Shown: positions 1 to 64,000 of the stretch, piece by piece | Position numbering within the stretch: position 1 is the stretch's first letter | Layout of the letters: each line of letters begins with the position of its first letter | Source of the DNA: Ramlibacter agri | Lineage (GTDB): Bacteria > Pseudomonadota > Gammaproteobacteria > Burkholderiales > Burkholderiaceae_C | Length of the DNA: 64,000 nt | Assembly: GCF_012927085.1 (NCBI RefSeq) | Contig: NZ_JABBFX010000003.1 | Location: forward strand, 992,001 to 1,056,000 | Direction: 5' to 3' | Program-made: the position numbers and the translations under genes | The notes under the pieces: model-generated | What the model was told of the DNA's origin: nothing | The model's database searches: none | The model's input: only the letters and a program-made list of their open reading frames with translations

Positions 1-3000
1 CCGCTGCAGCTGAATGCGGGCATGTCGCTGACCATCTCCGACCACCTGCTGGCCGCGACGGTCTACGGCTCGCTGGACATCCACATCGACCTGGGCCTGT
101 TCAGCATCGACGAGACCCTGGCCGGCTTCAGCGGCACGATCGAGCTCACGCCGGTCAGCGCCTACCTGTCGGCGCGCGTCACCATCGTCGGCATCTCGGT
201 GTCGGGCTCCTACCTCTGGAGCTGGGGCGCCCCGCCGGTCATCTCGCACCAGGTCGGCGACACCCTGTACCTGAACATGGGCGACACCTCGGGCCGCTAC
301 GGCAGCGGGGACCTGTACGACGACACGGTCAACGAGTCGTACACCATCAACAAGGAAGGCGACCAGATCGTCGTGCGGGCGCTGGGGCAGAAGCTGTCCT
401 ACGACGCCAGCACCGTCAAGCACATCGTCGCCAACGGCGGCAGCGGCAACGACTCGATCATGGTCTCGCCGGGCGTCGACGCCATCCTCGACTTCGACGG
501 CGGCGACGGCAACGACAACTTCGTCATCGGCGGCGGCCTGGCGGGCTCCGTCATCCACGGCGGCAAGGGCAAGGACACCATCACCGGCGGCGGCGTCAGC
601 GGCATCAGCTACTACGGCGACGAGGGCGACGACAAGTTCGTGGGCGGCCAGGGCGATGAATACATCGACATGGGCAGCGGCACGAACACCATCTTCGCGG
701 CCGGCGGCAACGACACGATCCGCATCGACCAGGGCACCAACACGGTCGACGCCGGCGACGGCGACGACACGCTCCTGGTCGGCACGGTCGGCATCCTGAA
801 CCTCACGGCCGGCGCGGGCAACGACCGCGTCGTTCTGGACACGGTGACCTCCACGGCGGCCGACACGCTGACGCTGGGCGCGCACCAGCTGGTCTACGGC
901 GCCCGCACGATCAACTTCGACGACAGCCTGGACCGCGTCGAGTTCAAGGACCTGGGCGCGACGACCAAGGTGGTCTCGCTGGCGAACCAGGACTGGGGCA
1001 GCACCGACCTGGTGATCAACGCGGCCGGCGTGCTGAACGTCAACGCCGCGCGCTTCAATGCGGCCAACGCCATGCTGTCGATCACGGCGGCAGGCATCAG
1101 CGGCACGCTGAACACGCAGCTGGCCGAACTGTCGGTGCTGAACACCGGCACCGGCGCCAACGCCAACATCACGGTGCGCGAAGCCGACAGCCTGGTGCTG
1201 GTCGGCAGCGGCCTGAACACGAGCAACGGCGCCATCGACGTGCAGCTGGCGGCGCGCGAGTCGCTGCTGACGCTGTCGCAGGGCGTGATCTCCACCAACG
1301 CGAGCGGCGGCGCGATCAGCATCGTCGCCGACGACGTGGACTTCGCCTCCGGCGCCGACCAGGTGCGCGGCACCGGCGTGCTGACCCTGCACGCGAAGAG
1401 CGCCCTCCAGAACTACCGCATCGGCGGCGCGGCGCAGTCCGACTTCGGCCGCGACTACTCCACGGCCGGCCAGACCGGCTACTTCGAACTGTCGATGACC
1501 GACCTGTCGGCGCTGCAGGACGGCTTCAGCCAGATCAACATCGGCAGCAGCGGCGGCAACACCGTCGTGTGGATCGGCGACGTGCAGGACGAGACGGTGG
1601 GCAGCTTCCTGATGTCCGCCCGCCTGCGCGACCCGGCCACCTTCTACGCCGACGACTACAAGATCGTGGGCGAGATCGAGTCCACGCAGTCCCTGTCCTT
1701 CCAGGGCCGGACGATGGAAGTGCAGAAGCAGAACGTGGCCGACCCGATGGGCACGCCGCGTTCGGGCATCTACGCGCCCGACGTGCACATCAACCTGAGC
1801 GAGCAGCTGCTCGTCTCCGGCTGGATCCGCGCGGCCAACCTGGTGAGCATCAGCGTGCTGGGCTCCACCGGCGCGCACGCGCTGGTCAGCTACGGCGCCG
1901 AGGTCAACAGCTTCACCGCCGACCCGGGCAGCCAGATCTACACCGAAGCCGCGGGCAGCCGCGTCGAGGTGACGACCTCCGCGTCCATCATGAGCGGCAC
2001 GGCGATCTTCGCCGCGGGCGCGGGCTCGCGCGTGAGCATGAACGCCGGCACCGGCCTGACCTTGACGCAGGGCGCCACGGTCTCGGTGGAAGGCGACAAC
2101 GCCAGCGTCGACCTCGAGTCGCACGGCTACATGCACCTGAACTCGGGCAGCGCCGTGCTGGCCGGCGCGAAGTTCAACTACGTCGGCTCCACGCCGGTGC
2201 CAGTCGCCACCGGCACGGGCGCGACGCTGACCCTGCGCACCGACGGCGAGATGACGCTGGACGGCTCCATCACCGCCAATGGCGACCTGGTGCTGGATGC
2301 AGGCCAGACGGTCAATGACCGCGCCGACTACTTCGACACCATCACCGGCAAGACGCTGTCCGAGACCACGGACCCGGCGGCGATCGCGGCGCTGATCACC
2401 GCGCTGAACGCGGGCACGGTCACCGCCGACCTGCAGGCGCTGCTGGCGGCCGGCAACGTGACGATGGGCGCGGGCACCGGCGTGAGCTCGCTGGCCAACT
2501 ACCTGCCCTTCAACAACCTGTCCGACAGCGCCAAGGCGCTGGTGGCGCAGGCCCTGGGCTACACCGTCTACACCGGCGGCGGCTTCTACAACGCCGACGC
2601 CAGCGGTGCCCACTTCGTGACCACGCTGGCCGAGGGCGTGCAGGACACCGGCTACACCCGCTACGACGGCACGATCTATGTGAAGGTCGACGCCGCGGGG
2701 GGCCGCCAGGTGCTGACCGGCTTCGTGCAGGGCACCAAGCCGGACTACAGCAACAGCCTGGTCGACTGGGCGAAGTACGGCGCCACGGCGCCGTCCGATC
2801 CCAATGCCACCTTCGAGCAGCTCACCTGGCTGCAGAAGCTGGCCGTGGCGCATTCGCTCGGCTACGAGTCGCAGTTCAACCCGGCCGACATCGACTGGGC
2901 GTCCTATGGCGTCGCGGCTCCGTCCGCCACCGCCAGCTACGACGAACTGAGCGCCGACCAGAAGTCCGCCGCCAACCAGGCGCTGGGCTACGACGTCGGC

Positions 3001-6000
3001 AGCGGCATCCGCTTCTACAACTACAACGCGCCGCTGGGCAAGAAGCTGGTCACCACGTTCCAGCAAGGCTCGGTGGTCGACTACAACAACGCCGATATCT
3101 ATTGGGGCAACGCCGGCACGCCGGCGGCCGGCGCCTCCTTCGCCAGCCTCACGGATGCGCAGAAGCAGGTGGTGGCCTCCGCGCTGGGCTACACGGCCTA
3201 CAGCGGCACGAACTACGTCAAGCTGGATGCGGCCGCTGGCCTGCAGGTGGTGCAGAAGCTGGCGACCGGGCCTGCGCAGTTCTCGATCGAAGGCATCGAC
3301 TGGGGCGGCATCGCCGCGCCGGCCGCCAACGCCACTTTCGAACAGCTCACGCCGGCGCAGCGCGCCGTGGTGGCGAAGAAGCTGGGCTACGCGATCGTCG
3401 ACCAGCAGATGTTCTACAACCCGAACGCCGCCGCGGGCCAGCAGTTGCTGACCATGCCGGTCGAGGGCACGACCTACAAGAACGCCGACATCGACTGGGT
3501 GGGCGCGGGCCTCAAGGACCCGGGCACCGGCACCACCTTCGACAAGCTGTCGGTGCAGCAGCAGGAGCTGGTGCTGCAGAAGACCGGCTACCGCCGCTTC
3601 GACGGCGTCGTCTACCACGACGCCGAGGCCTCCGACCCGGCCCGCGCCTACGTGCTGACCTTCAAGGAAGGCACCGACTACACCAACGCCGGCATCGAGT
3701 GGAGCAGCGTCGCCATCCCGGCGGCGGGCACCGCCTTCGCCGACATGACGCCGGAACAGCAGTTCCGCATCAAGGACCAGACCGGCTGGACCGAGTACGA
3801 CGGCACCGTGTACTACAAGGCCGGCGCCGGCGCCAAGGAGCTGATGACCAGCTTCGTCGAGGGCGTCGACTACCGCAACGCCGACATGAGCTGGGGCAGC
3901 TCCGGCAGCGAAGTGGCGGGCAACCGCTGGGTGCTGGACGACGGCACGCAGAAGGTCGTGGTCGTCGCTGCCGACGAGAACGGCGACGGCACGCCCGACG
4001 CGCTGCGCGTCACCGAGGCGCACCCGCTGCTGGGCCAGCGCGGCTTCGGCTTCCTGCTGACCGGCACGATCACCAACCTGGCCGACAACCACGACCTGGT
4101 GGTGGCGAGCGCGGACGACGTCATCATCCGCGGCAACATCAACCTGCTGGGCGCCAACTCCGACCTGAGCCTGCAGTCCGACAAGTGGGTCTACCTGGAG
4201 ACCGCGGCCAACGTCCACGGCAACATCGACATCCGCGGCGGCGTGTCCGCCACCGGCGTCAACCTGGGCGGCGCCAACGCGGAAGGCGTCAGCGTCTACA
4301 TCCACGCGACCTCCACGCTGAACAGCCTGCAGGCCGGCAGCTCCATCAATGTGATGGGCGGCAAGGACGTCATCATCGAAGGCCGCGTGGTGGCCGGCGG
4401 CACGATCGGCGCCACCGGCGTCACCTGGCTGGGCCAGGGCGACTCCACCATCAGCGTCACGGCGGGCGAGCGCATCGTCGCCGACGGCGGCCTGGCGGCT
4501 GCCAAGAGCATCACGGTGCGCACGACCAACGCGCCGGGCTCCAACGACGACGGCTACGGCGTCATCGTCGCCAGCGCCGGCGGCCTGATCGTCGGCGGCC
4601 ACACCTCCGACGGTTCCGGCGGCAGCGTGGTGGTCGATGCGGTCGGCAAGGTGCAGATCGTCGGCAACGTCACCTCCGGCGGCGATGTCGTCCAGGTGTT
4701 CGACAACGGCCTGCTGCAGTCCGAGACCGTCAACTGGTCCGACGAATCCGGCACCGTGCTCCTCAGCTCCGGCGGCCAGCTGTACCTGGGCGGCCTGGCG
4801 CCGACCGCGTCCGGCGGCGCCGTCGAGATCGGCAGCACCATCCGCGCCAAGACCCGCGTCGACCTGGTGGGCGGCGCGAGCCCCGACCACGTCGGCGTCA
4901 AGATGCCGGGCGGCGCCCGCGTCACGGTGGCCGACCCGAACGGCGTCATCACCATCACGTCCGAGGACGATGCCGACCTCCAGGGCATCGTCGTGGCGGG
5001 CGGCGAAATCGTCGACTACTACGACACCACCGGCCACTACCTGGGCAGCCTGCGCAACACCTTCGGCGGCGAGTCGGTCATCAAGATCGACGTCGAGGGC
5101 CAGGTGCGCCTGGGCCACGACCTGATGGCCGGCAAGACCATCGACGTGCGCGGCGGCGTCGGCACCGGCACGCCGACGGCGGCGAACCCGTGGGCCGACC
5201 AGGGCATCGTGGTGGGCGGCAACGTCCACTTCACGACCTGGAGCGAGTTCAGCTCCATCACGCTGTCTGCGGGCGGCGACATGAGCATCCTGGCCCCGGC
5301 CTGGACGCAGGAACTCACCGGCGACCGCTTCGCCGAATTCGCCGACGGCCACCTGAGCGCCGACACCAGCTTCGAGCTGACGGTGGACACCGGAACGCAG
5401 GTGCTGCGCGGCATCGTCACGGTGACGGCCGCCAGCACGGTGGGCAACAACGGCGTGGGCGACCTGCGCGACGACCTGCAGGCCGCCATCGCGAACGCCA
5501 CCTTCACGGTGGTGTCCTCGCCGGCGACGCCGGCCGACGTGGGCACCACGCGCACCGGCCTGCCGCTGATGGACTCGGACGCCGATGGCATCGGCGACAC
5601 CGACGCCGTCACCGTGCGCCTGAACGACAGCCGCCTGATGCTGACCGGCAACTACGCGATGGGCATCGCGGCGGTGGCCGGCGGCAACGCCGAGCGCCTG
5701 GGCTTCACGCAGATCGCGGCCAGCGCCGCGACCGGCGGCGCCACGCAATCCGCCCGCGGCTACGCCATCGACGCCTCCCAGCGCGGCTCGGTGGTGAATC
5801 TGGGCAAGGCCGACGCGCCCGCCGGCGAGATCACCATCTCCGGCTGGGTCCGTGCCTACAGCGGCATCAACATGTACGCGGGCACCGCGGCCAACGGCGA
5901 CCAGAAGCTGAACCTGACGGCGACCGGCGTGCTGGAGACCTTGTCCGGCGGCATGTTCCTGAACCCGGCCGGCGACGCCGTGCTGGAAGGCGACCTGATC

Positions 6001-9000
6001 GCCCGCGGCCGCGGCAGCGACATCATCATCAATGCCACCAACACGATCGAACTGCGCGGCAGCCTGACGGCGCAGCGCGACATCATCGTCACCGCCGGCA
6101 CCGACGTGCACACCGGCGAGGTGAGCATCCATACCTACGGCACCGGCCGCCTGAACACCACCGACGCGCACGGCCGGATCATCCTGACCGGCCTGAACGA
6201 CGTGGTGATCGACAGCCAGATCGGCACCGAGAACCCCGACCTGGGCCTGCTGCAGATCGGCTCCACCGCCGGCAAGCTGACCCTGGCCGCCAACGGCTGG
6301 CTGGAAACCGGCGCGCTGATGGCGCTGTCCGGCCAGAGCGTGGACCTGGGCGGCACCATCCGCAGCCATTCCGCCACGGCCGCCAGCTACGACTACGAAG
6401 TCAGCGTGACCAGCACCGGCGACGTGGACATCCACGGGAGCCTGGAGCTGGCCGGTTCGCTGCAGGTGCAGGCCGGCGACGACATCGCCATCCACGGCAC
6501 CACGCTGCTGGTGCAGGGCGCGGGCCAGAAGCTGGCGCTGATCGCGGGCGACTCCATCGCCATCGGCAGCACGCTGGGCTACAGCGGCGGCGCGGTGGTC
6601 GAAGCCGCGGCCGAACTGGACGTCACCGCGGGCGGCCGCTTCGCCGTCGGCGCCGACGGCCAGCTGTTCGCCTCGGGCGACGACAGCAACATCGTGATCC
6701 GCGCCGACAGCATGGTGCTGGCGGGCGGCATCCGCGCGGGTGCGCAGCTGGTGGACCCGGCGGGCAGCGCCTTCACGTGGACCGGCAAGCGCTCCGGCAT
6801 CGACATCCGCACCACCAGCTCGGTGGTGCTGGGCGACGGCGCCGACGCCGGCAACCTGGCGGCTACCGGCCGCCTGTCCATCCAGGCCGGCATCGACAGC
6901 GCGGGCCTGGGCTTCGCGATGTCGCGCGCCAGCTCGGTGCGCGTGGACGCCACCGGCGCCTTCGGCGGCACGGCGGCCTGGAGCGAAGCCGACGCCGGCA
7001 TGGACGGCGCCATCGACCTGCGGGCCGAAGGCGACGTGCAACTGCGCGGCAACGTGGAAGCGGCCGACGCCGGCTCCACCATCAGCGTGCTGTCACGCTC
7101 GCAGGTCTGGATCGACGGCCTGGTGAGCGCCGACAAGGCGATCAGCGTCACCGGCGGCACCGACGACAGCCGCATCGGCGTGCTGGTCGACCTGCTGGTG
7201 CCGAACGTGTCCGGCGGCACGCTGGACACCAACGTGGGCGGCACCATCACGATCGTCTCCACCGACAGCATCCTGGTGCAAGGCGTGGTCGGCCAGGCCG
7301 ACCCGAACGAGCCGCTCGGCGCGCTGGGCGACACCTCGCTGGGCCAGGGCAAGGTCGGCTCGCTGGTGATGCGTTCCACCGGCGGCGACATCACGCTGCA
7401 GCGGAACATCCACGTGCTGGACAACGTGGAGATCTACTCGGGCAACATCTACGCGCGCACCGACGCGCGGGTGTGGGCCACGGGCACCGGCTCCCAGATC
7501 TACCTGGCGGCACGCAACAGCCTGGTGGTGCAGGGCACCTACGACCCGGCGACCGACCAGGCCGATGCGGCCATCGTCAAGGCCGACGGCCTGGTGCACC
7601 TGGTGGGCGCCGACGTCACCATCGACGGCATCGTCGGCGCGTTCAGCGCCACCAGCGGCCACATCCTGGTGAACGCCGGCCGCACGCTGACGGTGGACGG
7701 CGCCGGCTTCCTGAAGTCCGGCAACGCGATCGACATGAACGTCGGCGTCGACATGAGCTGGACGCGGGCCCGCATGGAACAGGCCATCGTGCGCGAACAG
7801 CTGCAGGGCGGCACGATGGTCATCCGCGGCCAGGGCACGCTGCAGGCGACGGGCACCATCGGCCTGCGCTCGGGTGGCAGCGTGACTGTGGACGCCGATG
7901 CGTCCGTGAAGGGCACGCGCACGACCACCACGACCACCTACACCACCGAAGCCGACATCGTCGACGTGGTGACGGGCTACCGGCAGGAAGCCACCGGCAC
8001 CGTGCAGGTGCCGGAGGTCACGCACACGACCACGGACATCACCGAACAGGTCGGCACCGAGCTGGTGAAGGTCGGCTCGAAGTACACGACGATGGACGTG
8101 ACGCTGGAGCAGATCGGGTACTACAACCCGAACGCTCCGGCCGGCCAGCAGTACCGCGAGTACTTCATCGAGGGCATCGACTACCTCAACACCTCGATCG
8201 ACTGGGACAACGCCGGCACCGGCGGCGCGGTCGTCCACGCCGACAAGGTCACGACCAGCGACTACACGAAGGCGGAATACCGGACCTTCAGCCAGCTCAG
8301 CGCGGCCCAGAAGCAGGCCGTGCTGAACGCGCTGGGCTACATGCCGCTGTACCAGTTCTCGTACAGCAACTACGTCGTGCACACGACGATCAACGGCGTC
8401 ACCACCGACGACGCGACGCAGAAGCCGACCTGGGACACGACGACCAACGACCAGAAGGTCTACTTCGTCGACGTCGCCGGCTGGCGCGACAAGTACATCA
8501 AGATGCCCAGCGGCGCGCAGGTGGACATCCTGCGGGTGGTCTCGCAGGGCCAGGCGCAATACCTGGTGAACGACGCCTCGGCCGACGGCACCAACACCGG
8601 CGGCAGCTGGTCGACGCTGACCGGCGTCACCGACTACAGCACGATCGACTGGGCCGCCGCCGGCGTGACGGCGCCGACGACGGGCGCCACGCTGGCCGAC
8701 CTGAGCGCCGACCAGCGCGCCGTGGTCGCGGCACTGCAGGGCGTCACGGCGGTCGGCGAATGGGTGGGCAGCTACCAGGACAGCGCCCTCACCAAGTACA
8801 CGCAGATCGCGTCCAGCTACACCGGCACCGGCCCGGACGGCAGCTTCGCGCTGCTGGAAGACGGCTCCGCGACCTGGCAGGTGGACTACACCGCGTTCAG
8901 CGGCCGCCGCACCTTCGACATCGCCGGCCGCTCCGACAACGGCACGCTGGTGCGCGACCCGAACTGGTACTGGCAGCGCACGGGTGACCAGACCCAGGTG

Positions 9001-12000
9001 GACTATGGCTACCTGTACGCGGCGTACAAGACCTACGCCGGGATGCAGAACTTCGCCAACACGACCGGCCAGGCCAGCGACAGCACCAACCTGCTGCGCA
9101 GCTGGGCGACCTTCCAGGACGCGCTGCTGCACGACACCACCTCGGTGACGACGCTCAGCTCCAGCGTCCGCCAGAACGTGGTCGCCTACATGTACAAGTA
9201 CTGGGGCGCCTGGCAGCAGCTCACCGGCCACTGGGTCGACAACGACGACGGCAGCGGCTGGCCCGACTACGGCGAGGAAGAGGACGTGCCCGAGTGGTTC
9301 GCCGCCACCGTGTACGAGAAGTACAGCAGCGCCGTGCTCAGCTCCAACGGGATGGTGTGGAGCTTCAACACGCCCGGCTCGCCGCAGGTCGAGGACAACT
9401 TCAAGATCGGCGTGCTCAACGAAGTGGGCGGCGCCGAGGATGCCTACGACTCCTGGGTGGCGGGCTTCCCGCTCTGGACCTCGGGCAACTACAACTACTG
9501 GAAGGGCGTCTACCAGCAGATCGTGGCCGAGAACGATTACCGCTCCGGCAGCGAAGCCAACGGCGGCGGCGGTGACGACCTGTACATCTGGGCCAACGGC
9601 CGCCAGGAGCTGACCGGCTACGGCTACGAGGACCGCACCGACTACTCCAACCAGTGGCTGTCGGGCGTCCACAACGTGTACGACACGCGCATCAAGCTGT
9701 CGTACCAGGAGGTCTCGCAGGACCAGGCCATCTACGACTACCGGCCGATCTACCAGACCACGACCAAGGACGTCATCACCGTCAACATGAAGGACGTGAC
9801 GGTCTGGTCCAGCGTGCCGATCATCGAGCAGCAGACCGTGCTGCGCACGGTGGCGACGACGACCAGCACCTCCGAGACTTCGGTGCCCGGCTACGACGGC
9901 GAATCGGTCTTCGGCAACAACGTCCACATCGAGGCGGCGGGCGCCACCAACATCAGCGGCCGCATCAAGGCCAACGGCGACCTGTCGGTCGACAGCGGCA
10001 CGACGCTGCAGCTGCAGGGCCTGCGGAGCAACGACGACGGCAGCCTGATGCGCACCACCCTGACGGCGGGCGACAGCATCGAGCTGCACGCCGGCAAGAA
10101 CCTGGTGCTGGCGGACAACGCCATCGTGCAGGCGACCGGCGCGGCCGGCACCGTCAGCCTGACGTCGGACATCGACATGACGCTGGGCGGCCAGACGAGC
10201 GCCTCCGGCGCCGTCACGGTGGCCGCGATGCGCAACGTCGCGCTGTCCGGCAGCATCAGCGGCGGCACGCTCAGCATCGCCGCCGGCGCGGGCACGACCC
10301 AGGACGGCAGCATCACCGGCGACGCCGAGACGGTGCTGAAGGCCACCAGCGGCGACCTGTCGCTGGCGGCCGGCGACCTGGGCGGCAACATCACGCTGAC
10401 CTCGTCGCACCTGAGCGCGGACAACGCCACCCACACCGCCAGCGTCAAGCTGTCGGCCAAGGGCGGCGCCATCGTGCAGACGCAGGATGCCGACACCGGC
10501 CGCGGCAGCGGCCTGATCGAAGCGCACGCCGTCCAGGCGCGCGCCGACACCGCCATCACGCTGAACACGCAGGTCGCTTCGGCCGACCTGCAGCTGGGCG
10601 AGGCGGGCAACATCGAGCTCACCAACTACGGTGACCTGGACCTCGCCAACGTCGTCGCCGCCAACGGCGCGATCGACGTGCGCAACACGGGCAACCTGCT
10701 CGCGACCCTGGTCAAGACCCTGGGCGCCAGCGACCGCAACGACGTGCTGCTGGTGACCGTGCAGGGCGCGGTGACCCTGGTGGACGTGAAGACCGGCGAC
10801 CGCGGCGACGTGGAAGTCCGCTCGGCCAGCAGCGTGACGCAGTCCGGCGGCACCATCCATGCCGACGAACTGACGGTGCTGGCAGCCGGCATGGTCGGCC
10901 TGATCAACACCGACGTGAACACGCTGACCTTGCGGACCACCGCCGCGGGCAGCGTCGCGATGTCGCAGAACACCTCGCGCCGCCTGCTGGTGAAGGACGT
11001 GACGGTGGCCGACGGCTCCTTCACGCTGGACACCGACGGCATCGTCGAACTGGCGTCGGTGGTGCTGGCGTCCAACCGCGACGAGAACAACATCGAGGTC
11101 AGCGCCCAGGGCGACATCCTGGTGCGCTACGCCTCCGCCGGCATCTACCTGGACACCGGCGCCAGCCAGCCGACCGTGGCCGCCAAGACCACGATCACGC
11201 AGGCCGCCGACGCAGCGACCAGCAGGCCGCAAGTGACGCTGGTGCAGTTCCACGACCACGTGCCGGCGGCGGGCTATGCCTACGCCGTCAACGTGGACGG
11301 CACGCTCTTCAGCGTCGCCGTCGGCACCGGCGCCGGCGAGGTGGCCGCGGACTGGAACGTGATCCTGGACGCGCTGAAGACGAAGATCGAATCCAGCGGC
11401 GTGTTCACCGTCAGCTTCGACGCCGCCGCCCGCCAGCTGACGCTGACCGGCCGCGACAGCGTGGTCCGCGGCATCGCGGGCCAGGTGACGCTGCCGAACG
11501 TGAGTTCGTCGGGCGACATCAAGCTGACGTCCACCACCGGCCGCATCACCGAGAGCTTCCCGGACGACGCCGTCGACCTGGTGGCCGACCGCCTGGTGCT
11601 CGATGCCGCCCTCGGCATCGACGGCCTGGAGATCGCGGCCAACAGCCTGGACGCCATCACCGCCAGCGGCGACATCGTGCTGTCCGAGCGCGACGGCCTG
11701 TACGAGAAGTCGCAGGGCCTGGACGTCGTCCGCGCCCAGACCACCAAGGTCGCCGGCGGCACCAGCCAGGTCAACATCACCACCGTCAACGAGCTGCGCG
11801 TGGGCGACAACGCCCACCCGGCGGCGGTGGGCGCGGTGCGCGCCAACACCATCCGCTTCACCAGCACGGCCAACAGCGTCAGCGTGGCCACGCCGGTCGG
11901 CCGGACGGACACCAATCCGGTGGATTCGCTGGACTACGACAGCGGCGTCGCCTTCGTGGCGCACGACGTGGTCTCGCTGTACCGCTTCTTCAACGCGCCG

Positions 12001-15000
12001 GTCCTGATGGAGTACCGCGCGGGCGGCTACTTCCTGTTCGACGACGCCAGCCGCCTGTTCCCGGGCGACATGGCGTCCGAGACCCTGATCATCGAGTCGG
12101 GCGGCACGCTGAGCCTGAACGGCAACCTGCAGGCCAGCAAGGACCTGGAGCTGATCGCGGGCGAAGACCTGATCCTGACCGGCACCGTGAAGGCGCTGCC
12201 CAGCGACGCCGACGGCCTGATCGACAACCTGGTGCTGGTGGCCAAGGGCCTGCACAAGGTGCAGAAGGCGATCGACCTCACCGGCGACCACGACACGAAC
12301 GACACCGTCAGCGAAGCCGGCATCTACGTCGACTACAACCACGACGGCGACACCAACGACATCCTGGACGAGGTCAAGGACAACGTCGACTACAACGGCG
12401 ACGGCAAGATCGAGGGCATCGTCACCGAGATGGTGCGCGCGCCGATCGACCTGAACGGCGACGGCGACACCAACGACGTGATCTCCGAGAACGCCGTGCT
12501 GGTGGACAGCGGCTTCCTGAACGTCCAGGTCGACGGGCTGCCGGCGGCGGAGTTCCAGCTGCGGGCGTCCAAGGACATCTACGTCGCGCTCAAGACCGAC
12601 CTGGCGCTGACCGGCTTCGTCGGCGGCGTCAACGGCTACGAATCGGCCCGCAGCGTCACCTTCAACATCACCGGCAAGCTCACGGTGACCAGCGGCATCG
12701 TGTCCGCCGATTCGGAAGCGGGCAACGCCGCCGCCGCAGCGGCGCAGGCGCTGACCCCGCTGCTGCCCTCGGACGTGATCGCGGCGAACACCCTGCCGGG
12801 CCGCGTGACGATCAACGCCACCTCGATCAGCAGCGACGGCGCCTCGGTCTTCATCGCCTACGACCTGGTGGTGAACGCCACCAACGCGGTGCAGCTGAAC
12901 ACGCTGGTGGACCACATCAGCGTCGACTCCACCGACACCGGCGACATCTACGTCAACGAGGCCGACGGCCTGGTCGTCGACCACGTGCTGGCGAACAACG
13001 GCACCATCAAGGTCTCCGCGGGCGGCAGCACCTGGGTGCGCGACATCCGCAACGTCGCGGACAACAAGGACATCACGGTCCTGGCCGCGGGCGACCTGTG
13101 GGTGGACAGCATCGAGAGCGGCACCGCGGTCGGCGCGGAGAAGACCGGCGGCACCGTCACGGTCGACGCCAGCGGCGTCATCCGCGAATGGGCCGGCCTG
13201 GTGCGCACGGCGTCCGGCAACATCACCGGCACGGCGCTGGACCAGAGCTCGCCCGACCTGTACGGCTGGATGGTCGTCGTCAACGGCGTCACTTCGAATG
13301 CCGATGAAAACAGTGCGATCGACCCGGTCGGCCCGCTGTTCCTGGCCAACCCGACGATCGCCGGCACCGGCTACGAGCTGGAAGTGCGCTACAGCGCGCC
13401 GGCCGGCACCGGCCTGGTGACGGGCGCGACCACGGTGACCCAGAACACGGTGTCCTCGCAGGGCGGCCAGCTGCGCCCGGTCAGCAGCACCACGGTGACC
13501 GCGGCAGGCACCTCGGTGAAGCAGATCGACGTGCTGACCTTCGGCGAGTTCGCGCTGGCTGCCGGCACGAGCATCTCGGTGCAGGTCAACACCACCACCT
13601 ACGTGGTGGCGGTCGGCGACAAGGTCAACAACGTCACGGTGACGGCGACCTGGGCCTCCATCCTCGCCGCGCTGGACTACAAGATCACGCAGGGCAACGT
13701 GGTGGTGGTGGACGTGGACAGCAATGCCCACAGCCTGACCTTCACGGCGGTGGCGGCGAACACGGCCTTCACCCTGTCCAACGTGCTGGTGCAGGCGGTG
13801 TCCACCGGCACGCTGTTCGGCGCGGTCGACTCCGATGGCACCGCGCCCACGCAGTCCGCGGGCGCCGACGCCACCCAGGTGTCGGATATCTCCTTCCGCA
13901 ACGGCGCGCTGAGCGACAGCGCCAGCTACGAAGTGGTGGTCAACGGCCACGTGTACACGGCGCGCAGCGGCGACAACGAGACGCTGACGCTGGACGTCAA
14001 CGGCAAGCAGATCACGGTCGATGCCTACACCTGGCAGGCGGTGACGGGCGCGGCGATCAACGCGGCCGACACGAGCGACCCGAGCCTGCCGCGGACGATC
14101 TCGATCAACTCCGCGCCCACGGCCGGCACCAAGTACGTCCTGACCATCAACGGCACCCAGGTCAGCAGCTACACGGCGGCCAGCGGCGACAGCGCCGCGA
14201 CCCTGGCGAACAAGCTGCAGGCCGGCATCTCCGGCTACGCGTCGTCCCTGAGCGGCAGCACGATCACCGTCACCAGCGGCGCCGGCGACGTCGACATCAC
14301 GCTGAACGGCGGCATCTCCACCATCAGCGCCAAGGACGTCCCGGACGTCAACTACGACCGCACCATCGACCTGTCCGGCGTGACGCTGCGGGCCAACGCG
14401 GAATACGTGGTGACGATCGGCACGACCGACTACAAGGTCACGACCGGCCCGTCCCTCGGCAGCTACACGCTGGCGGACCTGGCGGACGACCTGGCGGCCA
14501 AGATCAACGGCTCCACCTACACCGCCAGCGCGAGCGGCAACTCCACCACCATCACCATCAGCACCGGTGCGGGCACGGCGAGCATCAGCTTCGCCAAGTC
14601 GCAGTACCAGCAGCGGCTGGCGAGCGTGGCGCAGGTGGTCGTCAGCGGCACCGCTGACGGCAAGAGCACGATCGCGCTGGCGGGGCTGGCGCCGACCACC
14701 AACGCGATCTACACGATCCGGATCGGCAACAACACCTTCAGCACCGGCCCGGTGGCCGCGGGCACCAGCCTGGCGACCATTGCCGGCAACCTGAAGACGC
14801 AGCTCACCAACGGCGGCTACACCGTCGACCTGCGCGCCACCACGGTGGCTTCGGGCAGCTGGTCCAGCCTGCTGGGCGAGCTGGCCGGCCGCATCCAGGC
14901 GGGCGAGACCGTCTCCGGCACCGCCGGCATCACGGCCACGGCCGACGGCAGCACCGCTTCGCTGAAGCTGACCGAGCAGTACATCAACACGGTGTTCACC

Positions 15001-18000
15001 GTGGACAAGGTTGCGGTGCGGGCCGACAGCGCCGTGCTGGCCAACGGCAGCACGCCGCTGGTCTATGCGGCCACCGGCGTCCAGCAGCAAAGCGAGATCC
15101 GTTTCGCGAACGCGCTGCCGTCCAACGTGGCCTACACGATCGTCGTCAACGGCCACGCGTACAGCGTGACGCGCGACACGACCAGCTGGTCGGCGATCCT
15201 CAGCGACTTCCAGACGCAGATCCAGAAGGGCGAGAGCATCACGGTCACCGTGGATGCCGCCAACCAGCGCCTGGTGCTGACGGCGAACGCCAACAACACG
15301 CCGTTCACGGTGAGCCTGGTGACGCGTTCGTCGACGGCCACCGAGGTGGTGGAGGCGGTCGCTTCCACCGCGGCGACGTCCGGTACGGCGGCCGTGGACA
15401 AGGTCACCTTCCTGCCGTCCACCGTGGCGCAGGGCTACACCTACACGGTCACGGTCAACGGCACGGACTACCGCGTGACCGCCGGCAATGCGAACCTGCA
15501 GAACGGCACCGTCGACGCCACCTGGACCGGCGTGCTGGCCGGCCTGGCCAGCGCGATCAACACCGGCCTCGTGGACCAGGACGCGGACCGCACGCTGACG
15601 ATCGGCTTCGATCCCGCGAACCACAGCACCTACACGCTGGTGGTGGCCGGCCGGACCTACCAGGTCACCAGCGGCGGCAGCTCGTACACCAGCGCCGACC
15701 TGGCGCTGGCGCTGAAGACCAAGATGGGCACCGACTTCGGCGTCCAGGTGAGCGGCTCCACGCTGACCTTCACGACCGGCGCGGGCGGCGCGGACATCTC
15801 GCTGACCGGCTCCGGCGCCAACGCGGTGGCCAGCGCCAAGGCGACGCCGCAGTCCAGCGTCACCGCCACCTACGACACGTCCAACCAGACGCTGACGATC
15901 ACCAACAAGGCCAACGGCACGGCGCAGACGGTGTCGGCCAAGGTCAAGACCACCGGCCCGGACGTCGCCAGCGACGGCGCCACGCCCACCACGCGCGCCG
16001 GCCAGAAGCGCGCGCAGATCTCCAACGTGGTGCTGGCCGACCAGACGCCGGAGAGCGGCAGCGTCTACACGGTGACGATCGGCGGCGTGGACTACAGCGT
16101 CAAGGTGGGCCAGAACGGCGTCACCGCGACCTTGGACTCCGTGCTGACGGGCCTCGCCAAGGCGGTCAACGACGCCGGCATCGGCATCACCGCGACCCAG
16201 GACGCGACGACCCGCACGTTGACGCTGACGGCCAACGTGAAGAACACGCCGTTCACCGTCAACGGCGTCACGGTGCAGTACAACCGCACCAGCGACGTCC
16301 CCGACGTCAGCCAGATCGACCACGCGCGCCTGCCCGGCGCCACCGCCACGCAGGTGCAGGAGTTGGGCTTCCCCAATGGCGCGGACGATTCCACGCCGCA
16401 GCTGAACGTCAGCTACACGGTGCTGGTCAACACGAGCTCGTACACGATCAAGGTCACGACCCCGGGCGAGACCTGGGCGACCCTGCTCGGCGCCTTCAAG
16501 TCGCGGATCGACGCCGACGGCGTGGTGACGGCGACGGTGGACGCGGCCAACCACAAGCTGGTGCTGACGGCCGATGCCGCCAACACCCGCTTCTCGGCCA
16601 GCGGCTCGGCCAACGACGAGAGCGGCGACTTCCAGCTGCACATGCCCGGCGACTACGTGCTGATCCTGCAGCAGCGCGCGACCGGCAACTTCTACCTCGA
16701 CGCCGCCGGCAACCTGACGGTGGTGAACCTGCCGACGGCCGCCGACGAGTCCATCACGCTGAAGGCCGGCGCGGGCAAGGACCTGGTGGTCGTGAGCCCG
16801 CTGAACGTCGGCACCAACGGCAGCGTGACCATCGAGGCGGGCGCCGCCATCACGCTGGGCGGCACGGTCACGGCCGGCCACCTGACGGTGACGGCCGGCA
16901 AGGACCTGACGATCACCTCGAAGGTCGGCAGCCTGGTCGTGCACATGACCAGCAACGGCAACCTGACGGTGTTCCAGACCGGCGACCTGACGATCGAGTC
17001 GATCGACATGAAGGGCGGCAACATCACCGTCATCGCCGACGGCAACATCCAGATCGGCGCCATCACCGGCACCGCCGGCGACGTCACGATCCAGTCGAAG
17101 ACCGGCAGCATCAGCATCGACGAACTCGATAGCGCCGCCCACGTGAGCCTGCAGGCCGCCCACGGCGTGACGGCCACGCTGGAGGCCGATGTGCTGGACG
17201 TGGTCGCCAACGGCGACGTGGTGATCCACGAGCACGACGGCTTCATCCTGGAGCGCATGGACACTGGCGGCGGCGCCGTGACCATCACGACGGGCGACGC
17301 GGTCGGCACGCAGGCGGCAGTGGCCAACGCCACGCTGCAGGTCGACGCCGCGATCGTCGCCAGCTTCGGCAGCGCGGTGTCGCTGCAGGCTTCCGGTGAC
17401 ATCCTCCTGAACCAGGCCATCACCAGCGCCAGCGGCAGCATCAGCATCGATGCCGGCGCGGCGCTGACCCTGGGCGAAGCGGCCGACCTGAGCTCGGTCA
17501 GCGGCGACATCACGCTGAAGGCCCGCACCGGCGCGATGACGATGACCGGCGACACCTTCGTCGAGGCCGGCATCGGCCAGGTCACGCTGACCGCGGGTGG
17601 CGACATCACGCTGGGCAAGCTGCGCAGCGAACACGTGAACGGCACGGTCAGCATCACCAGCGGCGGCTGGATCCACGGCACCGGTGGCGAGACGGACATC
17701 GTCGCGGCCACCAGCACGCTGCAGGTCCAGGCCGTCGACGGCATCGGCACCGTGGCCAGCCCGATCGAGACCCAGGTCGCGCACCTGTCCGCCAGCAACA
17801 GCGGCACCGGCGACATCGTGCTGCAGGACACCGACAGCCTGGTGGTCGACGGCGTGAGCCAGCAGGGCGCGGGCGAAGTGAGCCTCTCCACCATCAAGGG
17901 CGCGATCCAGCTGGCCGACGGCGGCACCGGCATCACGGCCACCACCGGCAACGTCACGGTCTACGCGGCCGGCACGGGCAGCAGCCTGGCGCTGTACGAG

Positions 18001-21000
18001 GACATCCGCACCACCGGCGGCAGCGTGGCGCTGACGGCCGAAGACGGCGACCTCACGCTCGCAGCGGGCGTGCGCGTGGCCGGCAACGGCAACGTCACGC
18101 TGACGGTGCCCAAGGGCGGCGTCTACGTAGCCCCGGCGGCCTCCGGCTGGCTGCAGTCGGGCGGCAGCTTCGACGCCGAAGTGGACTGGGCGATGCGCCT
18201 GGGCTACTTCACGATGGACCAGGCCACCGGCAAGATCGTGGTCTCGGGCGTGCCGAGCTACCTGCAGGCTTCGCACCTGTACAACGGCACGGTGCTGCGC
18301 CAGGCGGGCGGGGCCTTCCTGCAGACCACCGGCGGCAACCTGGCCATCCTGGCGCGCGACGCCATCGGCCACAACGTCGACAACTTCCTGTACAGCCCGC
18401 TGGCGATCGTGGTCGATGCCAAGCAGCTGCGCGTCTCCAGCAGCGAGCGGCAGGAAGTAGCCATCCTGGCCACCGGCTCCATCGCGGTGCAGGGCGACAG
18501 CGGCACCAGCGGCTCGCGCGGCGGCACCACGCAGGTGGGCAGCCTGTCGGGCAACCAGGTCATCACCAACCCGGTGGACGCGAGCGGCAACGACATCTCG
18601 GTGCGCGCCAACGACCTCGACATCCAGGAGACCGTGCGCAGCGCCGGCGGCGTGCTGAACCTGGCCACCCTCAACCCGGGCGCGACCATCGTGCTGGGCA
18701 ACGGCGTGACCAACGACGGCACGATGATGATCCTGGACAACCAGGACCTGTCGCACCTGCAGGACGGCTTCCGCGAGATCGTCGTGGGCAGCGACACCAC
18801 CAGCGGCCACGTGATGATCGGCGGCGCCGGCAGCACGGACACGGTCACGCTGCAGGACACGCTGCACATCGAGACCCCGCTGCTGGGCGGCCACGTCTAC
18901 TTCAACAGCGACCTCGTGCTGACCGGCAGCTCCTCGCTGATCGTCGAAGGCTCGGGCAACACGACTTCGCTGGCCTCCGACATCACCGTCGGCGACGACA
19001 TCGACCTGATCGACTCGGTGCTGGTCACCGGCAACCGCGTACTGACGGCCGGTACCGACGGCACCGGCAACATGCAGATCGGCGGGATCGCGTCGCACTT
19101 CCTGGACGGCGACGGCCTGGCCGGCGCCGACAACCTGACCCTGCTGGCCCCGGGCAACATCAGCATCGAGGGCGACATCGGCGCCCAGGACGCGCTGGAC
19201 AGCCTGACCATCGCCGGCGTCAGCGTCGCCGGCAGCACCAACCTGCCGGACAACGTCACCTTCCACGGCTCGGTCAACCTCGACGGCGACCTGCGCATCA
19301 ACGCCTCCGGCGTCGTGGTGTTCGAAGACCAGGTGACGCTGCACTTCGGCGGCAGCCTGGTCATCAACGGCGCGACCCAGGTCGTGTTCAAGAAGGGCCT
19401 GGTCCTGGACGGCGTCAACGCGCTGGGCCAGGCCGGCGACATCTTCCTGGAAGGCGACGAGATCGACTTCCAGGGCGGCAGCGGCTCGGTCGCGGGGCAG
19501 GGCGTGCTGACGCTGCGCCCGACGACGGTGGGCGAGGCGATCGAGGTGGCCACGCCGCCGAACTCGCAGACCACCGCCACGCTGAACCTCGAGAACTCGG
19601 ACCTGCAAGCGCTGGCCGACGGCTTCAGCAAGATCGTGATCGGCCACCAGGACGGCACCCATGCGGCCGCCCTGGCCGGCGTGGTGCGCATCGGCGCGAT
19701 CAACGCGGCGCAGCAGCCCACCATCCGCACGGCGCTGGAGGTCTACGGCGGCAGCATCACGGTGGAGGACTACGCCAACCCGAACTACACCTTCCGGGTG
19801 GCGGGCGACCTGAAGCTGGATGCGGTCAACGACATCACCCTGCGCAACGAGGTCGAGGCGCGCGACGCCTCCGGCCTGCAGGACGTGGTGCTGTACGCCT
19901 CGCAGGGCGCCATCACCCAGGCCAACGTCTCTGGCGACGGCCTCATCGGGGAAGCGCTGCGCGCCGACCACGTGGACGCGCACGCGGCCACCGGCATCTC
20001 GCTGCTGTACACCGAGCTGAACACGGTCAGCGCCGACAACAGCGGCGGCGGCTCCAACGCCATCGTGATCCACGAGACGGCCACGGGCGGCGACCTCACG
20101 GTGCTGTCGGTGGTGCAGACCAACGCGGGCGGCGCCGGCAGCATCGAGCTCGCCACGGCCGCCGGCACCCTGACGGTGGCCGGCACCGGCGTGTCCAACC
20201 TGGGCCACGGCACGATCGCCCTCAACGCCAGCGGCGGCGGCATCGTGGTGCAGCAGGCCGTGACGGCGGCCACCGGCTCGATCGCGCTGAACGCGACCGG
20301 CCAGGTGTCCAGCACCCTCACCGGCACGCTGACGGCCACCGCGGCTTCCCGGATCGACGTCGCTTCCAGCGGCGCCGACCTGCAGCTGGCGGGCGACATC
20401 GTCTCCGGCGGCGGCCTGGTCAACCTGTCCGCGGCCGGCGCCATCGTCATGGCCGACGGCATGCTGGCCAGCTCGGTGAATCCGCTGAACGACACCGGCG
20501 CCGTCATCCTGGCGGCGGGCGGCAACGCCACCATCTCGCGCATCGTCGCCGACGGCGCCATCCAGATCACGGCCGGCACCGCCGGCGTGGGCGGCATCCT
20601 CGACGGCCTCACCGGCAACGGCTTCAACCTGGACGGCGACACGGCGACGGTCAGCCTGACCGCCGCCAGCGGCGTCGGTACCGCGTCGGCCCACCTGCAG
20701 ACCCGCATCGCGGCCCTGGCCGCGCGCGTGCTCACCAGCGGCGGCCTGTACGTCGACGAAGCGACCGACCTGCGCGTGGCCGGCGGCGCCAGCTACGCGA
20801 TCGACCTGGGCGGCAGCGACGGCTCCATGAGCCTCAGCACCGCCAACGGCGAACTGCGCATCGTCGACGGCCTGCGCTCCACCGGCCTCATCGGCAACCT
20901 GCTGCTGCGCTCCGGCGAAACCAGCGAGGCGACCTCCGCCAACCTGGTGATCGCGGGCGACGTGCTGTCCAACTGGGGCAGCGTGACCCTGGCCTCGGCC

Positions 21001-24000
21001 GACGATCTCGTGCTGGACGACGGCGTGGCCGCCTCCGGCGTCGACGTCAGCACCGTGGCGCCGGGCAAGACGCTGGACCTGCAGGCCGACGGCGCCATCA
21101 CGATGGAAGCCGCGGCCACGCTGGCCACCGGCAACAGCAACATGCGGCTGCAGGCGGGTGGCGACATCACCCTGGGCGTGCTGGGCGCGGGCACCGCCAG
21201 CGTCAGCATCACTTCCGGCGGCGCGATCAAGGACGCCCAGGACGACGACCTGCTCGCCGTCCCGACGATCAACGTCACCGCCGCCAAGCTGCGCATGCAA
21301 GCCGTTACCGGCATCGGCACCGCCGGCCGCGTGATCGAGACCAACGTCGACACGCTGGCGGCCAGCGCCACCGGCAACGGCGCCGGCACCTTCGTGTGGG
21401 AGCTGAACTCCGCCACGATCGGCACGGTGGACCCGGTGACGGTCAACCACGTCGGCACCGACGGCACGACCAGCCCGCTGGCCGATGCCGCGGCGCTGTC
21501 CGGCTTCTCCGCCGGCATCAACGGCATCGCCAGCTTCAGCACCGGCAGCAACCTGGTCATCGCCGAGCCCTTCGTGGTGCCGGGCGGCGGCTCGCTGCTG
21601 CTGCAGTCGCGCGGCACGGTGGACGTCAACGCCATCGTCAGCACCGGCTACGGCAGCATCACGCTGATCGGCGTGGGCGACGTGCGCTTCGGCGCCGGCG
21701 GCGCGCTGACCAGCACCGGCGGCACGGTGGACGTGCAGTCCACCACCGGCGCAGTGACGATGGCCGGCGCTGCCACGCTGCAGACCAACGGCGGCAACAT
21801 CCGCGTGCAGGCGGCCGGCGACGTCACGCTGGGCCTGCTGGATGCGCGCACCGACGCCGACCGCCTGGCCGGCACCCTCACCGGCCAGGCCGGCTGGGGC
21901 TCGGCCAGCGTCGTGGCGGGCGGTTCCATCCTCGACGTCGCCGGCGAAACCGCCACCGACGTCTACGCCAACCAGCTGCGCCTGCAGGCCGGCGGCACCA
22001 TCGGCACGAGCACCGACCACCTGGAGACCGAAGTCGCCGCGCTGAGCGCGACGCTCGGCGCCGGCGGCCTGTTCGTCGACGAAGCCAGCAGCCTGCACTT
22101 CGGTGCGACGAGCGCCATCACGGTCAACCGCGTCGGCGCCGACGGCGTCAGCCTGGGCAGCAAGACCGACGCGGCGCAGAGCGGCGTGACCACCGCCGGC
22201 GCGATCGCGCTGACGGCGGGCGGCGACCTGGCGCTGGACGCCAGCGCGACCAGCACCGGCGCGGGCAGCACCATCACGCTGCTGGCGCAGGGCGGCATCG
22301 CCATGGCCGACGGCGCGGTGATCACCAGCAGCAACGGCGCGGTCACCCTGACGGCGACCACCGGCGACATCGCAGTGGAAGAAGTCAACGCGGGCACGGC
22401 CAACGTGACGATCACGGCCGGCGGCGCCATCACCGATGGCGACACCGATCTCGACATCACCGGCGCCGGCGTGCAGCTGACCGCCGGCAACGGCATCGGC
22501 GCCGCGGGCGACGCGCTGGAAGTCACGGCGACCACGCTGGGCGCGGACGCCGGCAGCGGCGGCCTGTTCCTCAGCGAAAGCGACGGCGTCCTGCTGGGCG
22601 GCCTGGCCGCGGGCGGCGACCTGGCGTTCTCCACCGGCGGCGCGCTCACGGTGCTGGGCACGGTCAGTGCAGGCGGTTCCGCTTCGCTGCAAGCCAGCGG
22701 CGACCTCACGCTGCAGGCTGCGCTGGGCGCCGGCGGCTCTGCCGCGCTGCAAGCCAGCGGCGCGGTCTCGGTGCAGGCGGGCGTCACGGCCGGCACCGGC
22801 ATCGCCGTAGCCGGCGCGAGCGTCGCGCAGGCAGCGGCTGGCGACTTCGTCACCGCGCTGGGCGGCATCACGGTCGACGCCAGCACCGGCGGCATCACCA
22901 TGGCCGACGGCGCGATCGCGCAGACCAACGGCGGTTCCATCGCCTACACGGCGGCCGGCGCCATCACCGTGGGCGTGCTCGACGCGCGCACGGCAACCGA
23001 CCGCACTGGCGGCACGCTGACCGGCCAGGCCGGCTGGGGCAACGTCACGGTTACCAGCAGCGCGGGCAGCATCGCCGACAGCGCGGCCGAGACCGGCGTC
23101 GACCTGTATGCGAACCAGCTGACCTTGAACAGCGCGCAAGGCATAGTCCTGCTGCAGACGGAAGCGGCCACGCTGGCCGCCACCGGCGGCACGGGCGGCG
23201 TGTCGATCAGCGAAGCGACGGACCTGCAAGTGACGGCGAGCGGCGCAGGCGCCATCGTCATCACGACCGATGCGGGCAGCCTCACGGTGCAGGGCGGCGG
23301 TGTGCAGGCCGGCGGCGGCGTCACGCTGTCCGCGGGCGGCGCGAGCAGCGACCTGGCGGTGGGCGGCGCGGTCACGGCCGGCGGAACGGTGGCCCTCACG
23401 GCCGGCCGCGATGCCACGCTGGACGCGAGCGTCACCAGCAGCGGCAGCGGCAGCAGCATCACGGTGAGGGCGCAGCGCGACCTGACCATGGCCGACGGCA
23501 CGCAGGTGGCGAGCACTCAAGGCGCCATCACGCTGACGGCGACGACGGGCAACCTGGCGCTCGAATACGTGGACGCGGGCACGGCGAACGTGACCCTCAC
23601 GGCCGGCGGCGCCATCCTCGATGGCGACACCGACCTCGACGTCGTCGGCGGCGGCGTGCAGCTGACCGCGGGCAACGGCATCGGCGCCGCGGGCGACGCG
23701 CTGGAAGTCACGGCGACCACGCTGGGCGCCGACGCCGGCAGCGGCGGCCTGTTCCTGAGCGAAACCGACGGCGTCACGCTGGGCGGCCTGGCCGCGGGCG
23801 GCGACCTGGTGTTCAGCACCGGTGGCGCCCTCGTGGTGCAGGGCTCGGTCGGCGCAGGCGGTTCCGCCACGCTGGCGGCAGCCGGCGCGATCACGCTCAC
23901 GGCGGCGGTCGACGCGGGTGGCGCGGCCACGCTGCAGGCCGGCGGCGCGGTCTCCGCGCAGGCCGGCGTCACGGCGGGCAACGGCATCGCGGTCAGCGGC

Positions 24001-27000
24001 ACGGCGATCACGCAAACGGCGGCGGGCGACTTCGTCACCATCGGCGGCGCGATCACGGTCACGGCCAGTACCGGCGCGATCCAGATGGACGACGGCGCCG
24101 TGGCCCAAGCCGACGGCGGCAGCATCGTCTACACCGCCACCGGCGCGATCACCGTGGGCCTGCTCGATGCACGCACAGCGGCCGACCGCAGCGCCGGCAC
24201 CCTTACCGGCCAGGCCGGCTGGGGCTCCGTCAACATCGTGGCGGGCGGCTCGATCCTGGACAACACCGGCGAGACCGCCGCGGACGTCTATGCCAACGAA
24301 CTGAACCTGCAAGCCGACGGCAGCGTCGGCGCCACGGGCCAGGCGCTGGAGACCGAAGCGAGCGTGCTGAGCGCGAGCGCGGCGACCGGCTTCTTCGTCC
24401 AGGACGAAAGCAGCCTGACGGTCGGCGCGACCAGCATCGGCGGCGCGCAGCAGGGCCTCGGCGTCACCAGCGGCGACACGCTGCTGGTGACCGGCGGCTC
24501 GCTGACCACCGCGGCCGGCACCGGTGCCATCACCGTCGGCGGCACGCTGGGCCTGCAGGCCGGCGGCAGCATCAAGCTGCAGTCGGCGGCGAGCGCCGGC
24601 GGCACGGTCACCGTGGACGCCAGCACCGGCATCACGCAGTCCGCGAACGTCACGACGACCGCGGGCAGCATCGGCGTCCACACCACCACCGGCGACATCG
24701 CCATGGCGGCCGGCACGCTGGCGCAGACCGACGCGGGCGCGATCAGCTACCAGGCAGGCGGCAGCGTCACGCTGGGCGTGCTGGATGCGCGCAGCGCCGC
24801 CGACCGCACGGGCGGCACGCTCACCGGCCAGGCCGGCTGGGGCGCGGTCTCCGTCGATGCGGGCGGCGCGATCGCCACGCAGGCGGGCGACACGGGGACC
24901 GACATCGACAGCGCGGCCCTGGTGCTGCGCGCCGGTGGCGACATCGGCGCCAGCGCCGACCCGCTGGTGATCGAATCGACCAGCGTCGACGTGCACGCGG
25001 GCGGCGCGGTCTACCTGCGCGACGCCACGGCCCTCGTGGTCACCACCGCCACGAGCCAGGGCGACCTGCAGCTGGCGGTGGGCGGCGCGGTCACGCAGGC
25101 CGGCGACATCGCCAGCAACGGCGGCGACGTCACGCTGTCGGCGGGCGGCGACTGGACCCAGGCCACCGATGCCGGCATCGCCAGCAGCGGCGGCGACGTC
25201 AGCCTGGCGGCCACCGGCACGCTGACGCTGGAGACAATCGACGCGGGCAGCGGCAACGTCACCCTGGACTTGGGCGGTGCCCTGGTCGATGGCGATGCGG
25301 CCGGCGATACCGAAGTCGACATCACCGGCGGCGCGCTGACCTTGACGGTGGGCGGCGACGCCGGCACCGGCGCCAACGCCATCGAGACCTCGGTCGCCAG
25401 CATCAGCGGCACGGCGGCCAACCTGGTCGTGCAGGAAACCGACGGCGTCACCTTGGGCACGGTCACCGCGGGCAACGTGGTGGTCGACGCGGGCGGCAGC
25501 ATCGCGGTGACGGACGCCGTGACGGCGAGCACCGGCGACCTGCAACTCGCTTCCGGCGGCGACATCACTGTCGGCGCGGCCGGCTCGGCCACCGCGACCA
25601 CGGGCGACGTCACCGTCGATGCCGCCGGCGCGATCACGATGGACGCGAACGCCACGGCCACGGCCGGCGGCACGCTGCAACTCGATGCGACCGGCGACAT
25701 CACCCTGAGCGGCCTGACGGCGACCACGGTCACCGTCACCACGACGGGCGGCGCGATCATCGACGCGGGCGACGTCCACGTCGACATCAGCGCGGGCAGC
25801 GTCTCGCTGCAGGCGCAGGGCGACATCGGCGGCGGCTCGGCGATCGAGCTCGCGGTCGACAGCGCCAGCGCGAATTCGCAGCAAGGCGGCGTGCAGCTGG
25901 CCGACACCGGCGACCTCACGGTCACCGGCATCGCGAGCGGTAGCAACGGCAACATCACGCTGAACGTCGGCAACAACGTCACGCTGGATGGCGGGATCAC
26001 GACGGCCGGCAACGTCACCCTGGCGGCGGGCGGCACGGTCAGCGACAACGGCGACGCGGCGGTGGACATCGCCGGCGCCACGGTCAGCGTGACGGCCGGC
26101 GGCGCAGTGGGTTCGACCACCGATGCCATCGAAACCTCCGCCACCACGCTGACGGTCGCGGCCGGCAGCGGCGGCATCGTCATCGCCGAAACCGACGCGG
26201 TCACGGTCGGCGGCCTCACGGTCACCGGCACCGGCGCTATCCTCGTTACTGCGGGCGGCAGCATGGCCGTCACCGGCCCGGCCACCACCGGCGGCGGCGA
26301 CGTCAACCTGCAATCCGGCGGCGACCTGTCGCTGCAAGGCACGACCAGCACCGGCAACGGCAACCTGAGCGTCAGCGCCGCGGGCAACCTGGACCTGGGC
26401 GCGGGCGCGCAGCTGTCGTCCACCGGCACCGTGGACCTGCAAGCGACGGCGGGGTCGCTGACGATGGACGCGGCCAGCACCGTGACGGCGCCTGGCGACG
26501 TCACGCTGACGGCCAACGGCAACGTAGCTGTGGGCACCATCACCAGCGGCGGCGACGCCAGCGTGACGGCCCTCACCGGCAGCATCACCGATGCCGGCGT
26601 GAACGGCACCAACATCAGCGCCAACGGCCTGCAGCTCGTCGCCGGCAACGGCGTCGGCACCAGCGGTACCCCGCTGGAGCTGGCGGTCGACACGCTGGCG
26701 GCCAGCGCCGGCGCGGGCGGCGTGCACCTGGTGGAGCAGGACGACGTCACCGTCACCAGCCTGCAGACCACCGGCGGCGGCGCCATCGAGCTGGCCACCG
26801 TGGACGGCTCGATCACGCTCACCGGCAGCGGCGTCAACGCCCAAGGCCCGGGCAACATCAGCCTCACGGTCGGCGGCACGGGCAGCGACGTCATCGTCGG
26901 CGCCAACGTCAGTACCGGCGGCGGCAACGTCACCGTGCTGGCCGACGACAGCGTGACCTTCCCGAATCCGTCGGACATCACGACCACCGGCACGGGCACC

Positions 27001-29109
27001 ATCCACGTCACCGCCACCAACGGCGACGTCACGATGGACCCGGGCAGCGTGCTGGCCAGCGGCAGCGGCGCCATCGCCGTGCTCGCCGGCAACGACGTGG
27101 TGCCGGGCGCGTTGCAGACCACCGGCCCGGCGACCATCGACGCCATCAACGGCCGCGTGCTGATCACGGGCGACATCGACCGGGCGGGCCAGGACATCCT
27201 GATCCGCGCCAACGACGTCGCCATCGAAGGCTGGCTGCGCAGCGCCGGCGCCACGCTGACGATCACGCCGCGCACCAACGTGCCGATCCTGATCGGCGGC
27301 CCGGCGCCCACCACGCCGGCCCTGCACCTGGGCTACGACGAGCTGGCCTACCTGGCCGACGGCTTCGCCAAGATCGTCATCGGCAGCACTTTCGCCGGCC
27401 AGGAGATCCGCCTGGATGGCGCCACGCAGCCGTTGGTCTTCAAGGACCCGCTGGTGCTGCAGGCGACCGGCGCCGGCGGCAACATCCGCCTGGAAGGCGC
27501 GCTCTCCGGCGACAGCCTGCAGGTCATGGACAGCGGCGCGGCCACGAGCTTCGTGGACGCCACCGTGACCATGCAGCACGGCGTGCAGATGGACGACCAG
27601 CTGGTGCTCAGTGGCGCGACCAGCATCACGGGCAATACGAGCGGTACGGGCGGCGACTTGGTGTTCGCGCAGCCGGTCACCGGCAACGGCGGCACCGGCG
27701 ACACGCTGCAGCTGGATGCGAACGGCGGCAACGTCCGCTTCGCGGCCGGCGCGACCGACCTCGACGGTCTGCAGGTCAGCGACGCCCACGACGTCAGCTT
27801 CGGCGGCCCGCTGACGCTGGACGGCGACCTCGTCATCCACGCCACCGGCACGGTCACCTTCGCCGGCCCGGTCACGCTGCGCAACGGCGCGAACCTCGTC
27901 ATAGCCGGTGGCGGCCAGGTGGTGTTCCAGGGTGCGGTCGACACCGGCACCGGCGACGTCACCATCAACGCCAGCAGCTTCGCGGCCAACGGCGGCGTCG
28001 GCAGCTTCCACGGCAGCGGCGACTTCGCGGTGGCCAGCAGCAACGGCCAGATCGTCATCGGTGACGGCGCGGCGGCTTCCGGCTCCATGCAGCTCACGAG
28101 CAGCACGCTGCAGGCGCTGGCCGGCTACGGCGCAGTGAACATCGGCGCGGCGGGCGCCGGCCAGGTGCTGGTGTCCGGCAACGCGGACTTCGGCAGCGCG
28201 CCGGAAACGGTGAAGGTGCAGGGCGCCGGCATCCTGGTGCAGGCCGGGTCCAACGTCACCCTGGGTGGCGGCAGCTTCACCCTGGACGGCAGCAGCGCCG
28301 TGGCGATCGCGGGCAACCTCGCGGCGCGCGCCATGACCACGATCGCGGTCACCAGCGACACCGGTGCCATCGTCATGGCGGCCGGCAGCACGATCGCCAG
28401 CAACGGCGGCAACGTCGACCTGGTCGCCGGCAACGGCGTCGCGGTCGGCCGCGTCGATGCGCGCGGCGCCAACGGCGCCAGCGGCCTGGTCTCCATCGAC
28501 CCGGGCGCCGGCGCCACCACCGACGCCAACGCCGATGCGCAGGCCGACGTCTTCGCGCGGGCCGTCACGGTCCACGCCGACGGCGGGGCCAGCACGGCCG
28601 GCGACGCGATCGAGGTGGCCAGCAACATGGTCTACATCGAGCCGGGCGCCGGTGGCGTCGTGCTGCGCGAATCGGGCACCGACGGCCGCGTGTACTACAG
28701 CGTGCTGCGTGGCAGCGAGCTGCGCACGCAGCTGGTCACCGTGGGCCCCTCGGCCCGCGTGACCAGCGACCCGCAGTCGATGATTGACAATGGCGACTAC
28801 GCGAAGCTGCAGCAGTCGCTGGTTTCCAGCTCGAACCGGGCCTCGGCCCTGCAGTCGGCGCTGGCGCTGAACGTGGCCGGCAGCCTCGGCTCGGTGAACA
28901 CCGGCGTGCAGGATTACCTGTCTGCGCCGGTGCAAGCCAGCAGCCAGCCGATCCTGCTCGATCTCGGCACCAACAATGGCCTGGTCTCCGACCAGAGCTA
29001 TGGCTTGTCGGCCTGGGTGGTGGGATCGCCGGGCTCGCAGCCGCTGGCCGATGGCGGCGCCTCCGGCGTGCCGGCCTTCGACTACTGGACCGAATCGCTC
29101 GAAATCTGA
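1..29109 (+). CDS. Giant repetitive exported protein with RTX-like repeats (5' partial)
   Basis: The frame is open from base 1, so the real start lies to the left; the first Met in the window is at 22 and 9,695 residues follow it. Going along the protein from that Met there are RTX-like GGxGxD nonapeptides (about 137-274), LGY/YDG repeats (about 830-1300), an aromatic-rich module (about 2690-3290), acidic Dx(N/D)xDG loops (about 4087-4160), VNG-type repeats (about 4490-5540), then about 4,000 residues of Gly/Ala/Thr-rich beta-strand repeats. The last 150 residues match the C-terminus of the second giant protein and end in DYWTESLEI. Proteins of this kind are usually secreted adhesins, matrix or surface-layer-like polymers. 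No catalytic domain was recognised and no two-partner-secretion or autotransporter barrel is visible. The secretion operon at 42.3-51.5 kb is the obvious candidate exporter. The reading frame is certain; the function is inferred. Confidence 0.9.
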   Translation, partial: PLQLNAGMSLTISDHLLAATVYGSLDIHIDLGLFSIDETLAGFSGTIELTPVSAYLSARVTIVGISVSGSYLWSWGAPPVISHQVGDTLYLNMGDTSGRYGSGDLYDDTVNESYTINKEGDQIVVRALGQKLSYDASTVKHIVANGGSGNDSIMVSPGVDAILDFDGGDGNDNFVIGGGLAGSVIHGGKGKDTITGGGVSGISYYGDEGDDKFVGGQGDEYIDMGSGTNTIFAAGGNDTIRIDQGTNTVDAGDGDDTLLVGTVGILNLTAGAGNDRVVLDTVTSTAADTLTLGAHQLVYGARTINFDDSLDRVEFKDLGATTKVVSLANQDWGSTDLVINAAGVLNVNAARFNAANAMLSITAAGISGTLNTQLAELSVLNTGTGANANITVREADSLVLVGSGLNTSNGAIDVQLAARESLLTLSQGVISTNASGGAISIVADDVDFASGADQVRGTGVLTLHAKSALQNYRIGGAAQSDFGRDYSTAGQTGYFELSMTDLSALQDGFSQINIGSSGGNTVVWIGDVQDETVGSFLMSARLRDPATFYADDYKIVGEIESTQSLSFQGRTMEVQKQNVADPMGTPRSGIYAPDVHINLSEQLLVSGWIRAANLVSISVLGSTGAHALVSYGAEVNSFTADPGSQIYTEAAGSRVEVTTSASIMSGTAIFAAGAGSRVSMNAGTGLTLTQGATVSVEGDNASVDLESHGYMHLNSGSAVLAGAKFNYVGSTPVPVATGTGATLTLRTDGEMTLDGSITANGDLVLDAGQTVNDRADYFDTITGKTLSETTDPAAIAALITALNAGTVTADLQALLAAGNVTMGAGTGVSSLANYLPFNNLSDSAKALVAQALGYTVYTGGGFYNADASGAHFVTTLAEGVQDTGYTRYDGTIYVKVDAAGGRQVLTGFVQGTKPDYSNSLVDWAKYGATAPSDPNATFEQLTWLQKLAVAHSLGYESQFNPADIDWASYGVAAPSATASYDELSADQKSAANQALGYDVGSGIRFYNYNAPLGKKLVTTFQQGSVVDYNNADIYWGNAGTPAAGASFASLTDAQKQVVASALGYTAYSGTNYVKLDAAAGLQVVQKLATGPAQFSIEGIDWGGIAAPAANATFEQLTPAQRAVVAKKLGYAIVDQQMFYNPNAAAGQQLLTMPVEGTTYKNADIDWVGAGLKDPGTGTTFDKLSVQQQELVLQKTGYRRFDGVVYHDAEASDPARAYVLTFKEGTDYTNAGIEWSSVAIPAAGTAFADMTPEQQFRIKDQTGWTEYDGTVYYKAGAGAKELMTSFVEGVDYRNADMSWGSSGSEVAGNRWVLDDGTQKVVVVAADENGDGTPDALRVTEAHPLLGQRGFGFLLTGTITNLADNHDLVVASADDVIIRGNINLLGANSDLSLQSDKWVYLETAANVHGNIDIRGGVSATGVNLGGANAEGVSVYIHATSTLNSLQAGSSINVMGGKDVIIEGRVVAGGTIGATGVTWLGQGDSTISVTAGERIVADGGLAAAKSITVRTTNAPGSNDDGYGVIVASAGGLIVGGHTSDGSGGSVVVDAVGKVQIVGNVTSGGDVVQVFDNGLLQSETVNWSDESGTVLLSSGGQLYLGGLAPTASGGAVEIGSTIRAKTRVDLVGGASPDHVGVKMPGGARVTVADPNGVITITSEDDADLQGIVVAGGEIVDYYDTTGHYLGSLRNTFGGESVIKIDVEGQVRLGHDLMAGKTIDVRGGVGTGTPTAANPWADQGIVVGGNVHFTTWSEFSSITLSAGGDMSILAPAWTQELTGDRFAEFADGHLSADTSFELTVDTGTQVLRGIVTVTAASTVGNNGVGDLRDDLQAAIANATFTVVSSPATPADVGTTRTGLPLMDSDADGIGDTDAVTVRLNDSRLMLTGNYAMGIAAVAGGNAERLGFTQIAASAATGGATQSARGYAIDASQRGSVVNLGKADAPAGEITISGWVRAYSGINMYAGTAANGDQKLNLTATGVLETLSGGMFLNPAGDAVLEGDLIARGRGSDIIINATNTIELRGSLTAQRDIIVTAGTDVHTGEVSIHTYGTGRLNTTDAHGRIILTGLNDVVIDSQIGTENPDLGLLQIGSTAGKLTLAANGWLETGALMALSGQSVDLGGTIRSHSATAASYDYEVSVTSTGDVDIHGSLELAGSLQVQAGDDIAIHGTTLLVQGAGQKLALIAGDSIAIGSTLGYSGGAVVEAAAELDVTAGGRFAVGADGQLFASGDDSNIVIRADSMVLAGGIRAGAQLVDPAGSAFTWTGKRSGIDIRTTSSVVLGDGADAGNLAATGRLSIQAGIDSAGLGFAMSRASSVRVDATGAFGGTAAWSEADAGMDGAIDLRAEGDVQLRGNVEAADAGSTISVLSRSQVWIDGLVSADKAISVTGGTDDSRIGVLVDLLVPNVSGGTLDTNVGGTITIVSTDSILVQGVVGQADPNEPLGALGDTSLGQGKVGSLVMRSTGGDITLQRNIHVLDNVEIYSGNIYARTDARVWATGTGSQIYLAARNSLVVQGTYDPATDQADAAIVKADGLVHLVGADVTIDGIVGAFSATSGHILVNAGRTLTVDGAGFLKSGNAIDMNVGVDMSWTRARMEQAIVREQLQGGTMVIRGQGTLQATGTIGLRSGGSVTVDADASVKGTRTTTTTTYTTEADIVDVVTGYRQEATGTVQVPEVTHTTTDITEQVGTELVKVGSKYTTMDVTLEQIGYYNPNAPAGQQYREYFIEGIDYLNTSIDWDNAGTGGAVVHADKVTTSDYTKAEYRTFSQLSAAQKQAVLNALGYMPLYQFSYSNYVVHTTINGVTTDDATQKPTWDTTTNDQKVYFVDVAGWRDKYIKMPSGAQVDILRVVSQGQAQYLVNDASADGTNTGGSWSTLTGVTDYSTIDWAAAGVTAPTTGATLADLSADQRAVVAALQGVTAVGEWVGSYQDSALTKYTQIASSYTGTGPDGSFALLEDGSATWQVDYTAFSGRRTFDIAGRSDNGTLVRDPNWYWQRTGDQTQVDYGYLYAAYKTYAGMQNFANTTGQASDSTNLLRSWATFQDALLHDTTSVTTLSSSVRQNVVAYMYKYWGAWQQLTGHWVDNDDGSGWPDYGEEEDVPEWFAATVYEKYSSAVLSSNGMVWSFNTPGSPQVEDNFKIGVLNEVGGAEDAYDSWVAGFPLWTSGNYNYWKGVYQQIVAENDYRSGSEANGGGGDDLYIWANGRQELTGYGYEDRTDYSNQWLSGVHNVYDTRIKLSYQEVSQDQAIYDYRPIYQTTTKDVITVNMKDVTVWSSVPIIEQQTVLRTVATTTSTSETSVPGYDGESVFGNNVHIEAAGATNISGRIKANGDLSVDSGTTLQLQGLRSNDDGSLMRTTLTAGDSIELHAGKNLVLADNAIVQATGAAGTVSLTSDIDMTLGGQTSASGAVTVAAMRNVALSGSISGGTLSIAAGAGTTQDGSITGDAETVLKATSGDLSLAAGDLGGNITLTSSHLSADNATHTASVKLSAKGGAIVQTQDADTGRGSGLIEAHAVQARADTAITLNTQVASADLQLGEAGNIELTNYGDLDLANVVAANGAIDVRNTGNLLATLVKTLGASDRNDVLLVTVQGAVTLVDVKTGDRGDVEVRSASSVTQSGGTIHADELTVLAAGMVGLINTDVNTLTLRTTAAGSVAMSQNTSRRLLVKDVTVADGSFTLDTDGIVELASVVLASNRDENNIEVSAQGDILVRYASAGIYLDTGASQPTVAAKTTITQAADAATSRPQVTLVQFHDHVPAAGYAYAVNVDGTLFSVAVGTGAGEVAADWNVILDALKTKIESSGVFTVSFDAAARQLTLTGRDSVVRGIAGQVTLPNVSSSGDIKLTSTTGRITESFPDDAVDLVADRLVLDAALGIDGLEIAANSLDAITASGDIVLSERDGLYEKSQGLDVVRAQTTKVAGGTSQVNITTVNELRVGDNAHPAAVGAVRANTIRFTSTANSVSVATPVGRTDTNPVDSLDYDSGVAFVAHDVVSLYRFFNAPVLMEYRAGGYFLFDDASRLFPGDMASETLIIESGGTLSLNGNLQASKDLELIAGEDLILTGTVKALPSDADGLIDNLVLVAKGLHKVQKAIDLTGDHDTNDTVSEAGIYVDYNHDGDTNDILDEVKDNVDYNGDGKIEGIVTEMVRAPIDLNGDGDTNDVISENAVLVDSGFLNVQVDGLPAAEFQLRASKDIYVALKTDLALTGFVGGVNGYESARSVTFNITGKLTVTSGIVSADSEAGNAAAAAAQALTPLLPSDVIAANTLPGRVTINATSISSDGASVFIAYDLVVNATNAVQLNTLVDHISVDSTDTGDIYVNEADGLVVDHVLANNGTIKVSAGGSTWVRDIRNVADNKDITVLAAGDLWVDSIESGTAVGAEKTGGTVTVDASGVIREWAGLVRTASGNITGTALDQSSPDLYGWMVVVNGVTSNADENSAIDPVGPLFLANPTIAGTGYELEVRYSAPAGTGLVTGATTVTQNTVSSQGGQLRPVSSTTVTAAGTSVKQIDVLTFGEFALAAGTSISVQVNTTTYVVAVGDKVNNVTVTATWASILAALDYKITQGNVVVVDVDSNAHSLTFTAVAANTAFTLSNVLVQAVSTGTLFGAVDSDGTAPTQSAGADATQVSDISFRNGALSDSASYEVVVNGHVYTARSGDNETLTLDVNGKQITVDAYTWQAVTGAAINAADTSDPSLPRTISINSAPTAGTKYVLTINGTQVSSYTAASGDSAATLANKLQAGISGYASSLSGSTITVTSGAGDVDITLNGGISTISAKDVPDVNYDRTIDLSGVTLRANAEYVVTIGTTDYKVTTGPSLGSYTLADLADDLAAKINGSTYTASASGNSTTITISTGAGTASISFAKSQYQQRLASVAQVVVSGTADGKSTIALAGLAPTTNAIYTIRIGNNTFSTGPVAAGTSLATIAGNLKTQLTNGGYTVDLRATTVASGSWSSLLGELAGRIQAGETVSGTAGITATADGSTASLKLTEQYINTVFTVDKVAVRADSAVLANGSTPLVYAATGVQQQSEIRFANALPSNVAYTIVVNGHAYSVTRDTTSWSAILSDFQTQIQKGESITVTVDAANQRLVLTANANNTPFTVSLVTRSSTATEVVEAVASTAATSGTAAVDKVTFLPSTVAQGYTYTVTVNGTDYRVTAGNANLQNGTVDATWTGVLAGLASAINTGLVDQDADRTLTIGFDPANHSTYTLVVAGRTYQVTSGGSSYTSADLALALKTKMGTDFGVQVSGSTLTFTTGAGGADISLTGSGANAVASAKATPQSSVTATYDTSNQTLTITNKANGTAQTVSAKVKTTGPDVASDGATPTTRAGQKRAQISNVVLADQTPESGSVYTVTIGGVDYSVKVGQNGVTATLDSVLTGLAKAVNDAGIGITATQDATTRTLTLTANVKNTPFTVNGVTVQYNRTSDVPDVSQIDHARLPGATATQVQELGFPNGADDSTPQLNVSYTVLVNTSSYTIKVTTPGETWATLLGAFKSRIDADGVVTATVDAANHKLVLTADAANTRFSASGSANDESGDFQLHMPGDYVLILQQRATGNFYLDAAGNLTVVNLPTAADESITLKAGAGKDLVVVSPLNVGTNGSVTIEAGAAITLGGTVTAGHLTVTAGKDLTITSKVGSLVVHMTSNGNLTVFQTGDLTIESIDMKGGNITVIADGNIQIGAITGTAGDVTIQSKTGSISIDELDSAAHVSLQAAHGVTATLEADVLDVVANGDVVIHEHDGFILERMDTGGGAVTITTGDAVGTQAAVANATLQVDAAIVASFGSAVSLQASGDILLNQAITSASGSISIDAGAALTLGEAADLSSVSGDITLKARTGAMTMTGDTFVEAGIGQVTLTAGGDITLGKLRSEHVNGTVSITSGGWIHGTGGETDIVAATSTLQVQAVDGIGTVASPIETQVAHLSASNSGTGDIVLQDTDSLVVDGVSQQGAGEVSLSTIKGAIQLADGGTGITATTGNVTVYAAGTGSSLALYEDIRTTGGSVALTAEDGDLTLAAGVRVAGNGNVTLTVPKGGVYVAPAASGWLQSGGSFDAEVDWAMRLGYFTMDQATGKIVVSGVPSYLQASHLYNGTVLRQAGGAFLQTTGGNLAILARDAIGHNVDNFLYSPLAIVVDAKQLRVSSSERQEVAILATGSIAVQGDSGTSGSRGGTTQVGSLSGNQVITNPVDASGNDISVRANDLDIQETVRSAGGVLNLATLNPGATIVLGNGVTNDGTMMILDNQDLSHLQDGFREIVVGSDTTSGHVMIGGAGSTDTVTLQDTLHIETPLLGGHVYFNSDLVLTGSSSLIVEGSGNTTSLASDITVGDDIDLIDSVLVTGNRVLTAGTDGTGNMQIGGIASHFLDGDGLAGADNLTLLAPGNISIEGDIGAQDALDSLTIAGVSVAGSTNLPDNVTFHGSVNLDGDLRINASGVVVFEDQVTLHFGGSLVINGATQVVFKKGLVLDGVNALGQAGDIFLEGDEIDFQGGSGSVAGQGVLTLRPTTVGEAIEVATPPNSQTTATLNLENSDLQALADGFSKIVIGHQDGTHAAALAGVVRIGAINAAQQPTIRTALEVYGGSITVEDYANPNYTFRVAGDLKLDAVNDITLRNEVEARDASGLQDVVLYASQGAITQANVSGDGLIGEALRADHVDAHAATGISLLYTELNTVSADNSGGGSNAIVIHETATGGDLTVLSVVQTNAGGAGSIELATAAGTLTVAGTGVSNLGHGTIALNASGGGIVVQQAVTAATGSIALNATGQVSSTLTGTLTATAASRIDVASSGADLQLAGDIVSGGGLVNLSAAGAIVMADGMLASSVNPLNDTGAVILAAGGNATISRIVADGAIQITAGTAGVGGILDGLTGNGFNLDGDTATVSLTAASGVGTASAHLQTRIAALAARVLTSGGLYVDEATDLRVAGGASYAIDLGGSDGSMSLSTANGELRIVDGLRSTGLIGNLLLRSGETSEATSANLVIAGDVLSNWGSVTLASADDLVLDDGVAASGVDVSTVAPGKTLDLQADGAITMEAAATLATGNSNMRLQAGGDITLGVLGAGTASVSITSGGAIKDAQDDDLLAVPTINVTAAKLRMQAVTGIGTAGRVIETNVDTLAASATGNGAGTFVWELNSATIGTVDPVTVNHVGTDGTTSPLADAAALSGFSAGINGIASFSTGSNLVIAEPFVVPGGGSLLLQSRGTVDVNAIVSTGYGSITLIGVGDVRFGAGGALTSTGGTVDVQSTTGAVTMAGAATLQTNGGNIRVQAAGDVTLGLLDARTDADRLAGTLTGQAGWGSASVVAGGSILDVAGETATDVYANQLRLQAGGTIGTSTDHLETEVAALSATLGAGGLFVDEASSLHFGATSAITVNRVGADGVSLGSKTDAAQSGVTTAGAIALTAGGDLALDASATSTGAGSTITLLAQGGIAMADGAVITSSNGAVTLTATTGDIAVEEVNAGTANVTITAGGAITDGDTDLDITGAGVQLTAGNGIGAAGDALEVTATTLGADAGSGGLFLSESDGVLLGGLAAGGDLAFSTGGALTVLGTVSAGGSASLQASGDLTLQAALGAGGSAALQASGAVSVQAGVTAGTGIAVAGASVAQAAAGDFVTALGGITVDASTGGITMADGAIAQTNGGSIAYTAAGAITVGVLDARTATDRTGGTLTGQAGWGNVTVTSSAGSIADSAAETGVDLYANQLTLNSAQGIVLLQTEAATLAATGGTGGVSISEATDLQVTASGAGAIVITTDAGSLTVQGGGVQAGGGVTLSAGGASSDLAVGGAVTAGGTVALTAGRDATLDASVTSSGSGSSITVRAQRDLTMADGTQVASTQGAITLTATTGNLALEYVDAGTANVTLTAGGAILDGDTDLDVVGGGVQLTAGNGIGAAGDALEVTATTLGADAGSGGLFLSETDGVTLGGLAAGGDLVFSTGGALVVQGSVGAGGSATLAAAGAITLTAAVDAGGAATLQAGGAVSAQAGVTAGNGIAVSGTAITQTAAGDFVTIGGAITVTASTGAIQMDDGAVAQADGGSIVYTATGAITVGLLDARTAADRSAGTLTGQAGWGSVNIVAGGSILDNTGETAADVYANELNLQADGSVGATGQALETEASVLSASAATGFFVQDESSLTVGATSIGGAQQGLGVTSGDTLLVTGGSLTTAAGTGAITVGGTLGLQAGGSIKLQSAASAGGTVTVDASTGITQSANVTTTAGSIGVHTTTGDIAMAAGTLAQTDAGAISYQAGGSVTLGVLDARSAADRTGGTLTGQAGWGAVSVDAGGAIATQAGDTGTDIDSAALVLRAGGDIGASADPLVIESTSVDVHAGGAVYLRDATALVVTTATSQGDLQLAVGGAVTQAGDIASNGGDVTLSAGGDWTQATDAGIASSGGDVSLAATGTLTLETIDAGSGNVTLDLGGALVDGDAAGDTEVDITGGALTLTVGGDAGTGANAIETSVASISGTAANLVVQETDGVTLGTVTAGNVVVDAGGSIAVTDAVTASTGDLQLASGGDITVGAAGSATATTGDVTVDAAGAITMDANATATAGGTLQLDATGDITLSGLTATTVTVTTTGGAIIDAGDVHVDISAGSVSLQAQGDIGGGSAIELAVDSASANSQQGGVQLADTGDLTVTGIASGSNGNITLNVGNNVTLDGGITTAGNVTLAAGGTVSDNGDAAVDIAGATVSVTAGGAVGSTTDAIETSATTLTVAAGSGGIVIAETDAVTVGGLTVTGTGAILVTAGGSMAVTGPATTGGGDVNLQSGGDLSLQGTTSTGNGNLSVSAAGNLDLGAGAQLSSTGTVDLQATAGSLTMDAASTVTAPGDVTLTANGNVAVGTITSGGDASVTALTGSITDAGVNGTNISANGLQLVAGNGVGTSGTPLELAVDTLAASAGAGGVHLVEQDDVTVTSLQTTGGGAIELATVDGSITLTGSGVNAQGPGNISLTVGGTGSDVIVGANVSTGGGNVTVLADDSVTFPNPSDITTTGTGTIHVTATNGDVTMDPGSVLASGSGAIAVLAGNDVVPGALQTTGPATIDAINGRVLITGDIDRAGQDILIRANDVAIEGWLRSAGATLTITPRTNVPILIGGPAPTTPALHLGYDELAYLADGFAKIVIGSTFAGQEIRLDGATQPLVFKDPLVLQATGAGGNIRLEGALSGDSLQVMDSGAATSFVDATVTMQHGVQMDDQLVLSGATSITGNTSGTGGDLVFAQPVTGNGGTGDTLQLDANGGNVRFAAGATDLDGLQVSDAHDVSFGGPLTLDGDLVIHATGTVTFAGPVTLRNGANLVIAGGGQVVFQGAVDTGTGDVTINASSFAANGGVGSFHGSGDFAVASSNGQIVIGDGAAASGSMQLTSSTLQALAGYGAVNIGAAGAGQVLVSGNADFGSAPETVKVQGAGILVQAGSNVTLGGGSFTLDGSSAVAIAGNLAARAMTTIAVTSDTGAIVMAAGSTIASNGGNVDLVAGNGVAVGRVDARGANGASGLVSIDPGAGATTDANADAQADVFARAVTVHADGGASTAGDAIEVASNMVYIEPGAGGVVLRESGTDGRVYYSVLRGSELRTQLVTVGPSARVTSDPQSMIDNGDYAKLQQSLVSSSNRASALQSALALNVAGSLGSVNTGVQDYLSAPVQASSQPILLDLGTNNGLVSDQSYGLSAWVVGSPGSQPLADGGASGVPAFDYWTESLEI
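430..843 (+). repeat. RTX-like calcium-binding nonapeptide block
   Basis: Inside the first giant protein, successive degenerate units of the form GGxGxDxhx can be read: NGGSGNDSI, DGGDGNDNF, HGGKGKDTI, YGDEGDDKF, VGGQGDEYI, AAGGNDTI, DAGDGDDTL and AGAGNDRV. This is the haemolysin-type calcium-binding pattern that folds as a parallel beta-roll in the presence of calcium. RTX blocks are typical of type I-like secretion substrates, but there they normally sit near the C-terminus. Here the block lies far from the C-terminus. Confidence 0.8.
2500..3940 (+). repeat. LGY/YDG/NADIDW-type protein repeats
   Basis: About 480 residues of the first giant protein consist of units of roughly 70-80 residues. 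Each reads approximately: Phe-x-x-Leu-(S/T)-x-x-Q+ ... LGY or TGY ... YDG or VDQ ... FYN or YVK ... LLT-x-F-x-EG ... YxNADIDW ... AP. About six or seven units can be counted. Two more degenerate copies appear at about 8100-8350 and 8630-8760, flanking the aromatic-rich module. The family was not recognised. The Tyr/Trp-rich chemistry differs from the surrounding Gly/Ala/Thr repeats. Confidence 0.7.
8085..9890 (+). other. Aromatic-rich module within giant protein
   Basis: Residues about 2690-3290 of the first giant protein are far richer in Trp and Tyr than the rest, with stretches such as WYWQRTGD, YMYKYWGAW and NYNYWKGVYQQ. Thr/Val-rich flanks border the module: TTTTTTYTTEAD is encoded from about 7920, and VATTTSTSETSV lies near 9850-9890. 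The composition suggests a folded globular domain inserted into a beta-repeat shaft. No known fold or active site was recognised. Confidence 0.6.
12274..12500 (+). repeat. Acidic calcium-loop repeats (DxNxDGDxND)
   Basis: Four consecutive acidic loops can be read in the first giant protein: DLTGDHDTND, DYNHDGDTND, DYNGDGKIEG and DLNGDGDTND. The D-x-(N/D)-x-D-G spacing resembles EF-hand, dockerin or thrombospondin type 3 calcium loops. Isolated similar loops occur at about 3970-4010 (DENGDGTPD) and 5572-5610 (DSDADGIGDTD). Calcium binding is inferred from the spacing alone. Confidence 0.6.
13500..16640 (+). repeat. VNG-type immunoglobulin-like repeat block
   Basis: About 1,050 residues of the first giant protein are built from units of roughly 80-110 residues. 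The recurring pattern is YTVxVNGxxYxV, then a (T/S)W-x-x-(I/V)L helix-like segment ending in a short Ile/Val-x-x-G, then (V/I)TxTxDAAxxxLxLTAxAxNTPFTV. Variants lack the helix or are fused to a shorter TxxSGAGxxDI unit. One more copy lies upstream at about 11221-11490. The alternating strand pattern suggests an extracellular beta-sandwich stalk; no named family was recognised. Confidence 0.65.
22200..24590 (+). repeat. 1185-bp tandem duplication in giant gene
   Basis: Within the first giant gene the segment around 22501-22575 recurs almost base for base at 23686-23760, and the DARTxxDR...LTGQAGWG segment starting at 22981 recurs at 24166. Both pairs are exactly 1,185 bp (395 codons) apart, so two neighbouring units are in frame and similar at DNA level. 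Related but more diverged copies of the same segment start at 21841 and 24784. Confidence 0.75.
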
Positions 29110-29146
29110 TTGACGAATGATGCTTAACAGGCAAGGGAATCACTTC

Positions 29147-30583
29147 ATGTCCATTTCCAAGATCAAGAAGGCCGTGGCGCTGGTGGCGCTGGCCGTGCTC
29201 GCCTCCTGCGGCGGCGGCGGCGGGGGCGGCGGCACGACCGAGGCGCGCGTGACCGGCGTTGCGGACGCCCAGGTGCTGGAGGGCGACACCGGCACCAGCA
29301 CCCTGCGCTTCGTGGTCTCGCTGGACAAGGCGGTCGGCAGCGGCGTGCACCTCACCTGGTCCACCGTCACCACCTACAAGGGCGGCACCGGCGCGGCCAC
29401 CGGCGGCGCGACCTGCGGCGCCGGCGTGGACTACATCTCGGTCAGCAACCGCGACCTGCTGATCGCCGCGGGCAACACCTCGGCGGAGATCCAGGTCACC
29501 GTCTGCGGCGACACCACCTTCGAGCCGAACGAGACTCTGGCCGTCAAGTGGAGCACCGTGGACAACTCCGGCACGGCGCTCGGCACCATCGTCAACGACG
29601 ACGCCGGCGGCCTGAACGGCACCGGCGTGGCCGGCTCCTACGGCCGCGACAGCAACCCGCTGACCAACGACGGCACCGACGGCCGCCTGGGCTTTTCCTT
29701 CGCCCAGGTCGCGAGCGGCGCCTGCACCCGCGACAAGGTCACCGGCCTGCTGTGGGAAAACAAGGCCGGCACCGGCACGCACAGCCCGTCCGGCACGTAC
29801 ACCTACGCCAACCTGGCAGCCTTCGTGGCCGCGGTGAACGCGGAGAACCTGTGCGGCTTCAACGACTGGCGCCTGCCGACGCCGGAAGAACTGGCTTCGC
29901 TGGTGGACAACGGCTCCGGCGGCGTCCCGGCCATCGACAGCACGTTCTTCCCGAACTCGCAGCCCTCGCCGTACTGGACGTCCACCACCACCCAGGACGG
30001 TCTGGGGACCAACGCCTGGTTCGTCGACTTCCTGACCGGCGCCGTGTCCTGGGATAACAAGACGAATGCCAAGGCCGCCCGCCTGGTGAGCAACGGCGGT
30101 TCCACCGCACCGGCGCCGCTGCCCACCAGCTGCACCGACAGCACGCGCTTCACCAACAACGGCGACGGCACCATCAGCGACAAGCGCACCGGCCTGATGT
30201 GGAAGCAGTGCGCCGAAGGCCTGTCAGGCACCTCGTGCACCACCGGCGCGGGCGGCAGCTTCGACTGGAACGCCGCCCTGGCGCGCCCCGCTGCCACCAA
30301 CGCCGACGCCAACGGTTCCGGCCTGGGCTACGCCGACTGGCGCCTGCCGACCCGCGCGGAGCTGTCGTCCATCACCGAGCGCGAGCAGTGCTTCAACCCC
30401 GCGGCGAACCAGGCGACCTTCGCCAACGCGGAGCCGCTCGGCTTCTGGACGTCCACGCCCTACGCCTACAACACCAGCCTGGCCTGGGCCGTCGACTTCA
30501 TGGAAGGCGAGGTCGGCCCGGCGCTGAAGACCGGCTCCGGCAGTTCGTCCAAGCGCGTGCGCCTGGTGCGCGCCGGCCAGTAA
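29147..30583 (+). CDS. Lipoprotein with Calx-beta-like and two DUF1566 domains
   Basis: This 478-residue protein sits between the two giant genes, 37 bp after the first and 67 bp before the second. The ATG at 29147 is preferred over ATGs at 29117/29120 because an AAGGGAA ribosome-binding site precedes it and it gives a clean lipoprotein signal: MSISKIKK, a hydrophobic stretch, then the lipobox LASC followed by eight Gly. Residues about 30-160 resemble a Calx-beta fold (LEGDTGTSTLRF, FEPNETLAV, IVNDD). Two DUF1566 (Lcl C-terminal-like) domains follow, recognised by DWRLPTPEEL and DWRLPTRAEL with their YWTSTT/FWTSTP partners. DUF1566 occurs in surface and adhesion proteins. A role as an outer-membrane anchor or partner of the giant proteins is plausible from position only. 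Confidence 0.85.
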   Translation: MSISKIKKAVALVALAVLASCGGGGGGGGTTEARVTGVADAQVLEGDTGTSTLRFVVSLDKAVGSGVHLTWSTVTTYKGGTGAATGGATCGAGVDYISVSNRDLLIAAGNTSAEIQVTVCGDTTFEPNETLAVKWSTVDNSGTALGTIVNDDAGGLNGTGVAGSYGRDSNPLTNDGTDGRLGFSFAQVASGACTRDKVTGLLWENKAGTGTHSPSGTYTYANLAAFVAAVNAENLCGFNDWRLPTPEELASLVDNGSGGVPAIDSTFFPNSQPSPYWTSTTTQDGLGTNAWFVDFLTGAVSWDNKTNAKAARLVSNGGSTAPAPLPTSCTDSTRFTNNGDGTISDKRTGLMWKQCAEGLSGTSCTTGAGGSFDWNAALARPAATNADANGSGLGYADWRLPTRAELSSITEREQCFNPAANQATFANAEPLGFWTSTPYAYNTSLAWAVDFMEGEVGPALKTGSGSSSKRVRLVRAGQ

Positions 30584-30614
30584 ACACACGGAACAGGCCC
30601 TCGAACCACAACAA

Positions 30615-30636
30615 GCGCCGGGCCGCCCCCCGGCGC
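30615..30636 (+). other. GC-rich hairpin upstream of second giant gene
   Basis: The sequence GCGCCGGG at 30615-30622 pairs perfectly with CCCGGCGC at 30629-30636 across a 6-nt loop. It lies 14 bp before the ATG of the second giant gene. No T-tract follows. It may be a processing, stability or translation-control element rather than a terminator. Confidence 0.45.
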
Positions 30637-30650
30637 CGCAAAGAGAACGC

Positions 30651-33600
30651 ATGAAACCCGTCCAACCTCCCTTCAAGCGCGCGCTGCGCGACCTGTTCCG
30701 CGTCGAGCCGCTGGAAGCGCGCGTGCTGCTGTCGGCCGACCCCGTGCTGGGGGCCGTGGCCGTCGCGCTGAAGCCTGCCGACCAGGACCCGGCCGCCGCC
30801 GTGGCCCAGGCCTACGCGGCGCCGGCCGACGTGAACGTGGCCACGACGCCGGGCGCCACCGTGCTGGTCGCGGACAACGCGCAGCAGCCGGCGGATGCCA
30901 CCAGCCAGTGGCTGCTGGTGGATACGGCGCAGCTCGCGGACGCCAACGGGCGGGTGGTGGTGGGCGGGCCGGACAGCAATGCAGTGATCCACGTGGGCAC
31001 CTCGCAGGTGGGCGACCTGGTGCTGATGAACCCGCAGGCGGGCGGCGAGGTGTACCTGGACGGGGCACTGCAGCTCACGGGCAGCCTGATGATCCTGGGC
31101 TCGGGCCACACGACCACGGTCTCGGCCGACATCAGCGATGCCAACGACGTCACCATCGCCGACTCGGTGAAGATCAACGGCAATCGCACGATCGAGGCCG
31201 GCACCGACGGCACCGGCTTCGTCCAGTTGGGTAACAACACGGCGAGCACCATCAACGGCGACGGCGTCGGCGCGGCGGATTCGCTGGTGGTGCACGCGGC
31301 GGACAACGTGCGCTTCACCGGGCCGGTGGGCGGCACTGACCCGCTGACCAGCCTCACCATCGACGGCGTCAACGTGGGCGGCACGCCGAACCTGCCGAAC
31401 AACGTCAACTTCGACCGCGACGTCACCGTCAACGGCGACCTGGTCATCAACGCCACCGGCACCGTGACCTTCACCGGCATGGTGACCCTCAACAACGGCG
31501 GCAGCCTGCGCATCACCGGCGCCAGCAGCGTCGTGTTCCAGAGCGGCCTGGTGCTGGTGAAGGACACGACGACCGGGCGCGTCGGCAACATCTTCATCGA
31601 AGGCAACGAGATCGACTTCGTCGGCGGTTCGGAGTCGGTCAAGGGCGACGGCATGCTGACCCTGAGGCCGTCCAACGTGGGCTACGGCATCGACGTCGGC
31701 ACCATCCCGAACTCCGCCTCGCAGCCGGCCAACACCACGCTGAACCTGGACAGCGCCGACCTCAAGGCGTTGGCCGACGGCTTCAGCAAGATCGTGATCG
31801 GCCAGCAGGACGGGCTGCACGCGAACGTCGCGGCCGGCAACGTGCGCATCGGCGCCGAATCGCAGAACGTGCTGCTGCGCGACCCCGTGGAGGTGTACGG
31901 CGGCACCATCGCCGTCACCGACATGCAGCCTTCCGACTACCAGCTCTCGGTGGACGGCAGCATCACGCTCGATGCCTACGGTGACATCACCATCGCCAAC
32001 CGGATGGAAGCCAACCTGGGCGGCAGCACGCTGACCGACGTCACGCTGTACTCCGCCACCGGCAAGGTCGCGCAGGTCAACGACCTCGGCGACAACGTCG
32101 GCGCCGAGCCGCTGCGCGCGGGCGCGCTGACAGTGCACGCGGCCGGCGGCATCTCGCTGCCCTACACCGAGATCACTTCGGTGAGCGCCACCAACACGGC
32201 CTCGGGCGACCTGAGCATCACCGAGACGGCCACCGGCGCCGACGTCATCGTCACGCTCCTGAGCCAGCAGGCGGCCAGTGGCGGCATCGCGCTGAACACG
32301 ACGGCCGGCAGCATCACCGTCAACGGCGGCATCACCAACGCCGGCAGCGGCCTGACGCAGCTGGGCGCCGCCGGCAGCGGCAAGAACATCACGGTCAACC
32401 AGGACATCCACTCGGCCTCCGGCACCATCCAGCTGACGGCGGCCGGCGCGATCACCACCAACGACGACGCCGGCAGCGTGACGCACGGCGTGATCGCCAC
32501 CGACGGCGCGGGCAACGTGCAGCTGGTGGCCAGCAGCGGCGCCATCCAGCAGGGCGCGGACATCCTCTCCGCCGGCGGCCTGGTCAGCCTGGACGCCTTC
32601 ACCACCGTCACCATGAGCGACGGCGTCAAGGCGCAGTCGCTGGGCCTCGGCGCCGGCTCCGTGTCGCTGAAAGCGCGCGGCGGCAACGTCACGGTCAGCA
32701 TCGTCAACGCCGACGGCACGATCAGCATCGCCGCGGCGGCCGCCATCATCGACGGCCTGACCGGCAGCAACCCCAACCTGGACGGCGAGACCGCTGCCGT
32801 GCTGCTGGCCGCGGCCAGCGGCATCGGCACCGGCAGCACGCCGCTGCAGACGCGCGTCAACGCGCTGGCGGCCACCAACACCACCACCGGCGGCGTCTTC
32901 ATCCGCGAAGCCACGGCGCTGCGCATCTCCGGCGGCGCGGGCAGCTATGCGGTGGACGCCGGCGGCAGCGACGGCAGCGTGTCCATCACCACCATCGACG
33001 GCGCCATCACCATCGAGAAGGGCGTGCGCAGCACCGGCACCGTCGGCAACATGCTGGTGCAGACCAGCGAAGCCGCGGAAGCCACGGTGGCCGACCTCAA
33101 GATCCGCGCCGACGTGACGACCGCGCACGGCAGCATGAGCCTGCTGTCGGCGGACTCGATCAACGTGGACGACCTCGTGGCCGCCACGGCGCCGACGATC
33201 TCGGTCACCGGCAGCGGCCAGACGCTGGACGTGTCGGCCGATGCGGCCATCACGACCGAAGGCAACGCGCGCTTCGCCACCGCCGGCGGCGCGCTGCGCC
33301 TGTACGCCGACGCCGGCGACGTCAGCCTGGGCGTGGCGGATGCCGGCGCCGGCAACGTCAGCATTTCGGCCATGCACGGCGGCCGCATCCTCGACGCGCA
33401 GGCCGATGATGGCAACGCCACCCCGTCGGCCAACGTCATCGCCGGCAGCGTGCGCCTGCAGGGCGACGCGGGCATCGGCCTGGCCGGCGCCTTGTTCGAC
33501 ACCCAGGTCGCGACGCTGGCCGCGAAGGTGACGACCGGATCGGTGTTCCTGGCCGAGCGCGACGCGCTTTCCGTGGGCGACGTGGCCGCGCTGAGCGTTA

Positions 33601-36600
33601 ACCGCATCACCGCGCAGGCGACGCTGGGCGCCCCGGTCAGTGATACCTCACTGTCTGGCATCGGCGGCAACGCCGGCGTGGTGCTGCAGGCGGGCGGCAA
33701 TCTCGCCATCGACCGCGCCGTCGGCGCCGGCGGCAACCTGCTGCTCTCTTCCGGCGGCACGCTGGCCGTGAACGCAATTGCCAGCACCAGCGCCGGCAAC
33801 CTGAGCGCGCTGGCGAACGGCACCCTGACGGTGGCCGCCACGGGCGTGCTCGATGCGACCGCCGGCGTGGACATCGAGTCCACCACCGGCGCGGTGAACA
33901 TGGTCGATGGTGCGGTGGCGCGCAGCAATGCCGCCACCATTCGCGTCAAGGCGGCCACCGGCGTCACCGTGGGCCTGCTGGACGCGCGCTCCAGCAGCGA
34001 CCGCGCGGGCGGCACGACCAACGACTTCGCGACCTGGGGCGCGGTGAGCGTCGTCGCGGGCGGCAACATTGCCGACAACACCGGCGAGACCGCGACCGAC
34101 ATCTACGGCTACACCGTGCGCCTGCAAGCGGGCGGCGGCATCGGCGCGAGCGGCGAGCAGCTGGAAACCGAAGCCGGGCAGATGAGCGCCAAGGCCGGCG
34201 CGGCCGGCCTGTTCCTGGCGGACGCCACCGGCCTGGAAGTGCTGGCGCAGGGCGACATCGGCGTGGCGCGTGTCGGCCTCGACGGCGTGGCCGCCATCGG
34301 GCCGGTGGACGCCGCGCAGAGCGGCCTCGCCAGCGGCGGCGTGCTCGCGGTCGTGGCGCAGGGCGGCCCTCTGGTCGTGGACACCGGCACCGCGGTGACG
34401 GCGGCGGGCAACGTTCTGCTGACCGCCTTGACCAGCGACGTCGCGCTGTCCTCGGACGTGAGCAGCGGCGGCAACATCAGCATCGAGTCGGCGCGCGACC
34501 TCCTGGTCGCCGGCAACATCGCGGCCACCGCCGCCGGCAAGACCGTCGACCTGTCCGCCACGCGCACGCTGTCGCAGGCGCAGGGCACCACGATCTCCAG
34601 CAACAACGGCAACGTCTCCCTGGACGCCGGCGGCGCCGTGACCATCGAGACCCTCAACGCCGGCACCGGCGGCGTGTTCGTGAGCGGTCTCACCATTGCC
34701 GACGGCGACGCGGCCGGCGACACCGAAGTGGACATCATCGGGGGCGCCGCGCAGCTGAAGGGCAGCAACGGCATCGGCGCGGCCGGCGCCGCGCTCGAGA
34801 CGCAGGTGACGACGCTCAGCGCGATCGGCAACGGCGTGTTCCTGACCGAGAGCGACGGCGTCACGGTCGACCGTGTGCAGGTGGACGTGAACCGCGTGGA
34901 CGCCAACGGCGGCGTGGCCGCCGCGGGCCATGCGGCGCAGGAAGACGTGTCCGGCACGACGGTGGTGCTGGCCACGCTGGCCGGTGACCTGACCTTGAAC
35001 GCCGGCACGGCCGCTACGGATGCCGTCTACGGCGGCCCGGGCAACGTGCGGCTGGAAGCGGTCGCGGGCCACGTGGTCGCGAACGGCAACATCACGTCCA
35101 GCAACGGCAGCCTCAGCGTGCTGGGCGCGAGCGGCGTTGCCTTCCAGGGCACGGCGGGCATCGTCGCCTATTCCGGCACGGTGGACATCGCGGCCAGCAA
35201 CGGCGCGATCACCATGGCCGATGGCACGGGCGTGCTCACCGATGGCGGCGCGATCCGCCTGCAGGCGTCCGGCGACATCACCGTGGCGAACCTCAACGCG
35301 ACGGCCACGGGCAGCGTGAGCGTCAATGCGGGCGGCAACATCGCCGACAACACCGGCAACACCAACATCGACATCCTGGCCGGCGTGCTGCGCTTGCAGG
35401 CGGGCGGCGGCATCGGCGCCGCCGACAACGCGCTGGAGACCTGGGTCGGGCAGCTGAGCGCCAGCGCCGGCGCGGCCGGCATGTTCCTGCTGGAGTCCGA
35501 TGCGGTGCTGGTCACCCAGACCGCCGCGATCAGCGTCAACCGCGTCGGCCTGGACGGCACCACGTTGACGGCGCAGGCCGATGGCGTGCAGGCCGGCCTG
35601 GCGAGCGGCGGCGCCGTCTCGCTGCAGACCACCAACGGCACGCTGACGACCGACGCGCAGGGCGCGGTGTCGGCGGGCGGCAACCTCTACCTGGGTGCGG
35701 GCGGAAGCAGTTCGGACCTCGTCACGGGGGCTGCCGTCAGCAGCAGCGGCGGCAGCCTGTCGCTGGCCGCCGGGCGCGATGCGCTCCTGGGCGGCAGCGT
35801 TTCCGCCACCGCTGCGGGCAGCAGCGTCGAAGTCAAGGCCGCGCGCGACGTCCTGCAGGCGCAGGGCACGGCCATCACCACCAGCAACGGCGGCATCGTC
35901 GTCACCGGCGGCAGCCTGGCCACCAACGGCATCGCCGGCACGGTGACGCTGGAAACGCTGAACGCGGGCACGGCCGGCGTGCAGGTCGGCGCGCAATCCA
36001 TCGTGGACGGCGACGCCGCCGGCGACACCGAGGTGGACATCGTCGCCGGCAGCGCCGCGCTGTTCGCCGGCGCCGGCATCGGCGCCGCGGGCGCTGCGCT
36101 GGAGACCGCCGTCGGCACGCTGAAGGTGGGCGCCGTCGGCGACGTGTTCGTCACCGAGAGCGACGCCGTGGTGATCGACGCCGTCAGCGTCTCCTACCAG
36201 CGTGTCGACGCCAGCGGCGCGACCACCAACGTGACCACCGGCAGCCTGGCCGGCCTGTCGGGCGCCAACCTGGTGCTGCGCACCCTGGCCGGCAGCATCA
36301 CCAGCGCCGCGGGCGTGGCGGTCGCGGCAACGGGCAACCTGCTGCTGCAGGCCGGCGGCTCGACTTCCGACATCGCGCTGGCCGGCAGCGCCAGCGCCGG
36401 CGGGGCCATGAGCCTGATCGCCGGGCGCGACGCCACGGTGAAGTCCACCGTGACGACCACCGGCGGCAGCATCGACATCCAGTCCGGCGGCCGCATCGAC
36501 GCCCAGCAGGGCAGCGCCATCGCGAGCGGCAACGGCAACGTGCAGCTGCTGGCGCTCTCCGGCAGCGTCACGCTGGAACTCGTGAACGCCGGCACGGGCA

Positions 36601-39600
36601 CCGTGCGCATCAGCGGCAGCAGCATCATCGACGGCGACACCACCACGGGCGAGACCGAGGTGGACATCGTCGCCGACAAGCTGCTGCTGACGGCCACGTC
36701 CTCCGCCGGCACCGGCGTCAATCCGCTGGAGACCACGGTCAACACGCTGAGCGTCAGCGCCGGCAGCACCGTGGGCATCGTCGAGAGCGACGGCCTGGTG
36801 CTGGACACCGTCACCGCCAGCGTCAACCGCGTGGCCGTCGACGGCACGACGGCGGCCACGACGCCGGTGACGCAAGGCAACGTGGGCGGCTCGACGGTCA
36901 CCCTCCGCACGCTGGCCGGCTCGCTGTCGGCGACGGCCGCGGGCGGCAAGGTCACGGCGACCGGCAACCTGCTGCTGAAGGCGGGCGGCGCCACCAGCGA
37001 CATGACGTTGGGCGCGGCCGTCAGCACCACCACCGGCAACATCAGCCTGGACGCCGGCCGCGACATGAGCCTGGCGGCGGCGCTGTCCACGGCCGGCGCC
37101 GGCAAGACCATCGACCTGCTGGCCGGCGGCGCGCTGACCCAGCAGCAGGGCAGCACGCTGACCACCACCAACGGCCACGCTTCGCTGGTGGCCGGCGGCG
37201 TGCTCACCATCGAAACGATCTCGGTCGGCATCGGCCGCGTGAACATCAGCGGCAGCAGCATCGTCGACGGCGACGCGGCGGGCGACACCGAGGTCGACAT
37301 CCTGGCGGCCGGCGTGCGCGCCACGGCCACCGCGGGCGGCATCGGCAGTTCCGGCAATGCGCTGGAGACCACGATCAGCACGCTGAGCGCGGTGGCAACC
37401 GGCGATGTGTTCATCACCGAAACCGATGCGCTGGATCTCGCCGTGGTCTCGGCCACGGTCAACCGCGTGGGCAACAACGGCGCCGATGCGGTGGTGACTT
37501 CGGGCGGGCAGAACAACGTCAGTGGCGCCACCGTGGTCGTGCGGACCCTGGGCGGCAACCTGACGAACCAGGCCACCGGCGTGGTGAGCGCGACCGGCAA
37601 CCTGCTGTTGTCGGCGGGTGGCGCGGCGTCGGACCTGAACCTCGCGGCGGCGGTCAGCAGCAGCGGCGGCGACGTGAGCCTGGCGGCGGGCGAGGACATC
37701 ATCCTCGGCGCCAACGTCACGAGCACGGCGCCCGGCAAGTCCATCGACCTGGTGGCGGGACGCAACTTCACGCAAGCGCAGGGCACCACGCTGCAGACGA
37801 ACGCCGGCAACATCGGCCTGCAGGCGGGCGGCGTCGCGACGCTGGAAACCTTCAACGCGTTCTCGGGCTACGTGCGCATCCAGGCCGGCAGTGTGGTGGA
37901 CGGCGACACGACGGCGAACGAGAGCGAAGTGGACGTGTCCGCCTTCGGCCTGCAGCTGGTGACGACGGGCGCAGTCGGCGCGTCCGCCAATGCGCTGGAG
38001 ACCACCGTGCAGACGCTGGCGGCGTCCGCCGGCGGCAACCTGTTCCTCGCCAACACCGGGGCGCTGAACATTTCGGCGCTGGCCATCGACACGCAGCGCG
38101 TGGGGACGGACGGCGTTTCGACCAGCACGACCAACGCCGCCACCAGCGGGCTGTCGACGGCGACGGCCGTGGTGCAGTCCGGCGGCATCCTGGAAAGCAT
38201 CGCGTCCGCGGCGATCAACGCCAGCGGCAACCTGCTGCTGAAGACGCTGGACGGGGCCGACATGAACCTGCAGGGCAGCGTCAGCGCCTCCGGCGACCTG
38301 ACGCTGGACTCCGGCCGTGACCTGCTGCTGGGGGGCGCCGTCGCCACGACGGGCGCCGGCCGCACCCTGGTTCTGCTGGCGAATCGCGCCTTCACCCAGG
38401 CCCAGGGCAGCAGCGCCAGCAGCAGCGACGGCACGATCGTCGTCTCGGCGGTCCTCGAGGCCACGGTGGAAAGCCTGGCCGCCGGCACGGGCACGGTTCG
38501 CATCAACGCCAGCCGCGTCATCGACGGCGATGCCGACGGCGACAACGAGGTCGACGTCACGGCGGGCGCGCTGGGCATCGTGGCCAGCAACGGCGCCATC
38601 GGCACTGCCGCCAACGCGCTGGAGACTGCCGTGGGCAGCATCGCCCTGGGCGCGGCACAGGGTGACGTCTTCGTCACCGAAAGCGACGCACTGACGGTGG
38701 ACACCGTGGGCGGCACGGCACAGCGGGTGGGCAGCGACGGCGCGAGCCAGGCGCTGGCCCTCGCCAGCCTGGCCGGTTTGAACGGGAACCAGGTGGTGGT
38801 GCGGACCCTGGCGGGCTCGCTCGCCACCACCGCCGGCGGCGGCCTCGTCATGGCGGGCAGCAACCTCCTGCTGTCCGCAGGCGGCGCCGGCTCCGACCTG
38901 TCGCTCGGTGCCGCAGTTGCGAGCACGGGCGGCGACATTAGCCTGCTGGCCGGCCGGGACCTGCTGTTGAACGCCAGCGTGTCCACCACGGGCTCGGGCA
39001 ACACCATCGACCTGAGCGCGCAGCGCAACCTGGCGCAAGCGCAAGGGACCGCCGTCACCAGCACCGACGGCAATATCGCAGTCGAGGCCGTGACCGGCGA
39101 CGCCACCCTGGAGACGGTGTCCGCCGGGATGGGCAGCGTGTGGGTGAGCGCCGTCGACATCGTCGACGGCGACACGGCAGGCGACAGCGAGGCGGACCTC
39201 AGCGGCTCGGTCATCCTGCTGACGGCCACGGGCGCCATCGGCGCCGCGGGCAATGCGCTGGAGACCAGCGCTGCTTCGCTGAACGCGCACGCGGGCGGCG
39301 ACGTCTTCCTGGCCGAAGCCGATGCCTTGGTCGTCGACAACGCCATCGCGTCCGATGTCCACCGGGTGCAGGCGACGGGCGCGTCCGCTTCCAACATGCA
39401 TTTCGGCAGCGACGGCCTGTCCGGCGCGAATGTCGTCTTGACCACCGGCAATGGCGCGCTGACGACGTTCGGAGCCGTGACGGCCAACGGCAAGCTGCTG
39501 CTGCAAGCCGGCGGCCCGGCCGGCGACCTGACGATCCGAAGCGGCGCCACCGCCGGCGGCGCGCTGAGCCTGGAGGCCGGGCGCGACCTGGTGCTCGCCT

Positions 39601-42236
39601 CCAGCGTCGGCAGCACGGGCAGCACGGTCGATCTCCAGGCCCAGGGGGCCCTGACGGCCAACGAAGGCACGGCCATCACGGCCAACGCCAACGTGCTGCT
39701 CCAGGCGGGTGGCGACGTCACCATCGACACGGTGAACGCGGGCATCGGCAAGGTGCGCGTCGTCGCAGCCAACCTGGTCGACGGCGACAGCGGCGCCGGC
39801 GAGACCGAAGTGGACATCATCGCGGACCAGTTGCTGGTCAGCGCCACCGGCGCCGTGGGCTCCGCGTCCAATCCGCTGGAGACCCGTGTGGCAACGCTGG
39901 CGGCGCAGGCCGGCGGCCTGGTGAACATCGCCGAAGCGGATTCGCTGCTGGTGGGCCCGGCCAGCTTCGGCGGCGTGAGCCGCGTCAACGCCGACGGCAG
40001 CCTCACGGTGTGGGGCCCGGCTTCGCAAGGCAACGTCATCGCCGGCGGCGCGCTCACGCTCACCGTGGCTGGCACCCTGGACCTCGCGGCCAACGCCAGC
40101 CTGCAAGCCGCCGGCAACCTCGTCGCCACGGCCGACGGCAACGTCACCATGGCTGCCGGTTCGTCCATGCAGGCCACCGGCCCGTCCACCATCGACCTCA
40201 CGTCGAACACCGGCACGGTGATGATGGACCCGAACACGAGCTCGCTGGCCACCGGCTCGGGCGACATCCACGTCACCGCCGAAGGCGACATCCAGCCCGG
40301 CGCCGTCATCACGCAGGGCAAGGCCTACCTGAATTCGCTCAATGGCCGCGTGCTGATCCGCGGCGACCTGCAGCGCAATGGCGAGGACGTCGACCTGTTC
40401 GGCAACGACCTGGTCATCGAGGTACCGGTCTCCAGCCCGGGCGGCACGCTGCGCATCGGCCCGCTGAACCCCGGCACGGACATCGTCATCGGCGACACCG
40501 TGCCCACCGGCGCGGCGCTGCAGGTGGACACCGGCGAGCTGGCGCTGCTGCAGGACGGCTTCGCGCAGATCGTCATCGGCAGCAGCCTGGACCACACCGC
40601 GATCCTGCTGGATGGCGCGACCTCGCCGCTGGTGTTCCATGACCCGCTGGTGCTGACGGCCACCGGCGCCGGCGGCACGGTGAAGCTGCAAGGCAGCGTG
40701 ACGGGCGACTCGCTCACCATCGCCGACGCCGGCGACCACACCACGCTGGCGACGGCCACCGTTGCCATGCAGGGCAGCGTGCTGGTGCAGGACCAGCTGA
40801 CCGTCGACGGCCCGAACACCATCACGGGCAGCGGCTCGCTGCACTTCACGCAGGCCGTCACCGGCGCGGGCGGCGCGGCCGACACGCTGGCGCTCGATGC
40901 TGGCGGCGGCAGCGTGGCGATGGACCAGCCTGTCACCAACCTCGACGGCCTGAGCATCAGCAACGCCAGCGACGTCCACTTCGGCGCCGCCGTCACGCTG
41001 AGCGGCGACCTGGTGATCGACGCCACCGGCACCGTCACCTTCGACGGCCCGCTGACGCTGACCAACGGCGCGCGCCTCATCGTGCGCGGCGGCGGCCAGG
41101 TGGTGTTCAACGACAGCGCCGACCTCGGCTCGGGCGACGCCCTGCTGCAGGTGTCCGGCATCCACGCCACCGGCGGCACCGGCAGCCTGCGCGGCACCGG
41201 CGCGCTGCAGGTGCAGGGCGCCACGGCCACGCAGGCGATCCACGTCGGCGCCGGCACGGCCGCGGCGGGCGAGCTGGTGGTGGGCAACGACGTGCTGGGC
41301 GCAGTCGGCGCGGGCTTCACGGCCCTCCACATCGGCACCGGCACGGCCGCCCTCACGCTGGGCGATGCCGACCTGTCCGCCACCGGCGCGCCGGTGGAAC
41401 TGCAAGGCAGCAGCATCGCGATGGTCGCCACCGGCGCCGGCGTGCGCCTGGGCACCAGCTTGGCGCTGCATGCCACGGGCGACATCACGGCGGCCGGCCA
41501 GCTGCAGGCCACCACCGCGGCCAACGTCACGCTGACCAGCGACACGGGCGCCATCACCATGGCGGCGGGCAGCAAGCTGGCCAGCCAGGGCGGGCACATC
41601 GCGCTGACCGGCGCCGGCAACCTGGCCGTCGCTGGCCTCGATGCGCGTTCGTCCACCGGCACCGGCACCGTGTCCCTGAGCAGCGCCACCGGCGCCATCA
41701 CCGACGCCGATGCCGATTCGGCCATCAACGTCTACGCCCAGGGCGTCGACTTCCATGGCCGCGGCACCCAGGCGGGCAGCGCCCAGGTGCTCGAGGTCGC
41801 GGCGGCAGTTGTGCGCGTCGACCCGGCCGGCGGCATCGTCCTGCGCGACTCCGGCACCGACGGCCGCGTCTACTACAACGTGCTGCACGGGTCCGACCTG
41901 GAGCAGGCGCTGGTGGCCGTGGGCGCCTCGCAGCGGGTCACCACGGACCCGGATGCCTTCGTGGCCGGCGGCGGCCTGCAACAGCTGGCGGCGGCCAGCA
42001 CCGGAGTGCGGACCAACTCCCTGGCAACGGCGCTCAGCCTGTCGCTGGGCAGCTACAGCGCTCCGTCCGGGAATACCCAGGTGCAGAGCTACCTGGCGAG
42101 CACGGGCACGACCGCCGACGCCGGCCTCACGCTCTCCCAGCGGCTGCAGGCGGAAAGCGAGCTGTCGTTTGCCAGCGGCCAGCCGGCCGGCGACGCCACC
42201 GGGGTGGACTACTGGACCGAGTCGCTCAGCGTGTGA
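30651..42236 (+). CDS. Giant LEPR-XLL beta-repeat exported protein
   Basis: This 3,861-residue protein begins at an ATG preceded by AAAGAGAA. Residues about 16-31 read FRVEPLEARVLLSADP, which matches the LEPR-XLL N-terminal motif found in very large bacterial surface proteins; the basic stretch before it (KRALRDLF) is also typical. There is no conventional cleavable signal peptide. The rest is beta-strand repeat, including about ten copies of a 210-residue unit (33.7-40.1 kb). Segments such as LADGFSKIVIGQQDG and LDGATSPLVFHDPLVL are near-identical to segments of the first giant protein, so the two are paralogues. The C-terminal region (VLRDSGTDGRVYYNVL ... DYWTESLSV) is also shared. It is probably a secreted or surface-anchored structural protein. 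The only gene between this one and the secretion operon is none: a terminator follows directly. Confidence 0.9.
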   Translation: MKPVQPPFKRALRDLFRVEPLEARVLLSADPVLGAVAVALKPADQDPAAAVAQAYAAPADVNVATTPGATVLVADNAQQPADATSQWLLVDTAQLADANGRVVVGGPDSNAVIHVGTSQVGDLVLMNPQAGGEVYLDGALQLTGSLMILGSGHTTTVSADISDANDVTIADSVKINGNRTIEAGTDGTGFVQLGNNTASTINGDGVGAADSLVVHAADNVRFTGPVGGTDPLTSLTIDGVNVGGTPNLPNNVNFDRDVTVNGDLVINATGTVTFTGMVTLNNGGSLRITGASSVVFQSGLVLVKDTTTGRVGNIFIEGNEIDFVGGSESVKGDGMLTLRPSNVGYGIDVGTIPNSASQPANTTLNLDSADLKALADGFSKIVIGQQDGLHANVAAGNVRIGAESQNVLLRDPVEVYGGTIAVTDMQPSDYQLSVDGSITLDAYGDITIANRMEANLGGSTLTDVTLYSATGKVAQVNDLGDNVGAEPLRAGALTVHAAGGISLPYTEITSVSATNTASGDLSITETATGADVIVTLLSQQAASGGIALNTTAGSITVNGGITNAGSGLTQLGAAGSGKNITVNQDIHSASGTIQLTAAGAITTNDDAGSVTHGVIATDGAGNVQLVASSGAIQQGADILSAGGLVSLDAFTTVTMSDGVKAQSLGLGAGSVSLKARGGNVTVSIVNADGTISIAAAAAIIDGLTGSNPNLDGETAAVLLAAASGIGTGSTPLQTRVNALAATNTTTGGVFIREATALRISGGAGSYAVDAGGSDGSVSITTIDGAITIEKGVRSTGTVGNMLVQTSEAAEATVADLKIRADVTTAHGSMSLLSADSINVDDLVAATAPTISVTGSGQTLDVSADAAITTEGNARFATAGGALRLYADAGDVSLGVADAGAGNVSISAMHGGRILDAQADDGNATPSANVIAGSVRLQGDAGIGLAGALFDTQVATLAAKVTTGSVFLAERDALSVGDVAALSVNRITAQATLGAPVSDTSLSGIGGNAGVVLQAGGNLAIDRAVGAGGNLLLSSGGTLAVNAIASTSAGNLSALANGTLTVAATGVLDATAGVDIESTTGAVNMVDGAVARSNAATIRVKAATGVTVGLLDARSSSDRAGGTTNDFATWGAVSVVAGGNIADNTGETATDIYGYTVRLQAGGGIGASGEQLETEAGQMSAKAGAAGLFLADATGLEVLAQGDIGVARVGLDGVAAIGPVDAAQSGLASGGVLAVVAQGGPLVVDTGTAVTAAGNVLLTALTSDVALSSDVSSGGNISIESARDLLVAGNIAATAAGKTVDLSATRTLSQAQGTTISSNNGNVSLDAGGAVTIETLNAGTGGVFVSGLTIADGDAAGDTEVDIIGGAAQLKGSNGIGAAGAALETQVTTLSAIGNGVFLTESDGVTVDRVQVDVNRVDANGGVAAAGHAAQEDVSGTTVVLATLAGDLTLNAGTAATDAVYGGPGNVRLEAVAGHVVANGNITSSNGSLSVLGASGVAFQGTAGIVAYSGTVDIAASNGAITMADGTGVLTDGGAIRLQASGDITVANLNATATGSVSVNAGGNIADNTGNTNIDILAGVLRLQAGGGIGAADNALETWVGQLSASAGAAGMFLLESDAVLVTQTAAISVNRVGLDGTTLTAQADGVQAGLASGGAVSLQTTNGTLTTDAQGAVSAGGNLYLGAGGSSSDLVTGAAVSSSGGSLSLAAGRDALLGGSVSATAAGSSVEVKAARDVLQAQGTAITTSNGGIVVTGGSLATNGIAGTVTLETLNAGTAGVQVGAQSIVDGDAAGDTEVDIVAGSAALFAGAGIGAAGAALETAVGTLKVGAVGDVFVTESDAVVIDAVSVSYQRVDASGATTNVTTGSLAGLSGANLVLRTLAGSITSAAGVAVAATGNLLLQAGGSTSDIALAGSASAGGAMSLIAGRDATVKSTVTTTGGSIDIQSGGRIDAQQGSAIASGNGNVQLLALSGSVTLELVNAGTGTVRISGSSIIDGDTTTGETEVDIVADKLLLTATSSAGTGVNPLETTVNTLSVSAGSTVGIVESDGLVLDTVTASVNRVAVDGTTAATTPVTQGNVGGSTVTLRTLAGSLSATAAGGKVTATGNLLLKAGGATSDMTLGAAVSTTTGNISLDAGRDMSLAAALSTAGAGKTIDLLAGGALTQQQGSTLTTTNGHASLVAGGVLTIETISVGIGRVNISGSSIVDGDAAGDTEVDILAAGVRATATAGGIGSSGNALETTISTLSAVATGDVFITETDALDLAVVSATVNRVGNNGADAVVTSGGQNNVSGATVVVRTLGGNLTNQATGVVSATGNLLLSAGGAASDLNLAAAVSSSGGDVSLAAGEDIILGANVTSTAPGKSIDLVAGRNFTQAQGTTLQTNAGNIGLQAGGVATLETFNAFSGYVRIQAGSVVDGDTTANESEVDVSAFGLQLVTTGAVGASANALETTVQTLAASAGGNLFLANTGALNISALAIDTQRVGTDGVSTSTTNAATSGLSTATAVVQSGGILESIASAAINASGNLLLKTLDGADMNLQGSVSASGDLTLDSGRDLLLGGAVATTGAGRTLVLLANRAFTQAQGSSASSSDGTIVVSAVLEATVESLAAGTGTVRINASRVIDGDADGDNEVDVTAGALGIVASNGAIGTAANALETAVGSIALGAAQGDVFVTESDALTVDTVGGTAQRVGSDGASQALALASLAGLNGNQVVVRTLAGSLATTAGGGLVMAGSNLLLSAGGAGSDLSLGAAVASTGGDISLLAGRDLLLNASVSTTGSGNTIDLSAQRNLAQAQGTAVTSTDGNIAVEAVTGDATLETVSAGMGSVWVSAVDIVDGDTAGDSEADLSGSVILLTATGAIGAAGNALETSAASLNAHAGGDVFLAEADALVVDNAIASDVHRVQATGASASNMHFGSDGLSGANVVLTTGNGALTTFGAVTANGKLLLQAGGPAGDLTIRSGATAGGALSLEAGRDLVLASSVGSTGSTVDLQAQGALTANEGTAITANANVLLQAGGDVTIDTVNAGIGKVRVVAANLVDGDSGAGETEVDIIADQLLVSATGAVGSASNPLETRVATLAAQAGGLVNIAEADSLLVGPASFGGVSRVNADGSLTVWGPASQGNVIAGGALTLTVAGTLDLAANASLQAAGNLVATADGNVTMAAGSSMQATGPSTIDLTSNTGTVMMDPNTSSLATGSGDIHVTAEGDIQPGAVITQGKAYLNSLNGRVLIRGDLQRNGEDVDLFGNDLVIEVPVSSPGGTLRIGPLNPGTDIVIGDTVPTGAALQVDTGELALLQDGFAQIVIGSSLDHTAILLDGATSPLVFHDPLVLTATGAGGTVKLQGSVTGDSLTIADAGDHTTLATATVAMQGSVLVQDQLTVDGPNTITGSGSLHFTQAVTGAGGAADTLALDAGGGSVAMDQPVTNLDGLSISNASDVHFGAAVTLSGDLVIDATGTVTFDGPLTLTNGARLIVRGGGQVVFNDSADLGSGDALLQVSGIHATGGTGSLRGTGALQVQGATATQAIHVGAGTAAAGELVVGNDVLGAVGAGFTALHIGTGTAALTLGDADLSATGAPVELQGSSIAMVATGAGVRLGTSLALHATGDITAAGQLQATTAANVTLTSDTGAITMAAGSKLASQGGHIALTGAGNLAVAGLDARSSTGTGTVSLSSATGAITDADADSAINVYAQGVDFHGRGTQAGSAQVLEVAAAVVRVDPAGGIVLRDSGTDGRVYYNVLHGSDLEQALVAVGASQRVTTDPDAFVAGGGLQQLAAASTGVRTNSLATALSLSLGSYSAPSGNTQVQSYLASTGTTADAGLTLSQRLQAESELSFASGQPAGDATGVDYWTESLSV
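33731..40120 (+). repeat. About ten tandem ~630-bp coding repeats
   Basis: The marker GN(L/V)xLxA occurs in frame at about 33731, 34407, 35039, 35678, 36332, 36962, 37595, 38225, 38857 and 39488. Spacing is 630-676 bp and settles to 630-633 bp in the distal copies. Each unit of about 210 residues also carries AGRDLLL, QAQGT, ETxxAG, DGDxxGDxEVDI, NALET, ESDALxxD, NRVxxDG and VxRTLAGSL in fixed order. The regular period indicates tandem amplification followed by divergence. Confidence 0.85.
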
Positions 42237-42246
42237 TTTTTCCTCG

Positions 42247-42276
42247 AAGACGGGACGCCCGTGTGCGTCCCGTCTT
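42247..42276 (+). terminator. Hairpin terminator after second giant gene
   Basis: A perfect 11-bp stem (42247-42257 with 42266-42276) with an 8-nt loop starts 11 bp after the stop codon. The downstream side has only a short T-containing tail (TTACGTT), so termination may be incomplete. It separates the giant genes from the secretion operon. Confidence 0.7.
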
Positions 42277-42347
42277 ACGTTCTGTAGCAGTGCTGGACTA
42301 CACTCGTCGCTTCCCCAGTCTGACAACCACCAAGCGGAGATCTACCT

Positions 42348-43115
42348 GTGTTCCAGAAAGTCGTCCCGGTCAATAAAGAACGCCACGCCTCGAAGAAGAT
42401 CAAGGAGGTCTCCGGCTTCGGTTTCGCGTCCAATTTCCACATCGCCTACGTGACGATGCAGGAGTTCGCCCGCGCCGCCTCGATCTTCCCGATCGTGTTC
42501 CTGGAAGACAAGGACAAGGACGAATTCCGTCCGGTGGTCCTGCTGGGCCTGAACGCCGGCGAGAACCTGTTCGTGGGCAAGGACGGCAAGTGGCAGGCTT
42601 CGTACGTGCCGGCCATCATCCGCCGCTACCCCTTCGCGCTGACTGCCGCCGGCAACGACGGCCAGTACGTGGTGTGCATCGACGAGGAAAGCCCGCTGGT
42701 CTCCGACACCGAAGGCGCGCCGCTGTTCAACGAAAAGGGCGAGCCCACCCAGGTCATCGAGAACGTCAAGCGCTACCTGGCCGAGCTGCAGCAGATGGAC
42801 GGGTTCACCCGCGAGTTCTGCAAGTTCCTGCAGGCCAACAACATGTTCACCCCGCTGAACATGCGCGTGCGTGAAGCCAGCCGCGTGAAGAACATCTCCG
42901 GCTGCTACGTCATCAACGAAGAGCGCCTGAACAACCTGTCGGACGAGAAGTTCCTCGAGTTCCGCGCCAAGCGCTACCTGCCGGCCGTGTACTCGCACCT
43001 GATCTCGCTGGCCCAGACCGAGCGCCTGGTCAAGCTGCACGAAGACGCGCAGCCGGCCGCTGCCGCCGCGGAAGCCGCCAAGGCTCCCGCCAAGAAATCC
43101 GCGGCCAAGCAGTAA
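42348..43115 (+). CDS. SapC family protein
   Basis: The 255-residue product begins with MFQKVVPVNKERH and contains FAxASIFPIVFLEDKD-type and GLNAGENLF segments characteristic of the SapC family. A GTG start at 42348 with a GCGGAG site upstream fits. The C-terminal 20 residues are Ala/Lys-rich. SapC was named from the Campylobacter fetus surface-layer locus, where it lies with type I secretion genes; its biochemical role is not established. Here it is the first gene of a six-gene operon with TolC- and HlyD-like genes, a similar context. No signal peptide is seen, so it is probably cytoplasmic. It could act as a chaperone or assembly factor for the giant proteins, which is inference. Confidence 0.85.
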   Translation: MFQKVVPVNKERHASKKIKEVSGFGFASNFHIAYVTMQEFARAASIFPIVFLEDKDKDEFRPVVLLGLNAGENLFVGKDGKWQASYVPAIIRRYPFALTAAGNDGQYVVCIDEESPLVSDTEGAPLFNEKGEPTQVIENVKRYLAELQQMDGFTREFCKFLQANNMFTPLNMRVREASRVKNISGCYVINEERLNNLSDEKFLEFRAKRYLPAVYSHLISLAQTERLVKLHEDAQPAAAAAEAAKAPAKKSAAKQ

Positions 43116-43117
43116 GC

Positions 43118-44689
43118 GTGAAGCCCGTCCTGCTCGCGCTGTCTCTGGCGGCGGGGCTGGCGGCGCTCGCGCCCGCGGCGGCGCAAGGGCTGCAGCCGCC
43201 GCGCACCATCGCCGGTCTGGAGACCCAGCCGCCCCCGCTGCTGCACGGTGACGTGCCGATCCTGCCGCGCCAGCTTGCCCAGCTGGTGGCGGCGCGCAAC
43301 CCCGAAATCCGCTACAGCCGCCTCGGCGTGGAGGTGGCTGCGTACCTGAGCTCCGCCGAAGCCTCGCTGTACGAGACCGTCCTCTACGGCTCCGCCGTGG
43401 GCGACGACGTCGACCGCCAGCGCACGATCGAGGAGCGCGTTTCCAGCGCCGCCTCGCTGTCGGTGCTGAACGAGCGCTCGCAAAGCTACGAAGCGGGCCT
43501 GAAGCAGCGCCTGCCCACCGCCGGCGAGATGTCGCTGGCCTACAAGGTGGTCCGGCGCAGCAACAACATCATCGCCAGCTCCACCAACAACCTGCAGGAC
43601 ACCGAGTGGACCAGCGGGCTGGTGGTGACGCTGAAGCAGCCGCTGCTGCGCAACGCCGGCCGCGGCGTGCTGGAAACCGACCGCCGCGTCGCCGAACTGG
43701 AACGCGAAGTGCAGTGGGCGCAGTTCCGCCAGCAGGTGCTGAAGTCCACCGCCGACGCGCTGAACCTCTATTGGCAGCTGCAGCGCGCGCAGGAGGCCCG
43801 CCGCCTGCGCGACGAGTCGATGAACAACGTGCAGAAGATGGCGCAGGACGTCGACGCGCGCATCGAGGCCGGCCGCACGCCGCCGGCCGCGCGGCTGGAA
43901 GTGCAGTCCATCCTGGCCGGCCGCGAGGCGGAGCTGCTGCGCGCCGACCTCGCCGAGCATGAGGCCGAAGCCAAGGTGCTGACCGCGCTGGGCATCCCGT
44001 CCACCGGCCCGGCCCTGCACCTGAAGGCCACCGACACGCCGCTGCCGCCCAATGCGCAGCCCGAGCCGCTGGACGAGGCGCTGCAGCGCGCGCTGGACCA
44101 GTGGCCGCCGTACCGCGTGTCGCAGCTGCGCCTGGAGCAGGGCCGCCTGCGCCTGGCCTTTGCCGACAACCAGCGGCAGCCGCAGCTGGATTTCAGCGCC
44201 ACCTACAACGCCACCGGCCTCGCCTACGACCGCATCGAGGCCAAGAAGCTCGCCACCCGCGACCAGTACCCGGAGTGGACCTTGGGCCTCAACTTCGAAA
44301 TGCCGCTGGGGGGCAACGGCAAGGCCGGCGGCCAGTACCAGGCGCAGGCCGTGCGCGTGCAGCAGAACCTGCTGGAGCTGGAAGCGATCCGCACCTCGCT
44401 GTCGAACGACCTGTCGCAGCGGCGCGAAGACCTGGTGTCGGCGCTGCGCCAGGTGGCGCAGGCGCAGAAGGACGTCGACCTGCGCAAGCAGGTGGAAGAC
44501 AACGAGCGCGACCGCTACCGCCTGGGCGTGGGCCTGCTGCGCAACTGGCTGGACCGCGAGAACGAAACCTACGAGGCGCGCCAGCGCCTGTCCGATGCCG
44601 TGATGCGCGCCCAGTCGGCGCGGGTGGCGTGGCAGTTCGCGCAGGGCAGCCTGCTGGACGAGTACGACATCGCCTTGAGGAGCGAATGA
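43118..44689 (+). CDS. TolC-like outer membrane efflux protein
   Basis: The 523-residue product starts at a GTG 2 bp after the SapC stop. It has a signal peptide of about 23 residues (MKPVLLALSLAAGLAALAPAAAQG) and long amphipathic helices typical of TolC-family trimers, for example the ARLEVQSILAGREAELLRAD and ALRQVAQAQKDVDLRKQVED segments. The length is normal for the family. TolC proteins form the outer-membrane and periplasmic channel of tripartite export machines. Its neighbours are two HlyD-like adaptors, so it probably provides the exit duct for the operon's exporter. Its stop codon overlaps the next start by one base (TGATG). Confidence 0.88.
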   Translation: MKPVLLALSLAAGLAALAPAAAQGLQPPRTIAGLETQPPPLLHGDVPILPRQLAQLVAARNPEIRYSRLGVEVAAYLSSAEASLYETVLYGSAVGDDVDRQRTIEERVSSAASLSVLNERSQSYEAGLKQRLPTAGEMSLAYKVVRRSNNIIASSTNNLQDTEWTSGLVVTLKQPLLRNAGRGVLETDRRVAELEREVQWAQFRQQVLKSTADALNLYWQLQRAQEARRLRDESMNNVQKMAQDVDARIEAGRTPPAARLEVQSILAGREAELLRADLAEHEAEAKVLTALGIPSTGPALHLKATDTPLPPNAQPEPLDEALQRALDQWPPYRVSQLRLEQGRLRLAFADNQRQPQLDFSATYNATGLAYDRIEAKKLATRDQYPEWTLGLNFEMPLGGNGKAGGQYQAQAVRVQQNLLELEAIRTSLSNDLSQRREDLVSALRQVAQAQKDVDLRKQVEDNERDRYRLGVGLLRNWLDRENETYEARQRLSDAVMRAQSARVAWQFAQGSLLDEYDIALRSE

Positions 44690-45525
44690 TGAGGCTGACT
44701 ACCGCCCTGTGCGCGCTGGCATTGCTGGCGCCAGTGGCCGCGAGCGCCGCGGACTACCCCGGCCTGGTGCAGCCGCTGCACGACGTGACCCTCAGCTCCG
44801 GCGTCGGCGGCATCGTCGCCAGCCGCCGCGTGCACCCGGGCAGCAAGGTCGGCGCCGGCCAGGTGCTGATGGTGCTGGACGACCGCCTGCAGTCCGTGGA
44901 GGCGCAGCGCCGCCGCGTGATCCAGGAGGACAACAGCGAGCTGAAGGCCACCGTGGACCGCGTGCGCATCGCCAAGGGCCTGTACGACGACGCGCAGAAG
45001 GTCTACGACAAGACCGGCTCCATCAGCCGCGACGAACTCGCGCGGCTGGAAGCCGACTACCTGTCGGCGCAGGGCCGGCTGGAGCAGCTGCAGGCGCAGA
45101 AGCAGCGCGAGAAGCTGGAGCAGCAGGGCGCCGAGCAGGAAAAGCAGATGCGCCAGCTGGTCGCGCCGGTGTCCGGCGTGGTGACCAAGGTGGACATCGA
45201 GCCCGGCGAGTGGGCCAAGCCCGGCGAGGCGCTGATCCGCCTGGTCGACGCCAGCACGCTCGTCTTCAAGACCAACATCCCGATGGCCGCCGTGGGCGGC
45301 GTCAGGCAGGGCGGCGTGCTGCCGGTGCTGGTGGAAGGCGACGGCGCGCGCGTGGCGCAGGTGCCGGCCCGCATCACCTTCGTCTCGCCGGTGGCCGACG
45401 CGGCCAGCGGCCTGGTGGAGGTGCGTGCCTCCATCGCCAACCCGGGCGGCAAGCTGCGCGCCGGCAGCAAGGCGGTGCTGCGGCTTGGCGCCCCCGTGCC
45501 CACCGCCGCCGAAGGCAAGCTATGA
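44689..45525 (+). CDS. HlyD/RND-type periplasmic adaptor subunit
   Basis: The 278-residue product has a signal peptide (MRLTTALCALALLAPVAASA), a first lipoyl half (GVGGIVASRRVHPGSKVGAGQVLMVLD in shortened form), a coiled coil (about 60-130) rich in Gln/Glu/Arg, the second lipoyl half (APVSGVVTKVDIEPGEW) and a beta-barrel segment. The start at 44689 is spaced better from GAGGAG (44677-44682) than the in-frame ATG at 44686. Adaptors of this kind bridge an inner-membrane transporter to TolC. With no N-terminal membrane anchor it is soluble periplasmic. It overlaps the next gene by 4 bp (ATGA), so the two are translationally coupled. Confidence 0.86.
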   Translation: MRLTTALCALALLAPVAASAADYPGLVQPLHDVTLSSGVGGIVASRRVHPGSKVGAGQVLMVLDDRLQSVEAQRRRVIQEDNSELKATVDRVRIAKGLYDDAQKVYDKTGSISRDELARLEADYLSAQGRLEQLQAQKQREKLEQQGAEQEKQMRQLVAPVSGVVTKVDIEPGEWAKPGEALIRLVDASTLVFKTNIPMAAVGGVRQGGVLPVLVEGDGARVAQVPARITFVSPVADAASGLVEVRASIANPGGKLRAGSKAVLRLGAPVPTAAEGKL

Positions 45526-47393
45526 AGCGCGACGAGCTCGCTCCCGCCCCCCAGCAGCACGACGCCCGCTCGCTGCTGCTGGCGCTGCACGAACTGCGCA
45601 AGGCGCCGGTCGATGCCGGCTACTGGGCGAGCTTCTGCCCGCTGGTGGCTGCCTTGTGCCGCGCCCGCGCTGCCGTCGCCGTGCAGCGCCAAGGCGAGGA
45701 CACGTGGTCCGTGCTGGGGCAGGGCGGCACGCAGACGGCCTGGCTGGCTGCGGCCTGGCCGCAGATGGTGGCCGACGTCGCGCCGCGCGCGGGCAGCAAC
45801 GGTTTCGCCTACACGCCGGCCGTCGATGACGCGGGCGAAGCGCGCCTGTTCGCGGCCGTGCGCATCCTGGGCGCCGGCGAGGCGCTGCTGCTGCTGGACA
45901 TCGCCCAGCAGGAGCGCGGCATGCTCAACGAACTGCTGATGCGCGCGATGCTGGTGGCCGACGTGGCCGCGCGTCCGTCCGTGCAACTGCCCGTGGCCAC
46001 GGCTGGCGCCCTGGCGCCGACGCGCACCGTCGACCGCGGCCTGATCGACCTGCTGGACCTCGTCTCGCAAGTGATGCAGACGCCCAGCTTCGAGCTCGCG
46101 ACGCTGAAACTCGCCAACGGCCTGGCCGCGCATTTCGGCCTGGTGCTGTGCACCCTGGGCTGGGAAAAGGGCAGCGGCATGCACGCGGTGGCGGTGAGCC
46201 ACCTGGAGCGCTTCGAGCGCAAGAGCGAGAACATCCGCCTGATCGAGGCGGCGCTGGACGAGGCGGCCGCCGAGGAAATGGCGCTGAGCCATCCGCCCGC
46301 CGAAGGCCTGCCCGCCGGTGGCCCGGCCCATGCGGCGCTGTGCGACAACCTGGGTTACGCGCAGGTCTGCACCCTGCCGCAGCGCGACCAGCAAGGCAAC
46401 GTGCAATCGGTGCTGCTGCTGGCGTGGCCGCAGGCGCAGCCGCGGCTGCCGGAGTTCGGCGGCCTGCTGCTGGCGCTGGAAATGCTGCAGCCCTGGCTGG
46501 CCGACCTGCACCAGCGCGATCGCTGGTGGGGCCGCCGCCTGGCCGGCTGGGCGCAGGACCATATCGAGCACTACGCCGGCCCGGGCCATCCGTGGATCAA
46601 GGCGGGCGCCGCCGCGGTGACGCTGGTGGCGCTGTACGGCATCTTCGGCACCTGGGACTACCGGGTCGAGGCCACGGCGCAACTCACGACCGATGCCACG
46701 CGCATGGTGAGCGCGCAGTTCGATGGCCGCGTCGAGGACGTCAAGGCCACGGCCGGCGACCTGGTCAAGGAAGGCACCGTGCTGGCCGTGCTGGACACGC
46801 GTGACCTGCGGCAACAGGAAGTGGAAGCGATGGCCGAATGCCAGCGCTACGAGGCCGAGGCTTCGCGCCACCGCGCCGACGACAACCTGGCCGACATGGA
46901 AGTGGCGCTGGCCCGCCTGGCGCAGGCCCAGGCCCGCCTGGCCCGCCTGCGGGACTACATCGCCCATGCCACCAACGTCGCGCCGTTCGACGGCGTGGTG
47001 GTGGAAGGCGAGCGCAAGGACCTGCTGGGCCTGCCGGTGAAGAAGGGCGACCACCTGTTCCGCATCGCGCAGGTGCAGGGCCTGTACGTGATGCTGCACG
47101 TGCCCGAGCGCGACATCCGCGACATCAAGCCGGGCGCGAAGGGCGAACTGTCGCTGCTGGCGCGGCCCGACCAGAAGATTCCCTTCGAGCTGAATGCGCT
47201 GATCCCGGTGGCCCAGGTGAAGGGCCAGGAAGGCAACCAGTTCATGCTGACAGGCAAGCTGCTGGAGCAGCCCGAAGGCTGGTGGCGACCCGGCATGACC
47301 GGCGCCGGCCGCGTCGAAGTAGGCCCGCGCAACGTGGCCTGGGTGGCGACGCACCGGCTGGTCGACGCCATCCGCATGAAGTTCTGGTGGTAG
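45522..47393 (+). CDS. GAF-like / HlyD hybrid membrane adaptor
   Basis: The 623-residue product has two parts. Residues 1 to about 345 lack a signal peptide and look like a cytoplasmic GAF-type domain: helix pairs around LIDLLDLVSQVMQT, then FGLVLCTLGWEKG and a VLLLAWPQ strand. A single membrane span lies at about 362-380 (AAAVTLVALYGIFGTW). After it comes a HlyD-like periplasmic part: VSAQFDGRVEDVKATAGDLV, a short coiled coil and NVAPFDGVVVEGER. This topology could connect a cytoplasmic sensing domain to the periplasmic duct. The GAF assignment is from pattern only. It starts by ATGA overlap with the preceding adaptor, and the next gene starts 1 bp after its stop. Confidence 0.8.
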   Translation: MKRDELAPAPQQHDARSLLLALHELRKAPVDAGYWASFCPLVAALCRARAAVAVQRQGEDTWSVLGQGGTQTAWLAAAWPQMVADVAPRAGSNGFAYTPAVDDAGEARLFAAVRILGAGEALLLLDIAQQERGMLNELLMRAMLVADVAARPSVQLPVATAGALAPTRTVDRGLIDLLDLVSQVMQTPSFELATLKLANGLAAHFGLVLCTLGWEKGSGMHAVAVSHLERFERKSENIRLIEAALDEAAAEEMALSHPPAEGLPAGGPAHAALCDNLGYAQVCTLPQRDQQGNVQSVLLLAWPQAQPRLPEFGGLLLALEMLQPWLADLHQRDRWWGRRLAGWAQDHIEHYAGPGHPWIKAGAAAVTLVALYGIFGTWDYRVEATAQLTTDATRMVSAQFDGRVEDVKATAGDLVKEGTVLAVLDTRDLRQQEVEAMAECQRYEAEASRHRADDNLADMEVALARLAQAQARLARLRDYIAHATNVAPFDGVVVEGERKDLLGLPVKKGDHLFRIAQVQGLYVMLHVPERDIRDIKPGAKGELSLLARPDQKIPFELNALIPVAQVKGQEGNQFMLTGKLLEQPEGWWRPGMTGAGRVEVGPRNVAWVATHRLVDAIRMKFWW

Positions 47394-47394
47394 C

Positions 47395-49548
47395 GTGGCC
47401 GGCTCCGTCTTCAGCGACTCCTGGTTCCGCGTCGCCACCATGCGGGTGGCGCTGCTGCCCACGGTGCGCGTGCAGCGGCAGCGCTTTCGCGGCCGCGACT
47501 GGTACGTGCTGGAGGACAGCTACACCCAGCGCTTCTTCCGCCTGACGCCCGAGGCCTGGGCCTTCGTCAGCCGGCTGACGCCGGAGAAGACCGTCGAGGA
47601 AACCTGGAACGAGTTCCTGGAGACCCACCCCCAGGAAGCGCCGGGCCAGGACGCGGTGATCCAGCTGCTGTCGCAGCTGCACGTGTCCAACCTGCTGTAC
47701 TTCCGCCACCAGCCGGACAACGACGCGATCGTCGAGCGCGTGAAGCGCACGCGCCAGCGCGAATTGGCCGGCAAGGCGATGTCCTTCCTGTTCTTCCGGG
47801 TGCCGCTGCTGGACCCGAACGCCTGGCTGGACCGCATCTCGCCCTTCATCCGCTTCATCACCGGCCCGTGGATGGCCGCGGTGTGGCTGGCGGTCGTCGG
47901 CATGGGCTGCGTGACGGCTTTCGAGCACCGCCAGGCGCTGCTGGATAAATCGCAAGGCCTGCTGGCGCTGGACAACCTGCCCTGGCTGTACGTGTGCCTG
48001 GCGCTGCTGAAGCTGCTGCACGAGATGGGGCACGCCTTCGTCACCAAGCGCTATGGCGGCGAGGTGCGCACCTTCGGCCTGATGTTCCTGCTGTTCACGC
48101 CGCTGCCCTACGTGGACGCGACGGCGAGCTGGGCGTTCCGCAATTCCTGGCACCGCGTCTACGTGGGCGCGGCCGGCATGCTGGTGGAGTTCTTCCTGGC
48201 GGCCATCGGCGCGATGGTGTGGGCCAGCACCGGCGCGGGGCTGGTGAACAGCATCGCCTTCAACGTGATGGTCATCGGCTCGGTTTCGAGCGTGATCTTC
48301 AACGGCAACCCGCTGCTTCGCTTCGACGCGTACTACATGCTCAGTGACGCGATCGAGATCCCGAATCTGTACCAGAAGGCGCAGAAGCAGTGGCTGTACT
48401 TCGGCGACCGCTACGTGCTGGGGACGCCCAACCTCGATTCGCCGGCACATGACGAGCGCGAGTGGCATTGGCTGACGGCCTACGGTGCCTTGAGTTTCTG
48501 CTACCTGATGGTGGTGACGGTCGGCATCTCGCTGTTCCTGCTGGACCAGTGGTTCATCCTGGGCGTGATCGCGCTGACCATCACGCTGGCGACCAAGCTG
48601 GCGATCCCCGCCTGGAAGCTGCTGCAGCACCTGATGGGGCCGGCCGTCTCCCGCAACCGCAGGCGCGCCTGGCAGGGCGTGCTGTCGGTGCTGGTGGTCG
48701 TGGTGGTGCTGGGTGGCTGGATGCCGCTGCCTTACTCGGTGCGGGCGCAGGGCATCCTGCAGGCCGACGAATCGGTGACCGTCTATGCGCCGATCGAAGG
48801 CGCGCTGGTGCACGCCGTGGCGAAGAACGGCCAGCTGGTGCGCGCCGGTGACGTGGTGGCGGAGCTGCGCAACCCGGACCTGGACCAGGACATCGAGGTC
48901 AGCAAGCAGGCGCTGCGCGAAGTGGAGGCGCTGTTCCGCCAGGCCATGTTCAAGGCGCCGGCGCAGCTGCCCACCCTGCAGCAGCAGCAGCAGGCCGCAC
49001 TGCGGCGGCTGGTGGAACTGGAAGCCAAGCGCGCGCAGCTGACGGTGCGCAGCCCCGCCGCCGGCGAGTGGGTGGCGCCGGCGCTGCACGAGAACGAAGG
49101 CACCTGGCTGCAGCGTGGCCAGCCGCTGGGCGAGACGGTGCAGCGGCGCGGCTTCCGCTTCATCGCGGTGGTGCCGCAGGAACAGGCCAACGAGCTGTTC
49201 GCGCAGCATCCGAAGGAAGCGTCGGTGAAGCTCAATGGCCAGGCCGACGCTTCGATAGCCGTGACCTCGCTGCAGATCATTCCCTACCAGCAGCAGAAGC
49301 TGCAGTCGGCCGCGCTGGGCTGGCTGGGCGGCGGCGAGATCGCCGTCAAGACCGACGACCGCAGCGGCAACACCGCCGCCGAATCCTTCTTCGCGCTGTA
49401 CGTGGGCCTGCCCAAGCAGCTGCCGGCGCAGGTCGTGCCGCTGGAAGGCATGTCGGGGCAGGTGCGCATGGAGCTGCCGGGCGAGCCGCTGTTCTGGCAA
49501 GGCCGCCGCGCGCTGATGCAGTTGATGCAGAAGCGCTACGGCCTCTGA
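47395..49548 (+). CDS. PqqD-like / M50 metalloprotease / HlyD fusion
   Basis: The 717-residue product begins at a GTG one base after the preceding stop. Residues about 22-105 resemble a PqqD-like peptide-recognition domain (WYVLEDSYTQRFFRLTPEAW, TVEETWNEF, LLSQLHVSNLL). Membrane segments follow. The zinc-protease motif HEMGH is at residues 209-213, and a second site-2 protease element, GNPLLRFDAYY, is at about 304-314. Another membrane span (about 430-450) leads into a HlyD-like periplasmic tail with lipoyl halves (YAPIEGALVHAVAKNGQLV, VRSPAAGEWVAPALHENEG) and a coiled coil with a Gln run. Intramembrane M50 proteases cleave membrane substrates. Fused to recognition and adaptor domains, it is likely the inner-membrane core of the exporter. 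Whether the protease is active is unknown, but its motif residues are intact. Confidence 0.85.
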   Translation: MAGSVFSDSWFRVATMRVALLPTVRVQRQRFRGRDWYVLEDSYTQRFFRLTPEAWAFVSRLTPEKTVEETWNEFLETHPQEAPGQDAVIQLLSQLHVSNLLYFRHQPDNDAIVERVKRTRQRELAGKAMSFLFFRVPLLDPNAWLDRISPFIRFITGPWMAAVWLAVVGMGCVTAFEHRQALLDKSQGLLALDNLPWLYVCLALLKLLHEMGHAFVTKRYGGEVRTFGLMFLLFTPLPYVDATASWAFRNSWHRVYVGAAGMLVEFFLAAIGAMVWASTGAGLVNSIAFNVMVIGSVSSVIFNGNPLLRFDAYYMLSDAIEIPNLYQKAQKQWLYFGDRYVLGTPNLDSPAHDEREWHWLTAYGALSFCYLMVVTVGISLFLLDQWFILGVIALTITLATKLAIPAWKLLQHLMGPAVSRNRRRAWQGVLSVLVVVVVLGGWMPLPYSVRAQGILQADESVTVYAPIEGALVHAVAKNGQLVRAGDVVAELRNPDLDQDIEVSKQALREVEALFRQAMFKAPAQLPTLQQQQQAALRRLVELEAKRAQLTVRSPAAGEWVAPALHENEGTWLQRGQPLGETVQRRGFRFIAVVPQEQANELFAQHPKEASVKLNGQADASIAVTSLQIIPYQQQKLQSAALGWLGGGEIAVKTDDRSGNTAAESFFALYVGLPKQLPAQVVPLEGMSGQVRMELPGEPLFWQGRRALMQLMQKRYGL

Positions 49549-49552
49549 TTCC

Positions 49553-51535
49553 ATGGAACGCTCTTCGGCCGCTGCGCCCCCGTGGTTCGCCCCGCGCGAC
49601 CCCGCGCGGCCGCGCGGGTCGCTGGGCTGGCGGCTGAATCGGCTGGCGCGCCACCTGGCGCGGCGCGACCGCGTGGCGATGGAACGCGAAGTGCGCGCGG
49701 CGCAGGAAGCCTTCCCCGCACTTGCCGAACTGGAAGAGGGCGCTTTCCGCGCGCATGTGGCGCAGGTGCGGCGCGCGTATCGCCTGAAGCGTGCGCAGCG
49801 CACGCCGGGCCAACCCGAGCTGACTTCCGCGCTGGCCACGGTGGCCGCCGCCACCAAGCGCACTCTGGGCATGACGCCGTCCTTCCCGCAGTTTTTGGCG
49901 GCGCTGGCGATGGCCGATGGCTACGCGGTGCAGCTGGCGCCCGGCGAGGGCAAGACGCTGGCGGTGGCCATGGCTGCCGTGCTGCAGGCCTGGGACGGCC
50001 GGCCCTGCCACGTGGTGACCGCCAACGAATACCTGGCGGCGCGCGACGTCGAACTGATGCGGCCGCTGTACGACCTGTGCGGCTGCAGCGCTGCCTCCGT
50101 CAAGCAGGAGATGCAGCGCGAGGAATCCGCCGCCGCTTATGGCTGCGACATCGCCTACGCCACCGCGCCACAGCTGCTGGCCGACTTCCTGCGCGACCAG
50201 CTGCTGCTGGGCGGCGCCCAGACGCCGGTGCAGCGCCGCCTGTGGCGCCTGAACGGCGGCGGCGCCGCGATGCAGCCGGTGATGCGCGGCGTCTATGCAG
50301 CAATCATCGACGAAGCCGACGGCGTGCTGATCGACGAGGCCACCACGCCGCTGATCATCGCTTCGCCCCAGAGCAACCCGCTGATGGTGAAGGCGACCCA
50401 CGAGGCGCGCGCGCTCGTGGACGCGATGGAACGCGACGTGCACTACACCGTGCACCAGGGCTCGCACCACGACGTGCGCCTGACGCCCGAGGGCGAGCAG
50501 TGGCTGGCGGGCGTGGCGCACCGGTTGCCGGAGTTCTGGCAGCAGGAAGACCGGCGCGAGAACCTCCTGAGCATGGCGCTGCTGGCGCGTGACGTGTTCG
50601 AGCGCGACCGGCACTACGTGGTGCAGGAAGGCCGCGTGGTGATCGTCGACGAAAACACCGGGCGCCTGATGCCGGACCGCTCATGGAGCCATGGCATCCA
50701 CCAGGCGATCGAGGCGCGCGAATCGCTGGAGCTGACCGACCCGTCGCAGACGGCAGCGCGCATGACCTTCCAGGATTTCTTCCGGCGCTATCACGTGCTT
50801 TCCGGTGCGAGCGGGACCTTGCAAGGCATTGGCCACGAGCTGTGGTCGACCTACGGCCTCCTGACCTTGCGCCTCGCGCCGCGCGTGCCGAGCCGGCTGC
50901 GCACCGGCGAGCGGCACGTCTATCCGTCGCGCGACGACAAGCTGGATGCGATCGTGGCCGAGGCTTCCCGCATCCATCGCGAGGGTTTGCCGGTGCTGGT
51001 GGGCACGCGGCGCATCCTGGACAGCGAAGCGATCGCCGAGCGCCTGCTGGCCGCGGGCGTGGACTGCAAGGTGCTGAACGCGAAGAAGCACGCCGAAGAA
51101 GCGGAGATCGTCGCGCACGCGGGCGGTCCCGACTGCGTGACCGTCGCCACCAACATGGCCGGCCGCGGCACCGACATCCTGCTGGCCGCGGGCGTGGCCG
51201 ATGCCGGTGGCCTGCAGGTCCTGAGCTTCGAGGCCCACGAATCGGCGCGGGTGGACTGGCAGCTGTTCGGCCGCTCGGGCCGCCAGGGCGCGCCGGGGCG
51301 GGCGCAGGCTTTCATCGGTTTGGGCGACGAGCTGTTCGAGCGCCATCTGCCCGCCGTCGTCCTGCCCTTCCTGTGGCTCGCCGCGGGCGTGCCTGCGTCG
51401 CGCACGCGCCTCGCGCCGGCGCTGGTCTGGGCAGCGCAATGGCGCGCCCAGCGCCGCTCCTGGTCCGCGCGCAAGACGCTGGCGGAGCGGGAGGCGCAGG
51501 TGATGCAGCAGTTGTCGTTTTCGCGGATCGGCTGA
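49553..51535 (+). CDS. Short SecA-like preprotein translocase ATPase
   Basis: The 660-residue product keeps the SecA motor core: Walker A APGEGKTL (about 129-136), IIDEADGVLIDEATTPLII (about 250), a preprotein-crosslinking-like segment (RDVHYTV ... RDRHYVVQEGRVVIVDENTG), SGASGTL, TNMAGRGTDILL (about 530) and GRSGRQGAPG (about 573). It ends at the helix equivalent to the start of the SecA scaffold (AQRRSWSARKTLAE) and lacks the remainder of the scaffold, the wing domain and the C-terminal zinc finger. Housekeeping SecA is about 900 residues, so this is an accessory paralogue. It closes the secretion operon, 4 bp after the M50 gene. It probably powers translocation of a dedicated substrate. Its TGA abuts the convergent regulator's stop. 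Confidence 0.9.
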   Translation: MERSSAAAPPWFAPRDPARPRGSLGWRLNRLARHLARRDRVAMEREVRAAQEAFPALAELEEGAFRAHVAQVRRAYRLKRAQRTPGQPELTSALATVAAATKRTLGMTPSFPQFLAALAMADGYAVQLAPGEGKTLAVAMAAVLQAWDGRPCHVVTANEYLAARDVELMRPLYDLCGCSAASVKQEMQREESAAAYGCDIAYATAPQLLADFLRDQLLLGGAQTPVQRRLWRLNGGGAAMQPVMRGVYAAIIDEADGVLIDEATTPLIIASPQSNPLMVKATHEARALVDAMERDVHYTVHQGSHHDVRLTPEGEQWLAGVAHRLPEFWQQEDRRENLLSMALLARDVFERDRHYVVQEGRVVIVDENTGRLMPDRSWSHGIHQAIEARESLELTDPSQTAARMTFQDFFRRYHVLSGASGTLQGIGHELWSTYGLLTLRLAPRVPSRLRTGERHVYPSRDDKLDAIVAEASRIHREGLPVLVGTRRILDSEAIAERLLAAGVDCKVLNAKKHAEEAEIVAHAGGPDCVTVATNMAGRGTDILLAAGVADAGGLQVLSFEAHESARVDWQLFGRSGRQGAPGRAQAFIGLGDELFERHLPAVVLPFLWLAAGVPASRTRLAPALVWAAQWRAQRRSWSARKTLAEREAQVMQQLSFSRIG

Positions 51536-52264
51536 TCAGGCCTTCGCCTGCTCGCGTTCCTGCAAGCGGCGCAGGCCTTCGACCAGCCGGTCGCGCGTGT
51601 GGTGGCAGTGCGCGGCGCTCAGCGCGCCGGCCGCATCCTCGTCGCCGGCTTCGAGCGCCGCGACGATCCGGCGGTGCTCGTCCTCGGCAACGGCTTCGAC
51701 GCCGGTCATCGCGCTTTCCATGCGGATGTAGGGCTCGACCACGTTGCGCAGCTGCACCGCCGTCTTGATCACGTGCGCCGCGTGGCTCGCTTCGACCATG
51801 GCGTCGTGGAAGCGGCGGTTCAGGCCGCACCATTGGTCGTAGTAGCCCGCGGCCTGGGGCGCGAGCCGCTCCATCGCGCCCGCGATCTCCTTCACGCGCC
51901 CGATGTCCGCCTCCGTGCGGTTGCGCGCCGCGAGGCGGGCGGCGTGCTCCTCGACGATCGCCCGCAGGTCGAAGATCTCGACGATCTCCTCGATCTCGAA
52001 GGAGGCGACGGCGTAGCCCCGGCGCGGGCGCAGCACCAGCAGGCCCTCGCGCTCCAGCCGCGAGAAGGCCTCGCGCAGCGGGATCTTGCTCACGCCCAGC
52101 CGGGCGGCGATCTCGTCCTGCCGCATCGGCGTGCCGGGCGCGATGCGGCCCGACAGGACCTGCTCGCGCACTTGCGTGTAGACCGATTCGACGATGGACT
52201 GGGGCTTGAGGGTGCGGACGGTGTTCAAGGCGGGAAGAGGCACGACGAGCCTGGGTGTGATCAT
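51536..52264 (-). CDS. GntR family regulator, FCD subfamily
   Basis: The 242-residue product has an N-terminal winged helix (IVESVYTQVREQVLSGRI, RQDEIAARLGVSKIPLREA, GLLVLRPRRGYAV) and a helical FCD ligand domain with His/Asp residues typical of metal-assisted effector binding (RRFHDAM, DEHRRIVAALE). The Met at 52264 is chosen because upstream codons overlap the reductase gene and only the product from this Met looks like GntR. It lies 14 bp after the reductase stop and is probably co-transcribed with it. FCD regulators usually repress the adjacent catabolic genes until a carboxylate or aromatic effector binds. The likely target is the divergent promoter at 53.5 kb. Confidence 0.9.
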   Translation of the reverse strand: MITPRLVVPLPALNTVRTLKPQSIVESVYTQVREQVLSGRIAPGTPMRQDEIAARLGVSKIPLREAFSRLEREGLLVLRPRRGYAVASFEIEEIVEIFDLRAIVEEHAARLAARNRTEADIGRVKEIAGAMERLAPQAAGYYDQWCGLNRRFHDAMVEASHAAHVIKTAVQLRNVVEPYIRMESAMTGVEAVAEDEHRRIVAALEAGDEDAAGALSAAHCHHTRDRLVEGLRRLQEREQAKA

Positions 52265-52278
52265 ACGGACCGGATCTC

Positions 52279-53493
52279 TCAGGCGGCCCAGCGCTGCCAG
52301 ACGGCGGCGGGGTCGGCGAGCGCCGCCGCATCCAGCGGCACGCCCTGGTCCATGAGGCGGCGCGCCGCGCCGATGTCGCGCGCGGCATTGAAGGCGATGG
52401 CGCCGCGCAGCACCCGGCCGGCGCCGAGGAAGAAGTGCGTTTCCTCGCCGCGTGCCCCTTTGCGCACCACGACGTCCGCGGCGGCAGGGGTGGAGCCGAG
52501 GCACTGGAGGTTGAGCCCGTACTGGTCGGACCAGAACCAGGGCCACGCGGCGTGCTCGCTGCGCGCGCCGGCGGCGCTCGCGCCCGCGCAACGGGCCTGC
52601 TGTTCGGCGACCTGCCACGACTCGAGCCGCAGGCCTGCGCTTTCGCCCCGCACGGGATGGCGCGTCACTTCGCCTGCGGCCCAGATGCGCGCGTCGGAAG
52701 TCTGTCCCGCCGCATCGACGAGGATGCCGTTGTCCACGGCGAGTCCTGCGGCGGCGGCGAGCTCCACGTTCGGCAGCACGCCGATGCCGGCCACCACCAC
52801 GTCCGCCTCGATGCGGCCGCGATCGGTGTCGAGGCTGGCGGCGCCTCCGGCCGCGGGGAGGATGGCAGCCAGCTGCGCGCCGAACAGGAAGCGCACGCCA
52901 TTCGCGCGGTGCAAATCTTCCAGCCGCTGCGCGCACGCGGGCGGCAGCGCGCGGCCCGCGACGCGCGCGTCGCGCTCGATCACGGTCACTTCGAGCCCGC
53001 GCTGCCGCGCGACGGCTGCCACCTCGAGCCCGATGAAGCCGGCGCCGAGCACCGCGATGCTGCGCGCCGCTCCCAGCCGGGCCGCGATGGCCGCGGCGTC
53101 CTCGCGCGTGCGCAGGTACATGGCGATGCCTTGCGGATCCACGGCGGCCGGCAGGCGCCGCGGCCGTGAGCCCGTGGCCAGGACCAGCCGGTCGTAGGCC
53201 AGGACGCTGCCATCGGCGAGTTCCACGCTGCATGCGTCGCGGCGGACCTTCGTGACCGCGGCGCCGGGCCGCACTTCGATGCCTAGCTGCTCGCAGCTTT
53301 GCGCCGTGGCCAGCGCCGCGCCGGCCGCTTGCGGATCCAGCAGCGCGTCCTTGGACAGCGGCGGCCGCTCGTAGGGAAGGTGCGGCTCTTCCCCGGCGAT
53401 CACGATGCGCAGGGCGGGATCGGCGGCGCGCGCGGCCTGGGCGGCGCGCCAACCGGCGTGGCCGCCGCCGGCGACGACAAGAAGCGGAGTCAT
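52279..53493 (-). CDS. FAD-dependent ferredoxin reductase
   Basis: The 404-residue product has an N-terminal FAD Rossmann motif (VVAGGGHAGWRAA), the signature EEPHLPYERPPLSKD of ferredoxin/rubredoxin reductases, an NAD-binding Rossmann motif (VLGAGFIGLEVA ... VTVIERD), the second FAD-contacting segment RIWAAGEVTRHP and a C-terminal reductase domain. The length is normal. It transfers electrons from NAD(P)H to the Rieske ferredoxin encoded at 57444-57773, which feeds the oxygenase alpha subunit. It is divergent from the oxygenase genes and shares a 70-bp promoter region with them. Substrate specificity cannot be read from the sequence. Confidence 0.9.
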   Translation of the reverse strand: MTPLLVVAGGGHAGWRAAQAARAADPALRIVIAGEEPHLPYERPPLSKDALLDPQAAGAALATAQSCEQLGIEVRPGAAVTKVRRDACSVELADGSVLAYDRLVLATGSRPRRLPAAVDPQGIAMYLRTREDAAAIAARLGAARSIAVLGAGFIGLEVAAVARQRGLEVTVIERDARVAGRALPPACAQRLEDLHRANGVRFLFGAQLAAILPAAGGAASLDTDRGRIEADVVVAGIGVLPNVELAAAAGLAVDNGILVDAAGQTSDARIWAAGEVTRHPVRGESAGLRLESWQVAEQQARCAGASAAGARSEHAAWPWFWSDQYGLNLQCLGSTPAAADVVVRKGARGEETHFFLGAGRVLRGAIAFNAARDIGAARRLMDQGVPLDAAALADPAAVWQRWAA

Positions 53494-53503
53494 GGAAAAC
53501 CTC

Positions 53504-53531
53504 TTGACCGAAGAAACGTAAACAGTATACT
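53504..53531 (+). promoter_or_regulatory. Sigma-70-like promoter with AGTATACT palindrome
   Basis: TTGACC (53504-53509) and TATACT (53526-53531) are 16 bp apart in the divergent region ahead of the oxygenase alpha gene (ATG 53564). The -10 box lies in the 8-bp palindrome AGTATACT (53524-53531), which resembles the GTATAC core of many FCD-type GntR operators. A regulator bound there would block the promoter. Confidence 0.6.
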
Positions 53532-53563
53532 TTCTTCAAACGCAACCGCACAGGCCCTCATCC

Positions 53564-54838
53564 ATGAACCCTGCTTGCCCTGAAATCAGTGCGGACATCT
53601 GGCCGCGCAAGGACTACTCCCGGATCCCCTACCGGCTGTACCACGACCCGCAGCTGTACCAGCTGGAACAGGAGCGCGTCTTCCGCGGGCCGGTCTGGTC
53701 GGCCCTGGGCTTCGAGGCCGAAGTGCCGAATCCGGGCGACTACAAGGTCACGCAGGTGGGCGACACGCCGGTGGTCGTCGCGCGCAACCAGCAGGGCGAG
53801 ATCCACGCCTTCGTGAACCGCTGCGCGCACCGCGGCGCGGAGGTGGTGCGCTACCCGCGCGGCAATGCCAGCGACTTCACCTGCATCTACCACGCCTGGA
53901 ATTACGACCTGCAGGGCAACCTCACCGGCGTGCCGTTCCGCCGCGGCGCCAAGGGCAAGGGCGGCATGCCGGCCGACTTCGACATAGCCCAGCACGCGCT
54001 GACGAAGATGCGCGTGGCCACCTGGAGGGGCCTGGTGTTCGGCACCTTCTCCAACGACGTGCCTTCCCTCGAGGAGTACCTGGGCCCGCTGATGCTGGAC
54101 CACGTCGGCGAACTGCTGTCGCGGCCGATCCGCATCCTGGGCTACCAGCGCCAGCGCGTGGCCGCCAACTGGAAGCTGTACCACGAGAACATTCGCGACG
54201 CCTACCACGGCAGCCTGCTGCACGAGTTCAACCGCACCTTTGGCATGAGCCGGCTCACGCAGGTAGCCGGCGGCCACATGGACGCGCACCACCGGCACAG
54301 CATCCTGTTCCAGTTCTCCGGCTCCGACAGCGACGAGGAGGCCCGCGCCGCCTACGCGGGCGAGGGCGTGCAGCGCAGCGAATACATGACGCTGAACGAC
54401 TACGGCATCACGCGCCACGTGCGGGAGAACCCGCGCGGCATCAGCACCCGCATCGTCTCGGTGTTCCCGAACGTCTTCTTCCACCAGATCTACAACACGC
54501 TCGCCATGCGCCAGCTCCGCACGCACGGCCCGAACGAGTTCGAGCTGGTGTGGACGCTGTTCGGCTACGAGGACGACAGCGCGGAGATGACGCAGCACCG
54601 CATCAACCAGGCCAACATGGTCGGCCCGGCCGGCCTGATCTCGATGGAGGACGGCGAGGCGCTGGAAATGGTGCAGCGCTCCACCGCGCCGGACCAGCAG
54701 AAGTCCGGCGTCGTCGAGATGGGCGGCGTCGGCCCCATCACCAACCTCGACACCCGGGCGCAGGAAGTGACCATCCGCGGCTTCTGGGCCTACTACAGCC
54801 AACTGATGGGCCTGGAGCCCAAGGGAGCCGTGCGATGA
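53564..54838 (+). CDS. Rieske aromatic-ring dioxygenase, alpha subunit
   Basis: The 424-residue catalytic subunit has the Rieske motif C87-x-H89 ... C107-x2-H110 (CAHRG and CIYHAW) and the mononuclear iron site D212-x2-H215-x4-H220 (DAYHGSLLH), with D363 in SMEDGEALE as the third ligand. The overall pattern (EQERVFRGPVW, GDLTGV-like LTGVPFRRG, GFWAYYSQLMG) resembles TphA2 of terephthalate dioxygenase and NagG of salicylate 5-hydroxylase. It hydroxylates an aromatic ring using O2 and electrons from the ferredoxin. The substrate is not determined. It overlaps the beta-subunit gene by 4 bp (ATGA). Confidence 0.92.
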   Translation: MNPACPEISADIWPRKDYSRIPYRLYHDPQLYQLEQERVFRGPVWSALGFEAEVPNPGDYKVTQVGDTPVVVARNQQGEIHAFVNRCAHRGAEVVRYPRGNASDFTCIYHAWNYDLQGNLTGVPFRRGAKGKGGMPADFDIAQHALTKMRVATWRGLVFGTFSNDVPSLEEYLGPLMLDHVGELLSRPIRILGYQRQRVAANWKLYHENIRDAYHGSLLHEFNRTFGMSRLTQVAGGHMDAHHRHSILFQFSGSDSDEEARAAYAGEGVQRSEYMTLNDYGITRHVRENPRGISTRIVSVFPNVFFHQIYNTLAMRQLRTHGPNEFELVWTLFGYEDDSAEMTQHRINQANMVGPAGLISMEDGEALEMVQRSTAPDQQKSGVVEMGGVGPITNLDTRAQEVTIRGFWAYYSQLMGLEPKGAVR

Positions 54839-55305
54839 ACGAGATGGAACTGCAGTTCGCGGTCAACCGCTTCGTGCAGAAGGGCGCGATGCTCCTCGAC
54901 CGGGATCGCCTCGAGGAATGGGCCGACGCCTTCGACGCCGGTGCGAAGTACGTGGTGCTGCCGCGGGACAACAAGGAGCTGGGCTACGGCATCGGGCTGA
55001 TGCACTGCGCCAGCAAGGCCGCGCTGCAGGACCGCATCTCGGTGCTGCGGCACGCCAACAAGTTCAACCCACACTGGGACCGCCACATCCTGGGCGGCAC
55101 CGACGTGGTGGCGCGCGAGGGCGACACCGTCGTCGCGCACACCAGCTTCATGGTGGTGCAGACCACGCTGAACGGCGTGTCGGAGCTCTATTGCGCCGGC
55201 TGCTACGAAGACCGCATCCGGCTCGGCGAACGCCTGAGCCTGGCCGACCGCGTGGTGGTGCTCGACACCTTCTCGGTCAAGAACTGCATGGCGACCCCAC
55301 TTTGA
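54835..55305 (+). CDS. Aromatic-ring dioxygenase, beta subunit
   Basis: The 156-residue product belongs to the small SnoaL/NTF2-like beta-subunit family. Segments such as AVNRFVQKGAMLLDRDRLEE, RHILGGTDVVAREGD, SFMVVQTTLNG and YCAGCYEDRI are typical. Beta subunits are structural and sometimes influence substrate choice. The gene starts within the alpha stop (ATGA overlap) and ends 14 bp before the RraA-like gene. Confidence 0.88.
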   Translation: MNEMELQFAVNRFVQKGAMLLDRDRLEEWADAFDAGAKYVVLPRDNKELGYGIGLMHCASKAALQDRISVLRHANKFNPHWDRHILGGTDVVAREGDTVVAHTSFMVVQTTLNGVSELYCAGCYEDRIRLGERLSLADRVVVLDTFSVKNCMATPL

Positions 55306-55319
55306 ACGCGAGGAACAAC

Positions 55320-55982
55320 ATGGCCTATCTCCGCAAGCTTCCCAACTTCCGCAAACTGAGCAAGGAGCGCATCGAGGCGTGGAAGAAGATCGCCACCGCC
55401 AGTGCGTCCGACATGATGAACCGCGGCGGCGCGATGAGCGGCGCCATCAAGCCCGTCACCTCCGCCACCGCCATCTGCGGGCAGGCGCGCACGATCCAGT
55501 GCATCATGGCCGACAACAGCATCCTGCACTTCGCCTCGTCCACGGCGGAACCGGGGCAGGTGCTGGTGGCCGACGCCTGCGGCATCATCGACGTGGCCGT
55601 CTGGGGCGGCCTGACGACGCTCGAGGCCTACCGCCGCGGCCTCGCCGGGCTGATCGTCGACGGCGCGGTGCGAGACGTGCGTGAATCGCGCGCGGTGCCT
55701 TTCCCGATCTTCTGCCGGGGCACGGTGCCGCAGGGCCCGCACAAGGCCTTCGGCGGCGTGATGGACGTGCCCATTTCCTGCGGCGGCCGCGCCGTGAGCC
55801 CCGGCGACCTGATCCTCGCCGACGAGGACGGCGTGGTCGTGGTGCCGCTGGACCGCGAGGAGGAGATCTTCCACAAGGCCGTGGCCTTCCGCCGCGACGA
55901 GGAGAGCTGGCTCAAGCAGCTGGACACGGACAAGCCCTTCTACCAGGTGCTGAACATCCCCACGCCCGACATCATCGAGTGA
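55320..55982 (+). CDS. RraA family aldolase/decarboxylase-like protein
   Basis: The 220-residue product carries the RraA/HMG-aldolase signatures GxARTIQC, VLVADACGI, WGGLTTLEAYRRGLAGLIVDGAVRD and GDLILADEDGVVVVP. In this family the G-x3-D/R region binds a divalent metal and pyruvate enolate. Members include 4-hydroxy-4-methyl-2-oxoglutarate and 4-carboxy-4-hydroxy-2-oxoadipate aldolases that end protocatechuate and gallate ring-cleavage routes. The ATG at 55320 follows an AGGAACAA site. Position in an aromatic-oxygenase operon supports a catabolic role over an RNase E inhibitor role. The exact reaction is not deducible. Confidence 0.85.
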   Translation: MAYLRKLPNFRKLSKERIEAWKKIATASASDMMNRGGAMSGAIKPVTSATAICGQARTIQCIMADNSILHFASSTAEPGQVLVADACGIIDVAVWGGLTTLEAYRRGLAGLIVDGAVRDVRESRAVPFPIFCRGTVPQGPHKAFGGVMDVPISCGGRAVSPGDLILADEDGVVVVPLDREEEIFHKAVAFRRDEESWLKQLDTDKPFYQVLNIPTPDIIE

Positions 55983-56001
55983 TCCCATCGAAAGGCAAGC
56001 C

Positions 56002-56415
56002 ATGACCCAGGCCGTCGAATACATCAATCCCCCGGGCCTGCCGCCGGTGCAAGGCATGTACTCCCAGCTGGGCGCCATCGCCAGCGGGGCGCGCACCTAC
56101 CACGTGGCGGGCCAGCTGGCCGTGGCCGACGACGGCAGCGTGGCCGGCGTCGGCGACTTCGCGGCGCAGTTCCACCGCGTGTTCCAGAACCTCGTCGGCA
56201 CGCTCGAAGCCGCGGGCGGCAAGCCCACCTCGATCGCGAAGATGACGACCTACCTGGTGCACTCGCAGGACATCCCCACCTTCATGAAGCTGCGCGCGGC
56301 GCTGTTTCCCAAGCTGTTCCCCAACGGCGTCTACCCTCCCAACACGCTGATCGTCATCGACCGGCTCGTGAAGGAGGACTTCCTGCTCGAGGTCGAGGCG
56401 GTCGCCGCGTTCTGA
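56002..56415 (+). CDS. RidA family protein
   Basis: The 137-residue product has the RidA/YjgF signatures AAQFHRVFQNLVGTLEAAGG, KMTTYLVHSQDI and YPPNTLIVIDRLVKEDFLLE, ending in VEAVAAF. RidA proteins hydrolyse reactive enamine/imine intermediates, and paralogues occur in many aromatic-catabolic operons as enol/imine deaminases (for example in 2-aminomuconate routes). It lies 19 bp after the RraA-like gene, with AAAGGCAAG before the ATG. If its substrate is nitrogenous, the pathway may handle an aminoaromatic, but this is not shown. Confidence 0.88.
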   Translation: MTQAVEYINPPGLPPVQGMYSQLGAIASGARTYHVAGQLAVADDGSVAGVGDFAAQFHRVFQNLVGTLEAAGGKPTSIAKMTTYLVHSQDIPTFMKLRAALFPKLFPNGVYPPNTLIVIDRLVKEDFLLEVEAVAAF

Positions 56416-56436
56416 GGCGCACACTCCAAGGAGTTC

Positions 56437-57447
56437 ATGATGAAGAAGAGCCACGCTGTCCCCAAGCTGTCCCGCCGCTTCTTCGGGACTCTGCTGCTCG
56501 CGGCCGCGTCCGCGTCACTGGCGGCGGTCCAGCCCGCCGGTGCCGCCGACGCCTGGCCCAGCAAGCCCATCACCATCGTCTGCGCCTTCCCGCCGGGGAA
56601 TGCCTCCGACTTGATCGCGCGCGTCCTCGGCGAGCAACTGTCCGCCCGCCTGCACACGCCGGTGCTGGTGGACAACCGGCCCGGCGCCTCCGGCATCATC
56701 GCCGCCAGCGCGGTGCAGAAGGCGGTGCCCGACGGCCACACGCTGCTGATGACGTCGACGTCGTTCATCATCAACAAGTCGGTGCTGCTGAAGGTGCCGT
56801 ATGACGCGGACCGCGACTTCACGCCGGTGAGCCTGGTCAATGCCATTCCCGCGGTGCTGATCGTGGACAAGTCCTCGCCCGCGAACGACTTCAAGGAGCT
56901 GCTGGCGCAGATCCGCCAGCGCCCGGGCAAGCTGAGCTACGGCCATCCTGGCGCGGGAACCATCCAGAACCTGTCGATGAAGCTGCTGCTGCAGCACGTC
57001 GACGCCAACGTGCTGGAAGTTCCCTACAAGGGCAGCATGCAGGCGGTGACGGACATCAACGGCGGCTCGCTGGACATGATGTTCGAGGCCGCCAACTCCG
57101 TCTACACGCTGGTGCAGAGCGGCCGTGTGCGGGCGCTGGCGACGACCTCGCCGACCCGCTATTCGATGCTGCCTGAGGTGCCGACCCTGCGCGAGCTGGG
57201 CATCGACGAGACGGTGGTCGGCTTCACCGCACTGATGGCGCCGGCCGGCACGCCGCCGGAGATCACCGCCCGCCTGAACAAGATGGTCGAAGACATCATG
57301 AAGATGCCGGCGACGCAGGCGCGCGAGAAGACCATGGGGCTGGAGAACTTCCCGCCCATGAGCACCGCCGAAGTCGGCACCTGGATGAAGCAGGAGGCGA
57401 GCCGCTGGGAAAACGTGGCCCGCGTCGCCAACATCCCGAAGGAATGA
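56437..57447 (+). CDS. Bug family tripartite-tricarboxylate substrate-binding protein
   Basis: The 336-residue product starts MMKKSHAVPKLSRRFFGTLLL, a Tat-like twin-arginine signal (SRRFFG) with a hydrophobic core and an AAD cleavage region. The mature part has the Bug signatures WPSKPITIVCAFPPGNASD, LVDNRPGASGI, VPYKGSMQAVTDINGG and LRELGID. Bug proteins are periplasmic solute receptors, very numerous in Burkholderiales, and several bind aromatic carboxylates (TphC for terephthalate). No TctA/TctB membrane partner is visible here, so it probably works with a permease elsewhere. Its stop overlaps the ferredoxin start by 4 bp. Confidence 0.9.
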   Translation: MMKKSHAVPKLSRRFFGTLLLAAASASLAAVQPAGAADAWPSKPITIVCAFPPGNASDLIARVLGEQLSARLHTPVLVDNRPGASGIIAASAVQKAVPDGHTLLMTSTSFIINKSVLLKVPYDADRDFTPVSLVNAIPAVLIVDKSSPANDFKELLAQIRQRPGKLSYGHPGAGTIQNLSMKLLLQHVDANVLEVPYKGSMQAVTDINGGSLDMMFEAANSVYTLVQSGRVRALATTSPTRYSMLPEVPTLRELGIDETVVGFTALMAPAGTPPEITARLNKMVEDIMKMPATQAREKTMGLENFPPMSTAEVGTWMKQEASRWENVARVANIPKE

Positions 57448-57773
57448 GCATGGCGCAATTGAAAGTGGCGGCCAGCCAGTCGCTGGCCGAGGGCGAGCCC
57501 GTCTCCGTCACCGTGCAGGGGCAACCGATCATGCTCGTGCGCTGGGAGGGCAAGCCCTATGCGCTGGGCGACATCTGCACGCACCAGTACGCGCTGCTGT
57601 CGGACGGCTTCTTCGCCGACGGCTGCATCGAATGCCCGCTGCACCAGGCCACTTTCGACGTGCGCACCGGGGTCCCGCAATGCGGCCCGGCGACGGTGCC
57701 GGCGCGGCGCTTCGAGGTGTCCGAAGCGGACGGCGAGGTCTTCCTCGAATTCGAGCGCGAGTCCGTGGCCTAG
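57444..57773 (+). CDS. Rieske-type 2Fe-2S ferredoxin
   Basis: The 109-residue product has the Rieske ligands C45-x-H47 (DICTHQYA) and C64-x2-H67 (ECPLHQATFD), the pattern of ferredoxins in three-component ring-hydroxylating systems. It shuttles electrons from the reductase at 52279-53493 to the alpha subunit. The ATG at 57444 gives the ATGA overlap; a second ATG at 57450 is equally good. Its TAG lies in an inverted repeat (CTAGGG/CCCTAG, 57770-57784) that also holds the convergent regulator's stop. Confidence 0.9.
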   Translation: MSMAQLKVAASQSLAEGEPVSVTVQGQPIMLVRWEGKPYALGDICTHQYALLSDGFFADGCIECPLHQATFDVRTGVPQCGPATVPARRFEVSEADGEVFLEFERESVA

Positions 57774-57780
57774 GGTTTCC

Positions 57781-58494
57781 CTAGCGGGCCGCGGAGGCGG
57801 CCAGCTGCGTGGGCGATTGCTTGCGGAAGCGCGCGAGCAGGCGGTCGCGCGAGTGCTGCGAGTGCTCGCGCGTGAGCGCGACGAACTTCTTCTCGTCGCC
57901 GTCGACGAAGGCCTGCGCCAGTTCCGCGTGCTCGTCCTGCGCCAGGTTCAAGGCGCCGGTGAGCCTCAGCTCGGCGCGCACGTAGATCTCGATGATGCCG
58001 CGCGCGGTCTCCACGGCCCGCATGTGGTGCGGCATGCCGGCCGGGTCCAGCATCGCCCGGTGGAAGTTGGCATTGAGCTCGAACCAGTCCGCGAGCGCCT
58101 CGCTGTCGGTGCGCTGCGCGCTGGTCTGGTGCATCTGTTCCACCAGCTGGCGCACCTTGGCGATGTCGTCCGGGGTCCGGCGCTTGATGGCGCGGGCGGC
58201 AATGTCCGTTTCGAGCTTGATGCGCAGGTCGAACACTTCGCGGATCTGCTCCGGGTCCAGTTCGGCCACCGCATAGCCCTTGCGCGGCTGCAGCACCACC
58301 AGGCCTTCGGCTTCCAGCCGCGGCAGCGCCTCGCGCAGCGGGCCGCGGCTGACGCCCATCTTGGCGGCCACTTCTTCCTGCCGCAGCATCTGGCCGGGCG
58401 CGAACACGCCATTGAGGATCGCGTTGCGCAATTCCCTGTAGACCAGCTCAGGCAGCGACAGCGCCGCGGCTTCGACGAGGGACGGGGACGGCAT
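57781..58494 (-). CDS. Second GntR family regulator, FCD subfamily
   Basis: The 237-residue product has a GntR winged helix (LVYRELRNAILNGVF, RQEEVAAKMGVSRGPLREA, GLVVLQPRKGYAVAEL) and a C-terminal FCD helical domain (FDLRIKLETDIAARAI, NFHRAMLDPA, EHAELAQAF). Start Met at 58494 is preferred: the longer frame upstream runs through an unrelated palindrome and reads as low-complexity. It converges on the oxygenase operon, with its stop 7 bp from the ferredoxin stop. Together with the regulator at 51.5 kb it brackets the catabolic cluster. Which regulator controls which promoter is not known. Confidence 0.9.
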   Translation of the reverse strand: MPSPSLVEAAALSLPELVYRELRNAILNGVFAPGQMLRQEEVAAKMGVSRGPLREALPRLEAEGLVVLQPRKGYAVAELDPEQIREVFDLRIKLETDIAARAIKRRTPDDIAKVRQLVEQMHQTSAQRTDSEALADWFELNANFHRAMLDPAGMPHHMRAVETARGIIEIYVRAELRLTGALNLAQDEHAELAQAFVDGDEKKFVALTREHSQHSRDRLLARFRKQSPTQLAASAAR

Positions 58495-58510
58495 GCGGCA
58501 AATGATATCG

Positions 58511-58534
58511 GATTGGTGCGTGCATGCACCAATC
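58511..58534. promoter_or_regulatory. Palindrome upstream of second GntR gene
   Basis: GATTGGTGC (58511-58519) is mirrored exactly by GCACCAATC (58526-58534) around a 6-bp centre. It starts 16 bp upstream of the regulator's Met. A perfect 9-bp inverted repeat at this position is a good candidate operator for autoregulation. Confidence 0.55.
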
Positions 58535-60239
58535 CTCACTGCGAACTGCGCGCAGGCCGCTGGTACGTCGTCATGCCGGTCTTGATCCGGCATCCCCATG
58601 TGCCTGTCACGAGTGGGCCCTGCCGAGATTTGGCCCCGGACCGGGCCTCTCCCGTGCATTCAACGCAGCGTTCGCGGAGTCCGCAGAGAAGAGGAATGCA
58701 TTTGTGCGTTCGGGAGCTTTTTCGCCGAACGCATTTGGCAACGCCTTAGGGGAATCTCTTGCAACCAACTCAAGCGCGATTGGCAACGCACTGGGGGAGT
58801 CCATTGCAGGCGTATCGAATGGCGCGCCTGCCGCGCGAGGAGACGCGCTGGGTGACTTCATCGATAAGAACATGCCGGCCTGGGAGCAGCGGCAGGCGAA
58901 CTATGACGGAATCGTCAACGCCTTCAGTCAAAGCGGATTGAACGACGGCGCGCCAGGGGTGCAAGTCGCGGATGCGAGGAGCGTTCTGCAGTTGAGCGCT
59001 CCAAGGGGCTCCGACGATGATGATAGTTACTATGGGAACATCATCGATGCCTTGCAGGCTCGTGATGCCGCGAGAAACGCCTCGGGTGCGAATTTCCGCG
59101 CTGGAGAAGCAAGAGCCACGGCCGCGCTGTACGCGAGTGGGGCGGGCGATGTGCGCGACGTGTCGCCGGTCTTCTCCGATGCAGAAATTGACGCTATGCG
59201 CCAATCCAATCTCGCGCGAAATCAGTCGCTCGCGGCGGAGACGGAGGCAGCACTTGGTGTATCCGCATATGAATCAGGCATCTATTCGCCCGACCCTGGC
59301 TCGATTGACTATTACCGTCAGCGCGATGGACATGTTGTTGTCCAAATCACGGGAACCGCCGCCTCTGTGGAAGAGGAGTCGGCGCCCATGCAGATCTACA
59401 GAGGCATGAATGAAAGGCTGAACGCCCTCGTAGAAGATGCGCAGGACCAGTACGTGCAGAATGGTGCCGGCCGGGGCGGGTGGAACTACGCATTCAACGC
59501 CGCTGGGTACGTGGCGAGTGAGTTCTTTCCCCGTAGCGTCGGACAAGCCGCATTCGAGGCGGTTGGGGGCCCCATATTGGGGCGGGTAATTGGAGCCGGC
59601 GTCGCACAGCTCAACAAGTTGCCGGTTCTGGGAAGTACACTGCCTCAGCTGGCACGAAGTCTCAGGTCGTCAATAGGTCGGTCAGAGCTTCCTGTCGGAA
59701 CGGCCGCTCGCCCAACCGTGCAGTGGGCACCGAACCCGGACGGAGTTGTAAGGACGCCGGAAGAAATGATGGCCTTGGCGCGGCAAGCGGGAGTGACGTT
59801 CCCAGAAGACGTGCAGGTCTTCTGGGTGAAGCCAAGCCAGCTACACAACGTCGAAGGCGCGCAGGCTGAGTACTCTACTTTGCAGGCAAATCTCGGCGAA
59901 GGAAGAATTGGAAACGCGGGAAACTTGGGTCCCAACGATTTGGTGACCTGGGAAAGCTTCAGGAACAGGGCCGGTGCCGTGCCTGTGCGAATCAGTACCG
60001 ACCTGCTCGGGAGCGACGAAGCGGCGATTGCGCATTTGGCCCACGAGTCGCACGAACTGAACGGGCTATACAACAGCCTTGAGGTTGAAGGCAACCTGAT
60101 GACTTACCGCGACCTAAATCGAGCCGTGCGGCCCGTTGCGAATGGGGCCGGGACACGCTTAGGCGGCGTTCCGAACAACCTACACGAGAACGCTTGGACG
60201 TATGCTGACCAAGTGATCCTGAGATGGCGAGGAAAATAG
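58524..60239 (+). CDS. Putative polymorphic toxin 1 (start uncertain)
   Basis: The longest frame gives 571 residues, but its ATG sits inside the palindrome at 58511-58534 and its first 30 codons cover a dispersed repeat. A GTG at 58704 with GAGG nine bases upstream is an alternative. Residues about 70-140 (FGNALGES ... LGDFIDKNMPAWEQRQ) match the N-terminus of the convergent protein at 61101-62675. A hydrophobic Gly-rich stretch follows (about 320-375). The C-terminal 175 residues differ wholly from the other protein and include HLAHESHE (504-511), of unrecognised function. A small gene begins immediately after its stop. Shared N-terminus, divergent C-terminus and adjacent small gene are the pattern of polymorphic toxins. 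No toxin family could be named. Confidence 0.7.
   Translation: MHQSSLRTARRPLVRRHAGLDPASPCACHEWALPRFGPGPGLSRAFNAAFAESAEKRNAFVRSGAFSPNAFGNALGESLATNSSAIGNALGESIAGVSNGAPAARGDALGDFIDKNMPAWEQRQANYDGIVNAFSQSGLNDGAPGVQVADARSVLQLSAPRGSDDDDSYYGNIIDALQARDAARNASGANFRAGEARATAALYASGAGDVRDVSPVFSDAEIDAMRQSNLARNQSLAAETEAALGVSAYESGIYSPDPGSIDYYRQRDGHVVVQITGTAASVEEESAPMQIYRGMNERLNALVEDAQDQYVQNGAGRGGWNYAFNAAGYVASEFFPRSVGQAAFEAVGGPILGRVIGAGVAQLNKLPVLGSTLPQLARSLRSSIGRSELPVGTAARPTVQWAPNPDGVVRTPEEMMALARQAGVTFPEDVQVFWVKPSQLHNVEGAQAEYSTLQANLGEGRIGNAGNLGPNDLVTWESFRNRAGAVPVRISTDLLGSDEAAIAHLAHESHELNGLYNSLEVEGNLMTYRDLNRAVRPVANGAGTRLGGVPNNLHENAWTYADQVILRWRGK
58569..58596. repeat. HAGLDPAS-type dispersed hairpin repeat
   Basis: ATGCCGG (58573-58579) and CCGGCAT (58587-58593) form a hairpin. 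When translated it gives RRHAGLDPAS, the peptide commonly produced by a dispersed proteobacterial palindromic repeat. It lies at the 5' edge of the first toxin-like frame and suggests that the frame's first residues are not native coding sequence. Confidence 0.6.
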
Positions 60240-60506
60240 ATGCGAAAACGCGACTGGCAGGCTGAAATGGCCGACTTCTTGCCACTGTACGAGGCCGGCG
60301 CCTATACCACTGACGAATTTTTTTGGTTCGCCCTTCCTTTCTTCGAGGGCGACGCAAGCGACAGAGAGGTGTGGAATGCGCTGCCGCAGGCAGTTAAGGA
60401 CCGCTTCCGTGTGCAAATGGAGAAGGAAGTTGAAGCGGAAGACGACGCCACCCGTGCCGCTCTGCTGGAAAGACTGGCGGCAGTCAGGGGTGTTGCTGGG
60501 CGCTAG
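60240..60506 (+). CDS. Putative immunity protein for toxin 1
   Basis: The 88-residue product (MRKRDWQAEMADFLPLYEAG...) starts on the base after the preceding stop (TAGATG), so it is translationally coupled. It is acidic, with clusters such as EGDASDRE and EKEVEAEDD, and predicted helical. It has no signal peptide. Its size, acidity and position match an immunity protein, though no family was recognised. Confidence 0.65.
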   Translation: MRKRDWQAEMADFLPLYEAGAYTTDEFFWFALPFFEGDASDREVWNALPQAVKDRFRVQMEKEVEAEDDATRAALLERLAAVRGVAGR

Positions 60507-60667
60507 TTGGGCTCTCGGCGATTAGTGACGAGGCCGGCCGCTAGGCTCCGAGCTGGGGGCGGAGTCGGAGCCAGGCGGATTGGCGAGTGTGTGCGTTGGA
60601 CTCCTGACTACCTCCGTTCAGGTCGGCCTAACAGAGGGTCATCGCTGTAGTTCCGGACACGCCGACG

Positions 60668-60699
60668 CATCGGCAGATGCAGTCGCATCTGCCGACGCA
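60668..60699. terminator. Bidirectional hairpin between convergent gene pairs
   Basis: In the 250-bp gap (60507-60756) between the two convergent operons, 60668-60681 pairs with 60686-60699 (13 of 14 positions) around a 4-nt loop AGTC. T-rich bases follow on the plus strand (ATTTCC and AAATTT). It probably ends transcription from one or both sides. I see no gene in the rest of the gap. Confidence 0.55.
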
Positions 60700-60756
60700 T
60701 TTCCTCAAATTTCACGGCTCGCGCACGTACACGGCTCGCCGACGATGATCCAAGCG

Positions 60757-61104
60757 CTAACGCACCTGGGGAACTCCCGGCTGAGGATTCCAGTCATCGT
60801 GACTCTTATTGCTAAGAATGAGGCCAAACGTGAGATGGATGGCATCAACGATTTCCATTACCCGTCGCTCATGGCGAGAGTTGGGCGCCTCGTTCTCCAG
60901 GATCTCCATGGCTTGATAAATCAGCGCCAAGTATCTCTTCGAAACCGTTTCGCCACCCTTTAGCAATCTTGTCAATTCGCGTGCCCAACGCTCTGCTTCG
61001 GCGAACGCGTTCTCCCGAATCTCCTTTGCCTCCTGCACACCGTTGACAACGTCGAAGATATGACGGCCGTACGCTGTTGCGGCGTTGTCGATTTCGATGG
61101 TCAT
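60757..61104 (-). CDS. Putative immunity protein for toxin 2
   Basis: The 115-residue product (MTIEIDNAATAYGRHIFDVV...) is predicted to be all helical, with segments such as EAERWARELTRLLKGGETV and LIYQAMEILENEAP. No signal peptide or membrane segment is seen. It overlaps the upstream toxin-like gene by 4 bp. The family was not recognised. It is unrelated in sequence to the other small protein, as expected for immunity proteins matched to different toxins. Confidence 0.65.
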   Translation of the reverse strand: MTIEIDNAATAYGRHIFDVVNGVQEAKEIRENAFAEAERWARELTRLLKGGETVSKRYLALIYQAMEILENEAPNSRHERRVMEIVDAIHLTFGLILSNKSHDDWNPQPGVPQVR

Positions 61105-62675
61105 TGCGAACCCCTGCGTTGATTCGAATAGGTCGAACTCCCCACCGACAGGCCATAGGTTATGTTTCGGTACGCCGGAACCTGACTTGCCGGACTAAAG
61201 GGCGTATAGATGGCCTTCGAAGAAACACTCTGGAAGATTGATACTTCCTGAGCCCAAATCGAACGGTGATAGAGCATAGTTGACTGAGGGTCGATTGGAT
61301 TGTAGATGTTGCTTCGAGGTTGGGTTGGCCAGACTTCAACCTTGGCATTCGGAACCTTCTTCAAATTGATCGCAACGATGCCATTGCCGCTATCGTAGCC
61401 ATTGGGGCCGACAACGACCTCATAGTCGCGCGTCGTGCCAATCCATGGGTCATTTCTCAGTGCCCCACCTCTTGTGCCAAGTTTGTAGTTGGCCACATGG
61501 TCCTCTGCGGTCCAAATGCCATTCGGATTCTTGGCGGTCAGGCCCGCTCCCTCCTCCAAGGCTGTGGCGTCGACCGGCGTAAGGCCTCGGAACACTGTGT
61601 TGGCGAGCACACGTTCCTCCGCGAGGCGCAAGCCTTGACCGACGGTGGCTACTCCTCCAGCGAAGGGGATGATCTGATCGACGGCGCTGGCTAAAGTTGA
61701 CGAACCAGTCGTCGACTCCACCACTTGGTAAGTTGCTGTCGAATCGCTGCCGTAACCCAAAGCGCGCCTTAGGCCCGTGCCGATGCTGTCACCGCCGTGG
61801 AAGGCGAGCGGCACACCCAGCGTGGCGCCCAGACCGGTGGAGCTCAGTGTGATTGCGCCTGCCACCTCGAATCCACCACTGATCATCTGAACCGAACCTT
61901 GCACCTCGTTAGAACCGCGGAGGTAGTACTTGGTTGCGCCCCACGCCATGTCAAGTTTGTCGCCGAACGATATATCGCTATTCGCAATTGCGCCCACAGA
62001 GGCCCAATAGCCTTGATCGGGCTTTATCGAACCCGTCCGCATACCCGTGCCGGCGGCCGCTAAGGGTGCCAAGTCTTCGCTTCTAACGGCGGACTGCGGA
62101 ACGGGAAAAGTCTCCGCGGCCGTACTCCACACTTCACCGCCCTGGAAGTTGGATCCCACCACGTAAGGCACTGTGGGCGCAAGTGAGACACTACTGCTGC
62201 CGCCCGTGTCGCCGATCGCGCCCTCGATTGGGGGTTCTGCGGTTATCGTGACCGGAGTCAGCCATGCGTCTCCATTTCCATCGAAGTAGCCGGTTCCGTG
62301 CCCGGGGCTGGATGGAGCAGTTCGCTGGACTAGATCGGTGGCGGCAGTTGGCGCGAGTGGATTCGTAGCCGACAGGGAAGATCCTCCGAGGCTATATCCT
62401 TGGCCTGCGGCAATACGCACGCCCGGCGAGCGATCGACGGATGTGCGCCCGAAAACGTCAACGACTCTGTCGTAAGTCTCTTGGCGCTGCTCCCACGCTG
62501 GCAGATTTTTTTCAATAAAGTCGCCGAGCGGGTCGTCGCTGCGTGAACTGCGAGCGATGCTTTCCCCCAGAGCGTTGCCAAATGCATCGGGTCGCTCACC
62601 AAATGCATTCAGCGCACGGACCGATCCGCTGGCCGCGCGACTCCACCGTGCAGTCCGTTTCGATTTCCTCGCCAT
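61101..62675 (-). CDS. Putative polymorphic toxin 2 (ART-like C-terminus)
   Basis: This 524-residue product is on the minus strand. Residues about 30-75 (FGNALGESIA ... LGDFIEKNLPAWEQRQ) match protein 1. The middle (about 225-350) has Gly/Ala-rich hydrophobic stretches like the pre-toxin regions of other polymorphic toxins. The C-terminal part reads VFRGLTP (about 360), AEDHVANY, NDPWIGTTRDYEVVV (about 410) and GIVAINLKK. The order of an RG strand, a W-I-G-T-T strand and a hydrophobic strand resembles ADP-ribosyltransferase-like toxins, but a catalytic Glu was not pinned down. No SD is obvious before the ATG at 62675. The small downstream gene overlaps by 4 bp. Confidence is good for a real gene, moderate for a toxin and low for the ART fold. 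Confidence 0.72.
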   Translation of the reverse strand: MARKSKRTARWSRAASGSVRALNAFGERPDAFGNALGESIARSSRSDDPLGDFIEKNLPAWEQRQETYDRVVDVFGRTSVDRSPGVRIAAGQGYSLGGSSLSATNPLAPTAATDLVQRTAPSSPGHGTGYFDGNGDAWLTPVTITAEPPIEGAIGDTGGSSSVSLAPTVPYVVGSNFQGGEVWSTAAETFPVPQSAVRSEDLAPLAAAGTGMRTGSIKPDQGYWASVGAIANSDISFGDKLDMAWGATKYYLRGSNEVQGSVQMISGGFEVAGAITLSSTGLGATLGVPLAFHGGDSIGTGLRRALGYGSDSTATYQVVESTTGSSTLASAVDQIIPFAGGVATVGQGLRLAEERVLANTVFRGLTPVDATALEEGAGLTAKNPNGIWTAEDHVANYKLGTRGGALRNDPWIGTTRDYEVVVGPNGYDSGNGIVAINLKKVPNAKVEVWPTQPRSNIYNPIDPQSTMLYHRSIWAQEVSIFQSVSSKAIYTPFSPASQVPAYRNITYGLSVGSSTYSNQRRGSQ

Positions 62676-62745
62676 CCAAGCGTACGTTGAATGTCGCGAT
62701 CAGCGACGATTCGGCCGCTCGGTCGCGCCTCTCGTAGGAGTGATC

Positions 62746-63822
62746 ATGGAACAGACTTCCTATAGCCTTCTGCATCGCGCCCCTCAGGCGGGGGCGTCGT
62801 CGGGGCAGGGCGACGTGCCTTGCACCATCGCCATCGACGACGCGATCCAGCGCTATCTGACCTTCCGCGCGATGAAGGGCGGTACTGTGCAGAGCCTTTG
62901 CGACCTGAGGCGCTACTTGAACGATTTCGCCAAGTGGGCCGTGCTGCTACATGTTGAAGATCTGGCCGGCCTGAACCCCGACCTTCTCAAGAAGTACCAG
63001 TGTTTCCTCTTCGAGTACCGGAAGCGTGACGGCCAGCCGCTCGCCACAGCCAGCAAACTTGCCAAGCTCGTTCCCTTGCGTGGCTGGTTGCGATGGCTGA
63101 CGACGCTGGGAGTCGCCGCGAACCTGGTGGACGCCATCGAACTGCCCGCCGCCGATCAGGCGTTGCCGCGGCGTTTGCTCTCGGCCGCGGAGATCGAGGC
63201 AGTCATGGCGATGCCGCGGACAGACACGCCGCTCGGGCTGCGCGATCGTGCGATGCTCGAGTTGCTGTACGCCACCGGAATCAGGCGCATGGAGATCGGC
63301 CAGTTGGACATCAACGACGTCGACCTGAGCCGCGCCATTCTCTGCGTGCGAAACGGGAAGGGGCGCAAGGACAGGCGCATTCCGATGGGGCCACGCGCGC
63401 AGCACTGGCTGGTGACGTATCTGGAACAAGGTCGGCCAGCCTTGTCGGGGGCCTCGAGCTCGCTGGCACTCTTTCCGGGCCGGGAGGGACCACGCCTCAA
63501 CATCAACTGGCTGTCCACGGTGATCTCAGGTTACGTGCGTCGCTCGGGTGTGGGTCGGGCTGGTGCGTGCCACTTGTTCCGGCATTCGATGGCGACCCTG
63601 ATGCTCGATGGCGGCGCCGATATCCGGTACATCCAGGCGATGCTGGGGCATGCGCAGTTGTCGACGACGCAGATCTACACGCACGTGTCGACGGCGCGGC
63701 TGGAGCAGGTTTACCTGGCGACGCATCCCGGAGCGAAGGGGTATGGTGCAGGTGGGAGCGTTGAGGGTGTGCGCGTGGAAAGCCGCGAACAGGAGGACGA
63801 GCTTTCGGTGTGGGTTGCGTAG
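62746..63822 (+). CDS. Tyrosine recombinase/integrase (XerC/D-like)
   Basis: The 358-residue product has a SAM-like core-binding domain (about 28-130) and a catalytic domain with R180 (TGIRRMEI), Lys near 205-208 (GKGRKDR), H276-x-x-R279 (HLFRHS), H302 (GHAQLST) and nucleophile Y311 (QIYTH). The ATG at 62746 is chosen because GTAGGAG precedes it; the in-frame ATG at 62557 lies within the divergent toxin gene. Recombinases of this type integrate or resolve mobile DNA. It adjoins the toxin pairs and the lower-GC tract, so it may have brought them in. No attachment site was identified. Confidence 0.92.
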   Translation: MEQTSYSLLHRAPQAGASSGQGDVPCTIAIDDAIQRYLTFRAMKGGTVQSLCDLRRYLNDFAKWAVLLHVEDLAGLNPDLLKKYQCFLFEYRKRDGQPLATASKLAKLVPLRGWLRWLTTLGVAANLVDAIELPAADQALPRRLLSAAEIEAVMAMPRTDTPLGLRDRAMLELLYATGIRRMEIGQLDINDVDLSRAILCVRNGKGRKDRRIPMGPRAQHWLVTYLEQGRPALSGASSSLALFPGREGPRLNINWLSTVISGYVRRSGVGRAGACHLFRHSMATLMLDGGADIRYIQAMLGHAQLSTTQIYTHVSTARLEQVYLATHPGAKGYGAGGSVEGVRVESREQEDELSVWVA

Positions 63823-63860
63823 AGGCCGCAGGTGCGCGGCGTTTGGGGGCGTCCTCGCGC

Positions 63861-63882
63861 GGTGCGCAGCGAGCTGCGCACC
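63861..63882. repeat. REP-like 22-bp palindromic hairpin
   Basis: GGTGCGCAG (63861-63869) and CTGCGCACC (63874-63882) form a perfect 9-bp stem with loop CGAG. It is 38 bp past the recombinase stop and is followed by CTACGAG. Short palindromes of this form are dispersed in many proteobacterial genomes. It may also end the recombinase transcript. Confidence 0.6.
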
Positions 63883-63948
63883 CTACGAGATGCATCGCGG
63901 AGCGGAAGCAGTAGCGAGCAGCCGCCAGAGCGAATCCTGGACCCGCCC

Positions 63949-64000
63949 ATGAGCGCGATTCAACCCACCCGCGAGAGCAAAGCCTTCACCGCTGCCCGGC
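63949..64000 (+). CDS. Possible gene start cut by right edge
   Basis: An ATG at 63949 opens a frame of 17 codons to the window end (MSAIQPTRESKAFTAAR). No good ribosome-binding site is evident. The product cannot be recognised from so little sequence. Confidence 0.25.
   Translation, partial: MSAIQPTRESKAFTAAR

Follow-up and report, generated by a model that had tools for sequence, protein, structure and literature searches.

A SecA-linked M50-HlyD operon beside LEPR-XLL giant proteins in Ramlibacter agri: a candidate exporter and its likely cargo

The window analysed in the present study is a 64,000 nt stretch of Ramlibacter agri DNA (assembly GCF_012927085.1, contig NZ_JABBFX010000003.1, positions 992,001-1,056,000, forward strand). 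Six open reading frames that a first-pass annotation had described as a tight operon, namely SapC, TolC, HlyD, (GAF-)HlyD, RRE/PqqD-M50-HlyD and a short SecA, were verified at their positions (Table 1), and ORF and profile matches bore out both the families and the short gaps and overlaps, with intergenic spacings of +2, -4 (-1 with the second ATG of HlyD), -4, +1 and +4 bp. The two giant proteins said to lie upstream on the same strand were also seen, with an Lcl_C protein between them. The PqqD and GAF labels stood through relatives and not through the window's own proteins, which gave no match: PF05402 (PqqD) is matched by 49 of 61 relatives of the M50 protein, and PF01590 (GAF) by 22 of 33 relatives of the second adaptor. 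As a separate observation, a lipoprotein-like neighbour cluster recurs beside the loci L033, L034, L037 and L041, and no kinship with the Lcl_C protein of the window is implied.

Table 1. Features of the Ramlibacter agri window, in window coordinates
Feature	Position	Strand	Evidence or remark
Giant protein 1, C-terminal 9.7k aa part	1..29109	+	Whole frame 17,696 aa
Lcl_C protein between the two giants, lipoprotein-like start; accessory	29117..30583	+	Calx-beta below cut-off
Giant protein 2, 3861 aa, N-terminal LEPR-XLL leader; proposed substrate	30651..42236	+	
LEPR-XLL motif of giant 2, residues 16-38	30696..30764 (C3:1022696-1022764)	+	NF012209, 27.1 bits
SapC family protein	42348..43115	+	PF07277, 248 bits
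TolC-like outer-membrane factor, signal-peptide-like start	43118..44689	+	PF02321 OEP; hydropathy peak 2.13
HlyD/RND-type periplasmic adaptor, signal-peptide-like start	44686 (or 44689)..45525	+	HlyD_D23/HlyD_3 family; hydropathy peak 1.91
GAF-like + HlyD adaptor	45522..47393	+	HlyD_D23; possible TM at residues 359-377, hydropathy 1.53
N-terminal RRE/PqqD-like domain of the M50 protein, residues ~1-105	47395..47709	+	PF05402 in relatives, model, Foldseek
RRE-M50 (site-2 protease)-HlyD fusion	47395..49548	+	PF02163 M50; motifs; adaptor fold
Short SecA (NBD1, PPXD, NBD2)	49553..51535	+	PF07517/PF01043/PF21090

Both giants carry a LEPR-XLL leader according to the profile NF012209, which has a curated cut-off of 17 bits and misses variant leaders such as that of the second locus of G006. 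The leader of giant 1 scores 38.9 bits and lies at G000:C3:968304, 23.7 kb outside the window. By hydropathy, giant 2 has no Sec-type hydrophobic signal, and none of 40 leader regions rose above KD 1.6. A Pfam search at 0.001 found no domain in giant 2 or in the first 4700 aa of the part of giant 1 within the window. All six giants of this genome (6/6) are above the LEPR-XLL cut-off, their six frames making up 2.6% of the genome, and giant frames reach ~18,600 aa. Because five paralogous modules in this one genome each adjoin a LEPR-XLL giant, the pairing of operon and giant is beyond chance.

The common mark of the cargo is the N-terminal motif rather than giant size. Size as a rule, which the first-pass annotation had implied, was dropped as a criterion given that the LEPR frames in the Planctomycetota sample measure 361-3786 aa. 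A common C-terminal signal was likewise dropped, as the giant ends are diverse: among 36 closed ends (40 fetched), inspection by eye gave no motif common to all and lineage motifs only. One of these, a YWxE end, is shared by both window giants and by L039, L041 and L044, with DWxE in L040, and is absent from L035.

Pfam matches of the short SecA are confined to PF07517, PF01043 and PF21090, i.e. it is a SecA_DEAD protein without all or most of SecA_SW. It has NBD1, PPXD and NBD2 with helicase motifs, and among its relatives GxGKT is present in 69 of 73 and QxxGRxxRxG in 72 of 73. The profile aligns up to about residue 609 of the 783 of SecA in 3jv2, and the protein breaks off close to where the scaffold helix begins. 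After GRxGRQG, short SecAs have 69-96 aa (68 of 74, the remaining six being left out of the count as they do not show the pattern) compared with 313-335 aa in 16 of 20 canonical proteins. The chain stops early, without the helical wing, the complete scaffold with its two-helix finger and the C-terminal linker. In a SecA tree built without L034_short (which contains Ns), the partial L143-L145 and the Gram-positive SecA2, and in which L037_short was kept despite its bad frame, a single branch with a support of 100 separates short from canonical SecAs.

The M50 protein of the window shows several hydropathy peaks and has HExxH (residues 209-213) and NxNP....D (303-311) in membrane segments, followed by an adaptor fold at residues 444-707. 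Both protease motifs are present in its four paralogues as well, and in 80 of 80 relatives, although the latter agreement is built in since the same motifs seeded the scan. A model of the RRE part (pLDDT 84.5), whose top Foldseek matches are RRE-leader complexes, leads us to predict that the N-terminus adopts a winged-helix fold like that of the RiPP leader-recognition element. In the full-length model, confidence was low in parts of the membrane region, and we therefore base no claim of a pore on it; its Foldseek and VIA matches covered the adaptor part only.

In relatives, the genes are conserved as a unit to which no ABC partner is linked, as the first-pass annotation had supposed. Where M50 loci had enough flanking sequence, the short SecA was found at 70 of 73 and the GAF-HlyD protein at 69 of 73. 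A regular expression for the ABC-ATPase signature gave zero matches within the 64 kb window and only three ORFs in 1.34 Mb around 80 loci, none of them a module gene, and a linked ABC partner was accordingly dropped from consideration. A dedicated SecY paralogue was dropped as well, since the 30 largest clusters of ORFs in the neighbourhood of the 80 loci include no such protein. SapC and DUF3467 were never present together in any of these 80 loci. In complete plasmids of cultured isolates, the module with a short SecA was found in four of five. Culturable environmental strains that carry the complete module include Pseudosulfitobacter sp. DSM 107133, Pontibrevibacter nitratireducens and Dyella sp. 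OK004. A Thalassospira frame named LEPR-XLL by NCBI gave no LEPR start in its first 260 aa with our motif pattern, and the four other plasmid giants were cut off at the edge of the fetched region.

Linkage and co-occurrence in three phyla, surveyed along the lines proposed in the first-pass annotation, tie the gene set to LEPR-XLL proteins. As a proxy for the module we used a 'strong M50 match' of >500 bits, a line set post hoc in the gaps from 507 to 347 bits in Pseudomonadota and from 558 to 473 bits in Planctomycetota; the adjacency of SecA was checked in the 80 loci, nine re-read regions, the five modules of the window genome and the five plasmids. In the three-phylum samples (384 genomes), 39 of the 45 LEPR-XLL genomes have a strong M50 match. 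The Verrucomicrobiota (n=115, with only M50 matches of E 1e-120 or better entered) gave strong M50 matches in ten genomes and LEPR-XLL in nine, all within the ten (p 1.4e-12), the Planctomycetota (n=119) ten and eight, all eight within the ten (p 5.7e-11), and the Pseudomonadota (n=150) 27 and 28, with 22 in common (p 1.8e-16); these p-values treat related genomes as independent and include the centre genomes, without which they were 1.6e-11 (without G184) and 6.8e-10 (without G194). For Verrucomicrobiota and Planctomycetota together, this amounts to a strong M50 match in 17 of 17 LEPR genomes and no LEPR-XLL among the 214 genomes lacking one. In a further 18 Planctomycetota genomes, none with a LEPR match, the best-scoring M50 relatives reached 284-473 bits, and in the sample from this phylum no LEPR frame was found close to the module. 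Among the genomes reached via the 80 loci, LEPR-XLL was present in 64 of 78, compared with none of 14 controls.

On shared contigs the two are usually close. A comparison of 45 LEPR matches with 42 strong and 13 weaker (hand-picked) M50 places, in which 16 LEPR matches had none of these places on their contig, put 20 of the 22 LEPR frames that share a contig with a strong match ≤15 kb away from it, or 25 of 29 with the weaker places included (5 of 7 for these alone). A second count, based on 66 LEPR matches of which 35 were on other contigs, placed 27 of the other 31 no more than 15 kb from an M50 match, leaving out 18 LEPR matches of G214 and G215 that lie on other contigs than their M50.

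The remaining six of the 45 LEPR genomes have a sister M50-HlyD class without a short SecA, and SecA-less modules occur in genomes whose only SecA is canonical. An adjacent SecA is also missing at L086, at L089 and on the plasmid of Thalassospira marina. As versions without SecA exist, a motor role of SecA is not universal, and the first-pass picture of an exporter driven by SecA is not supported in the form in which it was put: LEPR giants also adjoin the SecA-less class. The leader variant matches the exporter class. At one leader position Asp was found in nine of nine leaders beside the sister class (three from genomes with motif and M50 on different contigs, one 36 kb from its M50, and some near-identical pairs included), compared with Ser, Asn or Ala in 41 of 41 beside the first class (including G202:C10, whose module is L086).

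We consider that the operon probably encodes a tripartite exporter resembling a T1SS (type I secretion system), whose cargo would be proteins bearing a LEPR-XLL leader at the N-terminus, in this locus the two giants beside the operon. In this machine we propose the M50 fusion as receptor, membrane core and leader peptidase: its RRE (PqqD-like) domain would bind the leader, which the M50 core may then cleave. The short SecA, the putative export motor, would thread the unfolded chain by ATP hydrolysis, and the M50-HlyD, GAF-HlyD and HlyD proteins would build the periplasmic duct to TolC, with the GAF domain and SapC possibly regulating or assisting; the membrane pore could be either M50 or the housekeeping SecYEG. 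More tentatively, and with somewhat more doubt than belief, we suggest a distinct type of secretion system in diderms, in which LEPR-XLL would be read by an RRE-protease-adaptor and a wingless SecA would thread chains as long as ~18,000 residues through an HlyD/TolC duct, the two classes, with and without SecA, each reading its own leader (S-A/G-D/E compared with D-A/G-A), even in one cell.

The strongest alternative, which we nevertheless regard as unlikely, is that SecYEG is the inner-membrane channel, with the short SecA and RRE-M50 only targeting LEPR proteins and handing them over to the HlyD/TolC duct, and with SecA-less relatives using the housekeeping SecA. SecYEG is the normal partner of SecA, and both the lack of a dedicated channel among the 30 largest recurrent ORF clusters and the existence of SecA-less modules in genomes whose only SecA is canonical would fit. 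However, the LEPR leaders do not have the hydrophobic character of signal peptides, and the short SecA is without most of the scaffold, the C-terminal linker and the wing, the last of which has been implicated in SecYEG contact (PMC4452313). It is less probable still that the module regulates or processes LEPR proteins, the M50 protein acting as a sensor or site-2 protease with the GAF protein while export takes another route; GAF and M50 are frequent in signalling, adaptor folds could serve as sensors, and no role is known for either SapC or DUF3467, but two or three adaptors, a TolC and a SecA-family ATPase are transport parts, and the giants have no Sec-like signals. An ordinary T1SS with its ABC transporter encoded elsewhere and an incidental SecA is very improbable, for although the outer-membrane factor of a T1SS is frequently encoded away from its partners, as an ABC gene might be, the signature is missing from the window and from the module genes of the 80 loci, and the short SecA is both linked in 70 of 73 loci and set apart from canonical SecA by a fully supported branch.

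The preferred T1SS-like exporter shares HlyD-type adaptors, a TolC-type outer-membrane factor and large exoprotein cargo with the HlyB-HlyD-TolC system, but where that system has a linked ABC transporter as motor and channel, the module has none and instead combines a SecA-family protein with a fused site-2 protease, and the common mark of its cargo is N-terminal. As in the SecA2/accessory Sec systems of Gram-positives (PMC4452313), there is a second, specialized SecA; in contrast with those systems, the module's SecA lacks the wing and C-terminal linker, is linked to diderm adaptors and TolC, and has no second SecY beside it among the 30 largest clusters. The proposed leader recognition by an RRE (PqqD-like) domain and the M50 protease recall RiPP/daptide systems, and the daptide M50 profile NF041824 gave 155 bits with the window protein, below its cut-off of 300; RiPP cargoes, however, are small peptides, whereas those of the module span hundreds to many thousand residues, and its M50 fusion bears an HlyD-type adaptor.

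The combination of these families into one machine, offered in the first-pass annotation as an inference of its own, is already a published prediction. Kamneva, Poudel and Ward (2015; PMC4452313) described a secondary SecA_DEAD/T1SS-like locus whose SecA is without all or most of SecA_SW and which further comprises M50-HlyD, GAF-HlyD, HlyD and sometimes OEP. In their proposal the secondary SecA takes over from the ABC ATPase and the pore consists of M50 helices; they called the role of the locus 'completely unknown'. The window operon, with linked M50-HlyD, GAF-HlyD (GAF via relatives only) and HlyD and with no ABC gene, belongs to this kind of locus. The words giant, LEPR and PqqD have no occurrences in the main text of that paper, and we add LEPR-XLL proteins as likely cargo, the predicted RRE domain, the sister class that lacks SecA and goes with a different leader variant, and the alternation of SapC with DUF3467. 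An exporter predicted since 2015 had no known cargo, and the LEPR-XLL motif supplies a likely one, as well as a signal suited to reporter fusions, and the pairing of each exporter class with a leader variant allows a natural comparison. If our reading is true, lineages without a linked ABC partner would have, for the export of their largest proteins, a route driven by a wingless relative of SecA, with a RiPP-type leader reader used for giant proteins. A literature search, with bioRxiv and most subscription papers outside its reach, found in the text accessible to it no paper linking LEPR-XLL, RRE or giants to the secondary-SecA locus, nor did the accessible parts of PMC8277102 and PMC7352654 hold anything bearing on such a link. 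In the text available, LEPR-XLL is mentioned once in PMC10868602, for a ~8000-aa Vibrio protein, and once in PMC9611531, for a Limnohabitans protein among transcripts.

Open-reading-frame calls agree with the six genes of the operon at the positions proposed in the first-pass annotation, and its tight spacing was borne out (+2, -4 (or -1), -4, +1 and +4 bp). Family scans assigned SapC, OEP/TolC, HlyD, HlyD, M50 plus HlyD, and SecA_DEAD plus PP_bind plus P-loop. The additional PqqD and GAF calls held for relatives, i.e. PF05402 in 49/61 N-termini (best 4.2e-9) and PF01590 in 22/33 proteins (best 3.1e-14), but the window's own proteins gave no match to either. As had been claimed, two giants lie upstream, namely a 3861-aa LEPR-XLL protein and the C-terminal part of a larger one, whose 17,696-aa frame begins, with a LEPR-XLL motif of its own, 23.7 kb beyond the window edge; an Lcl_C protein also lies upstream. 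The reported absence of an ABC transporter also stood, with no ABC signature anywhere in the 64-kb window. Both giants end in a short [YD]WxE-type motif, frequent in giants of the TolC-containing subgroup (L039, L040, L041 and L044 besides) and not found in the giant of locus L035; giants of other lineages have different C-terminal motifs, and C-termini are diverse overall.

Seven SecA_DEAD places were found in the genome of the window (7.2 Mb in 13 contigs, with contamination estimated at 4.65%): one canonical, one solitary and five in modules, where SecA is accompanied by M50-HlyD, GAF-HlyD and HlyD. A giant adjoins all five modules, and the six giant frames, measuring 17.7k and 3.9k (window), 10.8k, 18.6k, 7.3k and 4.8k aa from stop to stop, all pass the LEPR-XLL cut-off and together make up 189 kb, or 2.6% of the genome. 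The solitary gene, a sixth extra SecA, is without the preprotein-binding domain (the middle part); no M50 or adaptor neighbour was found in a scan of its neighbourhood, and it is possibly a relic.

In a survey of the kind suggested by the first-pass annotation, the module's M50 and LEPR-XLL proteins co-occurred in samples of three phyla. Strong M50 matches (>500 bits, our proxy for the module) and LEPR-XLL proteins were found in 27 and 28 of 150 Pseudomonadota genomes (22 with both), in ten and nine of 115 Verrucomicrobiota (all nine among the ten) and in ten and eight of 119 Planctomycetota (all eight among the ten), with chance p values of 1.8e-16, 1.4e-12 and 5.7e-11 respectively when genomes are treated as independent of kinship. 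LEPR-XLL was present in 64/78 genomes reached via the listed loci (41/49 and 23/29) and in none of 14 control genomes. Where a LEPR frame has a strong M50 match on its contig, the two lie within 15 kb of each other in 20/22 cases (27/31 for any M50 match); no LEPR frame was found close to a module in the Planctomycetota sample, where fragmented assemblies may hide some. We consider it very probable that the module and LEPR-XLL proteins are linked. The proposed tie to giants held for the motif but not for size, as the Planctomycetota frames are of 361-3786 aa despite co-occurring with the module; the mark common to module-linked proteins is the motif. A further 18 of the 119 Planctomycetota genomes carry M50-HlyD relatives (best scores 284-473 bits) with no LEPR-XLL match, which may serve other cargo.

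Scanning named genomes with the M50 alignment sampled at least 80 loci in Pseudomonadota, Verrucomicrobiota, Planctomycetota, Fibrobacterota, Nitrospirota, Thermodesulfobacteriota, Myxococcota, Rokubacteria, Omnitrophota and others. Among the matches listed, a short SecA occurs in 70/73 loci whose downstream flank is at least 1.5 kb (not found there in L079, L086 and L089), GAF-HlyD in 69/73 with 1.5 kb upstream (absent from four Fibrobacter loci), and HlyD, TolC and SapC in 42, 23 and 12 of 49 wide-flank loci; the TolC search used one query sequence, and a further TolC-like cluster is present in five loci. Nine further modules re-read in other genomes all had a short SecA, in two frames in G065 and low-scoring in G010. 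An ABC signature was seen in three ORFs in 1.34 Mb of loci, none of them module genes (the same pattern found four ORFs across ten loci of the window's genome), and among the matches listed no ABC partner belongs to the module genes of homologous operons. In many loci (L069, L078, L085, L086, L087, L090, L096, L099, L100, L109, L111, L259, L260 and L261) a DUF3467 protein of ~110 aa is encoded directly upstream of the GAF-HlyD gene, PF11950 being assigned in 5/5 proteins scanned; it co-occurs with SapC in none of 80 loci among the matches listed. One contig labelled Akkermansia muciniphila bears a module whose SecA groups with that of a Comamonadaceae contig (loci L062 and L065), reflecting either horizontal transfer or misbinning.

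The match of the short SecA to solved SecA structures (~500 bits) runs to about residue 609, and then the chain ends. It thus retains the preprotein domain and the two nucleotide-binding domains but is without the wing, the C-terminal linker and most of the scaffold: the chain stops 69-96 aa past GRxGRQG (68/74 showing the pattern); canonical SecAs have 313-335 residues there in 16/20, the remaining four having 85, 204, 221 and 394. A tree of SecAs (73 short, 17 canonical), made by a quick method with one bad row included, has a single branch that splits the two kinds (SH-aLRT 100).

In most cases the leader beside strong M50 matches (class I) comprises a basic stretch followed by x-E-x-[LM]-E-x-R-x-L-L-S-[AG]-[DE], the upstream E being present in 34/35. 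None of 40 leader regions reached a hydropathy of 1.6, whereas the operon's own TolC and HlyD reach 2.13 and 1.91, and for this reason the giants seem to have no Sec signal peptide. In place of a strong M50 match, the other six LEPR genomes (G037, G052, G064, G082, G088 and G142) carry a more distant M50-HlyD that scores 274-313 bits and is accompanied by one or two adaptor genes; TolC is also there in the one locus scanned (L201). No short SecA was found near this sister class, and apart from two weak 24-26-bit matches the only SecA found in each of the six genomes is a single full-length copy. Eight M50s of the sister class, which is represented in these six genomes and in G006 (L201-L215), fall on their own side of the tree (support 100/100), their RRE region only faintly recognizable, and a LEPR giant adjoins an M50 of this kind in G082, G064, G037 (twice) and G006. 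Their leader reads [LS]-A-L-E-P-R-x-[LM]-x-D-[AG], with Asp after the LL pair in 9/9, against Ser in 39, Asn in one and Ala in one of 41 class I leaders (3.99e-10 assuming independence, which does not hold). G006 carries both classes, each adjoining its matching variant. As the leader variant tracks the M50 class, this argues that the M50-HlyD protein would be the leader reader and that SecA may be dispensable in some exporter versions.

The SecA/M50 machine, offered in the first-pass annotation as its own inference, had already been published as a proposal: Kamneva, Poudel and Ward (2015; PMC4452313) described the locus and noted that SecA_SW is missing. They suggested the secondary SecA as the source of ATPase activity instead of an ABC transporter, with a pore built from M50 helices, and termed the broader role of the locus completely unknown. 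The main text of that paper contains none of the words giant, LEPR and PqqD; new here are the link to a substrate, the proposed leader reader and the pairing of leader variants with two classes. We propose that the RRE domain of M50-HlyD probably reads the leader and, with similar confidence, that the short SecA is the putative motor. M50 is tentatively a leader-cutting protease, and a pore formed by M50 rather than SecYEG is a more doubtful proposal; these gradings, like that of the LEPR-XLL link, are judgements.

Positions of features and gene content of plasmids carrying relatives of the M50 protein
Feature	Position	Content or label
Operon	window 42348-51535 (+)	six genes
Giant C-termini	window 42199-42236; 29072-29109	[YD]WxE-type motif
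Solitary SecA (L004)	G000:C1:3690444-3691277	
Short SecAs	L258:23059-25083; L259:22130-24115	entered in public records as prepilin peptidase or DEAD/DEAH box helicase
Pseudosulfitobacter sp. DSM 107133		LEPR-XLL (38.8 kb), HlyD, site-2 protease, SapC, 'prepilin peptidase', HlyD
Pontibrevibacter nitratireducens		LEPR-XLL, DUF3467, HlyD, 'PqqD family peptide modification chaperone', 'DEAD/DEAH box helicase', HlyD
Alisedimentitalea scapharcae		giant calcium-binding protein, HlyD, M50, SecA
Pseudohalocynthiibacter aestuariivivens		long frame cut at record start, DUF3467, HlyD, PqqD family, hypothetical protein
Thalassospira marina		LEPR-XLL, DUF3467, HlyD, M50, HlyD, TolC

Such misleading annotations hide the short SecA family in public records. 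Five of 13 plasmid records with a relative of the M50 protein were examined, all from named isolates; by profile, no short SecA was found on the Thalassospira marina plasmid, and the other four carry one at 523-594 bits.
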